Positions 1-64,000 of a stretch of DNA of 64,000 nucleotides are shown here, one piece after another. Position 1 is the first letter of the stretch. Each line of letters opens with the position of its first letter. The translations under genes and the position numbers were made by a program. The notes beneath the pieces were generated by a model. The model saw only the letters and a program-made list of their open reading frames with translations, was not told the origin of the DNA and searched no databases. This DNA comes from Aestuariivivens sediminicola (GTDB lineage Bacteria > Bacteroidota > Bacteroidia > Flavobacteriales > Flavobacteriaceae): positions 992,001 to 1,056,000 of the forward strand of contig NZ_JAKMCM010000001.1 in assembly GCF_022662015.1 (NCBI RefSeq), in the 5' to 3' direction.

Positions 1-559
1 CATTGTAGCTAAATATTGTTCCAGAATCGGTAATGCCATATAAGTTTTCCTTATGATATTTGAGTTTTCTACAATAACTATCCAGGTTTAGGGAATCTAT
101 TTTATTGTACCTGGGAACATCGCCATACTTAAATATGGCTATCTGTTTGTCTTTTTTACTCAGGAAGAACAGGCTGTCTTTTGGCGCAATTTCAAAATCC
201 ATTAATTCAGTCGTATAATATACATGATATTTATTAATGCTTTTGGTTGAAACATTGTAAAATCTTATCGAGCTTCTATCTTTTACCAATTCATTTGATG
301 CTGTCACAATAAGGTCTTGATCAAGAAACGGGTATAATCTTAGACCATAACCTCCAATAAAGAAGCCCTCAGAATTAATAAGCGAATCTCGTTGCTTTGA
401 TTTAAAATTGAAATTTTTAATGTGTCTTTTTTCAATATACAACAATGTGTTCTCAATAATCTCAAAATCTCTAACCGTAAATCCTGTTTCCACAACGATG
501 TCTTGGCAAGTAGCTTTTGAAAAAAGTAATAAAATGAATATGCAGAGTCCCGCTTTCAT
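1..559 (-). CDS. Secreted hypothetical protein, 3' end beyond the window
   Basis: The frame opens with ATG at 557-559 and stays open to the window edge, so only the first ~186 residues are visible. The N-terminus is a signal peptide (MKAG, hydrophobic run, then ...KATCQD). The body has repeated short beta-rich segments ending in Y/F-rich stretches (GGYGLRLYPF, SIRFYNVS, DSLFFLSKKDK), which resembles a beta-propeller sensor-type fold, but I recognise no family. The start codon overlaps the stop of the upstream O-antigen-ligase-like gene by ATGA, so it is probably translationally coupled and the last known member of the polysaccharide operon. Function unknown. Confidence 0.7.
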   Translation of the reverse strand, partial: MKAGLCIFILLLFSKATCQDIVVETGFTVRDFEIIENTLLYIEKRHIKNFNFKSKQRDSLINSEGFFIGGYGLRLYPFLDQDLIVTASNELVKDRSSIRFYNVSTKSINKYHVYYTTELMDFEIAPKDSLFFLSKKDKQIAIFKYGDVPRYNKIDSLNLDSYCRKLKYHKENLYGITDSGTIFSYN

Positions 560-1704
560 GCTTTAAGTTCAACCTTTTTAGACATTGTATGGTAATAATA
601 CAAGGTGATACAAAAAAATACGATGCCATGATGCCTGTTAAAAAAACTTTCAACAAAGGACATCGGAATCATTACTATTAAAAATCCGATATACTCATAC
701 CTTATTGAGTTCTTGCCTTTCAGCAGTGGATAACTATAGGGGATGAACATTAAAATAAAGCCCACTAACCCAAACTTTAATAATGAGGTTAAAAATTGGT
801 TATGTGCATTCAAATGGGAATCTAGAAAGTCATAATTCCCGTTTAAAAAATGTCCTGTATTTAATATATCATACTCATTAATGTTACCGTAACCCAATAG
901 GGGCTGCTGCATAATACTCTCAATGGCGACATTCCAAATTCTCGATCTAAAATCCAGTGCTTTGAGGTACAATTCAAAGAAAAACGTATGGAATATGACA
1001 ATCAGTATAGCAATAACAAAACCGAGTCCAATCAGTTTTTTAAAACTTAACTTTAACCATATTCCTGAATGGAATAACATCAAAGCCAGTGCGGTAACTA
1101 TGGCGGCCTTACTTCTAAATAACAGTAAAAACAAAATGACCATGAGAAGCAAAAGAGACCTGCTTTTCAATTTAAAAACGTCATTTGAACTTAATATATA
1201 ATTCATTATGAACAACAAATACAATGAAATGTATAAATGATGTATGTCAAAGACTTCCAAAATCATCTCCCTGTCATACCACTGCCATTCTACCAGTGTA
1301 AGAACAAGAATGAATAACATCAATATACCCACACCTAAGATTAGTGCCTTTGGAATCTGTGCTACGATCTTAATGTTATTATAAAATAATGGGACCAGCA
1401 GAAAAATAAGATATGGTGCGTAAGCCTTATCAAACGTTTTAAAAAACAACCATGAGCCATCAAGCCAAATGCCTTGAATTATAATATAGAAAACCAACAG
1501 CGTATAAAAGGTAATTACTGGTTTTTGATTCGAATACCAGCTAAAATCTTTTTTAGAAACCATCCTAAAAAACCGCAATAAGATACTCATAAAAAGAAGT
1601 TTGGAACTCCATTTTATAGATAGTGGTAGGGTAATTATGGAAGCCATGAATCCAATGTCATCTATTTGACCTATTAACCGTTTGGTAAGCCCCGACATAT
1701 TCAT
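556..1704 (-). CDS. O-antigen ligase/polymerase-like membrane protein (Wzy_C type)
   Basis: A 382-residue polytopic inner-membrane protein with about 10-11 hydrophobic segments. The large periplasmic loop near residues 240-315 holds the typical O-antigen ligase/Wzy pattern: QPLLGYGN, then HLNAHNQFLTSLLKFGLVG. The family joins undecaprenyl-linked glycan blocks (Wzy) or transfers finished O-antigen to lipid A core (WaaL); sequence alone does not decide which. It lies 2 bp downstream of the WecG-type transferase gene and overlaps the following secreted protein by 4 bp. It is one of two such proteins in the locus (see 7675-8910), so one may be polymerase and the other ligase. Confidence 0.8.
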   Translation of the reverse strand: MNMSGLTKRLIGQIDDIGFMASIITLPLSIKWSSKLLFMSILLRFFRMVSKKDFSWYSNQKPVITFYTLLVFYIIIQGIWLDGSWLFFKTFDKAYAPYLIFLLVPLFYNNIKIVAQIPKALILGVGILMLFILVLTLVEWQWYDREMILEVFDIHHLYISLYLLFIMNYILSSNDVFKLKSRSLLLLMVILFLLLFRSKAAIVTALALMLFHSGIWLKLSFKKLIGLGFVIAILIVIFHTFFFELYLKALDFRSRIWNVAIESIMQQPLLGYGNINEYDILNTGHFLNGNYDFLDSHLNAHNQFLTSLLKFGLVGFILMFIPYSYPLLKGKNSIRYEYIGFLIVMIPMSFVESFFNRHHGIVFFCITLYYYHTMSKKVELKA

Positions 1705-1706
1705 TA

Positions 1707-2435
1707 TTAATGGCCTTTAATTTTGAGGGTTAACATTTCCAAAAGAAACAATGGCGTTGAATACATATATCTTTTTGTCAACCTCCAGGCCGTAAAACTT
1801 CTGTAGAGCCATTCCATTTTACAGGCGATAACCCACTTGGGTGCTCTTTTTTTGGTTTCAGCCACAAAATCGAACACTGCACCTATGGTACAAATTATCT
1901 TGGCGTCAATGAATTCTTTATTTTGATGCACCCATTTTTCCTGTTTAGGGGCCGTCATTCCGACAAACAATATATCAGGTTGAAAAGCATTGATTCTTTG
2001 CAACATGACTTTATTGTCGAAATCATTAAAAACAGGTTTAAACGGGGGTGAATAAAATCCGAAATCAATGTTGGGATATGTTGTTTGTTGTTTTGTTTTT
2101 ATAATATCTAAAGTTGACTGACTCGCCCCAAGGTAAAAACATCTTAATCCCTTCGCATCAGCCAGGTTAAGTAAATGGACATGTATATCTGCACCTGCTA
2201 TCTTTTTTATTTTGGAATTATAAACCCATTTTGACATGAAAACTATACCTTCTCCATCAGGTAACAGGATATCACTGCCTTCCAAAGCTTTTCTGAATAT
2301 TTTATCTGATTTGGCCACGATATAGGAATGGGCGTTGATTGTATTTATTATACTTTTTGACCCCTCTTCAATTTGAATGGCATTTAAACCTTTCGAAAAA
2401 ATATTGAAGTTTTTTATATGAATTGATTTAACCAT
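1707..2435 (-). CDS. WecG/TagA/CpsF-family glycosyltransferase
   Basis: A protein of 242 residues, the normal length for GT26. The family signature is visible: LLPDGEGIV near residue 77, KIAGADIHVHLL near 100 and VGMTAPKQEKWVHQN near 158. Members such as WecG and TagA transfer N-acetylmannosaminuronate or N-acetylmannosamine to a lipid-linked acceptor on the cytoplasmic face of the membrane. A UDP-HexNAc dehydrogenase at 22116-23384 could supply a uronic donor, but the donor cannot be fixed from sequence. The start overlaps the end of the upstream GT4 gene by 8 bp. Cytoplasmic, membrane-associated. Confidence 0.88.
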   Translation of the reverse strand: MVKSIHIKNFNIFSKGLNAIQIEEGSKSIINTINAHSYIVAKSDKIFRKALEGSDILLPDGEGIVFMSKWVYNSKIKKIAGADIHVHLLNLADAKGLRCFYLGASQSTLDIIKTKQQTTYPNIDFGFYSPPFKPVFNDFDNKVMLQRINAFQPDILFVGMTAPKQEKWVHQNKEFIDAKIICTIGAVFDFVAETKKRAPKWVIACKMEWLYRSFTAWRLTKRYMYSTPLFLLEMLTLKIKGH

Positions 2436-3549
2436 TACACATTTGAATTATTTTAAGAAGGTTTTCTTCAAAAACCTCTACAGAATAATTTCTTTCAAAT
2501 TCTTTTCTGCAATTAAAAAAAATATCCTCCGATTGGTACTCAGAAAGCATCGTGTTTAGGTCTGCAAAAATACTTTCTTTATTAGTTATAACACCAATTT
2601 TAGGATGAATTATTTTACTTACTGCTCCAATATCAAAAGCTAAAACCGGGAGGCCGAAAGAGAGCGCTTCAAGTACCGCCAAAGGAAAAACTTCCTTTTT
2701 ATAACTCGATGGAAAAATAAAAATTGTGGCATCGGAAAACAATCGTTTCTTTTTATCTCCTTGGACTAAACCATGGTAGGTAACATAATCTTCAAGCTTA
2801 TGTGTTCTTACATAGGTATTGAAATAAACCTCGTCCTCTTTACTCGACCAGGCTCCTGCAAAATTGATCTTGACATTTTTTGAGCATTGTCTGAATCTTT
2901 TCGCCATCTCTAAGACAACATCGTATCCCTTATCTTTCATCATGTTTGAAAGGTAAAGAATTTGAACTTCTTTACTATGTATGCGACTTTTTATAATACT
3001 TCTAAACTCGGTGTTATTAATAGTATTTATAACCCCATTGGGTAAAATAGAAATACTGGAATAACTGTTTAAAAACTCTACCTCTGGTTTGAGCTTTTCT
3101 GAAATTAGAATAAGATGGGTATTGTTGACAAAGTAATTAGTAAGTAGTCTATTGAAGCGAGATTTACCCGTAAACTCTCGAATACCTCTCGCATGGTAAT
3201 GATAGAAAATTTTAATATTTGCAAATCTACAATATACTTTCACGGGTAGCACCACCATCAAATCTCTATAAAAAGCAAAACCTTGAGGTGATGGTGTAAA
3301 ATAAATATTTTTAGGTCTAAAAAAAATAAGTTGGAAGACAACTTTAAAAAATAACTCAAAAAATAACCCTAACTTCTTAATTTTAAAAGCTCCAATCTCA
3401 TCTATACGACTTGAGGATTTTATCTTGATAAAAATAGTTTTGAATTTACCTTTAATCAATTTACTATTAAGAATATAATCTCCTACCTTAGATGCTCCAT
3501 GAATTGGAGGAGAATAATGTAAAATAAATAAGGCTTTTTCATTTTTCAT
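2428..3549 (-). CDS. Glycosyltransferase family 4 (GT-B fold)
   Basis: A 373-residue protein with an N-terminal HYSPPIHGASKVG segment, typical of GT4 enzymes whose N-domain begins with a glycine-rich loop. The C-domain has LYLSNMMKDKGYDVVLE and FPSSYKKEVFPLAVLEALSFGLPVLAF, which contains the E-x7-E nucleotide-sugar site. It is expected to add one sugar to the lipid-linked repeat unit in the cytoplasm. A long Phe-rich region around residues 60-90 could contact the membrane. It overlaps the downstream WecG-like gene by 8 bp. Very AT-rich codon use, like the next few genes. Donor and acceptor unknown. Confidence 0.88.
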   Translation of the reverse strand: MKNEKALFILHYSPPIHGASKVGDYILNSKLIKGKFKTIFIKIKSSSRIDEIGAFKIKKLGLFFELFFKVVFQLIFFRPKNIYFTPSPQGFAFYRDLMVVLPVKVYCRFANIKIFYHYHARGIREFTGKSRFNRLLTNYFVNNTHLILISEKLKPEVEFLNSYSSISILPNGVINTINNTEFRSIIKSRIHSKEVQILYLSNMMKDKGYDVVLEMAKRFRQCSKNVKINFAGAWSSKEDEVYFNTYVRTHKLEDYVTYHGLVQGDKKKRLFSDATIFIFPSSYKKEVFPLAVLEALSFGLPVLAFDIGAVSKIIHPKIGVITNKESIFADLNTMLSEYQSEDIFFNCRKEFERNYSVEVFEENLLKIIQMCNG

Positions 3550-3567
3550 TCAACTAACTACTTGTTT

Positions 3568-4749
3568 CTAACTTAATGCGCTTTGAATTCTTTTAATTTT
3601 TACCTTTTCCGAAAAATAAGAATTGTAAACATTTAGAACTTTTGAAGACTCTTCTTTCAAAACGTATTCATTTGTTAGAATATTTCCCAAAATACTTTTA
3701 ATTTTCAATTTGTCTTCATTAAAATTATCTAACTTAAAACTGAAACCAATATTTTGGTCCAAATATACTTTATGAGCACCAGAAGCAGATACTAAAAAAG
3801 GAACCCCATAACTAATAGCTTCTAATAGAGATGCTGCACCAGAATCTCTCAAGGACATAGATACAAACAACGACGACTTCTTCAATATAGATAACATATC
3901 TTTCCTAGAACTAAATCGCTTAATGTGAATAATTGACTGGTAATCCAGAAAGGGCTCAATTTTTTTGAAATATGGACCATCTCCGATGATTATTAATTTG
4001 TAATCGGTTAGATTCATCTCATTAAACTCCTTAAAAGCCTCTACAAAAAGGTGAGTAATTTTCCAATCGATTAATCGATTTGCCATAACAATCGTTTTAT
4101 CTTTTTTGGTTACTATATCCTTTTTGTCGAAATCAAAGACCATAAGTTCGATCATTACCTTTTTATTAAATACTCTAGGTATCATATCAGAACTCTCAGG
4201 TGTTGAACAAATAATTTTTTCTGAACGAATACATCCCAAATAAAATAAAGGATTCAGGTAGATAGAATATCTTAATAAAAGTCGAAGAACCTCTTTTATT
4301 TTATCTAATGGTTTTAATTCTTTTAAATATGACAATGGATATGACTCCCCTCCTCCAAGAGGACCCCACACGAATTTAAAAGGTAAAAGAAAAAATATTG
4401 GAGGATAGTACATTGGAGTAAATGTGACCTGATGAATCTTAGAGTTTTTAAAGATTTTATAATGATTTATAAGATACGTAAACACAATAAACTGCCAAAT
4501 AATATAATATGGTCGCGTTCCGAGAAATTTTTTAATAAAAAGAAGATTTTTAGAAATATCAATTCCTTTTAAGTGTATATTATTTCGCTCTTTTAATAAT
4601 TTCGATAGATCATTGTTCTTTCTGGTAATCAATAGGATTTGGTCATCGCTAAATGCCCTAGAAATAGCTTTAGTCCAAAAATAGCCTACACCAGGCTCAG
4701 AACCACTATCCTCACAGGCATATGCAATTATAATTCTATCAAAAGTCAT
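3568..4749 (-). CDS. Glycosyltransferase family 4 (GT-B fold)
   Basis: A 393-residue GT4-type protein. The N-terminus carries YACEDSGSEPGVGYFW, the donor-side GEPG-like loop of a GT4 subfamily. The C-terminal half has the acceptor/nucleotide site LFVSMSLRDSGAASLLEAISYGVPFLVS and the phosphate-binding stretch TIVMANRLIDWK. It probably extends the repeat unit. Its start overlaps the stop of the three-domain protein gene at 4746-4749 by ATGA, so the two are likely translated together. Sugar specificity cannot be inferred. Confidence 0.88.
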   Translation of the reverse strand: MTFDRIIIAYACEDSGSEPGVGYFWTKAISRAFSDDQILLITRKNNDLSKLLKERNNIHLKGIDISKNLLFIKKFLGTRPYYIIWQFIVFTYLINHYKIFKNSKIHQVTFTPMYYPPIFFLLPFKFVWGPLGGGESYPLSYLKELKPLDKIKEVLRLLLRYSIYLNPLFYLGCIRSEKIICSTPESSDMIPRVFNKKVMIELMVFDFDKKDIVTKKDKTIVMANRLIDWKITHLFVEAFKEFNEMNLTDYKLIIIGDGPYFKKIEPFLDYQSIIHIKRFSSRKDMLSILKKSSLFVSMSLRDSGAASLLEAISYGVPFLVSASGAHKVYLDQNIGFSFKLDNFNEDKLKIKSILGNILTNEYVLKEESSKVLNVYNSYFSEKVKIKRIQSALS

Positions 4750-6932
4750 TTATTGGACCCGTCTATTTTAAGTAATAATTCGAACTCATGATTCTGATTT
4801 GAACACTCTTCTTCTTGAAGAAGAATTCTATTGATCAAAAAAACTTTTAGCATCTCATTAAATGTATCTAGTGAAATATTGTCTTTCAAATATTTGATTA
4901 ACCTTTCACCCTCTAATTTTAAAATTAATTTACCTTTTTGAAAATAAAAATTAAACAAATCAACAAATTCAATCCCCTGGTTTGAATAATATTCAAAATC
5001 AATAAGTTGTATTAATCCGTTATTTGTTATGAGTATATTCCATAAGGCAAAATCACCGTGTTCAATGACTAAGTTATAACTAAAATTAGATGTGTTTTTA
5101 ATATCTAATAATATCTCCATTAACTTAACCCTATTCATTATTTTTGCTCTATTAACTAATTTTAAAAATCCCGGATGCTCTCTTAATTTAAACTTCTCAT
5201 TTGATTTCAATTTATCTAAAAGCATATCAATATCACGCCTTGACAAACATTTAGCACTTTGACCTTCAATTGGTTTCATTAAAAAATATTCACACCCATA
5301 ATAAGTCCCTGAATGAATTAAATAATCCTCATCAAGTAATCCTCTTGAAGCCATCTCCTTCACTCCTCTTATCTCATTAATAATTTTGTGATTCCCTTTA
5401 GGATTGAGACCAATTTTAACATATCCATAAATATCTTCATTTGAATCTAGTAATTGTAAGATAAGTTTATCAGAAATCGTTGGATAATAAATTGATGATG
5501 TGAATTTCATTTGCAATACCTTTTCCAAATGATTTATAAACTCACCATTGCTATGAGATTTTAAAAAGTTTCTGAACACATTCCTGAAGGATAAAACATA
5601 TCTTTTAAAAAAGATTTTGAAAATTAAGGCCTTCTTAGAATATGGATTATATAAACTAAGTCCATTTTCAATAGCTTTTAGTGAATTGATATTTAAAGAT
5701 ACTCTCTTCTTAAAAAAAGGTAGGCTAACATATTTACCATCTGAATAAAACATGCTATTATTAATTGTATTTTCTCTTAGCATAGTTTTAACAACATCAT
5801 TTACTATCGCATCAACAGGCTTATTTGCATTGATTAAATAATAATTTTTCTGTTTGCCCAGTTCTCGATACTTTTTTAATTGTAATTTTAAACTTGTTTC
5901 AGAAACCTCCTTTTTCCTATTATGGATAACTTCCACGGGAGCCTCTAAAATAAAATGGATACTTGGTTTTGGGATGAATTTTTTTAAGAATTTAACAAAA
6001 GAGTCTGACGCTCCATAACGGTAACGCTTAGGATCTGCAAAAATATCTTCAAAATACCTATCAAAAACAATAAGCGTAGGGGTTATTTTTTTTGGAAGTA
6101 TATTTATTAACCAATAGAAATTATATTCGAAAATAAAATATATCAATTTGAGCACAGATAATAGTACAGAATAGTTATTATTCTGATGAGGATTTATTTG
6201 AATGTTCTGGTTCTTCGATTTTATTTTTTTAGGTTTTAAATGATAATATTCGAAGTTAACAAACGGGTTGTTGGCCCTTATGCAATCAATAATTGTAGAC
6301 TTGCCCGAACCATCTGGCCCCAAAAAAGAAATAGTCATACTCGGACATTCCAAAATTCTGTAATACAATAAGAAAAATTTATGCAAATAATATTTGAATA
6401 AAAAAAAAGGTGACCTAAGATATTTTTTTTCCTTCTTATATTTTTCTCTAATCTCATTTTCACTGATATCAGGCAATAGCTTTTGAAAATAACTTAAATG
6501 CTCTTCAACAGGGCTCTTTTTAAAAACCTTTTTTCTAAGGTAATAGAGAAACTCATCTTCTGAGTCAAGCATATACAAAGCCTTTCCTTTGATAAAGGTT
6601 GTCTTTTTTCTTTTCAGAGCCCCCTTAGTATCGATCTCCAAATTATTTTTATTCGAATAGGTCACGTCGAGTTCAATCTTAAATATTTCTGTATTATTAA
6701 AATAGATAATATTAAATCTTTGAACGCCTAAATCGATAGTATGGCTAACGTAATAGGACTGATTGTTCAAACAATAAGCAGAAATAAATCTTTTAAGGTC
6801 CTCTTTATTACAATTTATGACCAAATCAATGTCACATGTCTTTTCGAATATTTTATCAACATGATGTATAATAGCATAATCATAATGCCTTTCTAGAGTA
6901 CTAAAAAAATCAAGAATTATATCTTCTCTCAT
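4746..6932 (-). CDS. Three-domain fusion: nucleotidyltransferase-like + thymidylate-kinase-like + APH-type kinase
   Basis: This 728-residue protein has three catalytic-looking parts. Residues ~1-130 look like a minimal nucleotidyltransferase, with CDIDLVIN (Asp34, Asp36) and a third acid at ELDV (Asp89). Residues ~195-385 form a P-loop kinase of the thymidylate-kinase type: GPDGSGKS at 205-212 and a DR pair (291-292) in VFDRYFED. Residues ~500-720 resemble aminoglycoside/choline-type phosphotransferases: HGDFALWN (625-632) is the catalytic loop and IDFEYY (644-649) the metal-binding Asp. All motif residues are present, so none of the three is obviously dead. It shares 4-bp overlaps with the genes on both sides (GT4 and GT2), placing it firmly in the polysaccharide operon. 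Possibly it phosphorylates or activates a substituent. I cannot name the substrate. Confidence 0.75.
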   Translation of the reverse strand: MREDIILDFFSTLERHYDYAIIHHVDKIFEKTCDIDLVINCNKEDLKRFISAYCLNNQSYYVSHTIDLGVQRFNIIYFNNTEIFKIELDVTYSNKNNLEIDTKGALKRKKTTFIKGKALYMLDSEDEFLYYLRKKVFKKSPVEEHLSYFQKLLPDISENEIREKYKKEKKYLRSPFFLFKYYLHKFFLLYYRILECPSMTISFLGPDGSGKSTIIDCIRANNPFVNFEYYHLKPKKIKSKNQNIQINPHQNNNYSVLLSVLKLIYFIFEYNFYWLINILPKKITPTLIVFDRYFEDIFADPKRYRYGASDSFVKFLKKFIPKPSIHFILEAPVEVIHNRKKEVSETSLKLQLKKYRELGKQKNYYLINANKPVDAIVNDVVKTMLRENTINNSMFYSDGKYVSLPFFKKRVSLNINSLKAIENGLSLYNPYSKKALIFKIFFKRYVLSFRNVFRNFLKSHSNGEFINHLEKVLQMKFTSSIYYPTISDKLILQLLDSNEDIYGYVKIGLNPKGNHKIINEIRGVKEMASRGLLDEDYLIHSGTYYGCEYFLMKPIEGQSAKCLSRRDIDMLLDKLKSNEKFKLREHPGFLKLVNRAKIMNRVKLMEILLDIKNTSNFSYNLVIEHGDFALWNILITNNGLIQLIDFEYYSNQGIEFVDLFNFYFQKGKLILKLEGERLIKYLKDNISLDTFNEMLKVFLINRILLQEEECSNQNHEFELLLKIDGSNK

Positions 6933-7678
6933 ATTTTAACCTTCTTTATGGTCTCTGAAATAATTCTTAAAAAGACCCCAAAATAACATTGAAAAATATT
7001 CATTCCTGAATTTTTTCTGGCAATAAAATTTTCTTTAAGGGATTTTAGAAGATTTACCTTCGCACTAATTCCTCCTAATCGATAATTTGAAATTAATTTA
7101 GGAATATAATGGAATTGAAATTTATCATGGTTATAATTGGTCAAGACGAATTGATAATCCGACAACGAGGAAAGACTAGTGTTGTATTTATTTTCATCAT
7201 ACACGTTTCTATGTATAAACATTGTTGGGTGGTTAAGCACCATACCATGGTATTTAATTAAAAAAGAATTGTTCTTAGCTTTCCTTATAAATGGTTTCCC
7301 ATTCTCTGGAATACACATTTTATCGCCGTGAAAAATTCTTTTATTATCGTACTTTAAATATGTATTTACCACGGTTTCAACTGCATCCAATTCATACCAA
7401 TCATCACTGTTAACTATTCCGATTAGCTCCCCTGACGCCAAGTCTATACCTTTGTTCATGGCATCGTATAACCCCTCATCCGGTTCACTGATCCATCTAG
7501 TGATTTTCGATTCATTCCGTTTAATAATGTCTAAAGTTCCATCTGTTGACTTTCCATCAATGATAATATACTCGATGTTTTTATAGGTCTGCTGTGCTAC
7601 ACTATCAATAGTTTGCTGTAAGTGTTTTTCACCGTTAAAAACCACCGTAATTATACTGACTAAAGGGTTATCCGTCAT
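6929..7678 (-). CDS. Glycosyltransferase family 2
   Basis: A 249-residue GT-A fold enzyme of typical single-domain length. It starts with SIITVVFNGEKHLQQTIDSV, has YIIIDGKSTDGT for nucleotide binding, and carries the DxD-like metal motif NSDDWYE near residue 91. It is predicted to add one residue to the undecaprenyl-linked repeat in the cytoplasm. It has 4-bp overlaps with both neighbours (the three-domain fusion and the Wzy-like gene). The C-terminus is basic and hydrophobic and may touch the membrane. Confidence 0.9.
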   Translation of the reverse strand: MTDNPLVSIITVVFNGEKHLQQTIDSVAQQTYKNIEYIIIDGKSTDGTLDIIKRNESKITRWISEPDEGLYDAMNKGIDLASGELIGIVNSDDWYELDAVETVVNTYLKYDNKRIFHGDKMCIPENGKPFIRKAKNNSFLIKYHGMVLNHPTMFIHRNVYDENKYNTSLSSLSDYQFVLTNYNHDKFQFHYIPKLISNYRLGGISAKVNLLKSLKENFIARKNSGMNIFQCYFGVFLRIISETIKKVKI

Positions 7679-8910
7679 TTTAAAAATATTACCATTTGGT
7701 TTATTTCATTATCATTCATGACTCTGTATTTTTTAACTAAAACTGTCCCTATGGCCATCCATAAAAAAATAAATGTTGGGGTAAAAGCAGGTCGGAAAGA
7801 CACCAAACTTAACATAGTGATTAACAAAATATAATAACCCAAGCGTTTAATGAATTTATTCCTGGATCTAAAAAGCGCCAGATAAATGGCTTGGAAATAT
7901 ATTAATAGATTTAAAATTAATAGAATCAGGCCTCCTTTCAATATCACCTGTAAATATCCCACTTCCACAGTAATCCTTTCTGGAACATCACCTGCCCACC
8001 CTTTTTGCCCCATAAAAATCCAATATCTCCGAGTTCTTTCAAAAAAATCACTGTAATAAGTTCCGAGAGAGCCTCTACCAAAAATTGCTTCAGTTTTATT
8101 CAAATCAGCAAAAATTTCAGCAAAAAGAAACGTTCTCGAATCTTGAAAATCTACAATAGATGATATGATATTTGAAACATAATCATAACCTATAGTAAAG
8201 ACCCAAATTAAAACCAAGATAAAAACAGCAACAATATACTTCAAGAGAACACGACGTAGTTTTATGCCAACTATTTTATCCAATAACAGCAATCCAAGTG
8301 TTAATGATAAAAACAACAGGTCCATGCGCTGCTTTACACTTGTTGCGACAAAAATTAATATACCTATTGTGAGTACAACGATAATCTTTTTTCTCAAAGA
8401 AATGCGGTTAAGCCCAAGCAATAATATTAAGTTTACCGGCCTTAGCAACCAGGCCCATTGTAAATAACTATTGTTGAAAAACAGGGAAATTCCGAAAACT
8501 AAAATCATGAGTTCAAAAACAAAGAATATGACCCTGTAAACGATATTCCAGTTCTCTAATTTGAGACCAAGTGCCATGGCAACAGGCACTAACCAGGCCA
8601 ATCCCATATAAACATTCCCAAAATTAGTGACCCAATCCTGCAAGGATAAAGAAAAGCCCCTGATCACTGTAATTATCCCCCAGATCAGAAGTAAATAAAA
8701 CAAAATCCTTGAGCACAGAGGAATGTTTCTTAAAGATATCTTGTTTTTAATTGACAAGATGAAAATAATCAATACCGAAAATAATAATAAAGAGGTAATT
8801 GCGATTTTTAAAAGACTAATCCCATCAGGTCGAATTAAAAAGAACATTAAAACATAGCTCGCGTTAAGAACCAACCCCCATTTTAATAATTTTTGTTCCG
8901 ATATGACCAT
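7675..8910 (-). CDS. Polytopic membrane protein, probable O-antigen polymerase (Wzy-like)
   Basis: A 411-residue protein with about 10-12 hydrophobic segments and one larger loop (roughly residues 265-320: DFQDSRTFLFAEIFADLN ... IFGRGSLGTYY). A GRG-type loop preceding the last membrane helices is common in Wzy/O-antigen polymerases, which are poorly conserved and usually recognised by topology and context. It overlaps the GT2 gene by 4 bp and lies 75 bp downstream of the LicD gene. It probably links flipped repeat units in the periplasm. The assignment rests on topology and neighbours. Confidence 0.65.
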   Translation of the reverse strand: MVISEQKLLKWGLVLNASYVLMFFLIRPDGISLLKIAITSLLLFSVLIIFILSIKNKISLRNIPLCSRILFYLLLIWGIITVIRGFSLSLQDWVTNFGNVYMGLAWLVPVAMALGLKLENWNIVYRVIFFVFELMILVFGISLFFNNSYLQWAWLLRPVNLILLLGLNRISLRKKIIVVLTIGILIFVATSVKQRMDLLFLSLTLGLLLLDKIVGIKLRRVLLKYIVAVFILVLIWVFTIGYDYVSNIISSIVDFQDSRTFLFAEIFADLNKTEAIFGRGSLGTYYSDFFERTRRYWIFMGQKGWAGDVPERITVEVGYLQVILKGGLILLILNLLIYFQAIYLALFRSRNKFIKRLGYYILLITMLSLVSFRPAFTPTFIFLWMAIGTVLVKKYRVMNDNEINQMVIFLK

Positions 8911-8985
8911 GTATTAGATAAGATTATGTCAATTCCGGGCAATTTAGGAATATTAAGGTTAATTTAAGTCTTTTTTGGTTTAGAT

Positions 8986-9642
8986 TTAATTTGGTTCTGG
9001 ACGCCTAAAGAAGCCTTTTAATTTGTTTAAGATTAAAAATAAAAACGGTAGGTTTTTTCGAATGGTTTCTCTGAAAATAATATACTTGTTAAATTCAATT
9101 GCAGCCACATCCTTAACGGGAGTTCTCCAGTTTTTACCATATAAATCCACTAAAAACTTTTCCGGTTCTACAGGAATTTGAAATGTACTGCCCAGAAACT
9201 CGTAGTCCTCTGTGTTTTCTAAATATCTGCATTTTGCTTTTAGTCCTAGGTCACATTTCCTGTAATTCGAACTTGTTTTTTTAAAAAAATAAAAATCAAT
9301 GTACTCCTCATGTCTTTTAATACTTAACAATTTTCCATCATATCTAATGACGCTGAAGCCTAACTCAATGACCTCTGGCAGCACATCTAAAAGCGCTTCC
9401 TTATGTTCTTCTAAAATGTATAAATCGATATCCTCATCATGTTCAATAAAATTATTTTCTCTGATGGCCCCCAATAAAGTGCCATAAATAAGTCCGAACT
9501 TTATATTATTCCCGTCTAAAACCCCTTTTAAATCCAGAAGATTCTGCTTGGCTAACTCCAGATTTATATATTTGGTCCCGGAAACCGGTATCGTTTCTTT
9601 ATAGGTAATGATTCCCTTATTTGTAATTATCTCTTTTATCAT
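8986..9642 (-). CDS. LicD-family phosphotransferase
   Basis: A 218-residue protein with the LicD core: FGLIYGTLLGAIRENNFIEHDEDIDLYI (the acidic HDEDID motif spans residues 68-73). LicD proteins of pneumococcus and Haemophilus move phosphocholine from CDP-choline to a glycan, and relatives move other phospho-alditols (fukutin-type ribitol phosphate). Here it sits 4 bp overlapped with the flippase gene and close to a sugar-phosphate nucleotidyltransferase (10948-11670), an alcohol dehydrogenase, a kinase and an aldolase. This suggests it adds a phospho-substituent made by those enzymes. The donor is inferred, not proven. Cytoplasmic. Confidence 0.85.
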   Translation of the reverse strand: MIKEIITNKGIITYKETIPVSGTKYINLELAKQNLLDLKGVLDGNNIKFGLIYGTLLGAIRENNFIEHDEDIDLYILEEHKEALLDVLPEVIELGFSVIRYDGKLLSIKRHEEYIDFYFFKKTSSNYRKCDLGLKAKCRYLENTEDYEFLGSTFQIPVEPEKFLVDLYGKNWRTPVKDVAAIEFNKYIIFRETIRKNLPFLFLILNKLKGFFRRPEPN

Positions 9643-10910
9643 TCTTGCTTTAATGTCATTAATTTCGTTTTAAACACATAATAAACCCTAAATACCAAAC
9701 CCGTTAGCATGTAAACCGGAATAGCAAATACGACAATATAGACGTCTTTGGAAACATAAACTGCTAATGTAGTATATAAGATATAAATCAGAGCGGCATA
9801 GATGAGGCTATTGTTTGCATACTTTATATACCCGAAGGCCGCCAGTAAGGGATAGCCTAAAATCATACTCATAATTGCGAAAACCGCCCCGCTGAAAACA
9901 ATTGTAAAAATCAAAGACAGCATACGACTTTGTTCATCATAAATGATCTGCAACAATTCCTGATTAAAATAAATAATTGGGATGACCAGTAATAATGATA
10001 TGCCGGTTAAAGCAACTAATATTTTTTTTAAAAACACTAGGTTTCTGGTCCTTGCCATATAGGGATAAATGGTTTGAGACACCACTGAACCAAGACTCAT
10101 AAATGCAAAAAACAATTTCTCAACCATGGTATAATATCCAACAATCAAATTTCCAAAATGTAGGCCAAATAAGGTCGTTACAAAATATCTGCTCCCATTG
10201 TTGGCCATCCTTGACAAGAAAAATTGAAAACTATCTACAAGCTCTTTAAGAATAGCCGCCTTTTTTGGTTTGACCCATTTTAAAGAAAACAGTTTAAAGG
10301 CCAGCCAAAACGCATAACTCGAGCCTAAAATCACACCTAATGCATTTAAAATAGGCACATAAATGTAATCTGAAGATTTCTTTATAACAACAAATATCAG
10401 GATCGTAAACAGGACTTTTGAGAATACATTAACGTAGGTCATATATTTCATTTTTTCCATGCCCTGAAACAGCCAGGTCGGAAAAATACAATTCCCTACC
10501 ACTAAACCAAATGTAGCATAATATAACAGCGCATTCGTCTGAAAGATCTCTATTGTCAAAATAAGAATTGAGAGTGTAATGAAGGATAAAAAAAGCAAGC
10601 ATAACTTAATGAACATGACCGAAGAGAATATCTCGGAAACCTTTTTAGAATCCGCTCTATGAATAGAGATTTCACGTGTTGCAGACAATTCAAATCCGAA
10701 GCTAACCAAAATGTTAAAATACATAACAATGGAAACGGCAAAGTTTACCAGCCCAAATTTTTCAACCCCCAATACCCGTACTAAATAAGGTAAGGTCACC
10801 AAGGGTAACAGCATGTTCATCCCCTGAAGAACAGATAAGGAAAAAAAATTGGATAAGAGGGCTTTTTTGTCTCCAGACCCATTAGATATTTTCATTCCGT
10901 GTTTTATCAT
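9639..10910 (-). CDS. Wzx-type O-antigen/polysaccharide flippase
   Basis: A 423-residue MATE/MOP-superfamily transporter with about 12 transmembrane helices. The N-terminal region LSNFFSLSVLQGMNMLLPLVTLPYLVRVLGVEKFGLVNFA is the typical start of RfbX/Wzx proteins of the Polysacc_synt family. It flips the completed undecaprenyl-diphosphate repeat unit across the inner membrane. It is the only flippase in the window, and with the Wzz-like protein (26826-27899) and Wzy-like proteins it defines a Wzx/Wzy-dependent pathway. Its stop overlaps the LicD start by 4 bp. A second in-frame ATG at residue 6 is an alternative start. Confidence 0.92.
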   Translation of the reverse strand: MIKHGMKISNGSGDKKALLSNFFSLSVLQGMNMLLPLVTLPYLVRVLGVEKFGLVNFAVSIVMYFNILVSFGFELSATREISIHRADSKKVSEIFSSVMFIKLCLLFLSFITLSILILTIEIFQTNALLYYATFGLVVGNCIFPTWLFQGMEKMKYMTYVNVFSKVLFTILIFVVIKKSSDYIYVPILNALGVILGSSYAFWLAFKLFSLKWVKPKKAAILKELVDSFQFFLSRMANNGSRYFVTTLFGLHFGNLIVGYYTMVEKLFFAFMSLGSVVSQTIYPYMARTRNLVFLKKILVALTGISLLLVIPIIYFNQELLQIIYDEQSRMLSLIFTIVFSGAVFAIMSMILGYPLLAAFGYIKYANNSLIYAALIYILYTTLAVYVSKDVYIVVFAIPVYMLTGLVFRVYYVFKTKLMTLKQE

Positions 10911-10947
10911 AAATTATCACATCAGTAACTGAATTACTCTTCCCTCG

Positions 10948-11670
10948 TTATGAATTATATCTGCCAAACTTCTTTTTTGCTCTAATATAATCCTCTTCAA
11001 AGTCGACTTCTACAAAATTAGAATCTAAAATATCAAGAGCCCGAATATTGAATTGTTCTTTTTTTATTGCCTCAGAAATTACCGATTCCATATAGTGATG
11101 TAACTCGCCTTTTTTAAATAACATTTCCGCGGTCGATTTAAAAAACGGAATGGTTGATTTTTTAAATTTAGCAATGCCCAAAAACTCGCCGTCAGCAGAT
11201 TCAGGGTTCATCTCTTTAGTGATCTGTATAACTTTACCATTCTTTAGTTCCATTTTCATTTCCTCCTCACCACAAAGCTTCCGTTCAAATGGAAGCACCA
11301 TATCTCCCTCAGCACCAACCAATTCTTCCCAAATTGACCGTTCGGCCAAAGTGTCGGCATGTAAAAATAAAAAGTCGTCATTTAGGCTTTTCAGTCCCAT
11401 GTACAATGACCCTAAAACATTACAATGATTCCAAAAAGGATTGTATATGATCTCAATGTTATTACATTTTGAAAGATGATCCTCAATTTTATGGCTGTTA
11501 AACCCGGTTACAACAATGATGTTTTTTAAATTCAACTGGCTCAATATATCTATGTTATAATCTAATAGTGTGTAGCCATCATCATCCAAAGGCAATAAAC
11601 TTTTCGGAAGATCAATGGTATAATTTCCCAATCGACTTCCTTTTCCGGCAGCTAATATTACTCCTGTCAT
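10948..11670 (-). CDS. Sugar/alditol-phosphate nucleotidyltransferase (LicC-like)
   Basis: A protein of 240 residues from the ATG at 11668-11670; I chose this start because it begins directly with MTGVILAAGKGSRLG. The open frame continues upstream into the dehydrogenase gene and lacks homology there. It has the nucleotidyltransferase core: the GxGxR loop, PKSLLPL (catalytic Lys), and LHADTL as the metal-binding acid. Small stand-alone enzymes like this include LicC (CTP:phosphocholine cytidylyltransferase) and CDP-alditol-forming enzymes. With LicD downstream it most likely makes a CDP- or other NDP-linked donor. It begins 1 bp after the stop of the dehydrogenase gene. Substrate unproven. Confidence 0.82.
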   Translation of the reverse strand: MTGVILAAGKGSRLGNYTIDLPKSLLPLDDDGYTLLDYNIDILSQLNLKNIIVVTGFNSHKIEDHLSKCNNIEIIYNPFWNHCNVLGSLYMGLKSLNDDFLFLHADTLAERSIWEELVGAEGDMVLPFERKLCGEEEMKMELKNGKVIQITKEMNPESADGEFLGIAKFKKSTIPFFKSTAEMLFKKGELHHYMESVISEAIKKEQFNIRALDILDSNFVEVDFEEDYIRAKKKFGRYNS

Positions 11671-11671
11671 T

Positions 11672-12769
11672 CTATAATGAATTAAATAAAATCTTTTTAA
11701 TAGTTTCAATTCCCGTGTACGATGGATCTGCTTCAAGGTTTCCCGATACCTGATTTGATATATCAATTATTTGATTTTCATTAATTCCCAGGTCTGAAAT
11801 TGAGTAATCGATGTCCAAGCTTTCTTTTAATAACTGAACCTTGTCTAAAAACCCTATAATGCTAAGGTCTAAATCATCAGCAAGACGTTTAAATTCGATT
11901 AAACTGAGATCCTTCAAATGACTTAACCAGCCTTTGTACAAAGCAATTAATCCCTGCGCGTGACTTGTTCCGGTTAAAGGACCAATAACATACTGTATTC
12001 TGTGCGGAAGACAAGTTGAACTATAGGCTAAATTTATCCCCATTAAAGCAGATGAAAGCGCTATTTTCTCCATGGCATATAGATTATTTTCCTTGCATGC
12101 CGGGATTAAATACGAAAAAATGTTTCTTATACAGCCTATCGATTGATTTTTTACCAAAGGATTCGATTTTTTGGATATATAGGTTTCTATGGCATGTGTT
12201 AGGCAATCAAACCCAACCTCAGCTTTTAACTTGGAAGGACAGGCATTATGCAGATTGGCGTCTATAATCACGCCATTTGGTTGAATAATATCCCCTCGTA
12301 AACCTCCTTTAATGGAATTCTCTTTATCATAAATTATTGCACCAAAAGATAACTCTGCTCCTGTACCCGCGGTAGTTGGAATAGCGATAACCTTAATTTT
12401 ATTCTTAGGCATTTCAGCTCTTTTATAAAACACATCTTTATAACTAACGCCCTGAAATGCTATGGATAAGGCCTTTGCAGCGTCTATTACAGACCCGCCA
12501 CCAATGGCTATTATACTTTCTATGCGTTTCCCTGTCAGATCATTTATAACCTTATCTAAATCCTCAAATGGGGCATCCGGACTGATGTGATTGTAAATGT
12601 AAAGTGTTCTTTCCTTTTTTAGTTCATCAAAAATCGAAGAAAAATTAAAGGTGTCTAAAACGGTTTTGGAAATAAGAATTAAAACACGGCTCCCAAGATT
12701 AAACTCTGTTAAAACTTCAAAAGAAATTGGCGCTACTACTAATTTAGGTTTTATAGAATAATGTGTCAT
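11672..12769 (-). CDS. Iron-type (group III) alcohol dehydrogenase
   Basis: A 365-residue protein with NAD(P)-binding GGGSVIDAAKAL (90-101) and PTTAGTGAEL (131-140). The four metal ligands of the family are all present with normal spacing: Asp188, His192, His256 and His270. Relatives include FucO, glycerol and 1,3-propanediol dehydrogenases and phosphonoacetaldehyde reductases; they interconvert aldehydes or ketones with alcohols. It overlaps the FGGY kinase gene by 4 bp. In this operon it probably reduces an intermediate before nucleotide activation, as TarJ does in CDP-ribitol synthesis (TarJ belongs to a different dehydrogenase family). Phosphonate synthesis is less likely because no PEP mutase gene is present in the window. 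Confidence 0.85.
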   Translation of the reverse strand: MTHYSIKPKLVVAPISFEVLTEFNLGSRVLILISKTVLDTFNFSSIFDELKKERTLYIYNHISPDAPFEDLDKVINDLTGKRIESIIAIGGGSVIDAAKALSIAFQGVSYKDVFYKRAEMPKNKIKVIAIPTTAGTGAELSFGAIIYDKENSIKGGLRGDIIQPNGVIIDANLHNACPSKLKAEVGFDCLTHAIETYISKKSNPLVKNQSIGCIRNIFSYLIPACKENNLYAMEKIALSSALMGINLAYSSTCLPHRIQYVIGPLTGTSHAQGLIALYKGWLSHLKDLSLIEFKRLADDLDLSIIGFLDKVQLLKESLDIDYSISDLGINENQIIDISNQVSGNLEADPSYTGIETIKKILFNSL

Positions 12770-14283
12770 AAATTGCTTATGGTTTCTGATGCGAATGACT
12801 TAATCTGTTTCCTTAAATTATAGTGATCATTATACATTGGCAGTAAACGCTCATTTAATTTCTTATAGAACATAAAAAATTCATGATATACTTTATGATT
12901 ATCCTCTGAAGGGTTAATGATTTTTCTAATTTTAATAATTTTCGATGCCGCCTCTTCTATAGAGTTAAACCTATTTAAACTTATCATCATGAGTATAAAA
13001 GCACCTACAGAAGTGCTTTCAAAATTTTCTATAACTTTTATTCTTTTATTGGTGACATCAGCTTTTATTTGATTGATTAGGTCGAATCTCGCCAATCCTC
13101 CACTTACGGTCATCGATTCGATGTCCAAGCCATTAGATGTTATCAATTTGAGAAGATCATTTGAAACAAAAGCAGTAGATTCAAAAACAGCTCGCGTAAA
13201 TTCTTTTATTGTACTGCTTCTATTAACCCCAAAAAATGAACCTTTGGCATTGGCGTTCTTAAAAGGTGCGCGTTCTCCCAGCATATAGGGTAGAAAAAGT
13301 ATTCCATGAGCGCCTATAGAGATCTCGTGCGCATTGTTTTCCATAATGTAATAGACGTTCTTATCCGCTTCATTATAAAATGCCTGCTTCAACCATTCTA
13401 TGATACCTCCTCCCAAATTATTTGATGCGCCAATTAAAAATTTATCATGATTTCCCAGTTTTTGGGATAATATCAATCCCTTTCCAGCATTAAGGCCATG
13501 GTCTGAAAGCACCCTCACCGAAGTTACTGTTCCAGAAACATCACAGGCTGTTTTTTTATCCCCATCAAAAGACCCTACTACAGCACAAATGGCATCGTAG
13601 GTGGTCAATATATATTTACATTTAGGTGATAAATTAAATGTTGTTTTGATTTTTTTTAGGACCGGTAGTTCATATCCCATTTCCCTGACTATGGGCAATG
13701 TGTTCACATCCAAACCCACATTGTTAATTAGATCTTCATGATAGTTTCCATCATTAAAAAAACCCTTGCTAGCGTTTAGTGTATCCGTAAATACCTCCTC
13801 CGTGAAATAATAATTAAGGAATTCCCCCGCCCCAATCCAACATTTAACCTCACTGAATACTTCCGGATTATTTCTTTTTACCCAAAGTGCCTTAGAAATA
13901 ATTGATGATTCCGGACAATTAACAATAGATTTTTCTCCCTGCGAATTAATTATGGTTTCTATCTCCTGAGCTTCCTTATATGCTCTTTTATCCGAGACCA
14001 TCATAACTTTTGTTAAGGGGTTTCCTTTATCATCAATTCCAAAAATACAGGAGGAACTTGTTGTTGATGTGATGTATTCTATTTTACCGTTGAGGTAATC
14101 AATTGAGGAAATTTCGGTTAAAATATTCTCCAGTTTAATCTTCCATTCTCTTGAATCCTGTTCAACCTTATGATCGATTAAATTAGAATATACGGCCCTT
14201 GAAGTCGTATATATTTGTTTTCCTTCTTCATTAAAAACAATGCCTCTTATCGATTTAAGCCCTAAATTTATTACTAAATACAT
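12766..14283 (-). CDS. FGGY-family carbohydrate kinase
   Basis: A 505-residue protein, the normal length for FGGY kinases. The catalytic Asp is probably Asp230 in TTYDAICAVVG. The second half has CDVSGTVTSV (phosphate loop) and SGGLARFDLINQIKADV (adenine-side motif). The first phosphate-binding motif, normally DxGT, reads NLGLKS (Asn6-Ser11), so the usual Asp and Thr are replaced. It overlaps the downstream alcohol dehydrogenase gene by 4 bp and lies 8 bp downstream of the aldolase gene. It is expected to phosphorylate a sugar or polyol. FucK-, RhaB- and GlpK-like roles are all possible. Confidence 0.85.
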   Translation of the reverse strand: MYLVINLGLKSIRGIVFNEEGKQIYTTSRAVYSNLIDHKVEQDSREWKIKLENILTEISSIDYLNGKIEYITSTTSSSCIFGIDDKGNPLTKVMMVSDKRAYKEAQEIETIINSQGEKSIVNCPESSIISKALWVKRNNPEVFSEVKCWIGAGEFLNYYFTEEVFTDTLNASKGFFNDGNYHEDLINNVGLDVNTLPIVREMGYELPVLKKIKTTFNLSPKCKYILTTYDAICAVVGSFDGDKKTACDVSGTVTSVRVLSDHGLNAGKGLILSQKLGNHDKFLIGASNNLGGGIIEWLKQAFYNEADKNVYYIMENNAHEISIGAHGILFLPYMLGERAPFKNANAKGSFFGVNRSSTIKEFTRAVFESTAFVSNDLLKLITSNGLDIESMTVSGGLARFDLINQIKADVTNKRIKVIENFESTSVGAFILMMISLNRFNSIEEAASKIIKIRKIINPSEDNHKVYHEFFMFYKKLNERLLPMYNDHYNLRKQIKSFASETISNL

Positions 14284-14291
14284 TTATTTAA

Positions 14292-15122
14292 TTATTGAGT
14301 ATACTTCATCAGGTATTCCTCAAAAAGTTGAGACAATCCCTCTGTCATTAATTTGTTAAAAGATATTTCATTATAAAGATCATTGCCAGAAGTATATGAT
14401 TTTAATAAATCCATAGTATGTTTTTTGAGTTGTGTAGAAACATTAATCTTAACCACGCCATAATCAATTGTTTCCTTTATAATGCTATCCGGGAGTCCTG
14501 TCCCCCCATGTAAAACATAAAACTGTTGATCGTCCAACTTATTACTGGCTTCCTTTAAAATAGCAGTCTTTAATCCTTTCAAATCATCATAAAAACCGTG
14601 CGCATTACCAATCCCAAGGGCCATTAAATCGATTTTCGTTTCTTTTACGTAGGTCTCAATCTCTTCAATTTCTGCATATGAGGACCCTTCCTCTCCAAAA
14701 CCATCCTCAACACCCGACACTTTCCCTAATTCCCCTTCAACTAAACAACCAACCTTCGAGGCATGTGCTATTATGATTTTTGTGTTTTTCATATTGGTCT
14801 CGATATCAAAAGCCGAGCCATCATACATTACCGAATCAAATCCAAAATCTATGCAGCGCTTAATAAACTGAAGGTCTATACAATGATCCAAATGAAAATA
14901 AATAAAGTCATTTCCATATGTTTTTATCAGAAATTCTATGCCGTACTTTTCATCAAGTAATCGTAAATACCTTTCTGAAAACTGAATTATTAATGGAACT
15001 TTCAATCTTTCCGACACTAATTTTGCAGCTTCCAGATGATACAGATTTTGAAGATTAAAAGCCATCAATGCTCTTTTACGCTTCCTCAAATCTAACAATA
15101 CGTCCTTTAACTTGCTTTTCAT
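14292..15122 (-). CDS. Class II ketose-bisphosphate aldolase (GatY/KbaY/Fba-like)
   Basis: A 276-residue zinc-dependent aldolase. Visible active-site residues: HLDHC with Asp79 and zinc ligand His80, Glu131 in VEGELG, His175 in GNAHGFY, His205 in LHGGTG, and KINVST (225-230) for phosphate binding. GKVSGVEDG resembles the tagatose-bisphosphate aldolase subgroup. The enzyme makes or cleaves ketose phosphates using dihydroxyacetone phosphate. As the first gene of the kinase-dehydrogenase-nucleotidyltransferase-LicD run, it may build the carbon skeleton of the substituent. There is no sign that it is the glycolytic enzyme. Confidence 0.87.
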   Translation of the reverse strand: MKSKLKDVLLDLRKRKRALMAFNLQNLYHLEAAKLVSERLKVPLIIQFSERYLRLLDEKYGIEFLIKTYGNDFIYFHLDHCIDLQFIKRCIDFGFDSVMYDGSAFDIETNMKNTKIIIAHASKVGCLVEGELGKVSGVEDGFGEEGSSYAEIEEIETYVKETKIDLMALGIGNAHGFYDDLKGLKTAILKEASNKLDDQQFYVLHGGTGLPDSIIKETIDYGVVKINVSTQLKKHTMDLLKSYTSGNDLYNEISFNKLMTEGLSQLFEEYLMKYTQ

Positions 15123-15183
15123 TATCCTTCGAATCTTAACTTAAAATTCCTTTTGAATTTTAAGTCAAAACTTTTGTTCATAT

Positions 15184-16221
15184 TTAATACGAATCATATA
15201 CTCTTTGTATACCTTCCTCTAATTCAATTTTATATCGCCAACCCAACTTGTTTAATTTCGACACATCGGTTAGTTTACGCATTGTACCATCCGGTTTTTC
15301 TGTATTGAATACGAGTTCACCTTTAAAACCGACAATGTCTTTAATCGTTTCCGCCAATTCCTTAATCGAAATATCTTTGCCAGTCCCGATATTAATATGT
15401 GTATTTCGAATTTCCTTGGTTCCGGATGGAACCGTATCCTTAAAATCAATATGCTCCATCAGGAATACGCAGGCATCAGCCATGTCCTCACTCCATAGAA
15501 ACTCACGTTTTGGCTTTCCTGTGCCCCAAATCTCAACACGGTTGGCAGTGACTCCAAATTGACTTAAATACGACTTGGCCTCTTCAATGGAATCTAGTCC
15601 TAAATCTTTAATAACAGCCTCATATTGGCCTTCTGATAATAATTTCCCTAAATGCATTTTTCTTATGAGCGCTGGGAGGACATGCGACTTTTCCAAATTG
15701 AAATTATCATTGGGGCCATACAAATTGGTAGGCATAACTGAAATGAAATTCGTTCCATATTGCAAATTATAGCTTTCGCACATTTTAATACCCGCTATTT
15801 TGGCTATGGCATAGGGTTCATTCGTATACTCCAACGGGTCTGTCAGTAAATAGTCCTCTTTCATGGGCTGCGGGCAGTTTTTTGGGTAGATACAGGTACT
15901 TCCCAAAAAAAGTAATTTTTTTATCCCATGACAATAACTCTGATGAATCACATTGTTTTGAATCATTAAATTGTCATAAATAAACTCTCCCCGATAGGTG
16001 TTATTCGCAATGATGCCCCCTACTTTAGCAGCTGCTAAAAACACATACTCCGGTTTCTCTTCTTGAAAAAATTCAGCTACGGCAGATGCCTCAGTTAAGT
16101 CCAACTCCTGATAGGTACGTGTCAAAAAATTGTTATACCCTTTGGATTTTAAGTTTTTTAAAATTGCACTGCCTACCAAACCCTTATGTCCGGCGACATA
16201 AATTTTAGAATTTTTCTTCAT
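15184..16221 (-). CDS. fcl: GDP-L-fucose synthase
   Basis: A 345-residue short-chain dehydrogenase with the start [18 protein letters not shown] near residue 65, the SxxY-K pair in FLGSTCIYP and YAIAKIAG, and LYGPNDNF. It converts GDP-4-keto-6-deoxymannose to GDP-L-fucose by 3,5-epimerisation and reduction. It follows gmd with a 3-bp gap, so the two enzymes of the pathway are co-transcribed. GDP-fucose would be a donor for one glycosyltransferase of this locus. An insert of about 20 residues near 200-225 is common in bacterial Fcl forms. Confidence 0.95.
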
Positions 16222-16224
16222 TCC

Positions 16225-17343
16225 TTATTCAAAGTAATTCATCGTTTCATAGCCCCCGTTTCTCAGATACTGATCCTTTTTCATCAATTTCAGGTCGCTC
16301 TGCATCATGTCCTGAACCAGATCGTTCAGGGAATACTTCGGAACCCAACCCAGTTTATGCTTTGCCTTTGAGGCATCTCCCACGAGTAAATCCACCTCTG
16401 TCGGCCTGAAGTATTTGGGATCTACACTCAAGACCTCTTTCCCTATTGGTAACTGATATTCCGAGTTGCTGCATGATTTTACATAAGCCTTTTCGTCTAC
16501 TCCCTTGCCCTTGAATTCCAATTCAATACCAACTTCATTAAAACTCATTCTAACAAACTCCCTGACCGGAGTTGTTTTTCCTGTAGCAATGACCCAATCC
16601 TCTGCTTCCTCAGCCTGTAGAATCATCCACATCATTCGCACATAATCCTTGGCATGTCCCCAATCCCTTTGGGCATCCAAATTTCCTAAATAAAATTTAT
16701 CCTGAAGACCTAAGGCGATTCTTGAAACTGCCCTGGTTATTTTTCGCGTTACAAAAGTCTCTCCTCTAATGGGCGATTCGTGGTTAAATAAAATACCATT
16801 ACATGCATAAATGCCATAGGCCTCTCTATAATTTACCGTTATCCAATAAGCATACATTTTCGCAACTGCATACGGGCTCCTTGGGTAAAATGGTGTGGTC
16901 TCTGTTTGTGGTACCTCCTGGACCTTTCCATATAACTCAGAAGTAGATGCTTGATAAATACGGCACTTTTTTTCCATCCCTAAAAACCGAATGGCCTCTA
17001 ACAATCTCAGAGTCCCAACCCCATCAGCATTCGCAGTATATTCAGGCATCTCAAAAGATACATGGACATGACTCATCGCTGCCAAATTATAAATTTCCTG
17101 AGGTTGCACTTCCTGAATAATCCGTGTCAGGTTGGTACTATCCGTCATATCCCCGTAATGAAGGAAAAAGTTTCTGTCTTGTTCGTGTGGATCCTGGTAT
17201 AAATGGTCAATTCTGTCCGTATTGAACAAAGAAGATCGGCGTTTGATCCCATGCACTTCATATCCCTTCTTCAACAAAAACTCACTTAAATAAGCCCCGT
17301 CTTGACCTGTTACTCCAGTAATTAAGGCTATTTTTTTTGACAT
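16225..17343 (-). CDS. gmd: GDP-mannose 4,6-dehydratase
   Basis: A 372-residue SDR protein. It has [19 protein letters not shown] (NADP-binding), [14 protein letters not shown] (catalytic Thr/Ser-Glu), [11 protein letters not shown] (Tyr-Lys) and [16 protein letters not shown], all typical of Gmd. It makes GDP-4-keto-6-deoxy-D-mannose, the substrate of Fcl, whose gene lies 3 bp downstream. No mannose-1-phosphate guanylyltransferase gene is in the window, so GDP-mannose must be made elsewhere. Confidence 0.96.
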
Positions 17344-17426
17344 TGTTAATTCAATTTAGATTTATATATTCCCGATTTGATTTCAGCAGGTAAAAGTAAG
17401 ATATTTATACTCCTAACCATAATCAT

Positions 17427-18434
17427 TTAATCGTTTTTAAACGCCTCTATGATACCCTTTAAACTATCAACCGTTTCCCATGCCGTATTCTCCCCTGAAT
17501 TATAACTAAACCCCTGAGGCACCTTTTTAGCATCAAAGCTACTTATAAAATCTTCCAAACGCCATGACGGGTTGGGAGGCAGAATAACATAATGGGCGCC
17601 AAGATCGTAGGTGTAGAAGGCATCCGTCTTGGAAATCATTTCCTCATGCACCTTTTCCCCCGGCCGTATTCCTATAATGGGCTTTTCACATTCCGGACCA
17701 ATGGCATTGGCGACATCCATAATGCGGTATGAGGGTAATTTAGGGACAAATATTTCACCTCCCCAGGTATGCTCCAGGGCATACAGGACCATTTTAGCCC
17801 CTTCTTCCAATAAAATGTTAAACCGGGTCATATTGGGATCGGTAATAGGCAAAATGCCATCCTCCTGCTTCTTTTTGATAAAAAATGGTACCACAGAACC
17901 GGTAGATCCCATCATATTCCCATAACGCACCACCGTAAACCTGGTTAACGTACTGCCATTAGAATTATTGGCGGCTATGAACAATTTATCAGAAATCAGT
18001 TTTGTGGCTCCATAAAGACTGTTGGGCGAACAGGCCTTGTCGGTCGACAATGACACTACCCGTTCGACGCCGGCTTCCAGACAAGCCTCTATCACATGCT
18101 GAGCCCCTCCTATATTCGTTTTGATGCACTCATCCGGATTGCTTTCGGCCACATGAACATCTTTCATCGCAGCGGTATGGATCACATAATCAACCCCCTG
18201 AAAAACACGAAACAGGCGTTCCTTATCTCTTACATCGCCAATGACATAGTGTACCTGAGGGTATTTAGATTTCGGTAAGGTCCTGGCCATAGCAGCTTGT
18301 TTTTGTTCGTCTCTCGACAAAACGCGTAGTTGCTTTATCTCGGGATGTGCTTCTAAGATATATTGAGTTAATGCCTTTCCCAGTGAACCCGTACCTCCGG
18401 TTATTAATATGATTTTTTCGTTGTAATCGAACAT
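17427..18434 (-). CDS. UDP-GlcNAc 4,6-dehydratase, soluble PglF/PseB type
   Basis: A 335-residue protein of the Polysacc_synt_2 family. It has GGTGSLGKALTQYIL (NADP loop), VLSRDEQKQ, TAAMKDVHVAESNPDECIKTN and STDKACSPNSLYGATK with the SxDK-x-Y-K active site. It removes water from UDP-GlcNAc to give the 4-keto-6-deoxy sugar. It is the short soluble form without the membrane domain of full-length PglF. The next upstream gene encodes a PglE-like aminotransferase, so the retaining route to UDP-4-amino-sugars is favoured; the inverting PseB or FnlA (WbjB) type cannot be excluded. A likely -7 element (TAAATTTG, minus strand, 18473-18480) precedes it, suggesting its own transcript. Confidence 0.85.
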   Translation of the reverse strand: MFDYNEKIILITGGTGSLGKALTQYILEAHPEIKQLRVLSRDEQKQAAMARTLPKSKYPQVHYVIGDVRDKERLFRVFQGVDYVIHTAAMKDVHVAESNPDECIKTNIGGAQHVIEACLEAGVERVVSLSTDKACSPNSLYGATKLISDKLFIAANNSNGSTLTRFTVVRYGNMMGSTGSVVPFFIKKKQEDGILPITDPNMTRFNILLEEGAKMVLYALEHTWGGEIFVPKLPSYRIMDVANAIGPECEKPIIGIRPGEKVHEEMISKTDAFYTYDLGAHYVILPPNPSWRLEDFISSFDAKKVPQGFSYNSGENTAWETVDSLKGIIEAFKND

Positions 18435-19141
18435 TTGTTTTGTTTTCTGTTTCAGAACATATGGGACTTGGGCAAATTTAAAGTATTTAATTTATTGTTC
18501 ATTTTTGGCTTGACCCAACCCTTCGACTTCCTGCCCGACCGGTAGGCTGATGCTCAGGGCAGGGAACTGAACCTAAGCCCGCCTGTTAAATTTCAGTAGA
18601 TCCCGTTATCTCAGAACTCTTATAAGTAGCATAGAAGAATTCTAATACCTATTCGCCGATCTTAAAATACTTGTTATGTTCATTTTTTGCTTGTCCAAAA
18701 AACTGAACCAAAAAAGGACACCAATAGTAGGAATTTCACCTGCGGTGAACCAAGCTCAAAAATTGGCGTCACTTCGCTCCTGAATTTCCAATCTTTTGAG
18801 CTTATATTCTTACTATTGGAAACCGTACAAAGCAGCTTCCTTCATTCATATCGAATTCAATTTATGCTGCCTTTTTTCAACTTATAAATTCGTGTTGTTC
18901 ATTTTTGGCTTGACCCAAAAACGAACCAAAAAACTCAAGTCTTACCCCATAACCTTAATTAAATACTACGGTACCCTCATCCACAGATGAAAAGAACTCG
19001 TTCCCATTACCATGGGAACTCAAACAGCTTTTCATCTCTCTGCCTCACTGCTACCTTGATTTTTAAAGGTTATGGCGATAGGACGTTAAATAAAATTCAT
19101 GATCTTATTCGTTTTTTGTTTGCCCTTAAAGAAGTTAAGGT
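18435..19141. repeat. Intergenic region with dispersed repeats, no gene
   Basis: This 707-bp gap has no convincing gene on either strand. It carries three copies of a motif of the form TGTTCATTTTTGGCTTGACC (starting near 18495, 18675 and 18897), the last two continuing into AAAAA-C-GAACCAAAAAA. It also carries a GC-rich near-palindrome around 18528-18563 (cctgcccgaccggtaggc and cagggcaggg), related in inverted orientation to 20738-20800. The motif copies differ by several bases. This looks like accumulated non-coding repeats rather than a decayed gene. Confidence 0.7.
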
Positions 19142-20278
19142 TCAAGTCTTTAAATACTCTAAAATAACATTGGAAATCATCTGTTTATCCGAATCCGTTA
19201 AACCGGAACCAGAAGGCAGGCACAAGCCATTTTCAAATAAGGTCTCTGCTACTTTACCCCCGTAATAAGGACATCCTTTAAACAAAGGCTGCAGATGCAT
19301 GGGCCTCCATATGGGTTTGGATTCTATGCCCTGCCGACCTAAGGCCTGTAGTAGGCCCATCGCACTTTTATTGGCTTTATTAGGAGAAAATTGAATACAA
19401 GTGAGCCAGTGATTGGCATAGTGTTCGGCATTGGTCTCTGAAAATACCTGTATATAATCAAAAGGCTCGAACAGGTTTTTATAAAACAGATGATTCGCCC
19501 GTCTCTTTTCAATGTATGCCGACAAAGTCTCCATTTGACCCCTGCCCATACCCGCAGCAATGTTGCTCATTCTGTAATTATACCCCACCGTACTATGCGC
19601 ATACCACAAGGCTTCATCTTTTGCCTGTGTCGCTAAGAAAATAGCTCTATCCTTTTGTTTTACCTCTTTGCAAATCAAAGCCCCACCTCCCGATGTGGTG
19701 ATAACCTTATTACCATTAAAGGATAGAATACCAAAATCCCCAAGACTCCCACATTTATGGCCCTTATAGCTGCTTCCCAATGCTTCTGCCGCATCCCCAA
19801 TAAGCGGGATGTCATATTTTTTGGAAACAGTCTTAATCTCATCCATTTTAGCCGGCATTCCAAAAATGTGCACAACAATGATGGCCTTAGGTTTTTTTCC
19901 TTTTAATAGGCGATCCTGAATCGTTTCCTCCAGGACTCTTGGACAAAGATTCCAGGTATCCTGTTCACTATCCACAAATATGGGTTTAGCCCCTTGATAT
20001 AGTATTGGAAAGGCCGAGGCTGCAAAGGTCAGGCTTTGGCAAATCACCTCATCATCATGTTGTACTCCCGCTAAAATTAAGGCGAGATGAATGGCTGCCG
20101 TACCGGATGACACGGCCACCACATGCCTCTGTCCACCCAGATATGACTCCAGATCCTTTTCAAAATCTGAAATATGCCTTCCGGATGAAGCCACCCAATT
20201 GGTTGCCAGGGCCTCTTTAATATATTTTAACTCTTCACCACCCATGTGCGGTGGAGATATTCTTATTTTATAATTCAT
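19142..20278 (-). CDS. PLP-dependent sugar aminotransferase, PglE-like (DegT/DnrJ/EryC1)
   Basis: A 378-residue protein. The N-terminal ISPPHMGGEELKYI and the stretch FNGNKVITTSGGG (PLP lysine Lys191) match PglE of Campylobacter closely by eye. Asp162 in GDAAEALG should contact the pyridoxal ring. PglE converts UDP-4-keto-6-deoxy-GlcNAc to the 4-amino sugar, the step after the 4,6-dehydratase at 17427-18434. The acetyltransferase PglD is not seen in the window. It has its own good promoter (20304-20335) and is isolated by repeat-filled gaps on both sides. Confidence 0.88.
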   Translation of the reverse strand: MNYKIRISPPHMGGEELKYIKEALATNWVASSGRHISDFEKDLESYLGGQRHVVAVSSGTAAIHLALILAGVQHDDEVICQSLTFAASAFPILYQGAKPIFVDSEQDTWNLCPRVLEETIQDRLLKGKKPKAIIVVHIFGMPAKMDEIKTVSKKYDIPLIGDAAEALGSSYKGHKCGSLGDFGILSFNGNKVITTSGGGALICKEVKQKDRAIFLATQAKDEALWYAHSTVGYNYRMSNIAAGMGRGQMETLSAYIEKRRANHLFYKNLFEPFDYIQVFSETNAEHYANHWLTCIQFSPNKANKSAMGLLQALGRQGIESKPIWRPMHLQPLFKGCPYYGGKVAETLFENGLCLPSGSGLTDSDKQMISNVILEYLKT

Positions 20279-20303
20279 AAAGGAAGCATATGGGCTGTCG
20301 TGT

Positions 20304-20335
20304 CAAAGATAAAAAAACAGAACCTTGATCTTCAA
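20304..20335 (-). promoter_or_regulatory. Bacteroidota-type promoter for the PglE-like gene
   Basis: On the minus strand TTG (20333-20335), a 21-bp spacer, then TATCTTTG (20304-20311) match the TTG / TAnnTTTG consensus. It ends 25 bp before the ATG at 20278. Confidence 0.65.
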
Positions 20336-20406
20336 TGATCTCTAATTAATTCCATTCCTTCAACTTTTCCTATTCATGAAAAAAAAGTAAACCTGTTTGT
20401 CTTCTT

Positions 20407-20661
20407 TCAAGTAGTCAAGTTTTTCTATTTTCTCATTCTCAAATCACGAGACTGTCATTCCTGCGAAGGCAGGAATCTATTGATTCAAAATACGAAGAAA
20501 CACCTTAAGAAAATATTAATTCAGTGTGGATAAATGGTTTCAACCATTAATAACTAAATAATGATGCTGGATTCCTGCCTTCGCAGGAATGACAATACCA
20601 TGGGTATTTCCTTTAACTACAATCCCTAATCATTCCTTTATTATAGGCTGTTCTGACTCAA
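20407..20661. repeat. Direct repeat copy 1, containing a MITE-like element
   Basis: A stretch of about 255 bp that recurs at 20807-21060, offset 400 bp. Both ends are well conserved between copies (TCAAGTTTTTCTA.TTTCTCATT at the left, CAATCCCTAATCATTCCTTT at the right), while the centre has diverged. Inside, 20453-20594 is bounded by inverted arms of about 24 bp beginning TGTCATTCCTGCGAAGG. Each arm is itself a hairpin (20457-20476 and 20571-20590: ATTCCTGC, GAAG or CTTC loop, GCAGGAAT). This is the layout of a small non-autonomous repeat, similar in arm sequence to dRS3/REP-type elements. No transposase gene is nearby. Confidence 0.8.
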
Positions 20662-20806
20662 AAGACTAAAAAGCAAGTTTAATTTAATTGACTCCATACT
20701 TAATGTGTATGGGCTTCGAGGGAGCCTGTCTTGAGTCCCCGCCTGCCATGCGGGCAGGAAGTCGAAAGGCTCACCCTGACATTTTCGACTGCCTGCCTGT
20801 CAGTTT
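20662..20806. repeat. GC-rich imperfect palindrome between the two direct repeats
   Basis: The segment around 20735-20800 contains gcctgccatgcgggcagg followed by aagtcgaaaggctcaccctgac and a second gcctgcctgtcag. It is related, in inverted orientation, to the cttcgacttcctgcccg stretch near 18521. No gene is present here. Confidence 0.55.
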
Positions 20807-21060
20807 TCAAGTGATCAAGTTTTTCTAATTTCTCATTTTCAAACCACAAGACTGTCATTCCTGCGAAGGCAGGAATCCATTGATTCAAAGAACAACGAAA
20901 AACTTAGAAAAAAATAGATTTAGTAAGTACTAATAATTTCAACGATAGCGAACTAAACAATAATGGTAGATTCCTGCCTTCGCAGGAATGACAATACCAT
21001 GGGCATTAGCCTTAACTACAATCCCTAATCATTCCTTTATTATTGGCTGTTCTGACTCAA
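20807..21060. repeat. Direct repeat copy 2, containing a MITE-like element
   Basis: Second copy of the 255-bp unit at 20407-20661. The inner element spans 20853-20993 with hairpin arms at 20857-20876 and 20970-20989, identical in arm sequence to copy 1. The copy ends with TTCTGACTCAA, as copy 1 does, 20 bp before the stop codon of the sugar transferase gene (21081). Confidence 0.8.
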
Positions 21061-21080
21061 GTGGCAAAGATTCAGAATAC

Positions 21081-21668
21081 CTATTTCAGTCCGAATGATA
21101 ATGCCACTGTTTTAAAAAGTATCCTGAGGTCTTTAAAAAAGCTGTAATTGTCGATATAGGCCTTATTGAGCGCTATTTTTTTCGGCCAGATCACTTGATC
21201 ATTGTAAGTGCTGGGGTTTTCCTGTTGTGCCAATAACTCTTCCTCATCTTTAAAGTACAATGAAGCAACTCCTGTAAGTCCGGGTTTGACAGATAATATG
21301 ATACGATCCTCACCCTCTAAAGCATCCGCATAACCGGGTATATCAGGTCGGGGTCCCACAAAACTCATGTCTCCCTTAAGTACATTCCATAATTGTGGCA
21401 ACTCGTCCCATTTCATCTCTCTTAAGAAACGTCCCAAAGCTGTGGTCCTTAAGGAACCATCCGGTAGGTGCTGCATTGTCCTGATTTTATAGATATAAAA
21501 GGATTTTCCCCATTGACCTATCCTTTTCTGTTTAAAGATCCCATGCCGTCCAGTGTCTATAAATGCGAGAACTACAAGTACAACAATGAACCAGCCCAAA
21601 ACAATCAGACTGCTTAGCGATACAAGGATATCGAAGATTCGTTTTATGATGACATCTCTAAATTTCAA
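21081..21668 (-). CDS. Initiating sugar-phosphate transferase, PglC-like (bacterial sugar transferase)
   Basis: A 195-residue monotopic phosphoglycosyl transferase. It has an N-terminal re-entrant membrane helix (residues ~8-38), then KRIGQWGKSFYIYKIRTM, the ELPQLWNVLKGDMSFVGPRP core and VKPGLTGVASLYF. It transfers a sugar-1-phosphate from UDP-sugar to undecaprenyl phosphate, the first step of repeat-unit assembly. Its short PglC length and the nearby PglE/PglF-like genes suggest UDP-diNAc-bacillosamine or a related 4-amino sugar as donor. No ATG lies in frame near the family start; TTG at 21666-21668 gives MKFRDVIIKRIFD, which fits. Confidence 0.92.
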   Translation of the reverse strand: MKFRDVIIKRIFDILVSLSSLIVLGWFIVVLVVLAFIDTGRHGIFKQKRIGQWGKSFYIYKIRTMQHLPDGSLRTTALGRFLREMKWDELPQLWNVLKGDMSFVGPRPDIPGYADALEGEDRIILSVKPGLTGVASLYFKDEEELLAQQENPSTYNDQVIWPKKIALNKAYIDNYSFFKDLRILFKTVALSFGLK

Positions 21669-22115
21669 AGAAACTAGTTCTATCTGATCTTATATGGTTT
21701 AAAAACGTGATACAAGCTAAAAGCAACGTTCCATTTTCACAATCGCCATAAAGTTATTGTTTTAATCCTAATGACATGCCTTTGATGTTAACCAGATTTC
21801 ATAAGCGCTGTTCAGAACCATTTTGAACCTGTTTTTACCCCTAAGGAAGACTACAAAAAGGGATGCCTCTGGATCTGAAATTTCATGCGCAGAAAATTGG
21901 AAAAACATAAGGATGAATTGGAGAAAACCTAAGCACAAAAAAATAGTCTTTCCGCAAGCTTCTTAAGCCTTGTAAACACTACAAGTTTCAAAGGAAATTT
22001 TTATTCAACTGCCCTTATTCCTAAAACCATACTGCTTTGCTTCTTTTAATCATATTAAACATTCCAATAGAAGATTTCGTTGAAATGACAGCAACCCTTA
22101 ATCCTCATGTATCCA
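21669..22115. other. Intergenic region without recognised gene
   Basis: A gap of 447 bp with no open frame worth calling on either strand and no copies of the neighbouring repeats. Short coding-like stretches in it are interrupted by stops and I could not match them to a family. It separates the sugar-transferase gene from the dehydrogenase gene and may hold a promoter, but none is clear. Confidence 0.5.
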
Positions 22116-23384
22116 TTAAAGCCTGGCTGAAACCAGTTCCCTGGGCAGAATACTCTTCACATCGTAGATTACACAATCTTTAGAAGTTCTGAACTTTGTA
22201 TAGTCGATGGTTTTAAATTCAGCGTGCCCTACTGCCAGGACCACTGCGTCATAATCATAATTCAGGGTCTTTTCCAATGTGATGTTATAGGTGTTTTTAA
22301 CCTCACTGCTCAAGGCATGGGGGTCGTAAACAGCAACCGATGCTCCAAACCCTTCCAATTCCCGAATCACATCTATTACCCTGGAGTTTCTTATATCAGG
22401 ACAGTTTTCTTTAAAGGTAATGCCCAAGACCAGAATGTTAGCCCCTTTTATGATACTTCCCTTTTCAACCAGCAATTTAATCACCTTATTCGCCACATGT
22501 ATCCCCATGGTATCGTTCACACGTCTTCCCGACAGGATCACGTCCGGATAGTAGCCCAGACTTTCAGCCTTATGTGTTAGATAATAAGGATCTACTCCTA
22601 TACAATGACCTCCTACCAAACCGGGTCTGAAGGGTAAAAAGTTCCATTTGGTACCGGCTGCTTCCAGAACCTCCAGGGTATCAACTTCTAACTTGTCAAA
22701 CACCAGGGCCAGTTCATTTATCAGTGAAATATTAACATCTCTTTGAATGTTTTCGATGATTTTACCGGCCTCAGCCACCTTGATACTCGACACCCTGTGC
22801 GTGCCGACCGTTACGATACTATTATAAAGCTGATCCACAAGATCAGCCGTTTCAGGCGTACTCCCCGAGGTTATTTTGATGATGTTTTCAACTTTGTGAA
22901 CCGGGTCTCCCGGATTAATACGTTCAGGAGAATAACCGCAGAAAAAATCCTTGTTGTACACCAGGCCGCTACTTCTTTCCAGCTCCGGAACACATATTTC
23001 TTCCGTACAACCGGGATATACGGTAGATTCGTAAATAACAGTATTCCCTTTGGATAAATACGACCCCACCAAAGTACTTGCTTCTTTGAGATAGGATAAA
23101 TCCGGTCTATTGAATGCATCTATGGGCGTCGGAACCGTTATGATATACATATCGGCATCAGCAATGTCGTTGGCCTTCGAAGAAAAGCATATGGTCTTAG
23201 CCTCTGTAAAATCTCCGACATCGACTTCCCTGGTTTTGTCGATACCTTCTTTTAAGCTTGAAATGCGTTCTTTATCGATATCGAATCCAACCACTTGAAA
23301 CCCTTTCTTCGAAAACGCCATGGCAATAGGGAGACCCACATAGCCTAAACCAATTACCGCTAATTTATATGCCTTCATATCCAT
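22116..23384 (-). CDS. UDP-N-acetylhexosamine 6-dehydrogenase (TviB/WbpO-like)
   Basis: A 422-residue nucleotide-sugar dehydrogenase. The NAD loop GLGYVGLPIAMAFSKKG is at residues 12-28, Lys208 and Asn212 lie in AEAGKIIENIQRDVN, and the catalytic Cys261 sits in GLVGGHCIGVDPYYL. The TKWNFLPFRPGLVGGHCIG wording is typical of the UDP-GalNAc/UDP-GlcNAc branch rather than UDP-glucose dehydrogenase. It oxidises C6 to the uronic acid, giving an acidic sugar for the glycan. It lies between rmlD and the sugar transferase gene. ATG at 23384 or two codons further in are both possible starts. Confidence 0.9.
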   Translation of the reverse strand: MDMKAYKLAVIGLGYVGLPIAMAFSKKGFQVVGFDIDKERISSLKEGIDKTREVDVGDFTEAKTICFSSKANDIADADMYIITVPTPIDAFNRPDLSYLKEASTLVGSYLSKGNTVIYESTVYPGCTEEICVPELERSSGLVYNKDFFCGYSPERINPGDPVHKVENIIKITSGSTPETADLVDQLYNSIVTVGTHRVSSIKVAEAGKIIENIQRDVNISLINELALVFDKLEVDTLEVLEAAGTKWNFLPFRPGLVGGHCIGVDPYYLTHKAESLGYYPDVILSGRRVNDTMGIHVANKVIKLLVEKGSIIKGANILVLGITFKENCPDIRNSRVIDVIRELEGFGASVAVYDPHALSSEVKNTYNITLEKTLNYDYDAVVLAVGHAEFKTIDYTKFRTSKDCVIYDVKSILPRELVSARL

Positions 23385-23501
23385 GGGGTCTAAAATAATA
23401 AATTAAAAGAATTGGGCCTGTATTTCGTCAGAATATGTAACAACCGCATTGAAGTTATATTATAAAATGATCGATCCATAAATAGCCCCATGCCCCTCTG
23501 G

Positions 23502-24314
23502 TTAACCAAGAACTGAGTATTTAGGCCGCTTAGCCAGGGTTTTATAGGTATCGACCGGTTTCAGGATGACCTTATCTGCATAATTATTCTCCTGTAAGAT
23601 CTGTTTTGCAAAGGCATACCAGGTCATCGGTTCGGAATTACAGAAATGATAGAGTCCGTAGGGTGGCTTCTGTTTTATAAGCTCTTCTATGATGTAACCT
23701 GCCAAATCCACCGTATCGGTAGGGCATCCCACCTGATCCGTGGTGATGTTCAGGGATCTGCCCTGCTCCGCGCTGTCGACGATAAACCGATAGAAGTTTT
23801 TGCCATAGACCTTACTGTACAGCCATGAGGTTCTAACAATATAATAGTGACTCGAATAGTCCTGAATGTACTGTTCTCCCAATAATTTTGATGCACCATA
23901 GGCATTTATAGGGTTTGGCCTGTCGGATATGGTGTACGGTTCCCTTTTAAGGCCGTCAAACACATAATCTGTGGAAATATGAATCAGGATCACTTTATGC
24001 CTTTTGCAGATCAGCGCCAGATTTTTCACCCCTTCAGCGTTCACCTTAATGGCCATTTCCGGTGTCTTTTCTGCTTGTTCGACATTCGTATATGCAGCAC
24101 AATTGATGCAGTAATCAAAGCTATGCTTCTCAAAATACCCCTCAAGTGCTTCGTGATTCGTGATGTCCAATTCTTCTTTTGTGACAAAGGTGAAATCCAT
24201 GGTATCCACACGGTTGGCATACCCCTCCTTAATGGTCAGGCCTAACTGTCCATTCGCACCTGTCACTAAAATAGCAAGGCGGTCCTGACTACTGGTTTTT
24301 GGATTGTGTTTCAA
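23502..24314 (-). CDS. rfbD: dTDP-4-dehydrorhamnose reductase
   Basis: A 270-residue SDR protein: ILVTGANGQLG (NADPH loop), DITNHEAL, STDYVFDG and YGASKLLGE (Tyr-Lys pair), DQVGCPTDTVDLA. It performs the last step to dTDP-L-rhamnose. The start is a TTG at 24314; no ATG lies in frame before the NADP loop. The C-terminus stops at AKRPKYSVLG, where relatives usually continue for some 15-20 more residues after RPxxSxLD, so the last helix seems missing. It follows rfbC in the order B-A-C-D. Confidence 0.88.
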   Translation of the reverse strand: MKHNPKTSSQDRLAILVTGANGQLGLTIKEGYANRVDTMDFTFVTKEELDITNHEALEGYFEKHSFDYCINCAAYTNVEQAEKTPEMAIKVNAEGVKNLALICKRHKVILIHISTDYVFDGLKREPYTISDRPNPINAYGASKLLGEQYIQDYSSHYYIVRTSWLYSKVYGKNFYRFIVDSAEQGRSLNITTDQVGCPTDTVDLAGYIIEELIKQKPPYGLYHFCNSEPMTWYAFAKQILQENNYADKVILKPVDTYKTLAKRPKYSVLG

Positions 24315-24357
24315 TTGGAATATCCTGTTTAAATGGTCTCAATAAGAGGAACATCTC

Positions 24358-24918
24358 CTATTCAATGCCTTCATTACGACAAAATGCTTCGAAGCCTGGC
24401 AGGTTCATATCCTTTTCCGATATGATCAACTGATCATCAGGCCAGCCCCAGTCAATATTTAAGGTTGTATCGTTATAAATAACCCCGCGTTCCGATGCCT
24501 TATTGTAAAACTGATCACATTTATAGTTAAAAATGGTGTTGTCTTCCAATACCAAAAATCCATGAGCAAAGCCTTTAGGAATAAAAAGTTGCTGTTTATG
24601 GACATCGTCCAGCATAATCGAAAAATACTTTCCAAAGGTTTCTGAATTCGAACGCAGATCAACACATACATCCATCACTTTTCCTTTCGTAACTCGGACT
24701 AATTTCGCCTGTTCATACTGCCCGGTTTGAATGTGCAGGCCTCTTAAAACACCTTTCGACGATTTAGACTCATTGTCCTGAACAAAATCAATGCTGAGTC
24801 CCGTATGCTTTTCAAAACCATTTTTGTTGAAACTTTCTAAAAAATAGCCGCGTTCATCTTCAAAAACTTTAGGGGTTATCACGTAACACCCTTTAATGTA
24901 TGTCTCCTCAACTGTCAT
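24358..24918 (-). CDS. rfbC: dTDP-4-dehydrorhamnose 3,5-epimerase
   Basis: A 186-residue cupin enzyme of standard length. It has the family stretch [32 protein letters not shown] (catalytic His), [18 protein letters not shown] and [14 protein letters not shown]. It converts dTDP-4-keto-6-deoxyglucose to the L-lyxo form. It overlaps the end of rfbA by 11 bp, which indicates one operon. Confidence 0.95.
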
Positions 24919-25777
24919 ACGCCGCGACTTGTTTCAGGTATTCACCGTAACCACTCTTGAGTAAGGGCTCTGCCAATTTCAACAATTGGGCCTTGGTTAT
25001 GTACCCCATTTTAAATGCCATTTCTTCTATACATCCAATTTTCAAACCCTGACGCTCCTCTATCACCTCGACGAACTGACTGGCCTGCATCAAGGAGGTA
25101 AACGTACCCGTATCCAGCCAGGCTGTTCCCTTATCTAAAATACTAACATTTAATTTTCCCATCCCTAAATAGGCTTTATTCACATCGGTGATCTCAAGTT
25201 CACCTCTCGAACTGGGTGCTATGTTTTTGGCAATATTGACCACTTGATTGTCATAAAAATAGATCCCCGGAACAGCAAAATTAGATTTCGGATGGCTGGG
25301 TTTTTCCTCAATTGATATGACTTTCCCGGTTTTATCAAATTCCACTACACCATAACGCTTTGGGTCCTGAACATGATAGGCAAAAATAACACCACCTGAA
25401 GGATTTATATGATCCCTCAAGGTTTGTTGAAGCCCGGATCCGTAAAAAATATTATCGCCTAAAATGAGTGCCACATTATCCTCTCCAATAAATTCTTCTC
25501 CAATAATAAAGGCCTCAGCCAAACCATTGGGATGCTCCTGTACCGCATACTCAAAACGACACCCGAAATCGGAGCCGTTACCTAACAATCCTTTAAATAA
25601 TGGCGTGTCCTTAGACGTGGATATAATCAATATGTCGCGTATTCCGGCAGACATCAAGGTGCTAAGTGGGTAATAGATCATCGGTTTATCATACACCGGC
25701 ATTAATTGTTTACTCACCACCTTGGTAAGCGGATGCAATCGTGTCCCTGAGCCGCCTGCTAATATGATGCCTTTCAT
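24908..25777 (-). CDS. rfbA: Glucose-1-phosphate thymidylyltransferase
   Basis: A protein of 289 residues from the ATG at 25775-25777, which gives the classic start [18 protein letters not shown]; the frame is open 17 codons further up inside rfbB, but that part is not homologous. [28 protein letters not shown] and [11 protein letters not shown]-type segments (here [12 protein letters not shown]) are present. It makes dTDP-glucose. It starts 1 bp after the rfbB stop. Confidence 0.96.
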
Positions 25778-25778
25778 T

Positions 25779-26822
25779 TTAGTTGTATTGCTTTTTATAA
25801 TAATCCTGATAACTGCCGCTGGTGACATGGCTTAACCAAAGTTCATTGTTCAAATACCAGTCTATGGTTTCGCTTAAGCCTTCCTCGAAGGTTACCGATG
25901 GTCCCCAACCTAATTCATTCTTGATTTTTGAGGCATCAATGGCATAACGCAAGTCGTGACCCGGTCTGTCTTTAACAAAGGTAATTAGCTTTTCGGAAGT
26001 ACCATCCGGTCTGCCCAGTTTCACATCCATCTGTTTACACAATAATCTGACCAGCTCTATGTTTTTCCATTCATTACATCCCCCGATATTGTAGGTTGCT
26101 TTATTTTCGCCATTATGAAACACCACATCGATGGCCTTGGCATGATCTATAACATACAACCAATCTCTAGTATAGTTCCCGTCACCATACACCGGAAGTG
26201 GTTTGTTGTTTATGATATTGTTAATGAACAAGGGTATTAATTTTTCCGGAAACTGATTGGGTCCATAATTATTGGAACAATTGGAAATGACATAGGGTAA
26301 CCGATAGGTTTCACCATAGGCCCTTACAAAATGGTCGGAACTCGCTTTGGAGGCCGAGTAGGGCGAATTGGGATCGTATGCCGTGGTTTCGGTAAATAAC
26401 CCTGTGCTGCCCAGACTACCATACACTTCGTCCGTGCTAATGTGGTAAAAACGCTTCCCTTGAAAACTAGCCATCCATAGCGCTTTAAAGGCCTCTAAAA
26501 GATGAATCGTTCCTAAAATATTGGTCTTCACAAAAATTAATGGATCTTCAATGGAGCGGTCTACATGGGACTCGGCAGCCAAATGGATAACCCCGTCAAA
26601 GTGATGCGTTTTGAAAAGGGCATCTACGAATGCTTTATCGGTTATGTCGCCCTTTATGAATGTATAGTTATCGCGGCGTTCAATATCCTTTAAATTCTCT
26701 AAATTCCCAGCATAGGTCAGGGCATCCAAGTTATAAATATGATACTGCGGATACCGGTTTACAAATAATCTCACAACATGGGACCCGATAAAACCAGCGC
26801 CTCCGGTAACAAGTATGTTCAT
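25779..26822 (-). CDS. rfbB: dTDP-glucose 4,6-dehydratase
   Basis: A 347-residue SDR protein: [43 protein letters not shown] (Thr-Asp-Glu catalytic triad) and [15 protein letters not shown] (Tyr-Lys), then [16 protein letters not shown]. It is the second step of dTDP-rhamnose synthesis and the first gene of the rmlB-A-C-D group here. It lies 3 bp after the Wzz-like gene, so the two are in one transcript. Confidence 0.96.
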
Positions 26823-26825
26823 GGT

Positions 26826-27899
26826 TTACAATTTACTTTTAAAGCGCTCCAGGAAATTTAAAAATTCAATGATCAATAATAACATAAAAATCACCAGGGC
26901 TAATAGAAAGCCATAAGCAAAAGGTCTGCCTATCTCTAAACCGAAGATCTCTGCCTTATCCTTAACAACACCTCTTTCTTTCCCAATGGATACAATTTCC
27001 AGTATGTTTTCCTTATCCTCCAGTTCCCTTTGAATGTCAACCAGTTCCCGCCTTAAATTCAAATCACTCTGGTACAACTCAAACTCTTTCGTAACACTTT
27101 TGTTTTCCGTATTGTCTATCGTGATACTGGTTTGACCGCCGGACTTGGCCTCAGCAGCCTTTCTGAGTACCTCCTGGTATACGGCCTGCAAAGAATCTGA
27201 CTTTACAAGCGTTTCCCTGATGGCGCTTTCCCGTCCCTTTAATTCACTCAAATCCCTTCTCTGTACATTTTGAAAGTAGGGGGAGGACTCAATTTTGTGA
27301 ATAATCTCAACAATGACATCTTCGAAGGAGGCTGGCGAATAGGTGTCTATAGTCATTTCTTGAAGTGAAATATCAAATTCCTCGGAAAAGTTGAGGTAAT
27401 CCTTATAGGTAATGGTGGAAGCCAAAACAGAATCCAGACTTTTGATGTAGGCATCATAGTTTTTTATCCTGCTGTTGTCATTGGTCACCGCTTCAATAGA
27501 CATCCCTTGTATTGATGCAGCCTTGGATACATCTATTTTTAGGTCACTAGCCAATGTCACTGTATCTCTTTCCTGGACTAATTTATCAAAGTAAGTAATG
27601 GCTTCATAAAGCACCTCTCCTGTTTTGTAGTTTTGATTGATGATGGCAGACGATCGATACACGGGCTTAGATACTTTATTTTTAATAATTCCTAATCCAA
27701 AGCCAATGGCTGCGGCTATTATTATTTTTACCAGGTGCTTTTTGACAAAGAAAACAAGCCAGACGAAGGCTAAAAAAAGCCTGTTTAGAATATCTCCAAT
27801 AAACCTAAAAAAGCGCTCAAAGGCATTACCAATCATTTTAAACAACTGTCCTAAATCGACTTCTTCGGATTGCTGCGGTGGGGGCAACTCTTTACTCAT
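26826..27899 (-). CDS. Wzz-like chain-length/export regulator
   Basis: A 357-residue protein with the Wzz layout: a cytoplasmic N-terminus rich in Pro/Glu, a hydrophobic stretch at residues ~38-72, KPVYRSSAIINQNYKTGEVLYE just after the membrane, a long helical periplasmic part (~residues 75-325), and a C-terminal membrane helix at ~327-350. It probably sets chain length with the Wzy polymerase. No tyrosine-kinase domain is attached. It has a longer N-terminus before the first membrane segment than enterobacterial Wzz. It lies 11 bp downstream of the DUF6909 gene and 3 bp upstream of rfbB. Confidence 0.82.
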   Translation of the reverse strand: MSKELPPPQQSEEVDLGQLFKMIGNAFERFFRFIGDILNRLFLAFVWLVFFVKKHLVKIIIAAAIGFGLGIIKNKVSKPVYRSSAIINQNYKTGEVLYEAITYFDKLVQERDTVTLASDLKIDVSKAASIQGMSIEAVTNDNSRIKNYDAYIKSLDSVLASTITYKDYLNFSEEFDISLQEMTIDTYSPASFEDVIVEIIHKIESSPYFQNVQRRDLSELKGRESAIRETLVKSDSLQAVYQEVLRKAAEAKSGGQTSITIDNTENKSVTKEFELYQSDLNLRRELVDIQRELEDKENILEIVSIGKERGVVKDKAEIFGLEIGRPFAYGFLLALVIFMLLLIIEFLNFLERFKSKL

Positions 27900-27910
27900 A
27901 ACTATTCTGA

Positions 27911-29599
27911 TTAATTAAATATTTGTTCTAAAATTTTTCTTGTAATGACATATGTGGGCCTAACTCCGGATGTGCCTAAGCCACCGGAAGCCAATGTGCT
28001 ACCGGTTTCAAGAGGGTTATCACTGGCATAATAGGCATACCTGACCTTGACTTCGGGGCTGATATTCCCACGTACCTTCGAGGCCGCCTGGATGGCCTTC
28101 TGGTAATGCGCGCCTTCCATCTCCAAACCAATGACATTCCAGGTGGAGTTAAAGAAAAACTTGAGTATGTCTTTATTCTGTAGGGAGGTTCCTAAAACCG
28201 TTATCATAGCGCCATTACATACAGCAACACCCTGACCATTGAAATCTTCCTTACTCAACTCATTTTCAAAAGGGTAATTATCTGCCGTTCCCTCAAAGAT
28301 ATGCGCCGATGGTATCATGATATCGCCTTTTCCCCCTTCTAATATGCCCGCCTTTCCCATAACCGATATGGATTTCACATTTAAATGCAATTTCTTTCCT
28401 TTTACTGCATAGGGTTTCAGCAGTTCATCAATGGTTTCATAGGCCTGTTCTCCAAAGGCATAATCCATAACGAATATAAGTGGTTTTTCGGATTTCATCA
28501 ACGTCTCATTTATGGCGATATCTAATTTTGAAACATCAAAAAAGGTGGTGTCGAAAACCTGCACATCAATATTGGTTCCCGAACTGTCTTTTATGTACAG
28601 CATCCCATTTTGTAAGGCTGCTTTGGTGACCCTGTCTCCCAATTCCCTGTTGTTCTTATTGCTCAACAGTTCATACACTTCAAATATATCTTTTTTTGAA
28701 GCTATGGCCTTTAAGGCGTTCGGCGCAAACAGGGTATTCAGGACACTATGCATGTTCGCGCTGATGATATGGATATTCCTGTCCAATAGTTGATTCTTGT
28801 GCAAAATCGACTTGATATTATTCGCCCAGATTTCACCATGTATGTGATGGCCAATGCGTTCTCTTAATACCGGACTAAAGGTAATGGTTCTTTTGTTGTG
28901 ATGCACCTGTTCTTCAATGGCCAGCTTACCCAACCAATAGACTATATGTAACAAGCGCTCCGGTTGTTTAGGGGTGGCAAAGGCACTGTAGATTTCCGTA
29001 ACTTCCTTAAAAGTGCGCCCTAATATATAGGCCGTATGCGTAATGGCCACTTCGCGTTCCTCCTGTGTGAGTTTCTTTTTTGCCAGGACCGATTTTTCCA
29101 ACTTCTTCCAATCCCGTGTTGTCGTACCATCACCACTAATAACAACCCGCTTGCTTATTTTGTGTGATTCTACAAAAAGAAAAGTGAGATGGGTTAGGAT
29201 ATCATAGATTTCCGAACGACCGCGCGTAATCTCTATATTCATTTGCTCCTCATCAATCCTGTAGCAGTTGCGTCGGCGTTTTTCCGGAATAATTGGCTTA
29301 AAATGGGAGTTGGCATACCCTTCATCACTGGTCAGGTTAATATAGGTACATTCCTCAATACCCATGGGCAACCGGTCCATCACATAAAGCAGCCCGTTCA
29401 ATTCGGCCTTTTCTTCACCAATGGAACCATAGATTTCGGGTTTCAGTAATAACAAGGCCTCCCGTAAGGTTTCCCCTGAAATTCCCATGGGCTTATAAAA
29501 CCCTCTGTTGAACAAATGCCGCATGGTAACATACATACGCTCTATAGCGTTTGAGCTTTCCTGTGCCCTTGTTCTCCCATGTGATTTTTTGTTACTCAT
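27911..29599 (-). CDS. DUF6909-family protein with a nucleosidase-like C-terminus
   Basis: A 562-residue cytoplasmic-looking protein with no signal or membrane segment. I recognise it as the Bacteroidota family DUF6909, whose role is unknown to me. The last third contains NVIGLEMEGAHYQKAI (EMEGA at 493-497) and YYASDNPLETGS, which resemble the EMEG and downstream Asp motifs of purine nucleoside phosphorylase/nucleosidase folds. That link is from pattern only. It is the first gene of the polysaccharide block, 11 bp before the Wzz-like gene, with a good -7 element ahead of it. Confidence 0.75.
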   Translation of the reverse strand: MSNKKSHGRTRAQESSNAIERMYVTMRHLFNRGFYKPMGISGETLREALLLLKPEIYGSIGEEKAELNGLLYVMDRLPMGIEECTYINLTSDEGYANSHFKPIIPEKRRRNCYRIDEEQMNIEITRGRSEIYDILTHLTFLFVESHKISKRVVISGDGTTTRDWKKLEKSVLAKKKLTQEEREVAITHTAYILGRTFKEVTEIYSAFATPKQPERLLHIVYWLGKLAIEEQVHHNKRTITFSPVLRERIGHHIHGEIWANNIKSILHKNQLLDRNIHIISANMHSVLNTLFAPNALKAIASKKDIFEVYELLSNKNNRELGDRVTKAALQNGMLYIKDSSGTNIDVQVFDTTFFDVSKLDIAINETLMKSEKPLIFVMDYAFGEQAYETIDELLKPYAVKGKKLHLNVKSISVMGKAGILEGGKGDIMIPSAHIFEGTADNYPFENELSKEDFNGQGVAVCNGAMITVLGTSLQNKDILKFFFNSTWNVIGLEMEGAHYQKAIQAASKVRGNISPEVKVRYAYYASDNPLETGSTLASGGLGTSGVRPTYVITRKILEQIFN

Positions 29600-29615
29600 T
29601 GTATGTAATAATTGC

Positions 29616-29623
29616 CAAAGATA
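29616..29623 (-). promoter_or_regulatory. Probable -7 element ahead of the polysaccharide operon
   Basis: TATCTTTG on the minus strand matches TAnnTTTG and ends 16 bp before the ATG of the DUF6909 gene. No clear TTG lies at the -33 distance. It is the best candidate for the main promoter of the first part of the locus. Confidence 0.55.
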
Positions 29624-29696
29624 CTACTATTTTATTCAGTTTGTGACCCTGCCGGTATTAACACATCTTCCATATGCATCAAAGAGATGTATCATT

Positions 29697-31199
29697 TTAA
29701 GTGTTTTCAATCTTATGTTCCAGAGCATCGGCTATTTTTCTGTCGTTGGCCAGCCTAGGGATTTTATTCTGTCCTCCTAATTTTCCAACGGACTTCATAT
29801 AATCCTGAAACCCGTCTTTGGCAACTTTTGATATTTTTAAAGGCTGTAAAACCTTCCCCTGGATTAAATCATAGTAGTATGCATTTTGATTTTGAAGGGA
29901 CGCATCAATGTGCCTTGCAAATTCGGTATAGTCTTCAGGTTCATTTTCAAATTCTATAAACCATTCGTGGTAAGGCAATCCTTCTTTCGGGTTTATTTGA
30001 GGGGCAACGGTAAACTCTGAAATACGTATGTCGGTGTTTTTCACTGCTTCCTCCATGGCCTGCTCTACCTCCTTGCCAATGACGTGTTCCCCAAAAGCAG
30101 AGATGAAATGTTTAATGCGCCCTGAAACGATGACGCGATAGGGCCTTAAGGAGGTGAATTGCACCGTATCGCCAATATTATAGGCCCAAAGTCCTGCATT
30201 GGTGGATACAATCATCACATAGTTTACATGTAACTCAACATCTTTCAGCGTAAGGCGTTCCGGACTGGCATCGAAAAATTCTTCCGCTTTGATGAACTCG
30301 TAAAAAATACCTGAGTCCAACTGAAGTAACATGCCCTTTTCATGCTGCCTGTCCTGAAAGGCAAAAAAGCCTTCACTTGCCGGATACAGCTCTATACTAT
30401 CGACTTTTCGCCCAATGAGGTTTTCGAATTTGGCTCGATAGGGTTCGTAATTGACCCCTCCAAAAATAAACAGATTGAAATTTTGAAACAGGTCGCCCAC
30501 CTTCTTCCCGGTTTTTTGCTGGAGCCTCTCGAAATACATTTGCACCCATGATGGAATTCCAGAAATGACGGTCATGTCCTCCGGCAGGGTCTCCTCAACA
30601 ATGGCATCCACTTTGGCTTCCCAGTCTTCAATACAATTCGTCTCCCAGGAAGGCAGTCTGTTTTTTTGAAGGTATTTCGGCACGTAGTGGGCTACAATAC
30701 CTGAAAGTCTTCCAATTTGAATACCGTTTTTCTCTTTCATAATGGGGCTGCCCTGTAAAAAAATCATTTTGCCATTTACAAATTTACTTTTCCCGGTTTC
30801 GTGGATGTAAAATAGAATGGCATTTCGAGCGGCTTCAACATGACTTGGCATACTCTCCTTGGTTATCGGTATGTATTTAGCCCCTGAAGTGGTTCCTGAT
30901 GTTTTCGCGAAATAAAGGGGTTTACCACTCCAAAGGATATTTTCCTCTCCTGAGACCACACGCTCCACATAGGATTTCAAAGCCTCATAATCGCGTACCG
31001 GCACCTGTTTTACAAAATCGCTATGGGATCTGATGTTTGCAAAATCATGGTCTTTCCCGAATGCTGTATGCTGAGCCGCCTGTATCAGGTCGTGAAATAC
31101 CTTCTGCTGTGTTTCAACGGGATGATCTATCCATTTTTGATTTTTTCTATAAATCAATTTAGCAAATTGCTTCGCCAAAATGGGCTTTAATGATAGCAT
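29697..31199 (-). CDS. GH3 auxin-responsive promoter family protein (acyl-adenylate-type)
   Basis: A 500-residue member of the GH3 superfamily. YFAKTSGTTSGAKYIPIT near residue 105 is the ATP-binding loop, and YPASEGFFAF and YNIGDTVQF follow at the expected places. Plant relatives conjugate amino acids to acyl acids through an acyl-adenylate; the bacterial role is unknown. Length and motif order are normal. It starts directly where the M23 peptidase gene ends (no gap), so the two are co-transcribed. Confidence 0.9.
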   Translation of the reverse strand: MLSLKPILAKQFAKLIYRKNQKWIDHPVETQQKVFHDLIQAAQHTAFGKDHDFANIRSHSDFVKQVPVRDYEALKSYVERVVSGEENILWSGKPLYFAKTSGTTSGAKYIPITKESMPSHVEAARNAILFYIHETGKSKFVNGKMIFLQGSPIMKEKNGIQIGRLSGIVAHYVPKYLQKNRLPSWETNCIEDWEAKVDAIVEETLPEDMTVISGIPSWVQMYFERLQQKTGKKVGDLFQNFNLFIFGGVNYEPYRAKFENLIGRKVDSIELYPASEGFFAFQDRQHEKGMLLQLDSGIFYEFIKAEEFFDASPERLTLKDVELHVNYVMIVSTNAGLWAYNIGDTVQFTSLRPYRVIVSGRIKHFISAFGEHVIGKEVEQAMEEAVKNTDIRISEFTVAPQINPKEGLPYHEWFIEFENEPEDYTEFARHIDASLQNQNAYYYDLIQGKVLQPLKISKVAKDGFQDYMKSVGKLGGQNKIPRLANDRKIADALEHKIENT

Positions 31200-32069
31200 T
31201 TATTTAAAGTCTATAAAATTTAAGGGGTTGATGGGATACCCGTCATTCCAAAGTTCGAAATGTAAATGTGGTCCCGTGGATAATTCGCCCGAACTTCCGC
31301 CTGTGGCAATGGCTTCACCGGCTTTGACCAGATCGCCCTGAGACTTGATTAATGATCCGTTATGCTTATAGACCGAAATTAACCCATTACTGTGCTCTAT
31401 AATGATCACATGGCCTGTGGTGGCGGTCCATTCTGCAAAAATAACCGTGCCATCGGCAACTGCTTTAACAGGCGTATCTATAGTGACCGCAATATCGATG
31501 GCGTAATGTTTTTCCTTTAGATTATAGGTGTCGCTTACCGTGCCACTAACAGGTGGGAATAGCACAAAGCTCTTTGAAGATGTTGCCGATTCGAACAAAT
31601 TATATTTGTCTTCCTTATCTACCTTTTCCCTTAAAATGGAGTCTTCAGCAATGGGTGTCAGATCCACCTCACTGGCCTCGATCTTTATGGCCTCAATAAT
31701 GGAGTCCTTTTTTAAATCTTCGGCACTGATGTCGCCTTTCAGGACATCTCTTATGGATTTATAATATCTTTCGTTTAAGGCTAGAACGCGTTGCAGAGAA
31801 TCCGTCTTATAATGTAACTCGGTGGCCTGCCTTTTAAGGCTGGTCGATGAATACCCTGGAATGTACTCCCTTAAGGATGTAGAGGCAATTAAAAAATAAG
31901 TGAACAGCATTAATATCAGAATGCTAACTGATACAAAAACAAAGACATTCAACCGTGTTAATTTAAAGGCAATACGCTCTTCAAAAGTGTCTTCATTAAG
32001 TATGACTAACCGATATTTATCGAGTAGTTTTTTTTTAATTCTGGCGGACCCTTTTTTCTTCTTGCTCAT
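31200..32069 (-). CDS. M23 family metallopeptidase, membrane-anchored
   Basis: A 289-residue protein with a basic N-terminus (MSKKKKGSARIKKKLL), one membrane helix at ~residues 36-62, a coiled region, and a C-terminal LytM domain. Zinc motif: HYAIDIAV (H-x3-D) and GPHLHFELW (HxH). It should cleave peptide cross-links of peptidoglycan or activate an amidase in the periplasm. The gene is divergent from tatA and directly followed by the GH3-like gene. Confidence 0.92.
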   Translation of the reverse strand: MSKKKKGSARIKKKLLDKYRLVILNEDTFEERIAFKLTRLNVFVFVSVSILILMLFTYFLIASTSLREYIPGYSSTSLKRQATELHYKTDSLQRVLALNERYYKSIRDVLKGDISAEDLKKDSIIEAIKIEASEVDLTPIAEDSILREKVDKEDKYNLFESATSSKSFVLFPPVSGTVSDTYNLKEKHYAIDIAVTIDTPVKAVADGTVIFAEWTATTGHVIIIEHSNGLISVYKHNGSLIKSQGDLVKAGEAIATGGSSGELSTGPHLHFELWNDGYPINPLNFIDFK

Positions 32070-32160
32070 AATTCTAACAAAATTAAATAAAATAATTCCA
32101 TAACCTGAATCCAGAAATACTAAAGTTATGCTATTAACGGTATTTTTAAACTTTAATTAT

Positions 32161-32168
32161 TAACTTTG
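32161..32168 (+). promoter_or_regulatory. -7 element of the tatA promoter
   Basis: TAACTTTG fits TAnnTTTG and lies 18 bp before the tatA ATG, in the divergent gap with the M23 gene. A -33 TTG is not clear. Confidence 0.5.
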
Positions 32169-32186
32169 TTCTAAATAAATTTAACT

Positions 32187-32372
32187 ATGAGTTCATATAT
32201 TTTAGCAATAGGCCCCATGCAAATCGTATTAATTGTAATTGTTGTGTTATTGCTGTTTGGTGGTAAAAAAATTCCGGAATTAATGCGTGGCTTAGGAAGT
32301 GGAATTAAAGAGTTTAAGGATGCGAGCAAGGAGGATGATAAATCTGCGGACAAGAGTGATAAAACTGAATAA
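32187..32372 (+). CDS. tatA: Sec-independent translocase component TatA/E
   Basis: A protein of only 61 residues, with one N-terminal membrane helix ([25 protein letters not shown]), the conserved FGGKKIPEL hinge, an amphipathic helix ([14 protein letters not shown]) and an acidic, lysine-rich tail. It forms the translocation pore for folded, twin-arginine proteins. No tatC is beside it. It is followed at once by a strong terminator. Confidence 0.94.
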
Positions 32373-32390
32373 CCGCATCCACAAATAAAA

Positions 32391-32428
32391 AAAGAAAAAA
32401 GGCCAACATTGATATGTTGGCCTTTTTA
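32391..32428. terminator. Bidirectional terminator between tatA and the DUF4837 gene
   Basis: A perfect 9-bp stem GGCCAACAT / ATGTTGGCC with a TGAT loop (32401-32422), preceded by an A-run and followed by TTTTT. It lies between converging genes and can serve both. Confidence 0.9.
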
Positions 32429-32447
32429 GTATTAATTTCAGTTCGTT

Positions 32448-33425
32448 TTAATTAATCTTTATGGACTTGATTATGGCCTCAAGTTCAAACATGTAATCTC
32501 TTTTCTCAACGGATGGTGCATAAGCAAATCCCTCAGCGATGATCCAACGGTCATTTTTATTGTCCTCTATAGCATAGTTGATATATGGTCCTGCCATAAA
32601 CGCCTTCTTAACTTCCCACATGCCCTTGGTTTCCAGGGCCGGCTTTCCATCCAAAACCGTTTCCGTCTGAAAAGGGGTATAGGCATATTCCGTGATCATA
32701 TAGGTGCCTTCAGTGGGGCCTTCAATATGTGCCTTTCCAATCGAGTCCCGTATGGTTACAATTTGATTTATAATGCTGTCATTGCGCATAATCCTTTCCT
32801 TCGGCAAGGTATAGATCATAAGGTTCAGTGTTCCCGTATTGACATCTTTGCGAATCCAAAAAAAGTTGTTTTCATCCTTGGCGACTCTGTATACCGTAGG
32901 AAACCTTACATCAACCCCGATCTTATCTTTGATGAAACTGGAATTGTACAGGGATTTTTTAATTAAGCGCTGTTTTTCATAGATTTCAATCTTCTTAAAG
33001 GTATTGACAATCCCGTCGCCATGCTCTTTAAGCTGGTTAATAACCTCGTCCTTCGTCATCCCTGAAACCACAACGACCCTTTGTGGTTGCGCATAGACAT
33101 TCTTTAAAAACTGGGTGGAGGCCTGTTTTCCTAACTCTATTTTTAGTATGGTTCTGTTTTTAGTGATAAACCCGCTAAACACACTGGTCGGAATCTGGTT
33201 AATGTTAAACAGCGGCTCATCCTGGGGCAGACCGTATACGGGTGCTGCCAGTATATCCCTAATGGCTTCGCCAACGCGACCCTTCCAGGACTCGTTATCC
33301 AATACCACCGAAACTTCGTTAACAATGCCTGTCGAATCTACAAGAAACTTTTGCTTTGGTTTTCCATCATTGCAGGATAGCAAGGACAACACTGTAACGG
33401 CTATAATAAGGGGTTTATGTATCAT
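32448..33425 (-). CDS. DUF4837-family lipoprotein
   Basis: A 325-residue protein with a lipoprotein signal ending LSLLSC (Cys18). The mature part is recognised as the Bacteroidota family DUF4837, with the stretch FLVDSTGIVNEVSVVLDN near its start and YMITEYAYTPFQTETVLDGKPALETKGMWEVK near residue 250. Likely periplasmic-facing; function unknown. It lies 20 bp downstream of the MltD-like gene, so both envelope genes may share a transcript. Confidence 0.88.
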   Translation of the reverse strand: MIHKPLIIAVTVLSLLSCNDGKPKQKFLVDSTGIVNEVSVVLDNESWKGRVGEAIRDILAAPVYGLPQDEPLFNINQIPTSVFSGFITKNRTILKIELGKQASTQFLKNVYAQPQRVVVVSGMTKDEVINQLKEHGDGIVNTFKKIEIYEKQRLIKKSLYNSSFIKDKIGVDVRFPTVYRVAKDENNFFWIRKDVNTGTLNLMIYTLPKERIMRNDSIINQIVTIRDSIGKAHIEGPTEGTYMITEYAYTPFQTETVLDGKPALETKGMWEVKKAFMAGPYINYAIEDNKNDRWIIAEGFAYAPSVEKRDYMFELEAIIKSIKIN

Positions 33426-33445
33426 AAATGTCGTTTTAAGGGAAT

Positions 33446-34999
33446 TTAGCCTTTCGCTATTTTGAGCTTCATTCCCGGTTTTAACCTTGTGCCACTAATA
33501 TCGTTCCAATCTTTAATATTCTGCACGGAAACTCCTGGAAATTTTTGGGAAATGCTCCATAAGGAGTCGCCGCTCTTTACGGTATAGGTTATGATATCAC
33601 CTGATAGTGGCTTTGCTGAGGTCTTAGCAGCTACCGTAGAGACCGGATTCACATAAGGTTTTCTTGGATATATGGTCAGACGTTGACCTATCCTTAAGTC
33701 ATTGCTCCGCAAGCCGTTCCATTGTTTAATCTGGCTTACTCTTACCCCATACATTCGGGCAATTTTCCCAAGATAATCGCCTGACCTCACCCTGTAGCGA
33801 ATTCTGTCGTCCGCATTAAAAAATTGGGGCAAAGGCTTTTCTCTTTTAGCAAATTCCTCTTTGACAAAAGCATATATGGCTTCTTCATTATTCACGAATA
33901 CACCAGCTGCCTCCTTGGGTAAACGCAGCACGTAGTTCTCATCTTTTATAAAAGGGATGATATCCAACTTGTACGACGGATTTAAAAACTGAAGCTGTTC
34001 AATAGGTGTTCCGGTGACTTCGGCCACCTGATCCAGGGTAATCATGTGTTTTACCCGTATGGTATCCGTTTCTATTAAAGCAAATTCAGGTTTTATTCTT
34101 TTAAACCCATGCGCTTCTGCATACTCGAAAATATACATATTTGCTAAAAATGCCGGTAAATACCCTGCCGTCTCACGAGGTAGATTATGTCTGATGTTCC
34201 AATAATTTTTGTACCCTCCGGATCTTCTGATAGCTTTGGTTACATTGCCCGGCCCTGAGTTATAGGAGGCCAGTGCCAAATCCCAGTCTCCGAAAATCTC
34301 GTATAATTTCGATAAGTACTTTGCTGCGGCTTCCGTAGATTTAATAGGATCACAGCGCTCGTCAACATAGCTGCTCACATCCAGTCCATACATTTTCCCG
34401 GTGGCAAACATAAATTGCCATAATCCCGTGGCACCAACCCGGGATTTGGCCCTTGGTTTTAATGCCGATTCAATGACTGCTAAATATTTTATTTCCAAGG
34501 GCAGATCGTGTTTATCCAACTCGTATTCGAACATGGGAAAATAAAATCCACTCAAAGTGATCATCCTTTGTAATAGCTCCCTTCTGTTTTTTAAATACGA
34601 TTTAATAACACTTTCCAAAGACGGATTGTATTCCACATTAAATGGTGTTCTGGCGTCTAATTCCTTTAAGCGGGCCTTAAGGGTATCCGTATGCAGTTCC
34701 GGGTATTCAATATCATCATAGGTTAAATTGGTCACCGATTTGTAAATCGTATCGAACATATGGTTACTGTAGAGTTCCTCGAACCACTTCTCATCGAACT
34801 TAGAGGCCAATTCATGATCTTTAAGCGGCGTCTTTGGAATGGAATCCGTATCCTGTTCCAGTGACTGGAGGGTGATTGTATTGCTATCAACCAGGGGTGC
34901 CTTGGTTATAAATTTCTGCGTCTGCACGCTATCTGCAGTTTGCGCGTAACAAAGGCCTATATGACATAGGAACAGCCATTTAATAAAACGTATTGCCAT
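33446..34999 (-). CDS. Lytic transglycosylase MltD-like with two LysM domains
   Basis: A 517-residue secreted protein. The signal peptide ends ...LCYAQ. The transglycosylase domain (~residues 165-310) has the catalytic Glu in AVIESALKP and then RVGATGLWQFM and ALASYNSGPGNV. Two LysM peptidoglycan-binding domains follow at ~403-446 (YRVRSGDYLGKIA) and ~472-515 (YTVKSGDSLWSIS). It cleaves the glycan strand of murein. It is in line with the DUF4837 lipoprotein gene. Confidence 0.94.
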   Translation of the reverse strand: MAIRFIKWLFLCHIGLCYAQTADSVQTQKFITKAPLVDSNTITLQSLEQDTDSIPKTPLKDHELASKFDEKWFEELYSNHMFDTIYKSVTNLTYDDIEYPELHTDTLKARLKELDARTPFNVEYNPSLESVIKSYLKNRRELLQRMITLSGFYFPMFEYELDKHDLPLEIKYLAVIESALKPRAKSRVGATGLWQFMFATGKMYGLDVSSYVDERCDPIKSTEAAAKYLSKLYEIFGDWDLALASYNSGPGNVTKAIRRSGGYKNYWNIRHNLPRETAGYLPAFLANMYIFEYAEAHGFKRIKPEFALIETDTIRVKHMITLDQVAEVTGTPIEQLQFLNPSYKLDIIPFIKDENYVLRLPKEAAGVFVNNEEAIYAFVKEEFAKREKPLPQFFNADDRIRYRVRSGDYLGKIARMYGVRVSQIKQWNGLRSNDLRIGQRLTIYPRKPYVNPVSTVAAKTSAKPLSGDIITYTVKSGDSLWSISQKFPGVSVQNIKDWNDISGTRLKPGMKLKIAKG

Positions 35000-35161
35000 A
35001 ATGAATATCGCTATCTTATCGAATCAGTTATACAGCTAAATTCGGATTTTTTAAGGGAAATAAAAAATTTCATTGCTCACGGCGTTTTATAAGTTACCAA
35101 ATGTTCCTATGCCTTTGCATGAGCACTAATTTCTCAAACTATCTTCTATGGAGTGCAAGGA

Positions 35162-36349
35162 CTACTCTAATATCGCTGCAATTCCGGGAAGCGTTTTCCC
35201 TTCAAGACTTTCCAGCATAGCACCTCCACCTGTACTTACATAACTCACTTTATCCTGGAATCCAAATTGTTTTACAGCAGCCACAGAGTCTCCACCACCC
35301 ACTAATGAGAAAGCGCCTTTTTTAGTAGCTTCAGCTATGGAATTCCCCAGGGCAATAGTTCCCTTGGCAAAATTTTCCATTTCAAAAACCCCTAAGGGGC
35401 CATTCCAAAGTATCGTTTTAGAGGCCATAACGACATCGTTGAAGGTTTGCAATGACTTTGGTCCGGCATCTATGCCTTCCCACCCTTCAGGGATGTTATT
35501 GATATCGACAATTTGGGTGTTGGCATCATTCTTAAAGGCATCGGCTGCCACGACATCCTCAGGTATATGTACTTGAACATCTTTTGTCTTGGCTTGTTTT
35601 AAAATATCCAATGCCAAATCCATTTTATCGTCTTCACAGATGGAATTACCAATTTGGCCTCCCTGGGCTTTTACAAAGGTGAAGGCCATTCCGCCTCCGA
35701 TGATAAGGTGATCGACCTTATCCAATATGTTTTCAATTATGGTGATCTTGGAAGACACTTTTGCCCCTCCTAAGATGGCTAAAACAGGTTTTTCTCCTGT
35801 CTTCATCACCTTTTCAATACTCTCTATTTCCTGTGCCAACAGACTTCCGAAACATTTATGATCTGCGAAGAATTGGGCCACGATCGTCGTCGAGGCATGC
35901 GCTCTGTGGGCTGTTCCAAAGGCATCATTTACATAAATATCGCCTAACCTGGACAGTTGCTCGGCAAAATTCTGATCTCCTGCAGTCTCTTCACTATGGA
36001 ATCTCAAATTCTCCAATAACAAGACTTCCCCCGGTTTTAAGTTCGAGGCTTCGGCTTCGGCTTTTGCTCCGACACACTGGTCGACAAACTTCACTTCAAC
36101 ACCCAATACATCTTCAACCTTAGAAACAATATGACGTAATGAGTACTCGTCCTGGACTCCTTTTGGTCGCCCCAGATGGGACATTAAAATACAGCTTCCT
36201 CCGTCTTCCAATATTTTAATTATTGTTGGCTTTGCTGAGATAATTCTAGTGGCATCGGTCACCTGGAAACTTTCATTTAAAGGGACATTGAAATCTACTC
36301 GTATTAAGGCTTTTTTATTTGAGAAATTAAAGTCGTTTATCGTTTTCAT
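35162..36349 (-). CDS. pgk: Phosphoglycerate kinase
   Basis: A 395-residue protein of standard length. The N-terminal [31 protein letters not shown] and [14 protein letters not shown] carry the substrate-binding Arg and His residues; the C-domain has [13 protein letters not shown] and [12 protein letters not shown] for ATP. It catalyses the first ATP-yielding step of glycolysis in the cytoplasm. A single gene with a clear promoter upstream. Confidence 0.97.
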
Positions 36350-36383
36350 CGCTTTGTGATTTTATATGGACATAATTGAATCA

Positions 36384-36410
36384 CAAATGTACTTAATTAA
36401 AAAGTGCCAA
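36384..36410 (-). promoter_or_regulatory. Promoter of pgk
   Basis: On the minus strand TTG (36408-36410), 16-bp spacer, TACATTTG (36384-36391), 34 bp ahead of the ATG. It fits the Bacteroidota consensus, with a slightly short spacer. Confidence 0.6.
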
Positions 36411-36504
36411 AAAATGTGTTTTTAAACGAAAACGTTTGAAGTGGAAAAGTTTTTAAATAATAGGCCTATTGCTAAGGATTAAATAAATAAAAGAAGGATT
36501 AAAA

Positions 36505-36547
36505 ATTTAAAATCCGGAACATGTTTTCAAGAAAGCATTCCGGATTT
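36505..36547 (-). terminator. Terminator of the T9SS cargo gene
   Basis: Read on the minus strand, AAATCCGGA / TCCGGATTT forms a 9-bp stem (36510-36547) with a 20-nt loop, and TTTTAAATTTTT follows. It lies 35 bp past the stop of the gene at 36582. Confidence 0.7.
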
Positions 36548-36581
36548 CAATTAAAAGTAGGTAGGTATATTAATAAAGGAA

Positions 36582-37433
36582 TTACCTTTTTATGAGTTTT
36601 AAGGTCTGTGATATATCTCCTGATTTTATTTGTGTTAAATATACGCCACTTGGTACATGGGTTAAATCGACCGTCATGGTATTTAACCCACCTTTTTTCC
36701 TTATAATTTCTTTCCCGAGAACATTATATACTGCAACCTCGTCCAATATGGTATAGGCACTGAATCTTACCACGCCTGAAGTAGGATTAGGTCCATAGGC
36801 AAAGCCTTCAATAGTTCTGTGCTTATTCGACAATGTGGCCGTCTTTAACTCAAAATCATCAAAGCCCAGATACTCATTGCCGTTTTGGTACACCACCAAT
36901 CGCATTCTAACATAATCCTGACCGGATGGAATATTATAGGTAATTTCTTCCCAGCCGGTGGAATTAAAATTACCCGATTGGTCAGTTTTAAATACATCCT
37001 CCCTGTAATCGGAATAACTCCAATCGTTACCATTATCGTATCTTAATTCATAATATATGTAGTCGTTCTTATTAAGACCAACATAATGTACTCGAAACGC
37101 GATTTCAGCTGGTAAACCATTAATGGCAAAGGCGTTAAAGGTAAGGATGTGTTCTGGTGAATCCGATCCTGTAACCCCCTCGGAATACGGATTATCCAAA
37201 TCCCTGCCGGCCAAATAACTCTTTCCGGCAAAAGGACCGGGAATACGACCGTTGGCACCGGGCTGGTTCATCCAAATATCTGTGCTGTTACTATTGGAGT
37301 AAAATGGGATATTGGAAGTGTAAGTCCAATTGTCCTCTGTCTTGTTTTCGAAGCCTTGTTTTGCTGACTGTGCGTTGAGATAAGATACGCAAGAACACAA
37401 AAGCAGTAATGCTAACTTAGTAGTTTTATTCAT
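36582..37433 (-). CDS. Secreted protein with T9SS type A sorting domain
   Basis: A 283-residue protein with a signal peptide (...VSYLNAQ), a central beta-sandwich-like region (residues ~28-200; SFENKT-type start, YVRMRLVVYQNGNEYLGFDDFEL end) resembling carbohydrate-binding or MAM-like jelly rolls, and a C-terminal type A sorting domain of ~75 residues (YGPNPTSGVVRF ... VYNVLGKEI ... VPSGVYLTQI ... TLKLIKR). The tail directs export through the type IX system and attachment or release at the surface. Substrate unknown. Single gene. Confidence 0.88.
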   Translation of the reverse strand: MNKTTKLALLLLCSCVSYLNAQSAKQGFENKTEDNWTYTSNIPFYSNSNSTDIWMNQPGANGRIPGPFAGKSYLAGRDLDNPYSEGVTGSDSPEHILTFNAFAINGLPAEIAFRVHYVGLNKNDYIYYELRYDNGNDWSYSDYREDVFKTDQSGNFNSTGWEEITYNIPSGQDYVRMRLVVYQNGNEYLGFDDFELKTATLSNKHRTIEGFAYGPNPTSGVVRFSAYTILDEVAVYNVLGKEIIRKKGGLNTMTVDLTHVPSGVYLTQIKSGDISQTLKLIKR

Positions 37434-37544
37434 GGTTTTAACTTTAGGTAATTAAAAACAAATAGATTATTGAGCATTTCAAATCTATAACAAAATGTGT
37501 ATCAGCCCTATAAAACTCGATGATTCACCTTTTATTTAGTCTTA

Positions 37545-37577
37545 TTGCACTTTCATAGGCCATTTACACTATATTTG
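37545..37577 (+). promoter_or_regulatory. Promoter of holB, implying a leaderless mRNA
   Basis: TTG (37545-37547), 22-bp spacer, TATATTTG (37570-37577). Only 4 bases separate the element from the ATG at 37582, so transcription would start at or very near the start codon. Confidence 0.65.
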
Positions 37578-37581
37578 TCCC

Positions 37582-38745
37582 ATGTTATTTCAGGAGGTAT
37601 TAGGACAGGACCATATCAAAAAACACTTGATGCAAAGTGTTGATAACCATAGAATTCCACATGCTCAGCTGTTTGTTGGAAATGAAGGTTGTGGCACACT
37701 TCCAATGGCGATCGCCTATGCGCGTTATATGCTGTGTAACCATAAACAAGACCTCAACAGCACCGGCGATGAACCCTGTCATCTGAAATTCAGAAACTTT
37801 ACACATCCCGACCTACATTTTGCCTTTCCGGTCGTTACGAGTAATAAAGCAAAAAGCCACCCCGTGTCGGCCAACTATTTAGAGGAATGGCGCCAATTGT
37901 TAAAGGAACAACCTTATGGAAACCTCTTTGACTGGTATAAATTATTGGGAGTGGATAACAAGCAAGGTCAGATTGGTGTGGACGAGGCCCAGGATATTGT
38001 AAAATCCCTTTCCCTGAAATCGTATGAGGGGGGCTACAAGGTGCTCATTATGTGGATGGCAGAAAAAATGAACCAAACCTGTGCCAATAAATTATTAAAG
38101 CTGATTGAAGAACCGCCTAGTAAAACTATTTTCATCCTTATTGCTGAGGACGAAGAGCAGATTATCAATACCATCAGATCACGGTGTCAGACCTTACATT
38201 TTCCGCCCTTGTCCGAAACAGTCATTTCGGAAGCCTTAGTGAAGCATTATGATTTAGATATGGCTGAAGCGATAAAAATTGCCCATCAATCCAATGGTAA
38301 CTATAACAAAGCCTGTGATCTGGTTTACCACGATTCCGAGGATCTGCAGTTCGAAGAATGGTTTATCTTCTGGATTCGCAGTGCCTTTAAAGCAAAAGGC
38401 AATAAATCGGCTATACATGATCTTATAACCTGGAGTGAAGATATCGCCAAAACGGGACGAGAAACACAGAAGCAATTTTTACATTTCTGTCTTAGTTTTA
38501 TCAGGCAGGCCTTATTGCTCAATTACAATACCCCCGAATTGGTCTTTTTGGAGCCAAAGTCTAAAAATTTTAAGCTGGAGAACTTTGCTCCCTTTATTCA
38601 CAACAGCAATATTATAGAGATAAGCCAGGAGATTCAAGATGCGATATATCATATAGAGCGCAATGGCAACTCAAAAATTATCCTAACAGATTTATCCATA
38701 AAATTGACTCGATTATTACACAGGAAGCCGGCTCAGGCAAATTAG
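37582..38745 (+). CDS. holB: DNA polymerase III subunit delta'
   Basis: A 387-residue clamp-loader subunit. It starts MLFQEVLGQDHIKKHL, has HAQLFVGNEGCGTLPMAIAYA where the Walker A lysine is lost as usual for delta', the SRC motif in TIRSRCQTLHFP, and KLLKLIEEPPSKTIFIL. It works with delta and the DnaX subunits to load the sliding clamp. It ends overlapping the convergent TonB receptor gene by 4 bp. Confidence 0.92.
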   Translation: MLFQEVLGQDHIKKHLMQSVDNHRIPHAQLFVGNEGCGTLPMAIAYARYMLCNHKQDLNSTGDEPCHLKFRNFTHPDLHFAFPVVTSNKAKSHPVSANYLEEWRQLLKEQPYGNLFDWYKLLGVDNKQGQIGVDEAQDIVKSLSLKSYEGGYKVLIMWMAEKMNQTCANKLLKLIEEPPSKTIFILIAEDEEQIINTIRSRCQTLHFPPLSETVISEALVKHYDLDMAEAIKIAHQSNGNYNKACDLVYHDSEDLQFEEWFIFWIRSAFKAKGNKSAIHDLITWSEDIAKTGRETQKQFLHFCLSFIRQALLLNYNTPELVFLEPKSKNFKLENFAPFIHNSNIIEISQEIQDAIYHIERNGNSKIILTDLSIKLTRLLHRKPAQAN

Positions 38746-41093
38746 AATTCAACTCGAAACACCAGGTTTGGTGTTAATCCTAGAGAACTTTTATTGATTT
38801 CTCTGAGTTCGTCCTCGCTGTTTTGCGTGCTTTGTCTTATTTCATAGGTTCGGCTTAAGATATTCTCCCTGTTGTAAATGTTTAGTAGCGAAAAACCCAG
38901 TTTCCCTTTCCAGCTATCCTGTTTTGAAAAATTAAATGAATAGGTTGTGGAAAGATCCAATCGATGATAATTGGGTAAACGAGCAGCATTGGTGTCCTCA
39001 AAGACAATTACATTGCCATTTGGTGTATTTTCTATTCCCGAGGCTTTGGTATAGGGAATGCCTGTTCTAATGCTCCAGCCCAGTGAAATATTAAAATGAC
39101 GCCATTCATAGGTGTGGGACCAGACAAAATTATGAGTGATATCGGTATTACCAGGAAATTCCTGGCCATTGTTGATGGTATTGAATAAAAAGTCATTATT
39201 TATGAGCGTATAGCCAAGCCAGGTGCGATAATTTTGAATTTTCTTTTTTATCAACACATCCATTCCGAAAACATCACTTTTCCCCACGGAGAAAAAATCA
39301 TTCATCCGATCAAAACCTAGGGTTATGGAAGTTAATCCCTTAATTTTTTTATAATACAGTTCAAAGTCCAGATTCCATCCATTCTTATTAAACACCATAC
39401 CGCTGGTTAATTGGGTGCTGCGAAGTATGGGTATGTCATCACCATCGGACAACACCCAGACCTGATTTTCCAGTCCAAATTCCTGAGTATTAAATTCGAC
39501 AACCTCACTTACGGCCTGATGCAATCGTTCACCGGAAACTTTAAATTTCAAATCTGGGGTTACGTTAACACTGAACTGTACTCTGGGTTCAAGAAAGAGT
39601 TTGTCCAATATGGAAAAATAATTTGCTCTTAATCCTGTATTCAAATACCATTTATTATCAATCTTGTACAGATAATCGGCATATATGGCATGGGTATTGT
39701 TGATATTAGAACTGGATTCATTAAAATTCTCTTCCGGGCTTTCAGGCTCAGTGAAACTTAAACCATATTTAACTTCGTTTGAAGAAAATTGGTAGCCCAG
39801 GCCAAGGGATGTTTTGCTGCTGAGATCCCAGTCCATATTCAAGGCCAACCCAAAATCATTTATCGTATTTAATTTCTCCAACTGATCGTTAAGTTCACCT
39901 GAAATACTATTACTGCCTACATATTCCAAATCAAAATTAGAATAGTAGACATTAAAGTCGTGGGTCAATGCATCGTTATGTTCGTGACTCCAATTGAAAC
40001 TCAATCCTTGGTTAACTATATCCAACTGATCGTCTGATGCTTCCTCGAACGCTTCTATTAAAAATCCATAATCCAGTTTATTCTTGGTATATAAACTACT
40101 CAGCTCAATTTTGTTATTAGCGTTTGGCTCGACAATGGCTTTTAGCGTAAAATCGGTAAAATAGAATAGATCATTAGTGGTGACAACTTCATCATCCTCA
40201 AATATTTTATTCCCATTGGAAATTTTTGTTTCCTGAAAAACCCGTTTCGATAGGTTTCTAAACGTTTCTGTATTAAAGGCATCCGTAATTGAACGCCGAG
40301 CAGAAAATAAGATAGCCGCTTTTTTACCCAGAGGGGTTTTCAAAAAGGCATCGGCATGTGTCATATTGAACCCAAATCCCCCCTCGGTAGTCCCGGGAAT
40401 TGCATTCTCGGACTTAATATCGATAACACCGGAAATACGATCGCCATATTTAGCTTTAGTCCCGCTTTTGTAAAGTGTTATCTGGTCGGTAATGTACGGG
40501 TTAAAGGCAGAAATAGTGCCAAAAAAATGTCCGGTGTGGTACATTTTAATACCATCCCATAAAATTAAATTTTGGTCCGGCGTGCCACCGCGTATGAACA
40601 GATCGGATGCTGTTTCGTTAGGACTCTGTACCCCGGGGATTAATTGGATGCTTTGTAGAACATCTGGTTCTGTTAAGCCTGGAAGAATCCCTAAATTTTC
40701 AGGAGACATAGAAATGGAGGTGTCGTCCTTGTTGTTCTTAACCCCGGATGTAATATATTCCTCAATGAATATCTCATCGAGTTCCTGAGTGTCTGTAAGT
40801 TGTTTCTTTAATATTCTGACCGTGTAATAGCGACGCGATTCTTTTTTGAACTTCAGGAATAATTTGGTTTCTATATGATACAGGATGTCCTCCAGAACTG
40901 CATTTTCCAATTGCAGTGTTATGAACCTGTTGTTCACCAGTTCGGAGTTAAAAGACAACTTAATATTAAAGGATCTTTCCAGATCGGCGAATGCCTCACT
41001 TAAAGGGGTGTCCATATAGTCTACCGACTTCGTTTGCTGGGCTGAAATACAAACCGTCAGGAAAAATAGGATAACCGCTAAGTTGTACTTCAT
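38742..41093 (-). CDS. TonB-dependent outer-membrane receptor with STN domain
   Basis: A 783-residue protein. Signal peptide ...TVCISAQQ, then an STN (secretin/TonB short N-terminal) domain at ~24-95 (MDTPLSEAFADLERSFNIKLSF), a TonB-box region, a plug domain (~125-235; LPGLTEPDVLQSIQLIPGVQSPNETASDLFIRGGTPDQNL) and a 22-strand barrel ending ...LTPNLVFRVEF. The STN domain normally signals to a FecR-type regulator, and fecR and an ECF sigma gene lie directly upstream. No SusD partner or other ligand clue is present. Confidence 0.92.
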   Translation of the reverse strand: MKYNLAVILFFLTVCISAQQTKSVDYMDTPLSEAFADLERSFNIKLSFNSELVNNRFITLQLENAVLEDILYHIETKLFLKFKKESRRYYTVRILKKQLTDTQELDEIFIEEYITSGVKNNKDDTSISMSPENLGILPGLTEPDVLQSIQLIPGVQSPNETASDLFIRGGTPDQNLILWDGIKMYHTGHFFGTISAFNPYITDQITLYKSGTKAKYGDRISGVIDIKSENAIPGTTEGGFGFNMTHADAFLKTPLGKKAAILFSARRSITDAFNTETFRNLSKRVFQETKISNGNKIFEDDEVVTTNDLFYFTDFTLKAIVEPNANNKIELSSLYTKNKLDYGFLIEAFEEASDDQLDIVNQGLSFNWSHEHNDALTHDFNVYYSNFDLEYVGSNSISGELNDQLEKLNTINDFGLALNMDWDLSSKTSLGLGYQFSSNEVKYGLSFTEPESPEENFNESSSNINNTHAIYADYLYKIDNKWYLNTGLRANYFSILDKLFLEPRVQFSVNVTPDLKFKVSGERLHQAVSEVVEFNTQEFGLENQVWVLSDGDDIPILRSTQLTSGMVFNKNGWNLDFELYYKKIKGLTSITLGFDRMNDFFSVGKSDVFGMDVLIKKKIQNYRTWLGYTLINNDFLFNTINNGQEFPGNTDITHNFVWSHTYEWRHFNISLGWSIRTGIPYTKASGIENTPNGNVIVFEDTNAARLPNYHRLDLSTTYSFNFSKQDSWKGKLGFSLLNIYNRENILSRTYEIRQSTQNSEDELREINKSSLGLTPNLVFRVEF

Positions 41094-41151
41094 TTATTAT
41101 TCTTATTAATTTGGAGACAACATCCAAATTTAGAATAAAATAACGAAATAA

Positions 41152-42081
41152 TTAATTAGAGAGACCCGAATTAAGTTTAATAATCCCTTTTTCCTTGTCG
41201 ACCGCATAGTGAAGTCCCATGGGTCCGGACACTGTTTTTAAGGCTAGATTTAAGTTCTTGTGAGTAAAGGCGCCTGTAAACCGCTTGTTCGAATCGATAT
41301 TGGACGTATCGAATTTGATATTAAACTGGTTTTCCAAAGCCAATAAAACCTGTGATATCGGGGTATTATAGAAGGTCGTTTCTCCTGAGGTCCATGTTGA
41401 GGCATCAGCATTAAAATTCCATTCCTCCAGAGTATTGTTAACCACCCTGACGGCATCACCCGGTAACAAAATCAAGGTCTTGTTTAAAACATTACTGGTA
41501 ACCCGAACTTTACCTTCCATACATTGCACTTCAAAATAAGCTGCTCTGGAAATGACGTTGAATTCGGTGCCAAGCACTTCAACCAATCCTAAGTCGGTTA
41601 ACACCTTAAACGATTTGCCTTTTTCAACATCAAAAAAAGCTTCTCCCTGCAATTCAACAACGCGGTTCGAATTCCAATTCAACTTTTTTAGGGACGCTTC
41701 TGACTTCGCATTTAGGGTTAGTGTAGAGTTGTCCGGAAGAACAACCGCCAACTGTTCGCTAAATCCGGTATTGTAATGAGAACGCATCGTTGCAAAATAG
41801 AGTAGCCCAAGAGCTACAACAACAACGGCAGCTGCCGAGTAGGCCCAATTAGGTATAAGTCTTCTGACTTTACCTTCTGGTTGAGATTGATTTAGTTCCT
41901 TTAATTTTATTAATAGTGCTTGATCATTAAAAGTAGGTGCTTTCAGATTTTGGGACGCATCATTAATTTTTTTAAGAACCGGATAATCTTTTGAGTTTTC
42001 AAACCTTTCAAGCTCTTCCGAATTGAGTTCTCCTGCAATCCATCGGGCCAAAAAAGTGTTGTCTTTATTAAAATTTTCCAT
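41152..42081 (-). CDS. FecR-family anti-sigma/regulator
   Basis: A 309-residue protein. The cytoplasmic N-terminus begins FNKDNTFLARWIAGELNSEEL, one membrane helix lies at ~82-102 (NWAYSAAAVVVVALGLLYFA), and the periplasmic FecR domain (VVLPDNSTLTLNAKSEASL ... VELQGEAFFDVEKGKSF) is followed by the DUF4974-type tail (TTFYNTPISQVLLALENQFNIKFD). It passes the signal from the receptor STN domain to the sigma factor. It lies between the sigma gene (53 bp gap) and the receptor gene. Confidence 0.92.
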   Translation of the reverse strand: MENFNKDNTFLARWIAGELNSEELERFENSKDYPVLKKINDASQNLKAPTFNDQALLIKLKELNQSQPEGKVRRLIPNWAYSAAAVVVVALGLLYFATMRSHYNTGFSEQLAVVLPDNSTLTLNAKSEASLKKLNWNSNRVVELQGEAFFDVEKGKSFKVLTDLGLVEVLGTEFNVISRAAYFEVQCMEGKVRVTSNVLNKTLILLPGDAVRVVNNTLEEWNFNADASTWTSGETTFYNTPISQVLLALENQFNIKFDTSNIDSNKRFTGAFTHKNLNLALKTVSGPMGLHYAVDKEKGIIKLNSGLSN

Positions 42082-42134
42082 CTATTTGGTAGTTCCTATA
42101 ATTATAAAACAGCTGATTTTAGTTTTACCCTACT

Positions 42135-42647
42135 TTATATGTCCCCTAATTTATCTCTTAAGGAAATTAAGGCCAAACTCATCCGTTTTTCTACAGCTTT
42201 AATCGATATCCCAACGATCTCGGCAATTTCAGAATATTTCTTTTTATCTATTCGGCTCAGCAAAAACACCTCCCGTTGTTTTTCGGGCAATTCGGCTATC
42301 GTCTTTTTTAGTTTTTCCATAAACTCCTGCTCCTCCATTATAAATTCGGGCGTTTCATTCGTGATGCTCTTAACGGGGGATGCTTCATGTTGCAATACAA
42401 TCTTTTTATGGGCAACAGTATTGAGAAAAAGATTCCTCGCCACGGTAAACAAAAAAGATCTGGCTTTATCGAATTGCACTTTTGAGCAGTTCTTCCAAAG
42501 TTTTATGAACGCATCCTGCACAACGTCTTCGGCAAGCTGTCCGTCTCCACATTTATAATAAATAAAGTTGAATAGAGTTTTGGAATGTGAAGTATAAAGC
42601 GCTTCATAGGTTTTTTGTTCGCACACAGATTTGGATTCATTATTCAT
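42135..42647 (-). CDS. ECF-type RNA polymerase sigma factor
   Basis: A 170-residue sigma-70 factor with region 2 (FNFIYYKCGDGQLAEDVVQDAFIKLWKN) and region 4 (LPEKQREVFLLSRIDKKKYSEIAEIVGISIKAVEKRM). It is the FecI-like partner of the FecR gene and probably drives the receptor gene. A likely -7 element TATTTTTG lies at 42676-42683 on the minus strand, 28 bp before the ATG. Confidence 0.94.
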   Translation of the reverse strand: MNNESKSVCEQKTYEALYTSHSKTLFNFIYYKCGDGQLAEDVVQDAFIKLWKNCSKVQFDKARSFLFTVARNLFLNTVAHKKIVLQHEASPVKSITNETPEFIMEEQEFMEKLKKTIAELPEKQREVFLLSRIDKKKYSEIAEIVGISIKAVEKRMSLALISLRDKLGDI

Positions 42648-43013
42648 ACGTATTGTAATACCAAGGCTTATTCACCAAAAATATAAAATTTAAAAAATAA
42701 AAGTAGGGTAATCTGCTTTTAAACTGTTTTACATATAAACAAGCTCCCTAAAGCCCCAATTAAGGAATTGTTTTTGTTAGCCCCAAGCCCCTTATTTACT
42801 ATTCACTAACCTACAAATGTATTGGCATACAATACCATGATGTATTGATTTTAAAGATTTGGTTTATAAAATTAATCATGGATTGTATACAGATAACATT
42901 GTCTGAGAAAGGTTGAGTTAGCAAATTTGCGTCAGAGCAGGTCCCCAATCTATAAGTCTTTGTCGCAAATTCGCAACTTGATGAAACGTATGTAGAATTG
43001 AACTGAAGTTTTT
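42648..43013. other. Divergent intergenic region
   Basis: A gap of 366 bp between the sigma gene and the plus-strand hypothetical gene. It holds the sigma gene promoter element and a pair of similar 11-bp stretches (GCAAATTTGCG near 42918 and CGCAAATTCGC near 42964). No gene, tRNA or terminator is evident. Confidence 0.45.
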
Positions 43014-43418
43014 ATGACTTTATTAACCTCTTATTTTGTGAGCAAACCCAAGCGTCTTGAGCAAATGGATGACGCCTTTTTGAGCCTGACCAAAGGAAAA
43101 TCCATCAATAATAACCCTGTTTTCGATCTATGGGTTTTTGAAAGTGGAACTGTTATTTACAAGGGTATTTCAAATGTTGAAAAGACCGGTGTTTATAAAA
43201 CAACGGTTCCCTTGGAAACCATTAATAAAATAAAATCTCTGGTTAATCATCTTAGTCCAGATGATGTTGGAGACGCAAAGGGCAGGGAAAACCCCTTAAC
43301 CATTATTAAGTTCAATGAGCGTAAAATGGTTTATCAATCCGTAAGAGCAAAAGGCAGCCTTTTTAAATTAAATAATCTCTTGGAATACATTGCTAGTACA
43401 ATAAATAGTGATGACTAA
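43014..43418 (+). CDS. Hypothetical protein, DUF6438-like
   Basis: A 134-residue cytoplasmic-looking protein without signal peptide. NPVFDLWVFESGTVIYKGISNVEKTGVYK followed by a helix (LETINKIKSLVNHL) resembles the DUF6438 domain pattern (PVYxLxIYxDGTVxYxGxxNV). The match is by pattern only. Role unknown. It is transcribed alone and followed by a strong terminator. Two Lys-rich ends are unremarkable. Confidence 0.72.
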   Translation: MTLLTSYFVSKPKRLEQMDDAFLSLTKGKSINNNPVFDLWVFESGTVIYKGISNVEKTGVYKTTVPLETINKIKSLVNHLSPDDVGDAKGRENPLTIIKFNERKMVYQSVRAKGSLFKLNNLLEYIASTINSDD

Positions 43419-43467
43419 ATATTTGATAAACAAATAAAAGAGAATGAGGGTTCTTACTTTATTTGTG

Positions 43468-43500
43468 AGCCTCCGTAGACCTAACGACGGGGGCTTTTTT
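43468..43500 (+). terminator. Terminator of the DUF6438-like gene
   Basis: A 9-bp stem AGCCTCCGT / ACGGGGGCT with one G-T pair and a 10-nt loop, followed by six T. Confidence 0.85.
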
Positions 43501-43580
43501 ATACCTGTAGGTCAGCATAAAAACAGCGCCTATACCAATATTTCGGAATTCACAGAAGCCGAAATAGACATGAGGTAAAC

Positions 43581-44099
43581 TTACTCTTTGCTATAATCGG
43601 CATTTAAGGCATCTAAAATAACCTGCGTGAGATTGTTTTCTTCGATACCATATAAAACAGAGGCAGCCGCATCACTTGTTCCTAAAATGTAGGTGTAGTT
43701 ATGATCCTTCCCGTAGGTTTTTACAAAATCCTTTACTTTGACAATTAAAGAATCGATCTCGGCCTGAAAAGCCTGAGCTAACTGCTGTTGTTCAAGTTGC
43801 ATTTGTTGCTGAAGTAACTGCTGTTTTTGTTGCAGACCCTGCATAAGTTCCTGAGCCTTTTTTTGAGTCGCTCTTCTCGCATCAATCTGGGTTTGTTGAA
43901 CTTCCAGTTGAAATGCCTTACCAATGCTATCTGCCTTTTTATTGAACCTGGATTCCATGGCCTGGTATTTAGATTCAATATCTTTCTTTTCCTGGTACCC
44001 ATTGATCACGGTACCATTTTCGACATACCCGATTTTCTTTTCTGTCTGACAACTAAAGCAAACTAAAAGAAAGGCTAATACATAAATTGAATTTTTCAT
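43581..44099 (-). CDS. OmpH/Skp-family protein, lipoprotein-like signal
   Basis: A 172-residue protein with a signal ending VCFSCQ (possible lipidation Cys17). It then has GYVENGTVINGYQEKKDIE, the usual start of OmpH-like proteins, and a long Gln/Leu-rich coiled coil (residues ~50-115). The C-terminus carries NYTYILGTSDAAASVLYG, the family beta segment. Skp-like proteins hold outer-membrane proteins in the periplasm as tentacled trimers. Single gene; the signal suggests membrane anchoring. Confidence 0.88.
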   Translation of the reverse strand: MKNSIYVLAFLLVCFSCQTEKKIGYVENGTVINGYQEKKDIESKYQAMESRFNKKADSIGKAFQLEVQQTQIDARRATQKKAQELMQGLQQKQQLLQQQMQLEQQQLAQAFQAEIDSLIVKVKDFVKTYGKDHNYTYILGTSDAAASVLYGIEENNLTQVILDALNADYSKE

Positions 44100-44329
44100 T
44101 CTTAAGGTTTTTTAACTACGCGCACAAAAGTAGTAAAGTAAACATTGACAATACGCAGATTGGTATCAATTTATTACTATAGGTATTTATTATAGCAAAG
44201 TCTTTGTGTAATATATTTTAATTATAATAATTGAATTCATTTTAAGCCCTCTAAGCGATTTATTTTAATTGAGAAACCAAAGACACATCCTTAAGGAGAT
44301 ACAACCATTAAACGGGCTCAAAATTACTT

Positions 44330-45187
44330 TTAGTGGTTTTTTATAACATAAATAAACGATGAAGCTTCCTTCGATCGAAAAAAATTCAAGTTGGATAATA
44401 TCCCAACAAAAATACCTTTCAGGATATTCATTTTACCGGACTTGTATTTTTCCGAAAGCAAACTAACATAAAAGGCGTCGAACCACATGGGTTTCGTACT
44501 TACAATTTCCATGTTATAATTAGAAAACAACGCATTCATGGCCTTGCGATCAAAATGCCACAAGTGTCTTGGGACGTCATAACCAGCCCAAAACGATTTG
44601 TAGTACCGGGCATCGAAGCTTCTGTAATTCGGCACAGCAACCACCAATGTTCCCTTAGGCTTAAGAAGCTGTTTAATTCGGGAGATTTGAATGTCTAAAT
44701 CCGGAATGTGTTCTAAAACATGCCACAAGGTAATAACATCAAAGGTTCTCCCTTCCGTTGATAACAGGTCCTCTGTGTCATAAACCACATGGTCTGTTTT
44801 CTCATTAGCCATTCCACGTGCCTGGGCATTCGGTTCAATACCGGATACTATCCAATCTGCTCGCATAGCTGCATATAAGAAATCTCCGGTACCACATCCT
44901 ATATCCAATAGGGTTTTACTTTTTGACTTAAACTGATTTATTAATTTCAATTTCCTTCTTAGGGCAATTGACCTAACACAATGATACGTCCATTCAAACC
45001 AATTTCGTCGGGTATTCGTGTGAGAAATATAATCTTCGCTTTTATAATAGTGCGGTAATTTCTCCGCTCTAGGGCGCGGTACAGTCTCTAAAAATCCGTA
45101 TTCAGCATTTCGCTTTAACCGGAATTCTTCCCCTGTCACGACATAGTCCTTAACAATTAACCCAGCATGAGGCTCCCTATTTTCCAT
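44330..45187 (-). CDS. Class I SAM-dependent methyltransferase
   Basis: A protein of 285 residues from the ATG at 45187 (a GTG one codon upstream is the alternative). TLLDIGCGTGDFLYAA is the SAM motif I, VITLWHVLEHIPDLD is the post-II motif of the Methyltransf_23 group, and LKPKGTLVVAVPN is motif III. The N-terminal Y-x-S-x-Y-SH stretch (HYYKSEDYISH) is typical of family members acting on small metabolites or glycans. Substrate unknown. One of two parS-like palindromes lies 45 bp upstream, between this gene and mnmG. Confidence 0.88.
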   Translation of the reverse strand: MENREPHAGLIVKDYVVTGEEFRLKRNAEYGFLETVPRPRAEKLPHYYKSEDYISHTNTRRNWFEWTYHCVRSIALRRKLKLINQFKSKSKTLLDIGCGTGDFLYAAMRADWIVSGIEPNAQARGMANEKTDHVVYDTEDLLSTEGRTFDVITLWHVLEHIPDLDIQISRIKQLLKPKGTLVVAVPNYRSFDARYYKSFWAGYDVPRHLWHFDRKAMNALFSNYNMEIVSTKPMWFDAFYVSLLSEKYKSGKMNILKGIFVGILSNLNFFRSKEASSFIYVIKNH

Positions 45188-45232
45188 CACAACATTACTA
45201 TTAACAAGACTAAAAAATGATTTATATTATAA

Positions 45233-45248
45233 TGTTCCACGTGGAACA
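45233..45248. other. parS site 1 (chromosome partition palindrome)
   Basis: TGTTCCACGTGGAACA, a perfect 16-bp palindrome of the parS class bound by ParB. It lies between the mnmG stop (45257) and the methyltransferase start (45187). Confidence 0.85.
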
Positions 45249-45256
45249 AATTGAAG

Positions 45257-47128
45257 TTATCTGCCCATATAAACCAATAACACTGAAATGTCATTAGGAG
45301 ATACGCCACTAATCCTAGAAGCCTGGGAAACGGTTGTCGGTTGAATTTTTTTAAGTTTTTCCCGAGCTTCGTAACTCATCGACTTTATTTTTGAAAAATC
45401 GAAATTCTCAGGAATTTTTACATATTCCAAACGATTTAACTTATCCGCATTATTTTTCTCCTTTGCAATGTAACCGGAATATTTAATTTGTATTTCAGCC
45501 TGTTCAATAACTTCCTTATCCAAATTGTGATTCTGGATATATGCCTCAACACTATCAATTTTTCGAATATCATCCATGGTTATATTCGGTCGTGAAAAAA
45601 TCTTAAACAATTTACCGGATTGTTTTACGGGCGCAGAATCTTTACTTTCCAATATCGGGTTGATCCTTTCAGGACTGACACTGGTACCTTTAAAAAAAGA
45701 AACAAATTTGTGAGCAGCATCATGCTTTTCGTTCATTCGTTTTAAGCGTGCTTCTGTGGCTAAGCCCAAGTCATACCCTTTAGGGGTTAATCTTAAATCA
45801 GCATTATCCTGCCTTAACAAGGTCCTGTATTCCGCTCTTGAGGTAAACATACGATAGGGCTCTTCAGTTCCCTTTGTAATCAGGTCATCAATTAAAACAC
45901 CGATATAGGCCTCATCCCGTCTTAAGGTAAAAGGCGCCTTGTCTTGAACGTTAAGGCTGGCATTAATACCTGCCATTAAACCCTGGGAGGCTGCTTCCTC
46001 GTAACCTGTAGTCCCATTAATTTGTCCGGCAAAATATAATCCTTTTACCAGTTTTGTTTCTAAAGTATGTTTTAACTGGGTAGGGGGGAAATAATCGTAT
46101 TCAATAGCGTAACCGGGTCTGAAAAACTTAACATGTTCAAATCCCGCAACCGATCGCAATGCATTAAACTGTACCTCCTCAGGAAGTGAAGTCGAAAATC
46201 CATTGACATACACCTCCACTGTATTCCAGCCCTCTGGTTCAACAAATATCTGATGGCGCTCCTTATCAGCAAATCGATTTATCTTATCTTCAATGGAAGG
46301 ACAATACCTTGGTCCAATGCTTTTTATTCTTCCATTAAACATTGGTGACCGATTAAAGCCTTCCTTAAGCAACTCATGAACCACAGGACTGGTATAGGTC
46401 ATATAACAAGAACGTTGTGATTTTAAGGGTTGGGTAATGTCTAAAAAGGAAAATTTCTCGGGATCCTCATCTCCTGGTTGTTCTATCATTTTTGAATAAT
46501 CCAGGGAACGCCCATCGACCCTTGGTGGTGTTCCGGTTTTCATCCTGCCAGAATCAAAACCCAATTCCACCAACTGTTCAGTTATTCCAGTCGCCGCCTT
46601 TTCACCGGCCCGACCCCCACCAAAATTCTTATCTCCAATATGAATTAACCCATTAAGAAAGGTACCATTGGTCAATACAACCGTTTTTGATCTTATTTCA
46701 ATACCCAAAGAGGTCTTTACCCCCACAACACGTTCTCCTTCAATAATAATTCCATTGACCATTTCCTGATAAAAATCCAAGTTAGGTGTATTTTCCAACA
46801 GCAACCTCCAATCTTCAGCAAAACGCATTCTATCACTTTGCACCCTTGGACTCCACATGGCCGGTCCTTTAGATTTATTCAGCATTTTGAATTGAATGGC
46901 AGAAGTATCTGAAACAATACCACTATAACCGCCTAGCGCATCGATTTCCCGAACAATTTGCCCTTTGGCTATACCGCCCATAGCAGGATTACAGGACATC
47001 TGTGCTATATTCTGTAGATTCATGGTTATGAGCAGCGTTTTACTGCCCATATTAGCCGCAGCGGCAGCAGCCTCACTTCCCGCATGACCACCTCCTACAA
47101 CAATCACATCATATTCCTCATTAAACAT
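45257..47128 (-). CDS. mnmG: tRNA uridine-5-carboxymethylaminomethyl enzyme MnmG (GidA)
   Basis: A protein of 623 residues from the ATG at 47128, which gives MFNEEYDVIVVGGGHAGSEAA; a GTG two codons upstream is possible. FAD loop GGGHAGSEAAAAAA, MSCNPAMGGIAKGQIVREIDALGG, GTFLNGLIHIG and GTPPRVDGRSLDYS are family hallmarks. With MnmE it modifies U34 of several tRNAs. mnmG lies near the replication origin in many bacteria. Here a perfect parS palindrome stands on each side of the gene, the upstream one inside its leader. Confidence 0.97.
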   Translation of the reverse strand: MFNEEYDVIVVGGGHAGSEAAAAAANMGSKTLLITMNLQNIAQMSCNPAMGGIAKGQIVREIDALGGYSGIVSDTSAIQFKMLNKSKGPAMWSPRVQSDRMRFAEDWRLLLENTPNLDFYQEMVNGIIIEGERVVGVKTSLGIEIRSKTVVLTNGTFLNGLIHIGDKNFGGGRAGEKAATGITEQLVELGFDSGRMKTGTPPRVDGRSLDYSKMIEQPGDEDPEKFSFLDITQPLKSQRSCYMTYTSPVVHELLKEGFNRSPMFNGRIKSIGPRYCPSIEDKINRFADKERHQIFVEPEGWNTVEVYVNGFSTSLPEEVQFNALRSVAGFEHVKFFRPGYAIEYDYFPPTQLKHTLETKLVKGLYFAGQINGTTGYEEAASQGLMAGINASLNVQDKAPFTLRRDEAYIGVLIDDLITKGTEEPYRMFTSRAEYRTLLRQDNADLRLTPKGYDLGLATEARLKRMNEKHDAAHKFVSFFKGTSVSPERINPILESKDSAPVKQSGKLFKIFSRPNITMDDIRKIDSVEAYIQNHNLDKEVIEQAEIQIKYSGYIAKEKNNADKLNRLEYVKIPENFDFSKIKSMSYEAREKLKKIQPTTVSQASRISGVSPNDISVLLVYMGR

Positions 47129-47152
47129 ATGCACTCATTTTTATTTCAGAAT

Positions 47153-47168
47153 TGTTCCACGTGGAACA
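47153..47168. other. parS site 2 (chromosome partition palindrome)
   Basis: TGTTCCACGTGGAACA again, identical to site 1 and 1920 bp away. It lies 24 bp ahead of the mnmG ATG, downstream of its probable promoter. Confidence 0.85.
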
Positions 47169-47187
47169 TCTACCCATTAAAAGCCTG

Positions 47188-47219
47188 CAAATATACATCC
47201 AATTTCACAATATCTCCAA
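47188..47219 (-). promoter_or_regulatory. Promoter of mnmG
   Basis: On the minus strand TTG (47217-47219, inside the ybeY end), 21-bp spacer, TATATTTG (47188-47195). The start point would fall just upstream of parS site 2, so ParB binding could affect mnmG expression. Confidence 0.6.
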
Positions 47220-47621
47220 AACACTTAAATAGTAATCCTCCTTTTCTCTCATTAACTCTATTTCATTTTCTGATTTATCCTTATACCCGCAATAATGAAG
47301 TATACCGTGTATCATCACACGACACAGTTCATTATAAAACTCAACATTGTATCTTTTCGCATTGTCTTTTACCCTGTCCACGGAAATATAGATCTCTCCG
47401 TGTAGGGTTTTTCCTAACTTATAGTCAAAGCTTATGATGTCCGTGTAGGTATGATGGTTTAGATATTCTACATTTATCTGATACAGATAATCATCATTAC
47501 AGAACACATAGGTAATATCCCCTTCTTTAAAGCCTTCTGACTTTATACTATCTGTAATCCATCTTGAAATTCGATCCTCGTTTGCTAACCTAAAATCAGT
47601 CTCATAAATAAAATCAATCAT
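47205..47621 (-). CDS. ybeY: rRNA maturation endonuclease YbeY
   Basis: A 138-residue protein of normal length with TYTDIISFDY and GEIYISVDRVKDNA, followed by the zinc motif HGILHYCGYKD. His105 and His109 are kept, but the third ligand, His six residues further in most YbeY proteins, is Asp115 here. Asp can bind zinc, so activity is likely. It matures the 3' end of 16S rRNA and takes part in ribosome quality control. It overlaps the DUF4175 gene by 8 bp. Confidence 0.92.
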   Translation of the reverse strand: MIDFIYETDFRLANEDRISRWITDSIKSEGFKEGDITYVFCNDDYLYQINVEYLNHHTYTDIISFDYKLGKTLHGEIYISVDRVKDNAKRYNVEFYNELCRVMIHGILHYCGYKDKSENEIELMREKEDYYLSVLEIL

Positions 47622-50600
47622 CTTCTGAATTAAAATAGACTTTAACTTTTCTTTTGTATTCCTGATTCAATGGTAAGGCCTGCCTGTTCAAAATTTCGGT
47701 CGAATTAAAGTATTCCCTGGCAGTCGGAATCTGATCCATGATTTGGTTATTAAAAGTATCCCTGTTTGTCTTGGCTTCCCTTTTGTTTTCCACGCCTTGC
47801 ATAAAGGTGGCATTCTCAAGTTTTAACAATTGGTGCTCCAATTGCATCATCTTCTGAAGTGTTCGGTTTGTAAACCCCCTGTTTAACAACTCCAATTCGA
47901 CATCTTCCATGTCCTTTAAAATCCTATCCCCAACACCTTTCTTTCCCTGCTTTTCAAGTTGTTCTCTCAAAGCATTACGCAGTTCCTGCTGACGCTGATA
48001 AATTTCATATAACATGCCATTCAATAGCTCTTCTGACTCCTTATCTCCGTTTCCTTGTTCAGTATTACCGTTCTCTCCTTGCTCGCCCTCTCTATCTTCT
48101 CCATTTTTGTCTCCTTCCTTTCCTTTCTTTTCTGACTGACCCTTCATGTCCTCTTTAAGCCCTTCCTGCATCATTTTATTTAGTTCTTCCTGACTCATAA
48201 TAATATCAGGTAACTGCATATCTCCCTTTCCCTTACCGGGCGACATACTTAAACTTTCTTGCATATTATCTAAGATGTTACTTAAAAAATCAGCCAAATT
48301 ATTGGCTGCTGTTATCGCAAACTGCTGTTTGGATACCCCTTGATACAATTGATTTTCAGCCAATAATTCTAAAGCTTTGTCCATATTAAAATAGACTTCG
48401 GTTATCTCCTTGTTCACTTGCTCCGAAATTTTAGGTTGTCGTAAGGACAAGGCAAAAAGACTATCGTCAATATGTTCAAAATGTTCTTTCAAGTCATTTT
48501 GCTTTCGCAAATAGGACGCGTATTTATTATGATTTATTTCAATTCCCTTAAACCGATCCATCAATGCCTCTTCGTCAAAAGAAAATACCACAAGATTATC
48601 TAAAATCTGCCTGAGCATTTCCATGTCCTCCTGCATTTGCTCGCCACCACCCATTTGCATTGCACCTTGCATTTTTTGACTCATTTGTTTCATCTTCTGT
48701 CCAGCCTTCTTCTGGCTTTCCTTAACATTGTTAAGTTGTTCTTCCTCCTGTTCGGCACCATCTTCTTTCTGATCTCCTTCTTCTGCATCAGAACCCTTTG
48801 GATCCATTTCCTCTAACTGATCAGTTGCTTTCTTTTGTTCCTTATCCACTTCATTTTCATCCAGTTTATCTCTTGGTATATCCATCGGCTTTTTTAGCTT
48901 AGAATTCTCCTCCTCCAGTTCATCCAAATCATTTTTATAGTTCTCAAATCGTTCGTTGAGATCTTCTTGCTTCTCCTTTGTGTTTTCCTCTTTCGATGTT
49001 TTGGATAAATTCTCTTGTTCTTCACCTAAGCGCTGCAAATCATCATTTAACTTTTCGAATTTCTTTTCTACATAAAACCGTTTCATCAATTCCAATAACT
49101 GATTTAAACTTCGCTTTTTATTTTTATTCTGCTTTGCGAGTTCTTCCAATTTATCAACCAGTTGCTCCTGATTAATTTTATCCTGAAGCTTTCTTAATTC
49201 TTCCAACAGTTTTTCATCTTCTTCTAACTGTTTCTCATTCTCCTCCAACCGTTTCTTTAAATCCTCATTAAACTGATCCGGCTCTTCACTATTATTCTGA
49301 AAATCTTCTAAATTATCCTTTAGTTTCTTATTGAAATTCTTCATCATTTCGTCCTGCTGCTGTTGCCGTTTTAAAAATGATTCTAACTTCTTTCGATCAC
49401 TAAAATTTAAAATCGACTTTTCCTTCTGTGTCTTGGTCAACTCCTTGAGACGTTCTTCCTGCTTCTTATAACCATTCAACGAATTGTTCATATCTTCTAT
49501 CGTCTCATTTTGTTGCTTTAAGTCCCTTTGCGTTTCCTCCTCCCGGGTTCGCTTTCTATAATAAAACGTTTTGCTCTTAGAACTTTTAATGTTGTTTACC
49601 TTATCATTGTCAAACACTTGAAAATAGAGTTCATAAGGCAGGCCTTCCATGACATCCTGGTTATTTGGGAAAGCCGACACAAACTGCGCTACATTGGAAG
49701 CAGGTATATCTATATTCACTTTCTTCTTGCGTTCCTCTTCACCTTGAGGATAATACACCAACAGTAATTTTGACAACCCATAATCATCACTTGCCTGTCC
49801 ATAAAAATACATCGATTGCTGATCGAGGGTGTCCGTTTCGACCTTGATCCTTAGCTCCGGGTATTCATCTTTGACAACGTTTATTTTAAAGCTCAGGTTT
49901 TCATAATTGTTGACATTCTCATTACTCGTACTGATGGTATAGGGCATGTTTCTATAGACCTTCTTCGATGCAGAAAATGCGTTATCGTCGATCATTGAAA
50001 AATTAAAACTATCCTTGGCATAGAGGTGTACTTCATCAGTCGATTTGGTTTTTATATTCCAGTTGATATTCGTCCCTTCCGGAACAATAACATTACCGGT
50101 GTTTTTAATGGTCTCGTCCTTCTTCTTGGTGTGGGTTGGGTAAGTCAGATCCATTTCAAAACTTACCATAGAAGGTACTTCAACAACGTATAACTGATAT
50201 GGGCGCGACCGTAATCCATTGGCCTCAAGTTGAAATTCTATAGAGGCCTTTGGTTTGGTAAATACATACTCAAATTCTGATGCACCAGTTTTCTGCAAAA
50301 AATAAGATTCATTATTAAATTGAATCTGAACATTATCAGGGACAATTTCTCCAATGGTTTTTACCTTAAGTTTGTAATCTTTATTCTCTAAGGTCCTTAA
50401 CGCTTCATCTTCAAGAAAAAAATGAAAGGGAGCCGGCGGTTCAAAAGGCGTTCTGTAATGCACCACACGGGTATAGCTTTCACTAAACCAACTGAAATTC
50501 CCAAAAAGGATACTCAGTAAAAGAATAGCCACAGGTATAGCGACGTACTTTAAGTATTTCAGGTTTTTTCTAAAATCTATTGCCAGCCTGAAGGGAATAG

Positions 50601-51009
50601 GCTTCAATTCAATCGATTTCTGTTCAATACTGGCCAATAACAATTCAGACTTCACAACAGACTGGTTCAGTTGTAATACATTGAGCAATTTGTCATTAAC
50701 TTCAGGGAAGTGGCGCCCAATAATCCTCGACGCTGCCTGGTGATTTATGCCTTTTTTGATCTTAAAAAGTCGGGCCAGAGGCATCACAATAAATTTACCC
50801 AATAACAACAGCTCCACTGAAACAAACATCCAAAACAAAATCGTCCGTGCGGTGGGATTTAACCACAAAGTATACTCCAAAAAAAGTATAAACATTAAAT
50901 ACAACAACCCAATGGCAACAAACAACATGCTGCCTTTAAGCAGTTCGTTGATATAATACTTCCGAACAAATTGCTCTAACTTTTTTAATATGTTGCTGAA
51001 ATTGGTCAT
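47614..51009 (-). CDS. DUF4175-family large membrane protein with long coiled coils
   Basis: A protein of 1131 residues from the ATG at 51009 (the longer frame begins at a TTG four codons earlier). Membrane helices lie at ~30-95 and near 155 (YVAIPVAILLLSILFG). A periplasmic beta-rich part follows (~170-480), then a very long Lys/Glu/Gln coiled coil (~495-780) and a Met/Gly-rich, highly charged C-terminus. I recognise it as the Bacteroidota DUF4175 family, usually near ybeY/mnmG; function unknown. It could span the periplasm. Confidence 0.88.
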   Translation of the reverse strand: MTNFSNILKKLEQFVRKYYINELLKGSMLFVAIGLLYLMFILFLEYTLWLNPTARTILFWMFVSVELLLLGKFIVMPLARLFKIKKGINHQAASRIIGRHFPEVNDKLLNVLQLNQSVVKSELLLASIEQKSIELKPIPFRLAIDFRKNLKYLKYVAIPVAILLLSILFGNFSWFSESYTRVVHYRTPFEPPAPFHFFLEDEALRTLENKDYKLKVKTIGEIVPDNVQIQFNNESYFLQKTGASEFEYVFTKPKASIEFQLEANGLRSRPYQLYVVEVPSMVSFEMDLTYPTHTKKKDETIKNTGNVIVPEGTNINWNIKTKSTDEVHLYAKDSFNFSMIDDNAFSASKKVYRNMPYTISTSNENVNNYENLSFKINVVKDEYPELRIKVETDTLDQQSMYFYGQASDDYGLSKLLLVYYPQGEEERKKKVNIDIPASNVAQFVSAFPNNQDVMEGLPYELYFQVFDNDKVNNIKSSKSKTFYYRKRTREEETQRDLKQQNETIEDMNNSLNGYKKQEERLKELTKTQKEKSILNFSDRKKLESFLKRQQQQDEMMKNFNKKLKDNLEDFQNNSEEPDQFNEDLKKRLEENEKQLEEDEKLLEELRKLQDKINQEQLVDKLEELAKQNKNKKRSLNQLLELMKRFYVEKKFEKLNDDLQRLGEEQENLSKTSKEENTKEKQEDLNERFENYKNDLDELEEENSKLKKPMDIPRDKLDENEVDKEQKKATDQLEEMDPKGSDAEEGDQKEDGAEQEEEQLNNVKESQKKAGQKMKQMSQKMQGAMQMGGGEQMQEDMEMLRQILDNLVVFSFDEEALMDRFKGIEINHNKYASYLRKQNDLKEHFEHIDDSLFALSLRQPKISEQVNKEITEVYFNMDKALELLAENQLYQGVSKQQFAITAANNLADFLSNILDNMQESLSMSPGKGKGDMQLPDIIMSQEELNKMMQEGLKEDMKGQSEKKGKEGDKNGEDREGEQGENGNTEQGNGDKESEELLNGMLYEIYQRQQELRNALREQLEKQGKKGVGDRILKDMEDVELELLNRGFTNRTLQKMMQLEHQLLKLENATFMQGVENKREAKTNRDTFNNQIMDQIPTAREYFNSTEILNRQALPLNQEYKRKVKVYFNSEDD

Positions 51010-51050
51010 CCTTAAATACAATCACACTAAACTACAATTTTATTTAGTAC

Positions 51051-51083
51051 TTGGTATATAATAATGTGTTAATTGTATCTTTG
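51051..51083 (+). promoter_or_regulatory. Promoter of gltX
   Basis: TTG (51051-51053), 22-bp spacer, TATCTTTG (51076-51083), 15 bp before the ATG at 51099. It fits the Bacteroidota consensus closely and rules out an upstream TTG as the protein start. Confidence 0.7.
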
Positions 51084-51098
51084 GAAAAAATATCAAAA

Positions 51099-52613
51099 AT
51101 GACCAAGAATGTACGCGTGCGATTTGCGCCCAGTCCTACAGGACCATTACATATCGGCGGTGTACGGACTGCTCTGTTCAACTACCTCTTTGCCAAAAAA
51201 CATCACGGAACATTTGTCCTTAGAATTGAAGATACGGATCGTAGCCGTTACGTTAAAGGCGCCGAAAACTACATTGTTGAGTCTTTGAACTGGTGCGGTA
51301 TTCCTTTTGACGAGGGCCCGGGTAAAAACGAAAAATTTGGTCCTTACAGACAAAGTGCCAGAAAAGAATTGTACAAACAATATGCGGATGCCTTGATTGC
51401 CTCCGGTCATGCCTATTATGCGTTCGACACGCCCGAGTCTCTGGATGCTCATAGAAAGGATCACGAAAGCAAAGGAAAAACGTTCATATACAACTGGCAC
51501 AATCGTCAAAAATTAGTCAACTCCTTAACCTTAAGTCCTAAAGAAACCCAAGCCAGGCTCGAGGATCGTGAGCATTATGTTATCAGGTTTAAGTCGCCAA
51601 AGAACAAAACCCTGATGCTTAAAGACATGATCAGAGGTGACATAAAAATCGACTCCAATATATTAGACGATAAAATCCTCTTTAAAAGCGATGGTATGCC
51701 TACCTATCATTTGGCGAACGTCGTTGACGATCATTTCATGGAGATTACCCATGTTATAAGGGGAGAGGAGTGGCTGCCGTCTTTGGCATTGCATTACCTG
51801 TTATACGATGCGTTTTCATGGGACGTCCCACATTTTGCACATTTACCATTGATCTTAAAACCAACCGGTAAAGGCAAATTAAGTAAGCGCGATGGCGATA
51901 AATTAAATTTTCCAGTCTTCCCAATAGAATGGGAAGATCCTAAAACTCATGAGGTTTCAAGAGGCTACAAAGAGGACGGCTATTTTTCGGAAGCTGTTGT
52001 TAACTTTTTAGCTTTTTTAGGATGGAACCCTGGCACCGAGCAGGAAATTTTCAGTTTGGAAGAGCTTGTTGAGGCGTTTGACTTAAAACGGGTGAATAAG
52101 GCAGGGGCGCGTTTTGACCCGGACAAAATAAAATGGTTCAATCATCATTACATGCAACAACAGTCGAACGCGGTACTGGCTGAATCCTTTAAATCACAAT
52201 ACGACGCACTCAATGATATTGATATAAACTACATTGCACTTGTTGTGGGACTGGTTAAGGAACGCGCTACGTTTATTAGTGATTTTTGGGACTTAAGTTT
52301 CTATTTCTTTCAGGCCCCTAAACAATATGATGAAAAAGCGGTAAAAAAGGCGTTTAAGGAAGATACCCCCGACGTAATGACACAATTGCTCGATTTAATA
52401 AGCGCCATTGATGAATATACGTCTAAAAACCTTCAAATAACCATCAAAAGCTGGATAACCAGTAACGAAATGGGGTTCGGAAAAATAATGATGCCATTGC
52501 GATTAGCCCTGGTAGGCGCCTTGCAAGGTCCTGACGTATTTGAAATCATGTTTCTCATAGGCAAAACCGAAACCGTTAGCAGGATAAAAACAATGATCAA
52601 CAAGTTAAAATAG
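51099..52613 (+). CDS. gltX: Glutamate-tRNA ligase
   Basis: A protein of 504 residues from the ATG at 51099, chosen because MTKNVRVRFAPSPTGPLHIGGV is the family start and the promoter covers the region upstream. The HIGH-type motif is PTGPLHIGG and the KMSKS-type motif is KLSKRDG. It charges tRNA-Glu (and perhaps not tRNA-Gln, because a glnS gene is also present at 61549-63546). A single gene divergent from DUF4175. Confidence 0.97.
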   Translation: MTKNVRVRFAPSPTGPLHIGGVRTALFNYLFAKKHHGTFVLRIEDTDRSRYVKGAENYIVESLNWCGIPFDEGPGKNEKFGPYRQSARKELYKQYADALIASGHAYYAFDTPESLDAHRKDHESKGKTFIYNWHNRQKLVNSLTLSPKETQARLEDREHYVIRFKSPKNKTLMLKDMIRGDIKIDSNILDDKILFKSDGMPTYHLANVVDDHFMEITHVIRGEEWLPSLALHYLLYDAFSWDVPHFAHLPLILKPTGKGKLSKRDGDKLNFPVFPIEWEDPKTHEVSRGYKEDGYFSEAVVNFLAFLGWNPGTEQEIFSLEELVEAFDLKRVNKAGARFDPDKIKWFNHHYMQQQSNAVLAESFKSQYDALNDIDINYIALVVGLVKERATFISDFWDLSFYFFQAPKQYDEKAVKKAFKEDTPDVMTQLLDLISAIDEYTSKNLQITIKSWITSNEMGFGKIMMPLRLALVGALQGPDVFEIMFLIGKTETVSRIKTMINKLK

Positions 52614-52697
52614 GTCAGCAAGCCAACGAAGTTTAATAAGGAAGAGACGTTGCCTTAATCCCATTAAACCCAACACCTTATAGGCTTTGCTGTTTTA

Positions 52698-53381
52698 TTA
52701 AAACGAAATCATCGCTCCGAAAACCAACATGGATTGATTCCCCTTAAAGCGCTCATCCCCGCCTGTTGTATCGAGATTCTGGTCTTCTAGTTTTTTTAAC
52801 ATGTTTGTAAACCCGTAAATATATTGGGCCTTTAATCTAAAAAATCCATATCCTATTGAAGCCCCAATCAGACCATTGAAGTTAAATTGTGATATGGAAC
52901 TGATATCTTCCGCCTTCAGGTTGTCATAATTATTAATGAAGTAGTCCTTTTGATCGTCGTCCTCCAGTTCCAATTTCCCATTGTATTGTATCATGGGTCC
53001 CGCATCAATCGTCAAATGACTACCAATCAATTTAATATGTCCCAGTAAGGCCAACTGCGCAGCAAACAATTTGTATTTTATTAATTCCTGTCCCTGTCCG
53101 GACGATGTGGCTCTACCTTCTATATTGATATAATTTTCCGAAAGCTGCATCCCATAACTCATGTTGTACCATCTGTGCGGGATATCCACCGTTGCAGAGG
53201 CACCAAATAAGAACCCGTTGTCCTGTTTCGTGATAAAATTATCGGTTTCAATATCAAATTGTGTGAGTGCCCCGAAAACACCTATGCCATTGGTTATGTT
53301 GTACGTTTTATGTTGTGCAAAACTTTTTGTAACAAAAACTAGTAATCCCACTACTAATAGTGTACGAAGTTTATATTTCAT
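52698..53381 (-). CDS. Outer-membrane beta-barrel protein
   Basis: A 227-residue protein with signal peptide (...TKSFAQ) and alternating beta strands ending in aromatic residues (QSMLVFGAMISF at the C-terminus), typical of the OMP_b-brl group of 8-strand barrels. No ligand or partner is evident. It is convergent with gltX and divergent from the SPFH gene. Confidence 0.8.
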   Translation of the reverse strand: MKYKLRTLLVVGLLVFVTKSFAQHKTYNITNGIGVFGALTQFDIETDNFITKQDNGFLFGASATVDIPHRWYNMSYGMQLSENYINIEGRATSSGQGQELIKYKLFAAQLALLGHIKLIGSHLTIDAGPMIQYNGKLELEDDDQKDYFINNYDNLKAEDISSISQFNFNGLIGASIGYGFFRLKAQYIYGFTNMLKKLEDQNLDTTGGDERFKGNQSMLVFGAMISF

Positions 53382-53463
53382 ATGCTATGAATTGGTTTGA
53401 ATACCGATCAAATATAGTATAAATTTTGTATCTTAATTTTTTAATCCTCATTAAACATTTATT

Positions 53464-54396
53464 ATGAACTATCTTTTCTTTCCCATTGTTATTTTATTGG
53501 GGCTCATCATTTTAGTTACAGCCTTTTTTATAGTTAAACAACAAACAGCGGCAGTTATTGAGCGTTTTGGACGTTTTCAAAGTATTCGTCATTCCGGATT
53601 ACAGATGAAAATTCCTTTAGTCGATAGAATTGCGGGTAAATTAAGCCTTAAAATACAGCAATTGGACGTGTTGGTTGAAACCAAAACTTTGGATGATGTA
53701 TTTGTCCGCTTAAAAGTATCCGTCCAGTACAAGGTTATCCGTGACAAGGTGTATGACGCATTTTATAAATTGGACTATCCTCACGACCAAATTACCAGCT
53801 ATGTGTTTGATGTGGTTCGTGCTGAAGTCCCGAAAATGAAGTTGGATGATGTGTTCGTCAAGAAGGACGATATCGCCATTGCTGTAAAAGCAGAGTTGAA
53901 CGATGCCATGCTCGATTACGGTTATGATATTATTAAGACCCTTGTAACAGATATCGACCCCGATGCTCAGGTTAAATCAGCAATGAACCGTATTAATGCT
54001 GCTGAACGTGAAAAAATAGCTGCACAATATGAAGGTGATGCCCAACGGATATTAATCGTTGAAAAGGCAAAAGCTGAAGCTGAAAGTAAGCGGCTACAAG
54101 GACAGGGAATTGCCGATCAACGACGTGAAATTGCGCGAGGTCTGGAGGAGTCAGTAGAGGTATTGAACCGAGTAGGGATCAACAGTCAGGAGGCCTCGGC
54201 ATTAATTGTGGTTACACAACATTACGACACCCTTCAGTCATTGGGTGAAGAAACGAACAGTAACCTCATTTTATTGCCAAATGCACCACAAGCCGGCAGT
54301 AATATGTTGAACGATATGGTGGCGAGCTTTACAGCCAGTAATCAGATAGGAGAGGCTATGAAACAAGCCAAGAATAATCCGCCAAAAGAGACCTGA
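53464..54396 (+). CDS. SPFH/Band 7 protein (stomatin/prohibitin-like)
   Basis: A 310-residue protein with an N-terminal membrane helix (residues ~3-24), then the SPFH domain (QQTAAVIERFGRFQSIRHSGLQMKIPLVD, LDDVFVRLKVSVQYKV) and a coiled tail rich in Ala/Glu/Arg (~175-230; AAQYEGDAQRILIVEKAKAEAESKRLQGQG). Such proteins form ring-like membrane scaffolds and influence protease quality control. Transcribed alone and ended by a strong terminator. Confidence 0.92.
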   Translation: MNYLFFPIVILLGLIILVTAFFIVKQQTAAVIERFGRFQSIRHSGLQMKIPLVDRIAGKLSLKIQQLDVLVETKTLDDVFVRLKVSVQYKVIRDKVYDAFYKLDYPHDQITSYVFDVVRAEVPKMKLDDVFVKKDDIAIAVKAELNDAMLDYGYDIIKTLVTDIDPDAQVKSAMNRINAAEREKIAAQYEGDAQRILIVEKAKAEAESKRLQGQGIADQRREIARGLEESVEVLNRVGINSQEASALIVVTQHYDTLQSLGEETNSNLILLPNAPQAGSNMLNDMVASFTASNQIGEAMKQAKNNPPKET

Positions 54397-54451
54397 TCAG
54401 ATTGCGCGCACAAGTTTAACTGTTCAGTTATAACATGCACTCGAAAAGGGA

Positions 54452-54490
54452 TAAAAAAAACCAGCCTAAAGCTTTAGGCTGGTTTTTTTA
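54452..54490. terminator. Bidirectional terminator downstream of the SPFH gene
   Basis: Perfect palindrome AACCAGCCTAAAGCTTTAGGCTGGTT (54459-54484) framed by an A-run and a T-run. It serves both the plus-strand SPFH gene and the minus-strand small gene at 54502. Confidence 0.92.
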
Positions 54491-54501
54491 TTTGGCAGCC
54501 A

Positions 54502-54807
54502 TTATCGCCCTGTTTTGCGCCAAGGCTTATAATTTTTGTAGGCCGGTCCCCTAAGCTTTGAACGTTCTGAACCAAATACAACAGCCGTATATTTTACTTC
54601 CCCCTTCTCATCCCAGGGCTTTCTGTTCTTATAGGCAGGTCCAATTAATTTTTCTTGCTTTTCTAGTGTATAAACCACTACCGGTTCGGTCTTATTTAAC
54701 CAAGGTTTATAGTTCTTGTAAGCCGGTCCTTTTAGCTCGTTTCTGTTTTGAGCCATCAGACCCATGGACATTAAACCAGCAACTAAACATAAAATCAGAT
54801 TTCTCAT
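54502..54807 (-). CDS. Small secreted protein with three GPAYKNxKPW repeats
   Basis: A 101-residue protein with a clean signal peptide (MRNLILCLVAGLMSMGLMAQ). The mature ~80 residues consist of three ~30-residue units, each containing a decapeptide of the form GPAYKNxKPW at residues 27-36, 56-65 and 87-96. Between them lie similar charged spacers with VVVYTLEK and AVVFGSER. The protein is basic and probably periplasmic or secreted. I do not know a described function. It stands alone between a terminator and the response-regulator gene. Confidence 0.8.
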   Translation of the reverse strand: MRNLILCLVAGLMSMGLMAQNRNELKGPAYKNYKPWLNKTEPVVVYTLEKQEKLIGPAYKNRKPWDEKGEVKYTAVVFGSERSKLRGPAYKNYKPWRKTGR

Positions 54808-54913
54808 ATGACCATTCGTTTTAATTTTGGTGTAAAATTAAGCACGAACATGAGTGCATAACCCTATGAGAAATCACCTAATTTGCATCCGTATAAATAC
54901 GGATTAGCCGCTA

Positions 54914-55546
54914 CTAAATAAACTTCAGTGTAACCGCCTTTTTAATAAGTTCCGCTGTATTTTTAACATTAAGCTTTTTAAGTATGTTGGCGCGATGGGA
55001 TTCTATGGTTCTCGAACTCACATACAGTTTTACTGCAATTTCCTTAGTAGTCAATCCCTTTGATATCAGTTCTAATACTTCATGTTCTTTTTTTGAGAGC
55101 ATAGCGTTGCTCACCGGATGTTCCGACATAAAATTGATCATCTTCTCTGAAATATTTTGATTGAAATATTTCTTTCCCTTACGCACTGTTCTCACAGCCT
55201 TTAACAACTCTTCCTGATCGGTATTCTTTAAAAGATAGCCGTAAGCCCCCATTTTGGCACATTTCGCAATATAATTACCCTCATCATGCATTGAAATTAC
55301 AATTGGTTTAATTTGACTGCTTACGTGTTTTAATTGCCTTAAAGCTTCAAAGCCATCCATGTTTGGCATGGTTATATCCAATAAAACAATGTCAATGTCT
55401 TGATGCCCGTTAATAAATTCGATCAATTCAACTCCATCACTCACACAGTTTACGACTTCTATATCGTTATGTCTTTTTAAAAGCTCTTCAAGGCCATTTC
55501 TAAAGAGCTCATGATCATCCGCAATAATGAGTCTAATTTTTTCCAT
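54914..55546 (-). CDS. LuxR/NarL-family response regulator
   Basis: A 210-residue protein: receiver domain with the acidic pair DDHELF, phospho-acceptor Asp in VLLDITMPNMDG (about residue 57) and Lys in YLLKNTD; C-terminal HTH (LSKKEHEVLELISKGLTTKEIAVKLYVSSRTIESHRANILKKL) of LuxR type. Its start lies inside the end of the sensor kinase gene (14-bp overlap), so it is the cognate partner. Confidence 0.95.
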   Translation of the reverse strand: MEKIRLIIADDHELFRNGLEELLKRHNDIEVVNCVSDGVELIEFINGHQDIDIVLLDITMPNMDGFEALRQLKHVSSQIKPIVISMHDEGNYIAKCAKMGAYGYLLKNTDQEELLKAVRTVRKGKKYFNQNISEKMINFMSEHPVSNAMLSKKEHEVLELISKGLTTKEIAVKLYVSSRTIESHRANILKKLNVKNTAELIKKAVTLKFI

Positions 55547-57194
55547 TTTCTATTGGTAACTCGATTATAAAAGTTGTATTGCCTGGCTTAGAGTTTATCT
55601 CGATTGTGCCGTTACATAGTTCCACACGTTCTTTTATATTGATTATGCCAGAACCCAAATTTACATTGTTAAGATCAAACCCAATACCATCATCAAAATA
55701 AAAAAGTGAGATAAAATCATCAAATTCAGACAGGGTGACTCTAATATTTTTTGCCATCGCATGTTTTAAGCTATTGTTTGTGAGTTCCTGACATATTCTA
55801 AAAAGATTAATTTCCTGATCCTTGGTAATTCTGCTCTGCTCTGGTTTTAATAAATCTTCAAAGGCAATTGACGTCTCAGTAGATTTTCGCATCTGATCAA
55901 AAAAATTACTTAGCGCTACCCCTACTCCAAAATCATCTATCGTCGAAGGCATTAAGGCATTCGACATAAGCCGGACCTCCGAAATGGTTTCGTCCGCCAA
56001 TTTTTTCATTTCCTGTTGTAAGGCCTTATCCTCTACTTTGTTCTCAATATAAATCCTTAAAGATGTTAAAAGGGGGCCTATCCCATCATGCAGTTCACGG
56101 GAGAGGCGACGTCTTTCATTTTCGAGTCCATCCAATAGTTGGCGTTTGGTTCGCATGCTCTGGGTCGTCTCACTGTTTCTAAATTCAATAAGTTTGTCCC
56201 GCATTTTTATTAAACTATTTCCGAGTGCATCGTTTTTACTTTTTGGACTGTAGTTGGTGTTTAAATTCATTTCACCGATCTTCTTTGAGAAGTCCACAGC
56301 ACCTTGTAATGACTTCTTTAAAAGATTCAAGGCTTCATACATTTCTTTTATTTCATCAGAATTTTTTGAATAGGTATCCGTACCATCATAGTTGCCCTGC
56401 GCCATGACTTTAAGACTCTTTTTCATCTTTATTATAGGGTCTGCAATAATCTTGGTTAAAAACAAGGACAGAAAAATAGCTATTAGCATAATAAGCAACA
56501 GCAGAATTAAAAGCCGTCGTTTTAAGCTTTTCAAAGGCGCCTCAACTTCGTCCTTATCTATTTCGGAAAGAATAGTCAATTTCAAATTTGAAAGTTCAAT
56601 AAGGCTATAAACGCCATAGACATCAATGTTCCTGTAATCCTTGTAAATTCCTTTACCGGATTTGGAGTTCAAGGCATTGCGAACACCCTCCGTTCTCACC
56701 ATGATATCTGTTGGAGACACATCTTCAAGAAATCGGGATTGCGTTCGCATTCTAAAATCCTCACCAACTAAATAGGACTCCCCCGTATTGCCCATTCCGG
56801 TTCGTTCTAAAAGCACATCCATAACCTTTTCGTAATCCACCATCTTTATAACAGATGCACTGTCTTTAATGCTTACCAAGGCAATGGCCAATTCTTTATG
56901 CTCTAAAAACGAAGTGAAATCATATATCCCGGGCTGCGTAATCTTCTTCGGTAAATTAATATGTAAACTATCTTCAGGTAATTTGGTGTTGGAATTGTTG
57001 ACGAACTCCTGCCATTCGGATTGAATCAACTTTTCCAGCTGATTCTCTTTTAAGGTTTTTATAGAATTGAGCTGTTGAAGGATTCGGTTCTTTAAAACGT
57101 CCGAAAACTGGTTATAAAACGTGATTGACAGCAGTACGGCTACGAAAAAAACAAGGCTGTTAATGATTACTAATATGAGTGACTTTAAGCTAAT
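55533..57194 (-). CDS. Sensor histidine kinase (Cache-like sensor, HAMP, HisKA_3)
   Basis: The frame is open from 57203, just after a TAA. It encodes a first membrane helix (ILVIINSLVFFVAVLLSIT) that must belong to the protein. No ATG, GTG or TTG lies in frame ahead of that helix; ATT at 57192-57194 is my tentative start, giving ~553 residues. The nearest TTG in frame (57029) would remove the helix. Domains: membrane helix ~7-26, periplasmic Cache-like domain (GMGNTGESYLVGEDFRMRTQSR), second helix ~226-248, HAMP ~249-300, then HisKA_3 (RRLSRELHDGIGPLL, phospho-His about 369) and HATPase (ELTNNSLKHA, DDGIGFDL). A -7-like TATCTTTG lies just upstream on this strand. It signals to the regulator at 54914. 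Confidence 0.8.
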   Translation of the reverse strand: MSLKSLILVIINSLVFFVAVLLSITFYNQFSDVLKNRILQQLNSIKTLKENQLEKLIQSEWQEFVNNSNTKLPEDSLHINLPKKITQPGIYDFTSFLEHKELAIALVSIKDSASVIKMVDYEKVMDVLLERTGMGNTGESYLVGEDFRMRTQSRFLEDVSPTDIMVRTEGVRNALNSKSGKGIYKDYRNIDVYGVYSLIELSNLKLTILSEIDKDEVEAPLKSLKRRLLILLLLIMLIAIFLSLFLTKIIADPIIKMKKSLKVMAQGNYDGTDTYSKNSDEIKEMYEALNLLKKSLQGAVDFSKKIGEMNLNTNYSPKSKNDALGNSLIKMRDKLIEFRNSETTQSMRTKRQLLDGLENERRRLSRELHDGIGPLLTSLRIYIENKVEDKALQQEMKKLADETISEVRLMSNALMPSTIDDFGVGVALSNFFDQMRKSTETSIAFEDLLKPEQSRITKDQEINLFRICQELTNNSLKHAMAKNIRVTLSEFDDFISLFYFDDGIGFDLNNVNLGSGIINIKERVELCNGTIEINSKPGNTTFIIELPIENGKN

Positions 57195-57235
57195 CTCTAT
57201 TAATTATTACAGTTTGTGAAATTACAAAGATAGGA

Positions 57236-58405
57236 TTAATTGGTCTCTTTGAAAGGATGGCGTTCTTCCCAACTCTGTGCGGGATTCATAAGTTTAAACA
57301 CCGGATATAAAATGGCATTTAAAAAAGGATTTGTATGCTTCAAATACATCACCATGGGTTCCGGTTTCGCGCCTACTGAACTCTTTATCGCCATCGCAGT
57401 TCTGGCATATACGATGGTATCAAATCGATTCTCAATACCAAACTGTAGCATATCATACAACATATTCAGGTAAAGCTGATTTGAATACTGATGTTTGCTG
57501 TCATATCCCAGAAAATACGTTTCTAAATCCTTCCCGTTCAAAATAAGGGTGTAAAACCCGACGAGCACATCATTTAAATAGTAACCATAGACCTTAAACT
57601 TGTCCTTTAATTTTAGCTTCAGTTCATAAAAATGGTTCTGAGGTAAAATAAAGGTGTTAAATCGGGCGTTGTCCGAAACATTGAGATACAATTCGTGCAT
57701 CCATTTTGAACACCCTTGAGTCGTATTTAAATCAAGCTCCTTCGTAACAATTCCGTTTAGTTTCCTTCTGGCCCGTCTGTATCGATCCCTGTATTTCTTT
57801 TTTAAAGATCCAATATAATCGTTCATGGTGTGCCAGTTTTCAGGTAATAGCATCATCATATTGGGCTGCACTCTCACTTCATGTAGGTTTTTAGAAGTAA
57901 AAAACGTTCTGTTTCTGAAAATGGGGTCTTCAATAAAGAAATCTTTCAGCACAACAGCTCTAATCCGCTTTCCATAGGTTTTTAGTATGTTCTCTGTTAA
58001 GACCTCAACGCCCTTAAATAGTAAATCGAAGAATTCTGATGGTGCTATCTTATTTTGATCATAATAAAGTGCATGTTGACCTGTATGGGTTAAATTGCCA
58101 ACGACTAGGACATTACCCTTTAATATTCTCGATACAAGGTCTCTAAAAAACTCTTTTAATCGTGATCTCGCCGCTTTTCTAAACATGTCCCTAAGATACA
58201 ACTGGGCCCGTTGTATTACGACCATACCCACGAGGGCATCATTTTCCATTACCCCGATATAGAACCACTGGATATTGTCGGGTGCCACATTTTCTAATGC
58301 CTCCAAATACTTTGATTGTAAAAAAATATCATGAGCAACAAGAGCATCCCAGTTAGCCGGAAACTCTTTAAATGAATTAAAAATGCGAAACGTTTTCAAT
58401 ACCAA
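57236..58405 (-). CDS. FemAB/BioF2-like acyltransferase (GNAT fold)
   Basis: A protein of ~389 residues. YIGSLKKKYRDRYRRARRKL near residue 192 and the later NDVLVGFYTLILNGKDLETYFLGYD form the N-acyltransferase pattern of the PF13480 group (peptidoglycan-bridge or cell-surface acylation relatives). Substrate unknown. The start is unclear: TTG at 58405 or 58399 are the only candidates near the family N-terminus, and a strong terminator T-run overlaps 58404-58411, directly at the first TTG. Confidence 0.75.
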   Translation of the reverse strand: MVLKTFRIFNSFKEFPANWDALVAHDIFLQSKYLEALENVAPDNIQWFYIGVMENDALVGMVVIQRAQLYLRDMFRKAARSRLKEFFRDLVSRILKGNVLVVGNLTHTGQHALYYDQNKIAPSEFFDLLFKGVEVLTENILKTYGKRIRAVVLKDFFIEDPIFRNRTFFTSKNLHEVRVQPNMMMLLPENWHTMNDYIGSLKKKYRDRYRRARRKLNGIVTKELDLNTTQGCSKWMHELYLNVSDNARFNTFILPQNHFYELKLKLKDKFKVYGYYLNDVLVGFYTLILNGKDLETYFLGYDSKHQYSNQLYLNMLYDMLQFGIENRFDTIVYARTAMAIKSSVGAKPEPMVMYLKHTNPFLNAILYPVFKLMNPAQSWEERHPFKETN

Positions 58406-58438
58406 AAAAAAGACTGAAATTAAATTACCTCAGTCTTT
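58404..58438 (-). terminator. Terminator of the DUF1761 gene
   Basis: On the minus strand AAGACTGA / TCAGTCTT forms an 8-9 bp stem (58409-58438) followed by a run of eight T. It lies 26 bp after the DUF1761 stop and runs into the start of the acyltransferase gene. Confidence 0.75.
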
Positions 58439-58463
58439 ATCTCTATTTAAAAATTACAAAATG

Positions 58464-58943
58464 TTAATGCCATCCACAGATAATCGCACCCATAACACCC
58501 AGGGTAACGACCCAGTAACCACTGTTTACAAGAATGTACTTGGCACCCTTTCGTTCAAACAGCGCATTGGTGCCTAAAATAGGCAGGGCGATAAAAATAC
58601 CGGCTAAAACACCGTGAAAAGCACCATGCTTAAAGGTTCTAAACTCATTTGTGTAATCCGCCATAAAGGCATCATAAGACGGTAATACCCCGAGCTCACC
58701 CTGAACTAGACTGTAAGCCCCCATTTGATGAATAACCATTGGCATAATGGACATGGCCAAAAGAAATGCAAAAATTAAGGCCATAATAAAAATTTTGGCC
58801 ATATTCCCGCCTTTTATCTTTTCTTCAGTCATGTCTGCTGCCTGCATCCATGCCGTACCAAATACCTTAGGATTGTACCAAATAAATCCGACAACAAGAG
58901 CAGAAACAGCTGCAGCTAAAATTGCTAAAAAATTAATTTCCAT
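58464..58943 (-). CDS. DUF1761 membrane protein
   Basis: A 159-residue protein with four membrane helices and the family opening FLAILAAAVSALVVGFIWYNPKVFGTAWM. This small family is widespread in Bacteroidota and Proteobacteria; its function is unknown. Normal length, complete. Transcribed alone. Confidence 0.9.
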   Translation of the reverse strand: MEINFLAILAAAVSALVVGFIWYNPKVFGTAWMQAADMTEEKIKGGNMAKIFIMALIFAFLLAMSIMPMVIHQMGAYSLVQGELGVLPSYDAFMADYTNEFRTFKHGAFHGVLAGIFIALPILGTNALFERKGAKYILVNSGYWVVTLGVMGAIICGWH

Positions 58944-59033
58944 AATAGTTAAAATGATTAGTTAGTACATAAATGTAGTTAAAAAACTTATAACTAGATT
59001 GTTTTTAACATTAAGTAAAACATCAAATCATCT

Positions 59034-60572
59034 CTATTTCTTGGTAAAGATACTTTGAGTGTTATCGTAATTTAATCCCTTAATTTCAATTAAGTCTAAC
59101 AGGCTATAATATAAAATATCCGTAGTATAATGATTGTAATTATTATTGGATAACGCTTCAACCTTTAAAGGGTATATTTCTTTAAATCTATTTGAATACC
59201 AAACAAACATTGCCGGATTTCTACTAGCCTCATCATTTTGCGCGTGAAGCCATTTACCGTTTTCTCCTAAAATCTCTCCATGATCCGAAAGATAAATCAA
59301 TATACTAGGCACATTACAGTCCTGCAATATTTTAATTATTTCATTAATAAGATGGTCTAAATACACTACGGTATTATCGTATGAGTTTATAATGTCTTCG
59401 CCGTTTAAAGACGGAATATGTTTTGAGTTGATTACTGGCCTAAATTGTCTTATACTTTCAGGGTATCTGTTCTCATACCACCAATGACTGCCCATCATGT
59501 GTAACGTATACAAGCCCCTTGCTTTCGCTTCATTAACACTATTCTTAAACGGTTTTAACAATTGTTCATCCAAAGCCTTCCTGAAACTATACACAGATCT
59601 CAAACTGTCTATTAACAACACCTTATTATTGGTATCAACAATACTCTTATAACTCTTTTCTAATTCTTGATTTCCAATCCAAATGGTATAATACCCACTG
59701 CGGTTAAATACATCAAATATTGAAGTAATATTATTAAGATTATTAGTGTCGACACTCGCATCTGTTAGTATTCTTGGCAAGCTCGACCCTGTATAAGTGT
59801 GTGGTGTATAAATATTACTATAGCTAACCACATTCTTATTTCTAACCAAATAAGGTGTCGTTTCTTTAGCATATCCATTTAACTGCAGGTGATCTGCTCG
59901 GACAGATTCACCAAGTACTAAGACAATATTCAAACTATCTTTCAGTGCGGTTATGGTTTCTGGTACTGAATTAAACACATAATCAACTTTTTTGTAGTAT
60001 TCAGTAACACCATAAATAACACTGTATGGCAATCTGCTTTTTAGGGTATTAGGGCGAATATTCTCTATTAAAAAAAACGTTGAAATGGACGCTAAGGATA
60101 TCGTGAAGAAAGGCAAATTTCCCTTAAAAGGAATTTTTTTGAAAACCCAGCCAATTACAACTAACAAAGCGACCAGCAACAACATAAACATTAGGTATGG
60201 AAAAGACAACAGGTCGACAACAATGGAGGGTTTTGTCTCTATAACCGCATGGATCAAAGAATTTGTAACTGAAATATCTTGAGTATAAACCCAATATGAA
60301 AATAGGCAAAGAATGAAAAAAATAGGCATAAAAACCAACATAAACAACCATTTATTCATTGTTGTTAAGTAAATGTATCCAGCAATCGAAAACTGCAACA
60401 AAACAACATGAACTATGTACATAAAATGGTCCTTGACCCCTGATAAAGGGATGTTCCAATATGAAGATAGTGTTATACAAAAAACAAATAATACATTTAA
60501 TGATACATTAAACACTATTTGATTTCTATATTTTAGAAAAAAAGTATAAAATCTATTTCTTAACCTTTCCAT
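59034..60572 (-). CDS. EptA/OpgE-like phosphoethanolamine transferase (sulfatase family)
   Basis: A 512-residue protein with five N-terminal membrane helices (~15-175) and a periplasmic alkaline-phosphatase-type domain. The catalytic region reads VLVLGESVRADHLQLNGY: Ser223 stands at the nucleophile site usually occupied by Thr in EptA, so it could belong to the GES-type subgroup. YLSDHGEILGENGKWLHAQ carries the metal Asp and His. It would move a phospho-headgroup from phosphatidylethanolamine to lipid A or glycan. It overlaps the AT3 gene by 20 bp. Confidence 0.85.
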   Translation of the reverse strand: MERLRNRFYTFFLKYRNQIVFNVSLNVLFVFCITLSSYWNIPLSGVKDHFMYIVHVVLLQFSIAGYIYLTTMNKWLFMLVFMPIFFILCLFSYWVYTQDISVTNSLIHAVIETKPSIVVDLLSFPYLMFMLLLVALLVVIGWVFKKIPFKGNLPFFTISLASISTFFLIENIRPNTLKSRLPYSVIYGVTEYYKKVDYVFNSVPETITALKDSLNIVLVLGESVRADHLQLNGYAKETTPYLVRNKNVVSYSNIYTPHTYTGSSLPRILTDASVDTNNLNNITSIFDVFNRSGYYTIWIGNQELEKSYKSIVDTNNKVLLIDSLRSVYSFRKALDEQLLKPFKNSVNEAKARGLYTLHMMGSHWWYENRYPESIRQFRPVINSKHIPSLNGEDIINSYDNTVVYLDHLINEIIKILQDCNVPSILIYLSDHGEILGENGKWLHAQNDEASRNPAMFVWYSNRFKEIYPLKVEALSNNNYNHYTTDILYYSLLDLIEIKGLNYDNTQSIFTKK

Positions 60573-61539
60573 TCAATATTGGCATGTACTTGTTAATTAA
60601 TAACACGATTGGTAAAAGAAGTAAAATCTGTAAAAAAACAAGGCCCAATTTTATGTGTTCACTAAAATTGAAAAGGGTTATTCCAATACCAACCAGAGCT
60701 AATTTTATCACAGTTAACGCTCTTAAGTGAAGTGCTAAAATCGGTATTGTATTTCTTCCCAAAAAAGCAAAGCCTGTTTTCATACGGAAAATTTTAAAAA
60801 ATAAAAGAACAAAAAAGCAGCCGGCTAACCCACTGATTAAAAACAATATTATATTGCCATAATCAGACCTATACATATCTACTTTGGAATTAATTAAACC
60901 TGATATCAAGCTCAACATCAAGCAGAGCAATAAAACCCCAATTGATTTTATTCCCCGTTGAGCTGTTATCAATTTATTCTTCAAAACAAAACCCAATCCA
61001 TAAAAAAATAATGAGACACAAGCGACATCAAAACTCCAAGGAAGATTAACCTCAAAAAAAACAGGATAACTAACACCAAAGAGCAACAAAATAATAAATA
61101 CTATGTATTGGATATACCTGTTATTTATTTCGAGAATTAAAGAGAACAATAAAAATGACAAAAAAATGCACGGCAAAAACCACATTGGTATACCCCAATC
61201 CATGAACTGAATACCACCCTGGGCATAGAAAACGCCTAAAAATTCCTTTAAAGGATCTAAATCATAAGTTTTACTGTTTCCATAATGCCTTCCAATAAGA
61301 AACCAAAAACCATATAACATAAAACTCCATGCAAAATAAGGAATTATAATACATTTGGCACGATGTATTATCTTCTCTAAATCAACCTTTTTAGGATGAA
61401 ACATCCCCGCAATAAAAAAAAACAAGGGAACATGAAAACTATATATATAGGATTCAATAATTGGAAAGTTATGTCCATAGATCACAAGAAAAATTCCCAA
61501 ACCTCTAGCTTGATCTACCCATCTATATCTATGGTCCAT
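60553..61539 (-). CDS. Acyltransferase family 3 (AT3) membrane protein
   Basis: A 328-residue protein with about 10 membrane helices. It starts YRWVDQARGLGIFLVIYGHNFP, the AT3 motif with catalytic His; FHVPLFFFIAGMF follows as usual. AT3 enzymes acetylate or otherwise acylate surface glycans. It is translated together with the EptA-like gene (20-bp overlap) and lies 9 bp downstream of glnS, whose transcript may include it. Confidence 0.9.
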   Translation of the reverse strand: MDHRYRWVDQARGLGIFLVIYGHNFPIIESYIYSFHVPLFFFIAGMFHPKKVDLEKIIHRAKCIIIPYFAWSFMLYGFWFLIGRHYGNSKTYDLDPLKEFLGVFYAQGGIQFMDWGIPMWFLPCIFLSFLLFSLILEINNRYIQYIVFIILLLFGVSYPVFFEVNLPWSFDVACVSLFFYGLGFVLKNKLITAQRGIKSIGVLLLCLMLSLISGLINSKVDMYRSDYGNIILFLISGLAGCFFVLLFFKIFRMKTGFAFLGRNTIPILALHLRALTVIKLALVGIGITLFNFSEHIKLGLVFLQILLLLPIVLLINKYMPILNGKVKK

Positions 61540-61548
61540 TTAGCTTAT

Positions 61549-63546
61549 TTAAAGGTTACTTGCCACATTACGAAGCTCATTATTGATATCAATTAACGCT
61601 GTTGAAATAAACTTATCAATCTCTACATTTCGCTCCAAACCTTGATTCAGTAACACCTTGAGTGTTATCGCAACGGCAATACGGGTTCCCACTTTTTTTA
61701 CCGCCGTATGAAACAAGGGGGCCAATTCGGCATAACTCACATCTTTAGCCAGTTTCTCAATTTCGGCCTTTACTTTCTGCTGCTTTGCCTCCGGTAAATT
61801 TGTATACTTCTTGCCTAACTGCTGAATCACATCTATCGCTTTGCGCTTTGGAGGTTGCGGTTGTTGTTTGTTTGCCGGAGGGTTTTGTTTTGTCTTAACG
61901 GACTGTTTTGCCCAGGTATCCCGCAGACCTACCGTCTTATTAAACACCAAATGTTGCGGAGTCGAATCATCATCCACATTGAAATACCCCAAACGTTGAA
62001 ATTGATAGCGCTCACCTACAGTAGCTCCTTCTAAACTCGGTTCAACATAAGCCTGTATCGTCCTTAAGGAATTCGGATTTAAAAACGCCGTAAAATCTTT
62101 GTCCTGATGACTGTCCGGTGCTTCATCCATAAACAACCTGTCGTATTCCCTGACTTCAGCTTTGATGGCATGCACAATAGAGACCCAATGCAACGTGCCC
62201 TTCACTTTCCTGGCGGTATCTTCTGAATAGGTACAGTGAATCTCTTCAACATGTCCTTCACTATCCTTTACAACATTTTCTGCCTTAATAATATAAGCAT
62301 TCTTTAGCCGAACCTCTCCGCCCAACTTCAACCTGAAGAATTTGCTGCCCGCTTCCTCTTTAAAATCCTCCCGCTCGATGTAGAGTTCACGCGTAAAGGG
62401 TACTTTTCTATAACCTGCAGTGTCGTCCTCCTGGTTGTTCTCTGCATCCAACCACTCGACCTTGTCCTCGGGGTAATTTGTAATCACCAGTTTCACAGGA
62501 TTCAACACTGCCATGACCCTGGGAGCCACCTTATTCAAATCCTCGCGAACACAAAACTCTAAGAGCGATACATCGATGACGTTATCGCGTTTGGCGACAC
62601 CGACGGTCTCAACGAACTTTTTAATCGCATTTGGCGTATATCCCCTTCTCCTGATTCCTGAAATTGTAGGCATTCTGGGATCATCCCATCCGTTTACCAC
62701 ACCTTCCTCCACAAGTTTGAGCAACTTCCGTTTGCTCATAATCGTGTAGCTTAAATTTAAACGGGCAAATTCGCGCTGCTTAGGTCTTAACTTGTCTGAG
62801 TCGACCACCTGGTCCAAAAACCAATCGTAAAGCTCTCTGTGAGGCTTAAATTCCAGGGAACACAAGGAATGTGAAATTTGTTCAATGTAGTCACTTTCTC
62901 CATGGGTCCAATCATACATCGGGTAAACACACCAATCACTCCCGGTTCTGTGATGCTCTTTATGAATCACACGATACATTATAGGATCACGCATCAGCAT
63001 ATTCGGGTGTTTCATATCTATTTTTGCTCTCAAAATATGTTCGCCTTCTTCAAATTCTCCGTTCTTCATACGCTCAAAGAGATCCAGGTTTTCAGCAACG
63101 CTCCGATTCCTGAACGGGCTGTCCGTTCCGGCTTGTGTCGGTGTTCCTTTTTGTTCCGCCATGGCCTCACTGGATTGCGAATCCACATAGGCCTTGCCCT
63201 TCTTTATAAGCTCGACTGCCCAATCATAAAGGGTTTGAAAATAATCGGAGCTATACAGCTCCTGATCCCATGTGTAGCCCAGCCATGCAATATCTTCTTT
63301 TATGGCGTCGACATACTCCTGTTCTTCCTTCACCGGATTCGTATCGTCATATCTTAGGTTCACAGGGGCATTGTACTGTTCACCTAAACCGAAACTTATT
63401 CCAATAGCCTTGGTATGTCCGATATGTAAATACCCATTCGGCTCCGGTGGAAATCTAAAACGCAACTTATCTTTTGGCAACCCATTGGCTAAATCCTCTT
63501 CTATGATTTGCTCAATGAAATTTAATGACTTTCTTTCTTCTGACAT
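61549..63546 (-). CDS. glnS: Glutamine-tRNA ligase with C-terminal extension
   Basis: A 665-residue protein; the E. coli enzyme has 554. RFPPEPNGYLHIGHTKAI (33-50) is the HIGH motif and YTIMSKRKLLKLV the KMSKS motif. The anticodon-binding barrels end near residue 550. A ~110-residue tail follows: a Lys/Pro/Gln-rich linker (KQNPPANKQQPQPPKRK) and a helical domain. Such an extension recalls the C-terminal YqeY-like domain of Deinococcus GlnRS, but the resemblance is weak. It charges tRNA-Gln directly. A possible -7 element TAATTTTG lies at 63609-63616. Confidence 0.93.
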   Translation of the reverse strand: MSEERKSLNFIEQIIEEDLANGLPKDKLRFRFPPEPNGYLHIGHTKAIGISFGLGEQYNAPVNLRYDDTNPVKEEQEYVDAIKEDIAWLGYTWDQELYSSDYFQTLYDWAVELIKKGKAYVDSQSSEAMAEQKGTPTQAGTDSPFRNRSVAENLDLFERMKNGEFEEGEHILRAKIDMKHPNMLMRDPIMYRVIHKEHHRTGSDWCVYPMYDWTHGESDYIEQISHSLCSLEFKPHRELYDWFLDQVVDSDKLRPKQREFARLNLSYTIMSKRKLLKLVEEGVVNGWDDPRMPTISGIRRRGYTPNAIKKFVETVGVAKRDNVIDVSLLEFCVREDLNKVAPRVMAVLNPVKLVITNYPEDKVEWLDAENNQEDDTAGYRKVPFTRELYIEREDFKEEAGSKFFRLKLGGEVRLKNAYIIKAENVVKDSEGHVEEIHCTYSEDTARKVKGTLHWVSIVHAIKAEVREYDRLFMDEAPDSHQDKDFTAFLNPNSLRTIQAYVEPSLEGATVGERYQFQRLGYFNVDDDSTPQHLVFNKTVGLRDTWAKQSVKTKQNPPANKQQPQPPKRKAIDVIQQLGKKYTNLPEAKQQKVKAEIEKLAKDVSYAELAPLFHTAVKKVGTRIAVAITLKVLLNQGLERNVEIDKFISTALIDINNELRNVASNL

Positions 63547-63645
63547 AACATTGAAATCTCCAAAAATTAGTAATTGGAAACTCTCGTAATTAAACGAAAA
63601 TTATTGCGCAAAATTAGGTAATTTTACCGACTTAAATGAGATTCC

Positions 63646-64000
63646 ATGGGAATTATAAAAGTCGAAAATATTCGTGTGTTTGCCTACCACGGCTGTCTGA
63701 AGGAAGAGGCTAAAATTGGAAGCGACTACCGGGTTGATTTAAAAGTGAAGGCGAATTTACAGCCATCGGCTAAAAGTGATCAATTAAAGGACACGGTCGA
63801 TTACGTCTTTTTAAATCGGATTATAAAGGAAGAAATGAACCAGCCTTCGCATTTGCTCGAAACGGTTTGCAGACGGATATTAGACCGTATTTTCAAGGAG
63901 GTCGATTTGGTGTCAAAAGCCACTGTCAGGGTGAGCAAACTCAACCCTCCGATCGGTGGCGATGTGCAACAGGTGACGGTAAAAATGAAGGATAAGCGAA
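63646..64000 (+). CDS. folB: Dihydroneopterin aldolase, C-terminus beyond the window
   Basis: ATG at 63646 opens a frame that runs to the window end (118 residues visible of the usual ~120). MGIIKVENIRVFAYHGCLKEEAKIGSDYRVDLKV is the family start, with the YHG active-site region, and VDYVFLNRIIKEEM and LLETVCRRI follow; Glu and Lys active-site residues lie in SHLLETV and VSKLNPPIGG. It cleaves dihydroneopterin in folate synthesis. Divergent from glnS. Confidence 0.93.
   Translation, partial: MGIIKVENIRVFAYHGCLKEEAKIGSDYRVDLKVKANLQPSAKSDQLKDTVDYVFLNRIIKEEMNQPSHLLETVCRRILDRIFKEVDLVSKATVRVSKLNPPIGGDVQQVTVKMKDKR

Follow-up and report, generated by a model that had tools for sequence, protein, structure and literature searches.

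A recurrent four-gene cassette predicted to make a CDP-activated alcohol in a surface-polysaccharide locus of Aestuariivivens sediminicola

The window analyzed here is a stretch of 64,000 nt from Aestuariivivens sediminicola (assembly GCF_022662015.1, contig NZ_JAKMCM010000001.1, forward strand, positions 992,001-1,056,000). It harbors four genes in tight succession, for an aldolase, a kinase, an iron-type alcohol dehydrogenase (Fe-ADH) and a nucleotidyltransferase (NTT), followed by a flippase gene and a gene of the LicD family (Table 1). The gaps given in the original prediction were confirmed, all genes lying on the minus strand: the aldolase and kinase genes are 8 bp apart, the kinase and Fe-ADH genes overlap by 4 bp, and 1 bp separates the Fe-ADH and NTT genes. 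The last value and the 240-residue length of the NTT go with an ATG at 11670-11668; the open reading frame list gives a TTG at 11766. The flippase gene is indeed inserted before that of LicD, which it overlaps by 4 bp. The Pfam matches of all six proteins are above the cut-offs, including that of LicD (43.6 vs 22.6 bits), whose alignment covers the N-terminal part only. The genes at 15184..21668, scanned with Pfam except for that at 16225-17343, belong to the same surface-polysaccharide locus as the cassette. An Rfam search of the window gave no match.

Table 1. Genes of the cassette and its surroundings, in window coordinates.
Feature	Position	Strand	Pfam match
LicD-family phosphotransferase, 218 aa, proposed CDP-alcohol user	8986..9642	-	PF04991, 43.6 bits
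Wzx-type flippase, 423 aa, neighbor of the cassette	9639..10910	-	PF01943, 171 bits
CTP-type nucleotidyltransferase (NTT), 240 aa, LicC/PntC-like	10948..11670	-	PF12804/PF00483
Iron-type alcohol dehydrogenase (Fe-ADH), 365 aa, CLPHR[IL]QY subfamily	11672..12769	-	PF00465/PF25137
FGGY-fold kinase, 505 aa, N-x-G-x-K-S-x-R phosphate-1 motif	12766..14283	-	PF00370/PF02782
Class II (metal) DHAP-dependent aldolase, 276 aa	14292..15122	-	PF01116, 213 bits
Context: Wzy_C protein, WecG/TagA-type and group 1 and 2 glycosyltransferases	556..8910	-	
Context: 728 aa protein and 411 aa protein without Pfam match	556..8910	-	
Context: NAD-dependent epimerase/dehydratases, DegT aminotransferase, initiating sugar transferase	15184..21668	-	PF01370, PF02719, PF01041, PF02397

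The predicted membership of the aldolase in the class II, DHAP-dependent group is well supported. Among 22 aligned sequences, H80, E131, H175, H205, G206, G209 and N227 are invariant, and we take these residues to be the metal-binding His and Glu and the DHAP-phosphate motifs. KbaY-type ketose-bisphosphate aldolases are among the closest solved relatives of the family, and the window protein lies below the NCBIfam equivalog cut-off for fructose-/tagatose-bisphosphate aldolase (best score 185.6 vs 343 bits). The DPR motif, presumably the far-phosphate site, is missing from 30 of 31 aligned aldolases, that of the window among them, and is present only in locus L044; a Lys comes after DPL in five clostridial-type sequences.

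Both domains of the kinase exceed their curated cut-offs (FGGY_N, 74.7 bits; FGGY_C, 97.4 bits), and its catalytic base, D230, is kept in 35/35 aligned sequences. Active-site residues had been described as intact in all the enzymes, which holds for the aldolase, the Fe-ADH, the NTT and the base of the kinase, but not for the phosphate-1 motif of the latter. Instead of the standard FGGY motif D-x-G-T-[ST], the subfamily has N-x-G-x-K-S, its N, G and K and the following R being found in all 34 sequences that cover the site, window included, and its S in 32. In all 34, Asn thus stands for Asp and Lys for the second Thr/Ser-type residue, while D-x-G-T is present in the listed solved relatives and in all four paralogues (L091-L094). 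Acetate kinase has N-x-G-S-S-S, and the altered motif is therefore still compatible with activity; given also that the base and the other motifs are kept, an inactive kinase was rejected. The alteration could reflect another phosphate donor or another reaction.

In Foldseek comparisons, the kinase best matched 3gbt, followed by xylulose kinases, and nine of the ten top chains bear the title xylulose kinase or xylulokinase; 3gbt is titled gluconate kinase, and its sister entry 3ll3 is a xylulose kinase. The sequence-profile ranking similarly places 3gbt and E. coli xylulose kinase at the top, and then seven glycerol kinases, with FucK distant (87 bits vs 283 for 3gbt). The kinase falls below the NCBIfam cut-off for every named FGGY function, among them GlpK, FucK and XylB, which is its best model (187.5 vs 380 bits). 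The glycerol-kinase signature, as given in the available part of the source, consists of R83, E84, Y135, D245 and F270 (PMC3245297); of these, the Asp alone is retained in the kinase of the window, and by our reading the other four align with S77, S78, S126 and S255. On these two grounds, assignment as a glycerol kinase or to any other named FGGY function was rejected.

The Fe-ADH (106.8 bits, above the Pfam cut-off) keeps the four metal ligands D188, H192, H256 and H270; the first and the last two are found in 27/27 aligned proteins and H192 in 26, with Ala in L054. Close to them in sequence are two arginines that are absent from the three best solved relatives, namely R158, present in 26 of the 27, and R257, which is present in all 27 but belongs to the motif by which the loci were picked. 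The protein resembles lactaldehyde reductase, among others, and its better NCBIfam matches include a phosphonate Fe-ADH model, below cut-off.

The best profile matches of the NTT are LicC (1jyk) and PntC (6pd1), and its AlphaFold model (mean pLDDT 94.4) is closest in fold to PntC, then to LicC. The window protein keeps R14, K24, D107 and K153, and the Arg and both Lys occur in 25/25 aligned sequences; the catalytic residues of PntC, according to the part of the study available, are Arg15, Lys25 and Lys153 (PMC6697681). The same text places PntC Glu104 and LicC Asp105 at the amine end of the substrate (PMC6697681). At that place, residue 105, the NTTs have His in 24 of 25 cases and Asn in one, and the second acid, Glu196 in PntC, is Glu in all 25. 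The replacement of the amine-facing acid by His fits a neutral hydroxyl end of the substrate. PntC and LicC act on two-carbon substrates; enzymes of the LicC clan also take phosphoglycerate, phosphoglutamine and inositol phosphate, as far as the available text of PMC12275187 goes. From its nearest relatives, we infer that the predicted LicC/PntC-type NTT would use CTP.

A scan baited with the Fe-ADH motif yielded 48 loci, 35 of which have this kinase. All four enzymes are encoded in 31 of these 35, in many phyla, and 28 of the 31 have the order aldolase, kinase, Fe-ADH, NTT. Such a recurrence is not due to chance, and the possibility that the genes never co-occur elsewhere, named beforehand as refuting the pathway, did not materialize. 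The set is incomplete in L043, where a cytidylyltransferase-PEP mutase fusion follows the dehydrogenase, in L047, where the gene before the kinase codes for an aldolase with a different fold (DeoC family, nearest class I FBA), in L072, without an aldolase within the 21 kb examined, and in L073, whose contig stops at the Fe-ADH gene. The NTT accompanies the kinase and the dehydrogenase in 33/35 loci, and its distances track theirs with r of 0.96-0.97, a value that includes shared host ancestry. An independent search of 246 genomes with a kinase profile brought up one new genome, in which LicD, aldolase, kinase, Fe-ADH and NTT genes lie in a row on one strand.

The cassette count left out 13 loci without the kinase (L050, L054-L056, L058-L061, L063, L070, L080, L081 and L083). 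Two of them, L054 and L080, still carry an NTT relative and a transferase; the contig of L054 begins about 1.1 kb before the Fe-ADH gene, the genes of L080 are broken, and L081 and L083 are truncated or incomplete. In L054 the NTT gene is also followed by a weakly GatZ/KbaZ-like gene, and since the contigs of L047 and L054 begin close by, a further class II aldolase gene may lie beyond their edges. Among 296 genomes of the order, the Fe-ADH was found in the window only, at E 1e-30, with one weak further match (G322, 32% identity) among 395 genomes of the phylum. In the same 395, 14 had an NTT match: that of the window, plus 13 paralogues with identities of 25-33%. Over 5 to 20 kb around each of these paralogues, tblastn detected no relative of the aldolase, kinase or Fe-ADH; one LicD relative (L027) and second NTT relatives (L026, L029) lie near them. 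A plain Fe-ADH scan of genome contigs confirmed 0 of 192 stretches, and plasmid searches gave solely relatives below 45% identity among the matches listed.

A phosphotransferase gene lies near the cassette in 26 of the 35 kinase-bearing loci, a raw count. Because the gene profiles derive from members of these very loci, their matches are expected by construction; the transferase families were therefore verified with Pfam, which confirmed all 26. LicD accounts for 12 of them, Glyphos_transf without LicD for 11 and CDP-OH_P_transf for three; a Glyphos_transf match in L077 (4e-6) and a candidate without Pfam match in L073 were left out. The remaining nine have no confident transferase in the DNA examined, some being on short contigs, and the transferase of L057 is encoded on the opposite strand about 5 kb away. 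Glyphos_transf takes the position of LicD in L037-L039, and in L036-L039 the cassette also precedes a flippase of the same cluster; L036 is from Aestuariivivens sediminis and L037 from Winogradskyella ursingii. LicD, Glyphos_transf and CDP-OH_P_transf are three unrelated families. LicD is one of several interchangeable transferases and not, as the original prediction had it, a fixed fifth member, whereas the wide distribution of the cassette, the three transferase families and the LicC/PntC-like NTT bear out the nucleotide-activated phospho-substituent pathway proposed there. LicD and Glyphos_transf are common in polysaccharide loci generally, which counts against the linkage as evidence.

The identity and spread of the cassette, its linkage to phosphotransferases, the DHAP-type aldolase and the LicC/PntC-type NTT are well supported. 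It is quite probable, from these sequence relationships, that the four genes form a cassette for a CDP-activated alcohol, and that LicD attaches this alcohol, as a phosphodiester substituent, to the surface glycan made by the locus. As to the alcohol, the mechanism that we prefer, tentatively and with considerable doubt, is the splitting of a pentulose bisphosphate toward CDP-ethylene glycol (CDP-2-hydroxyethanol). The kinase would add a 1-phosphate to a pentulose 5-phosphate, and the aldolase would split the pentulose 1,5-bisphosphate into glycolaldehyde phosphate and DHAP, the latter returning to glycolysis. Glycolaldehyde phosphate would be reduced by the Fe-ADH to 2-hydroxyethyl (glycol) phosphate, from which the NTT would make CDP-glycol, and LicD, Glyphos_transf or CDP-OH_P_transf enzymes would transfer glycol phosphate; alternatively, the cytidylyl step might precede reduction, as in CDP-glucitol synthesis. 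The xylulose-kinase-like fold of the kinase, the proximity of the NTT to PntC and LicC together with its His, and the extra arginines of the Fe-ADH suggest this scheme. Pentulose 5-phosphate as the kinase substrate is what we infer; characterized relatives of the kinase act on unphosphorylated sugars or polyols. The loss of DPR argues mildly against a phosphorylated aldehyde.

In the original prediction the aldolase runs in the opposite direction, joining DHAP and an aldehyde into a ketose 1-phosphate that the Fe-ADH would reduce to an alditol phosphate and the NTT convert to a CDP-alditol, with the kinase phosphorylating an intermediate. Such alditol synthesis, itself doubtful, is about as likely as the glycol scheme. 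It shares the evidence from the cassette and its transferases, the retained DHAP-phosphate motifs agree with it, and the lost far-end motif suits an unphosphorylated aldehyde; there is also a precedent in CDP-6-glucitol, made for a capsule according to the available part of PMC10918830. However, the cassette would contain no source for the aldehyde and no necessary step for the kinase, and an aldolase should be dispensable for common alditol phosphates, which can be derived from central ketose phosphates. Cleavage is preferred by the reasoning that it alone gives each of the four enzymes a step in a route that starts at a central metabolite and explains where the aldehyde comes from. The same logic of phosphorylation, cleavage, reduction and activation might instead yield CDP-glycerol of unusual stereochemistry or another C3-C4 alcohol (1,2-propanediol, erythritol, threitol), a somewhat less probable outcome. 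Glyphos_transf owes its name to the transfer of glycerol phosphate, the profile ranking counts glycerol kinases among the closest solved kinases, and the likeness of the Fe-ADH to lactaldehyde reductase also fits, but glyceraldehyde 3-phosphate and erythrose 4-phosphate are already in the cell, which would make the kinase and aldolase superfluous, and four of the five glycerol-kinase signature residues are replaced.

Two other readings are far less probable. Fucose breakdown relies on the same enzyme types, a kinase, a DHAP aldolase and an Fe-ADH, and by family similarity the three might degrade a ketose by a fuculose-like route, with the last genes as unrelated neighbors. This is very unlikely and was rejected, given the linkage of the NTT to kinase and dehydrogenase, the recurrent transferase neighbors and the distance of the kinase from FucK; that such a route leaves the last two genes unexplained had been anticipated. 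Still less credible is a phosphonate pathway, in which the dehydrogenase would reduce phosphonoacetaldehyde and the NTT make a CMP-phosphonate. The fold of PntC, the phosphonate Fe-ADH model and the PEP-mutase domain of L043 point that way, but the pathway would leave the kinase and the aldolase without a function. The L043 domain is below the NCBIfam cut-off (295 vs 320 bits) and has no EDKxxxxxNS, which we take to be the PEP-mutase motif. For the window this route was rejected, as no PEP mutase in the host genome exceeds the Pfam cut-off (one match, 29.4 vs 31.5 bits).

Among known systems, the Lic phosphocholine pathway (LicA, LicC, LicD) likewise combines a kinase, a LicC-type cytidylyltransferase and LicD in a surface-glycan context, but the cassette has no choline-kinase-type gene; it has instead an FGGY kinase, a DHAP aldolase and an Fe-ADH, and His at the amine-facing acid of LicC. 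The CDP-ribitol and CDP-glycerol pathways of teichoic acids use a cytidylyltransferase and Glyphos_transf-type enzymes, as found next to the cassette, but their reductase and cytidylyltransferase families differ from those described here, and they are not known to include such an aldolase or kinase. L-fucose degradation (FucK, FucA, FucO) relies, like the cassette, on an FGGY kinase, a DHAP aldolase and an Fe-ADH aldehyde reductase; FucA is of another aldolase family, and the cassette differs in its linkage to NTT and phosphotransferases. PntC of Treponema denticola, the closest fold to the NTT, shares its catalytic Arg and two Lys, but Glu104 is replaced by His (PMC6697681, available part), and the host has no PEP mutase above cut-off. 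The CDP-6-D-glucitol of the C. jejuni HS:5 capsule is also a CDP-activated open-chain alcohol for a surface polysaccharide; the available text describes a cytidylyltransferase and an NAD(P) reductase acting on fructose 6-phosphate, and no kinase or aldolase (PMC10918830). Literature searches by title and start of abstract, with most subscription papers outside their coverage, retrieved no paper on the gene set, in line with the earlier statement that no described pathway with it was known, and nothing on CDP-ethylene glycol or glycol phosphate in bacterial glycans.

Phospho-substituents shape the recognition of bacterial surfaces, and each activated donor worked out before has accounted for a set of capsules, teichoic acids or lipids. 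The recurring cassette and its distinctive kinase motif provide a sequence marker for a further donor in many phyla, and its four enzymes can be assayed together in one tube. If the glycol scheme is true, many phyla would decorate glycans or lipids with glycol phosphate, using a nucleotide-activated two-carbon diol made by a route that runs through an FGGY kinase with a rebuilt phosphate-1 motif.

In its 3.65-Mb genome, the window cassette lies in a surface-polysaccharide locus that comprises genes for epimerase/dehydratases, an aminotransferase, an initiating sugar transferase, glycosyltransferases and a Wzy_C protein. Its four enzyme genes, with domain calls above Pfam cut-offs, are tightly packed on the minus strand between sugar-nucleotide genes and a flippase gene, which is followed by LicD. 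The originally noted intergenic gaps of 8, -4 and 1 bp were confirmed, given a nucleotidyltransferase start at the ATG at 11670. The window also encodes a 728-residue protein whose middle part resembles thymidylate kinase (24.4 bits, under the Pfam cut-off) and which has, by eye, a nucleotidyltransferase-like N-terminal and an APH-like C-terminal stretch. No second cassette copy was found in genome samples from the order and phylum of the window organism.

Coordinates of the cassette and of other features discussed (L-numbers are gene loci in other genomes)
Feature	Source	Position	Strand
Class II aldolase	window	14292-15122	minus
FGGY kinase	window	12766-14283	minus
Fe-dehydrogenase	window	11672-12769	minus
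Nucleotidyltransferase	window	10948-11670	minus
Flippase	window	9639-10910	minus
LicD	window	8986-9642	minus
728-residue protein	window	4746-6932	
LicC-like paralogue and neighbours	L019	9876-12531	
ATP-grasp protein	L041	5450-6727	
ATP-grasp protein	L044	13419-14699	
ATP-grasp protein	L064	3795-5063	
CTP_transf_like-PEP-mutase fusion	L043	6948-8255	
Glyceraldehyde-3-phosphate dehydrogenase paralogue	L051	4000-5097	
Kinase-less Fe-dehydrogenase locus	L060	9911-14610	
~850-residue protein and CTP_transf_like-GFO_IDH_MocA fusion	L071	3434-7377	

Scanning one genome per species (84,980 species) for the Fe-dehydrogenase motif CLPHR[IL]QY, whose specificity for the subfamily is a guess, yielded 48 loci confirmed by tblastn. 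The kinase is present in 35 of them, accompanied by the nucleotidyltransferase in 33, a class II aldolase in 32 and all four enzymes in 31. The order aldolase-kinase-dehydrogenase-nucleotidyltransferase is found in 28 of these 31, the aldolase being last in L044, L045 and L051; on the latter, a KSB1 contig, a glyceraldehyde-3-phosphate dehydrogenase paralogue follows it. Four kinase loci depart from the set. The aldolase of L047, whose gene lies just inside the contig start, has a DeoC/LacD fold and is nearest to class I FBA; no aldolase was found in the 21 kb around L072, or in L073, where the contig stops at the dehydrogenase. In L043 (Myxococcales), aldolase, kinase and dehydrogenase are followed by a TagD-like cytidylyltransferase fused to a PEP-mutase domain. 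Through this fusion the cassette might be connected with C-P chemistry; by eye, no decarboxylase was recognised among its neighbours.

By record titles, the hosts include flavobacteria, a Crocinitomicaceae, an Oceanospirillaceae, a Pelagibacteraceae, Erythrobacter, Myxococcales, Bdellovibrionaceae, Cohnella, many Clostridia, Treponema, KSB1, Aminicenantes, Chloroflexi, Acidimicrobiia, Verrucomicrobiaceae and Patescibacteria. Many of these genomes are metagenome bins and could be mislabelled. Since a single 'Lapin' series of clostridial-type bins supplies 9 of the kinase loci, the 35 do not represent as many independent events. Because these loci had been selected by the dehydrogenase motif, the kinase was used as a second bait, with a profile that separates cassette kinases (at least 704 bits) from other FGGY proteins (at most 289 bits) in five host genomes. 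Among 246 genomes of a clostridial host's order, it matched one new genome beyond the centre genome, with LicD, aldolase, kinase, dehydrogenase and nucleotidyltransferase consecutive; searches centred on two other hosts (198 and 274 genomes) matched the centre genome only. With this locus and the 31 complete ones, the absence of co-occurrence elsewhere that would have refuted the original prediction was not observed. The cassette is rare and scattered. Pairwise distances of its four proteins correlate (r 0.96-0.97; 28 to 34 loci, window included), with none of 999 permutations as high for any protein pair, which fits joint inheritance but is also compatible with host ancestry.

Other genes recur nearby. 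An ATP-grasp protein of ~425 residues, with a HAD-like C-terminus by eye, lies beside the cassette or one gene off in three unrelated hosts (L041, L044 and L064). Three clostridial-type loci (L071, L057 and L072) carry a ~850-residue protein lacking a Pfam match next to a CTP_transf_like-GFO_IDH_MocA fusion (by Pfam for the two L071 proteins), perhaps another activated-alcohol module.

LicD, Glyphos_transf and CDP-OH_P_transf each have members that use CDP-alcohols or CDP-choline. Profile searches with these three phosphotransferase families, restricted to the 35 kinase loci, found one in 26: LicD in 12, Glyphos_transf but not LicD in 11, and CDP-OH_P_transf in three more. All were confirmed by Pfam (12 LicD, 10 Glyphos_transf plus that of L057, which lies ~5 kb off on the opposite strand, and three CDP-OH_P_transf). 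LicD immediately precedes the aldolase in L041 and eight clostridial-type loci, and the nucleotidyltransferase is immediately followed by Glyphos_transf in L048, L049, L064, L071, L072 and L075 and by CDP-OH_P_transf in L044, L047 and L079. In flavobacteria, the gene after the flippase encodes LicD in the window and L036 and Glyphos_transf in L037-L039. Of the 13 loci that have the Fe-dehydrogenase but no kinase, two (L054 and L080) carry a phosphotransferase. That three unrelated families adjoin the cassette is the strongest argument that its product would be a CDP-alcohol, and likewise the strongest for the core of the original prediction, a nucleotide-activated phospho-substituent.

The nucleotidyltransferase profile best matches LicC (110.7 bits) and PntC (107.9), cytidylyltransferases with two-carbon substrates (phosphocholine and 2-aminoethylphosphonate, respectively); the next match (69.4 bits) is by entry title an inositol-1-phosphate CTP transferase. 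The nucleotidyltransferase model (pLDDT 94.4) has PntC, then LicC, as best fold matches. The catalytic Arg and Lys positions of PntC, as reported in PMC6697681, are kept in all 25 aligned nucleotidyltransferases (of 34 sequences, window included). PntC Glu104 and LicC Asp105 sit at the amine end of the substrate (PMC6697681); the window protein has His105 there, as do 24/25 sequences, and the partner acid (PntC Glu196, LicC Asp192) is an invariant Glu. His105 would fit a neutral hydroxyl rather than an amine. A hydroxyl-end substrate is taken only as a lead, because phosphoglycerate, phosphoglutamine and inositol phosphate are also among the substrates of the larger LicC clan (PMC12275187). 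In L019, from the same phylum, a paralogous LicC-like gene lies, by eye, beside CDP-alcohol-transferase-like and aminotransferase-like genes.

For the kinase model (pLDDT 90.2), 3gbt is the nearest structure, and nine of the ten top chains bear the title xylulose kinase or xylulokinase; the sequence profile, however, ranks 3gbt and one xylulose kinase first and glycerol kinases immediately next. The FGGY phosphate-1 motif D-x-G-T-[ST] is replaced by N-x-G-x-K-S-x-R, with N, G, K and R in all 34 aligned proteins covering the site (window included) and S in 32; four other FGGY matches from host genomes retain D-x-G-T. The catalytic Asp and other motifs are intact. Acetate kinase has Asn at the phosphate-1 position, and by analogy the cassette kinase may use ATP; the Lys is unusual, and another phosphate donor is conceivable.

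Among the Fe-dehydrogenases, R158 occurs in 26 of 27 aligned sequences and R257 in all 27, yet the latter is part of the motif used for selection. Neither residue occurs in the three top-matching relatives of solved structure, a difference that might be expected with a phosphorylated or nucleotide-linked substrate. Subfamily members in L060, L050, L055, L058, L059, L061 and L063 have no kinase, aldolase or nucleotidyltransferase nearby and adjoin UbiA, an EamA-like protein and a DUF212/PAP2 protein (Pfam on L060, clustering for the others), a neighbourhood reminiscent of prenyl-phosphate pentose pathways; the subfamily perhaps has a second role.

In the cleavage direction, the kinase would form a ketose bisphosphate and the aldolase would split it into DHAP and an aldehyde phosphate, which the reductase and then the cytidylyltransferase would convert into an activated CDP-alcohol. 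All four enzymes would then act in one unbroken route that starts at a central metabolite, kinase and aldolase being required only for an aldehyde phosphate not supplied by central metabolism. In the simplest case, pentulose 1,5-bisphosphate would yield glycolaldehyde phosphate and then CDP-glycol. Cytidylyl transfer might also precede reduction, as described for C. jejuni (PMC10918830).

CDP-glycol is preferred, tentatively and by a narrow margin, because glycolaldehyde phosphate is the simplest aldehyde phosphate outside central metabolism, and because the kinase has a pentulose-kinase-like fold and the nucleotidyltransferase has relatives taking two-carbon substrates. The cassette aldolases have the DHAP-phosphate motifs, and the absence of the far-phosphate motif DPR from 30 of 31 would count mildly against a phosphorylated aldehyde. 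A CDP-alditol formed by aldolase condensation, the direction of the original prediction, is about equally probable, but the cassette offers no aldehyde source for it and the kinase would have no necessary step. Other C3-C4 alcohols appear somewhat less likely products.

No description of the gene set was found by title and abstract start in an open-access collection of 5.4 million papers, subscription journals lying mostly outside this scope, nor was CDP-ethylene glycol or glycol phosphate in bacterial glycans, by titles and abstract starts in the same collection. We file the cassette with the nucleotide-activated alcohol pathways for surface phospho-substituents, as a variant new to that kind.
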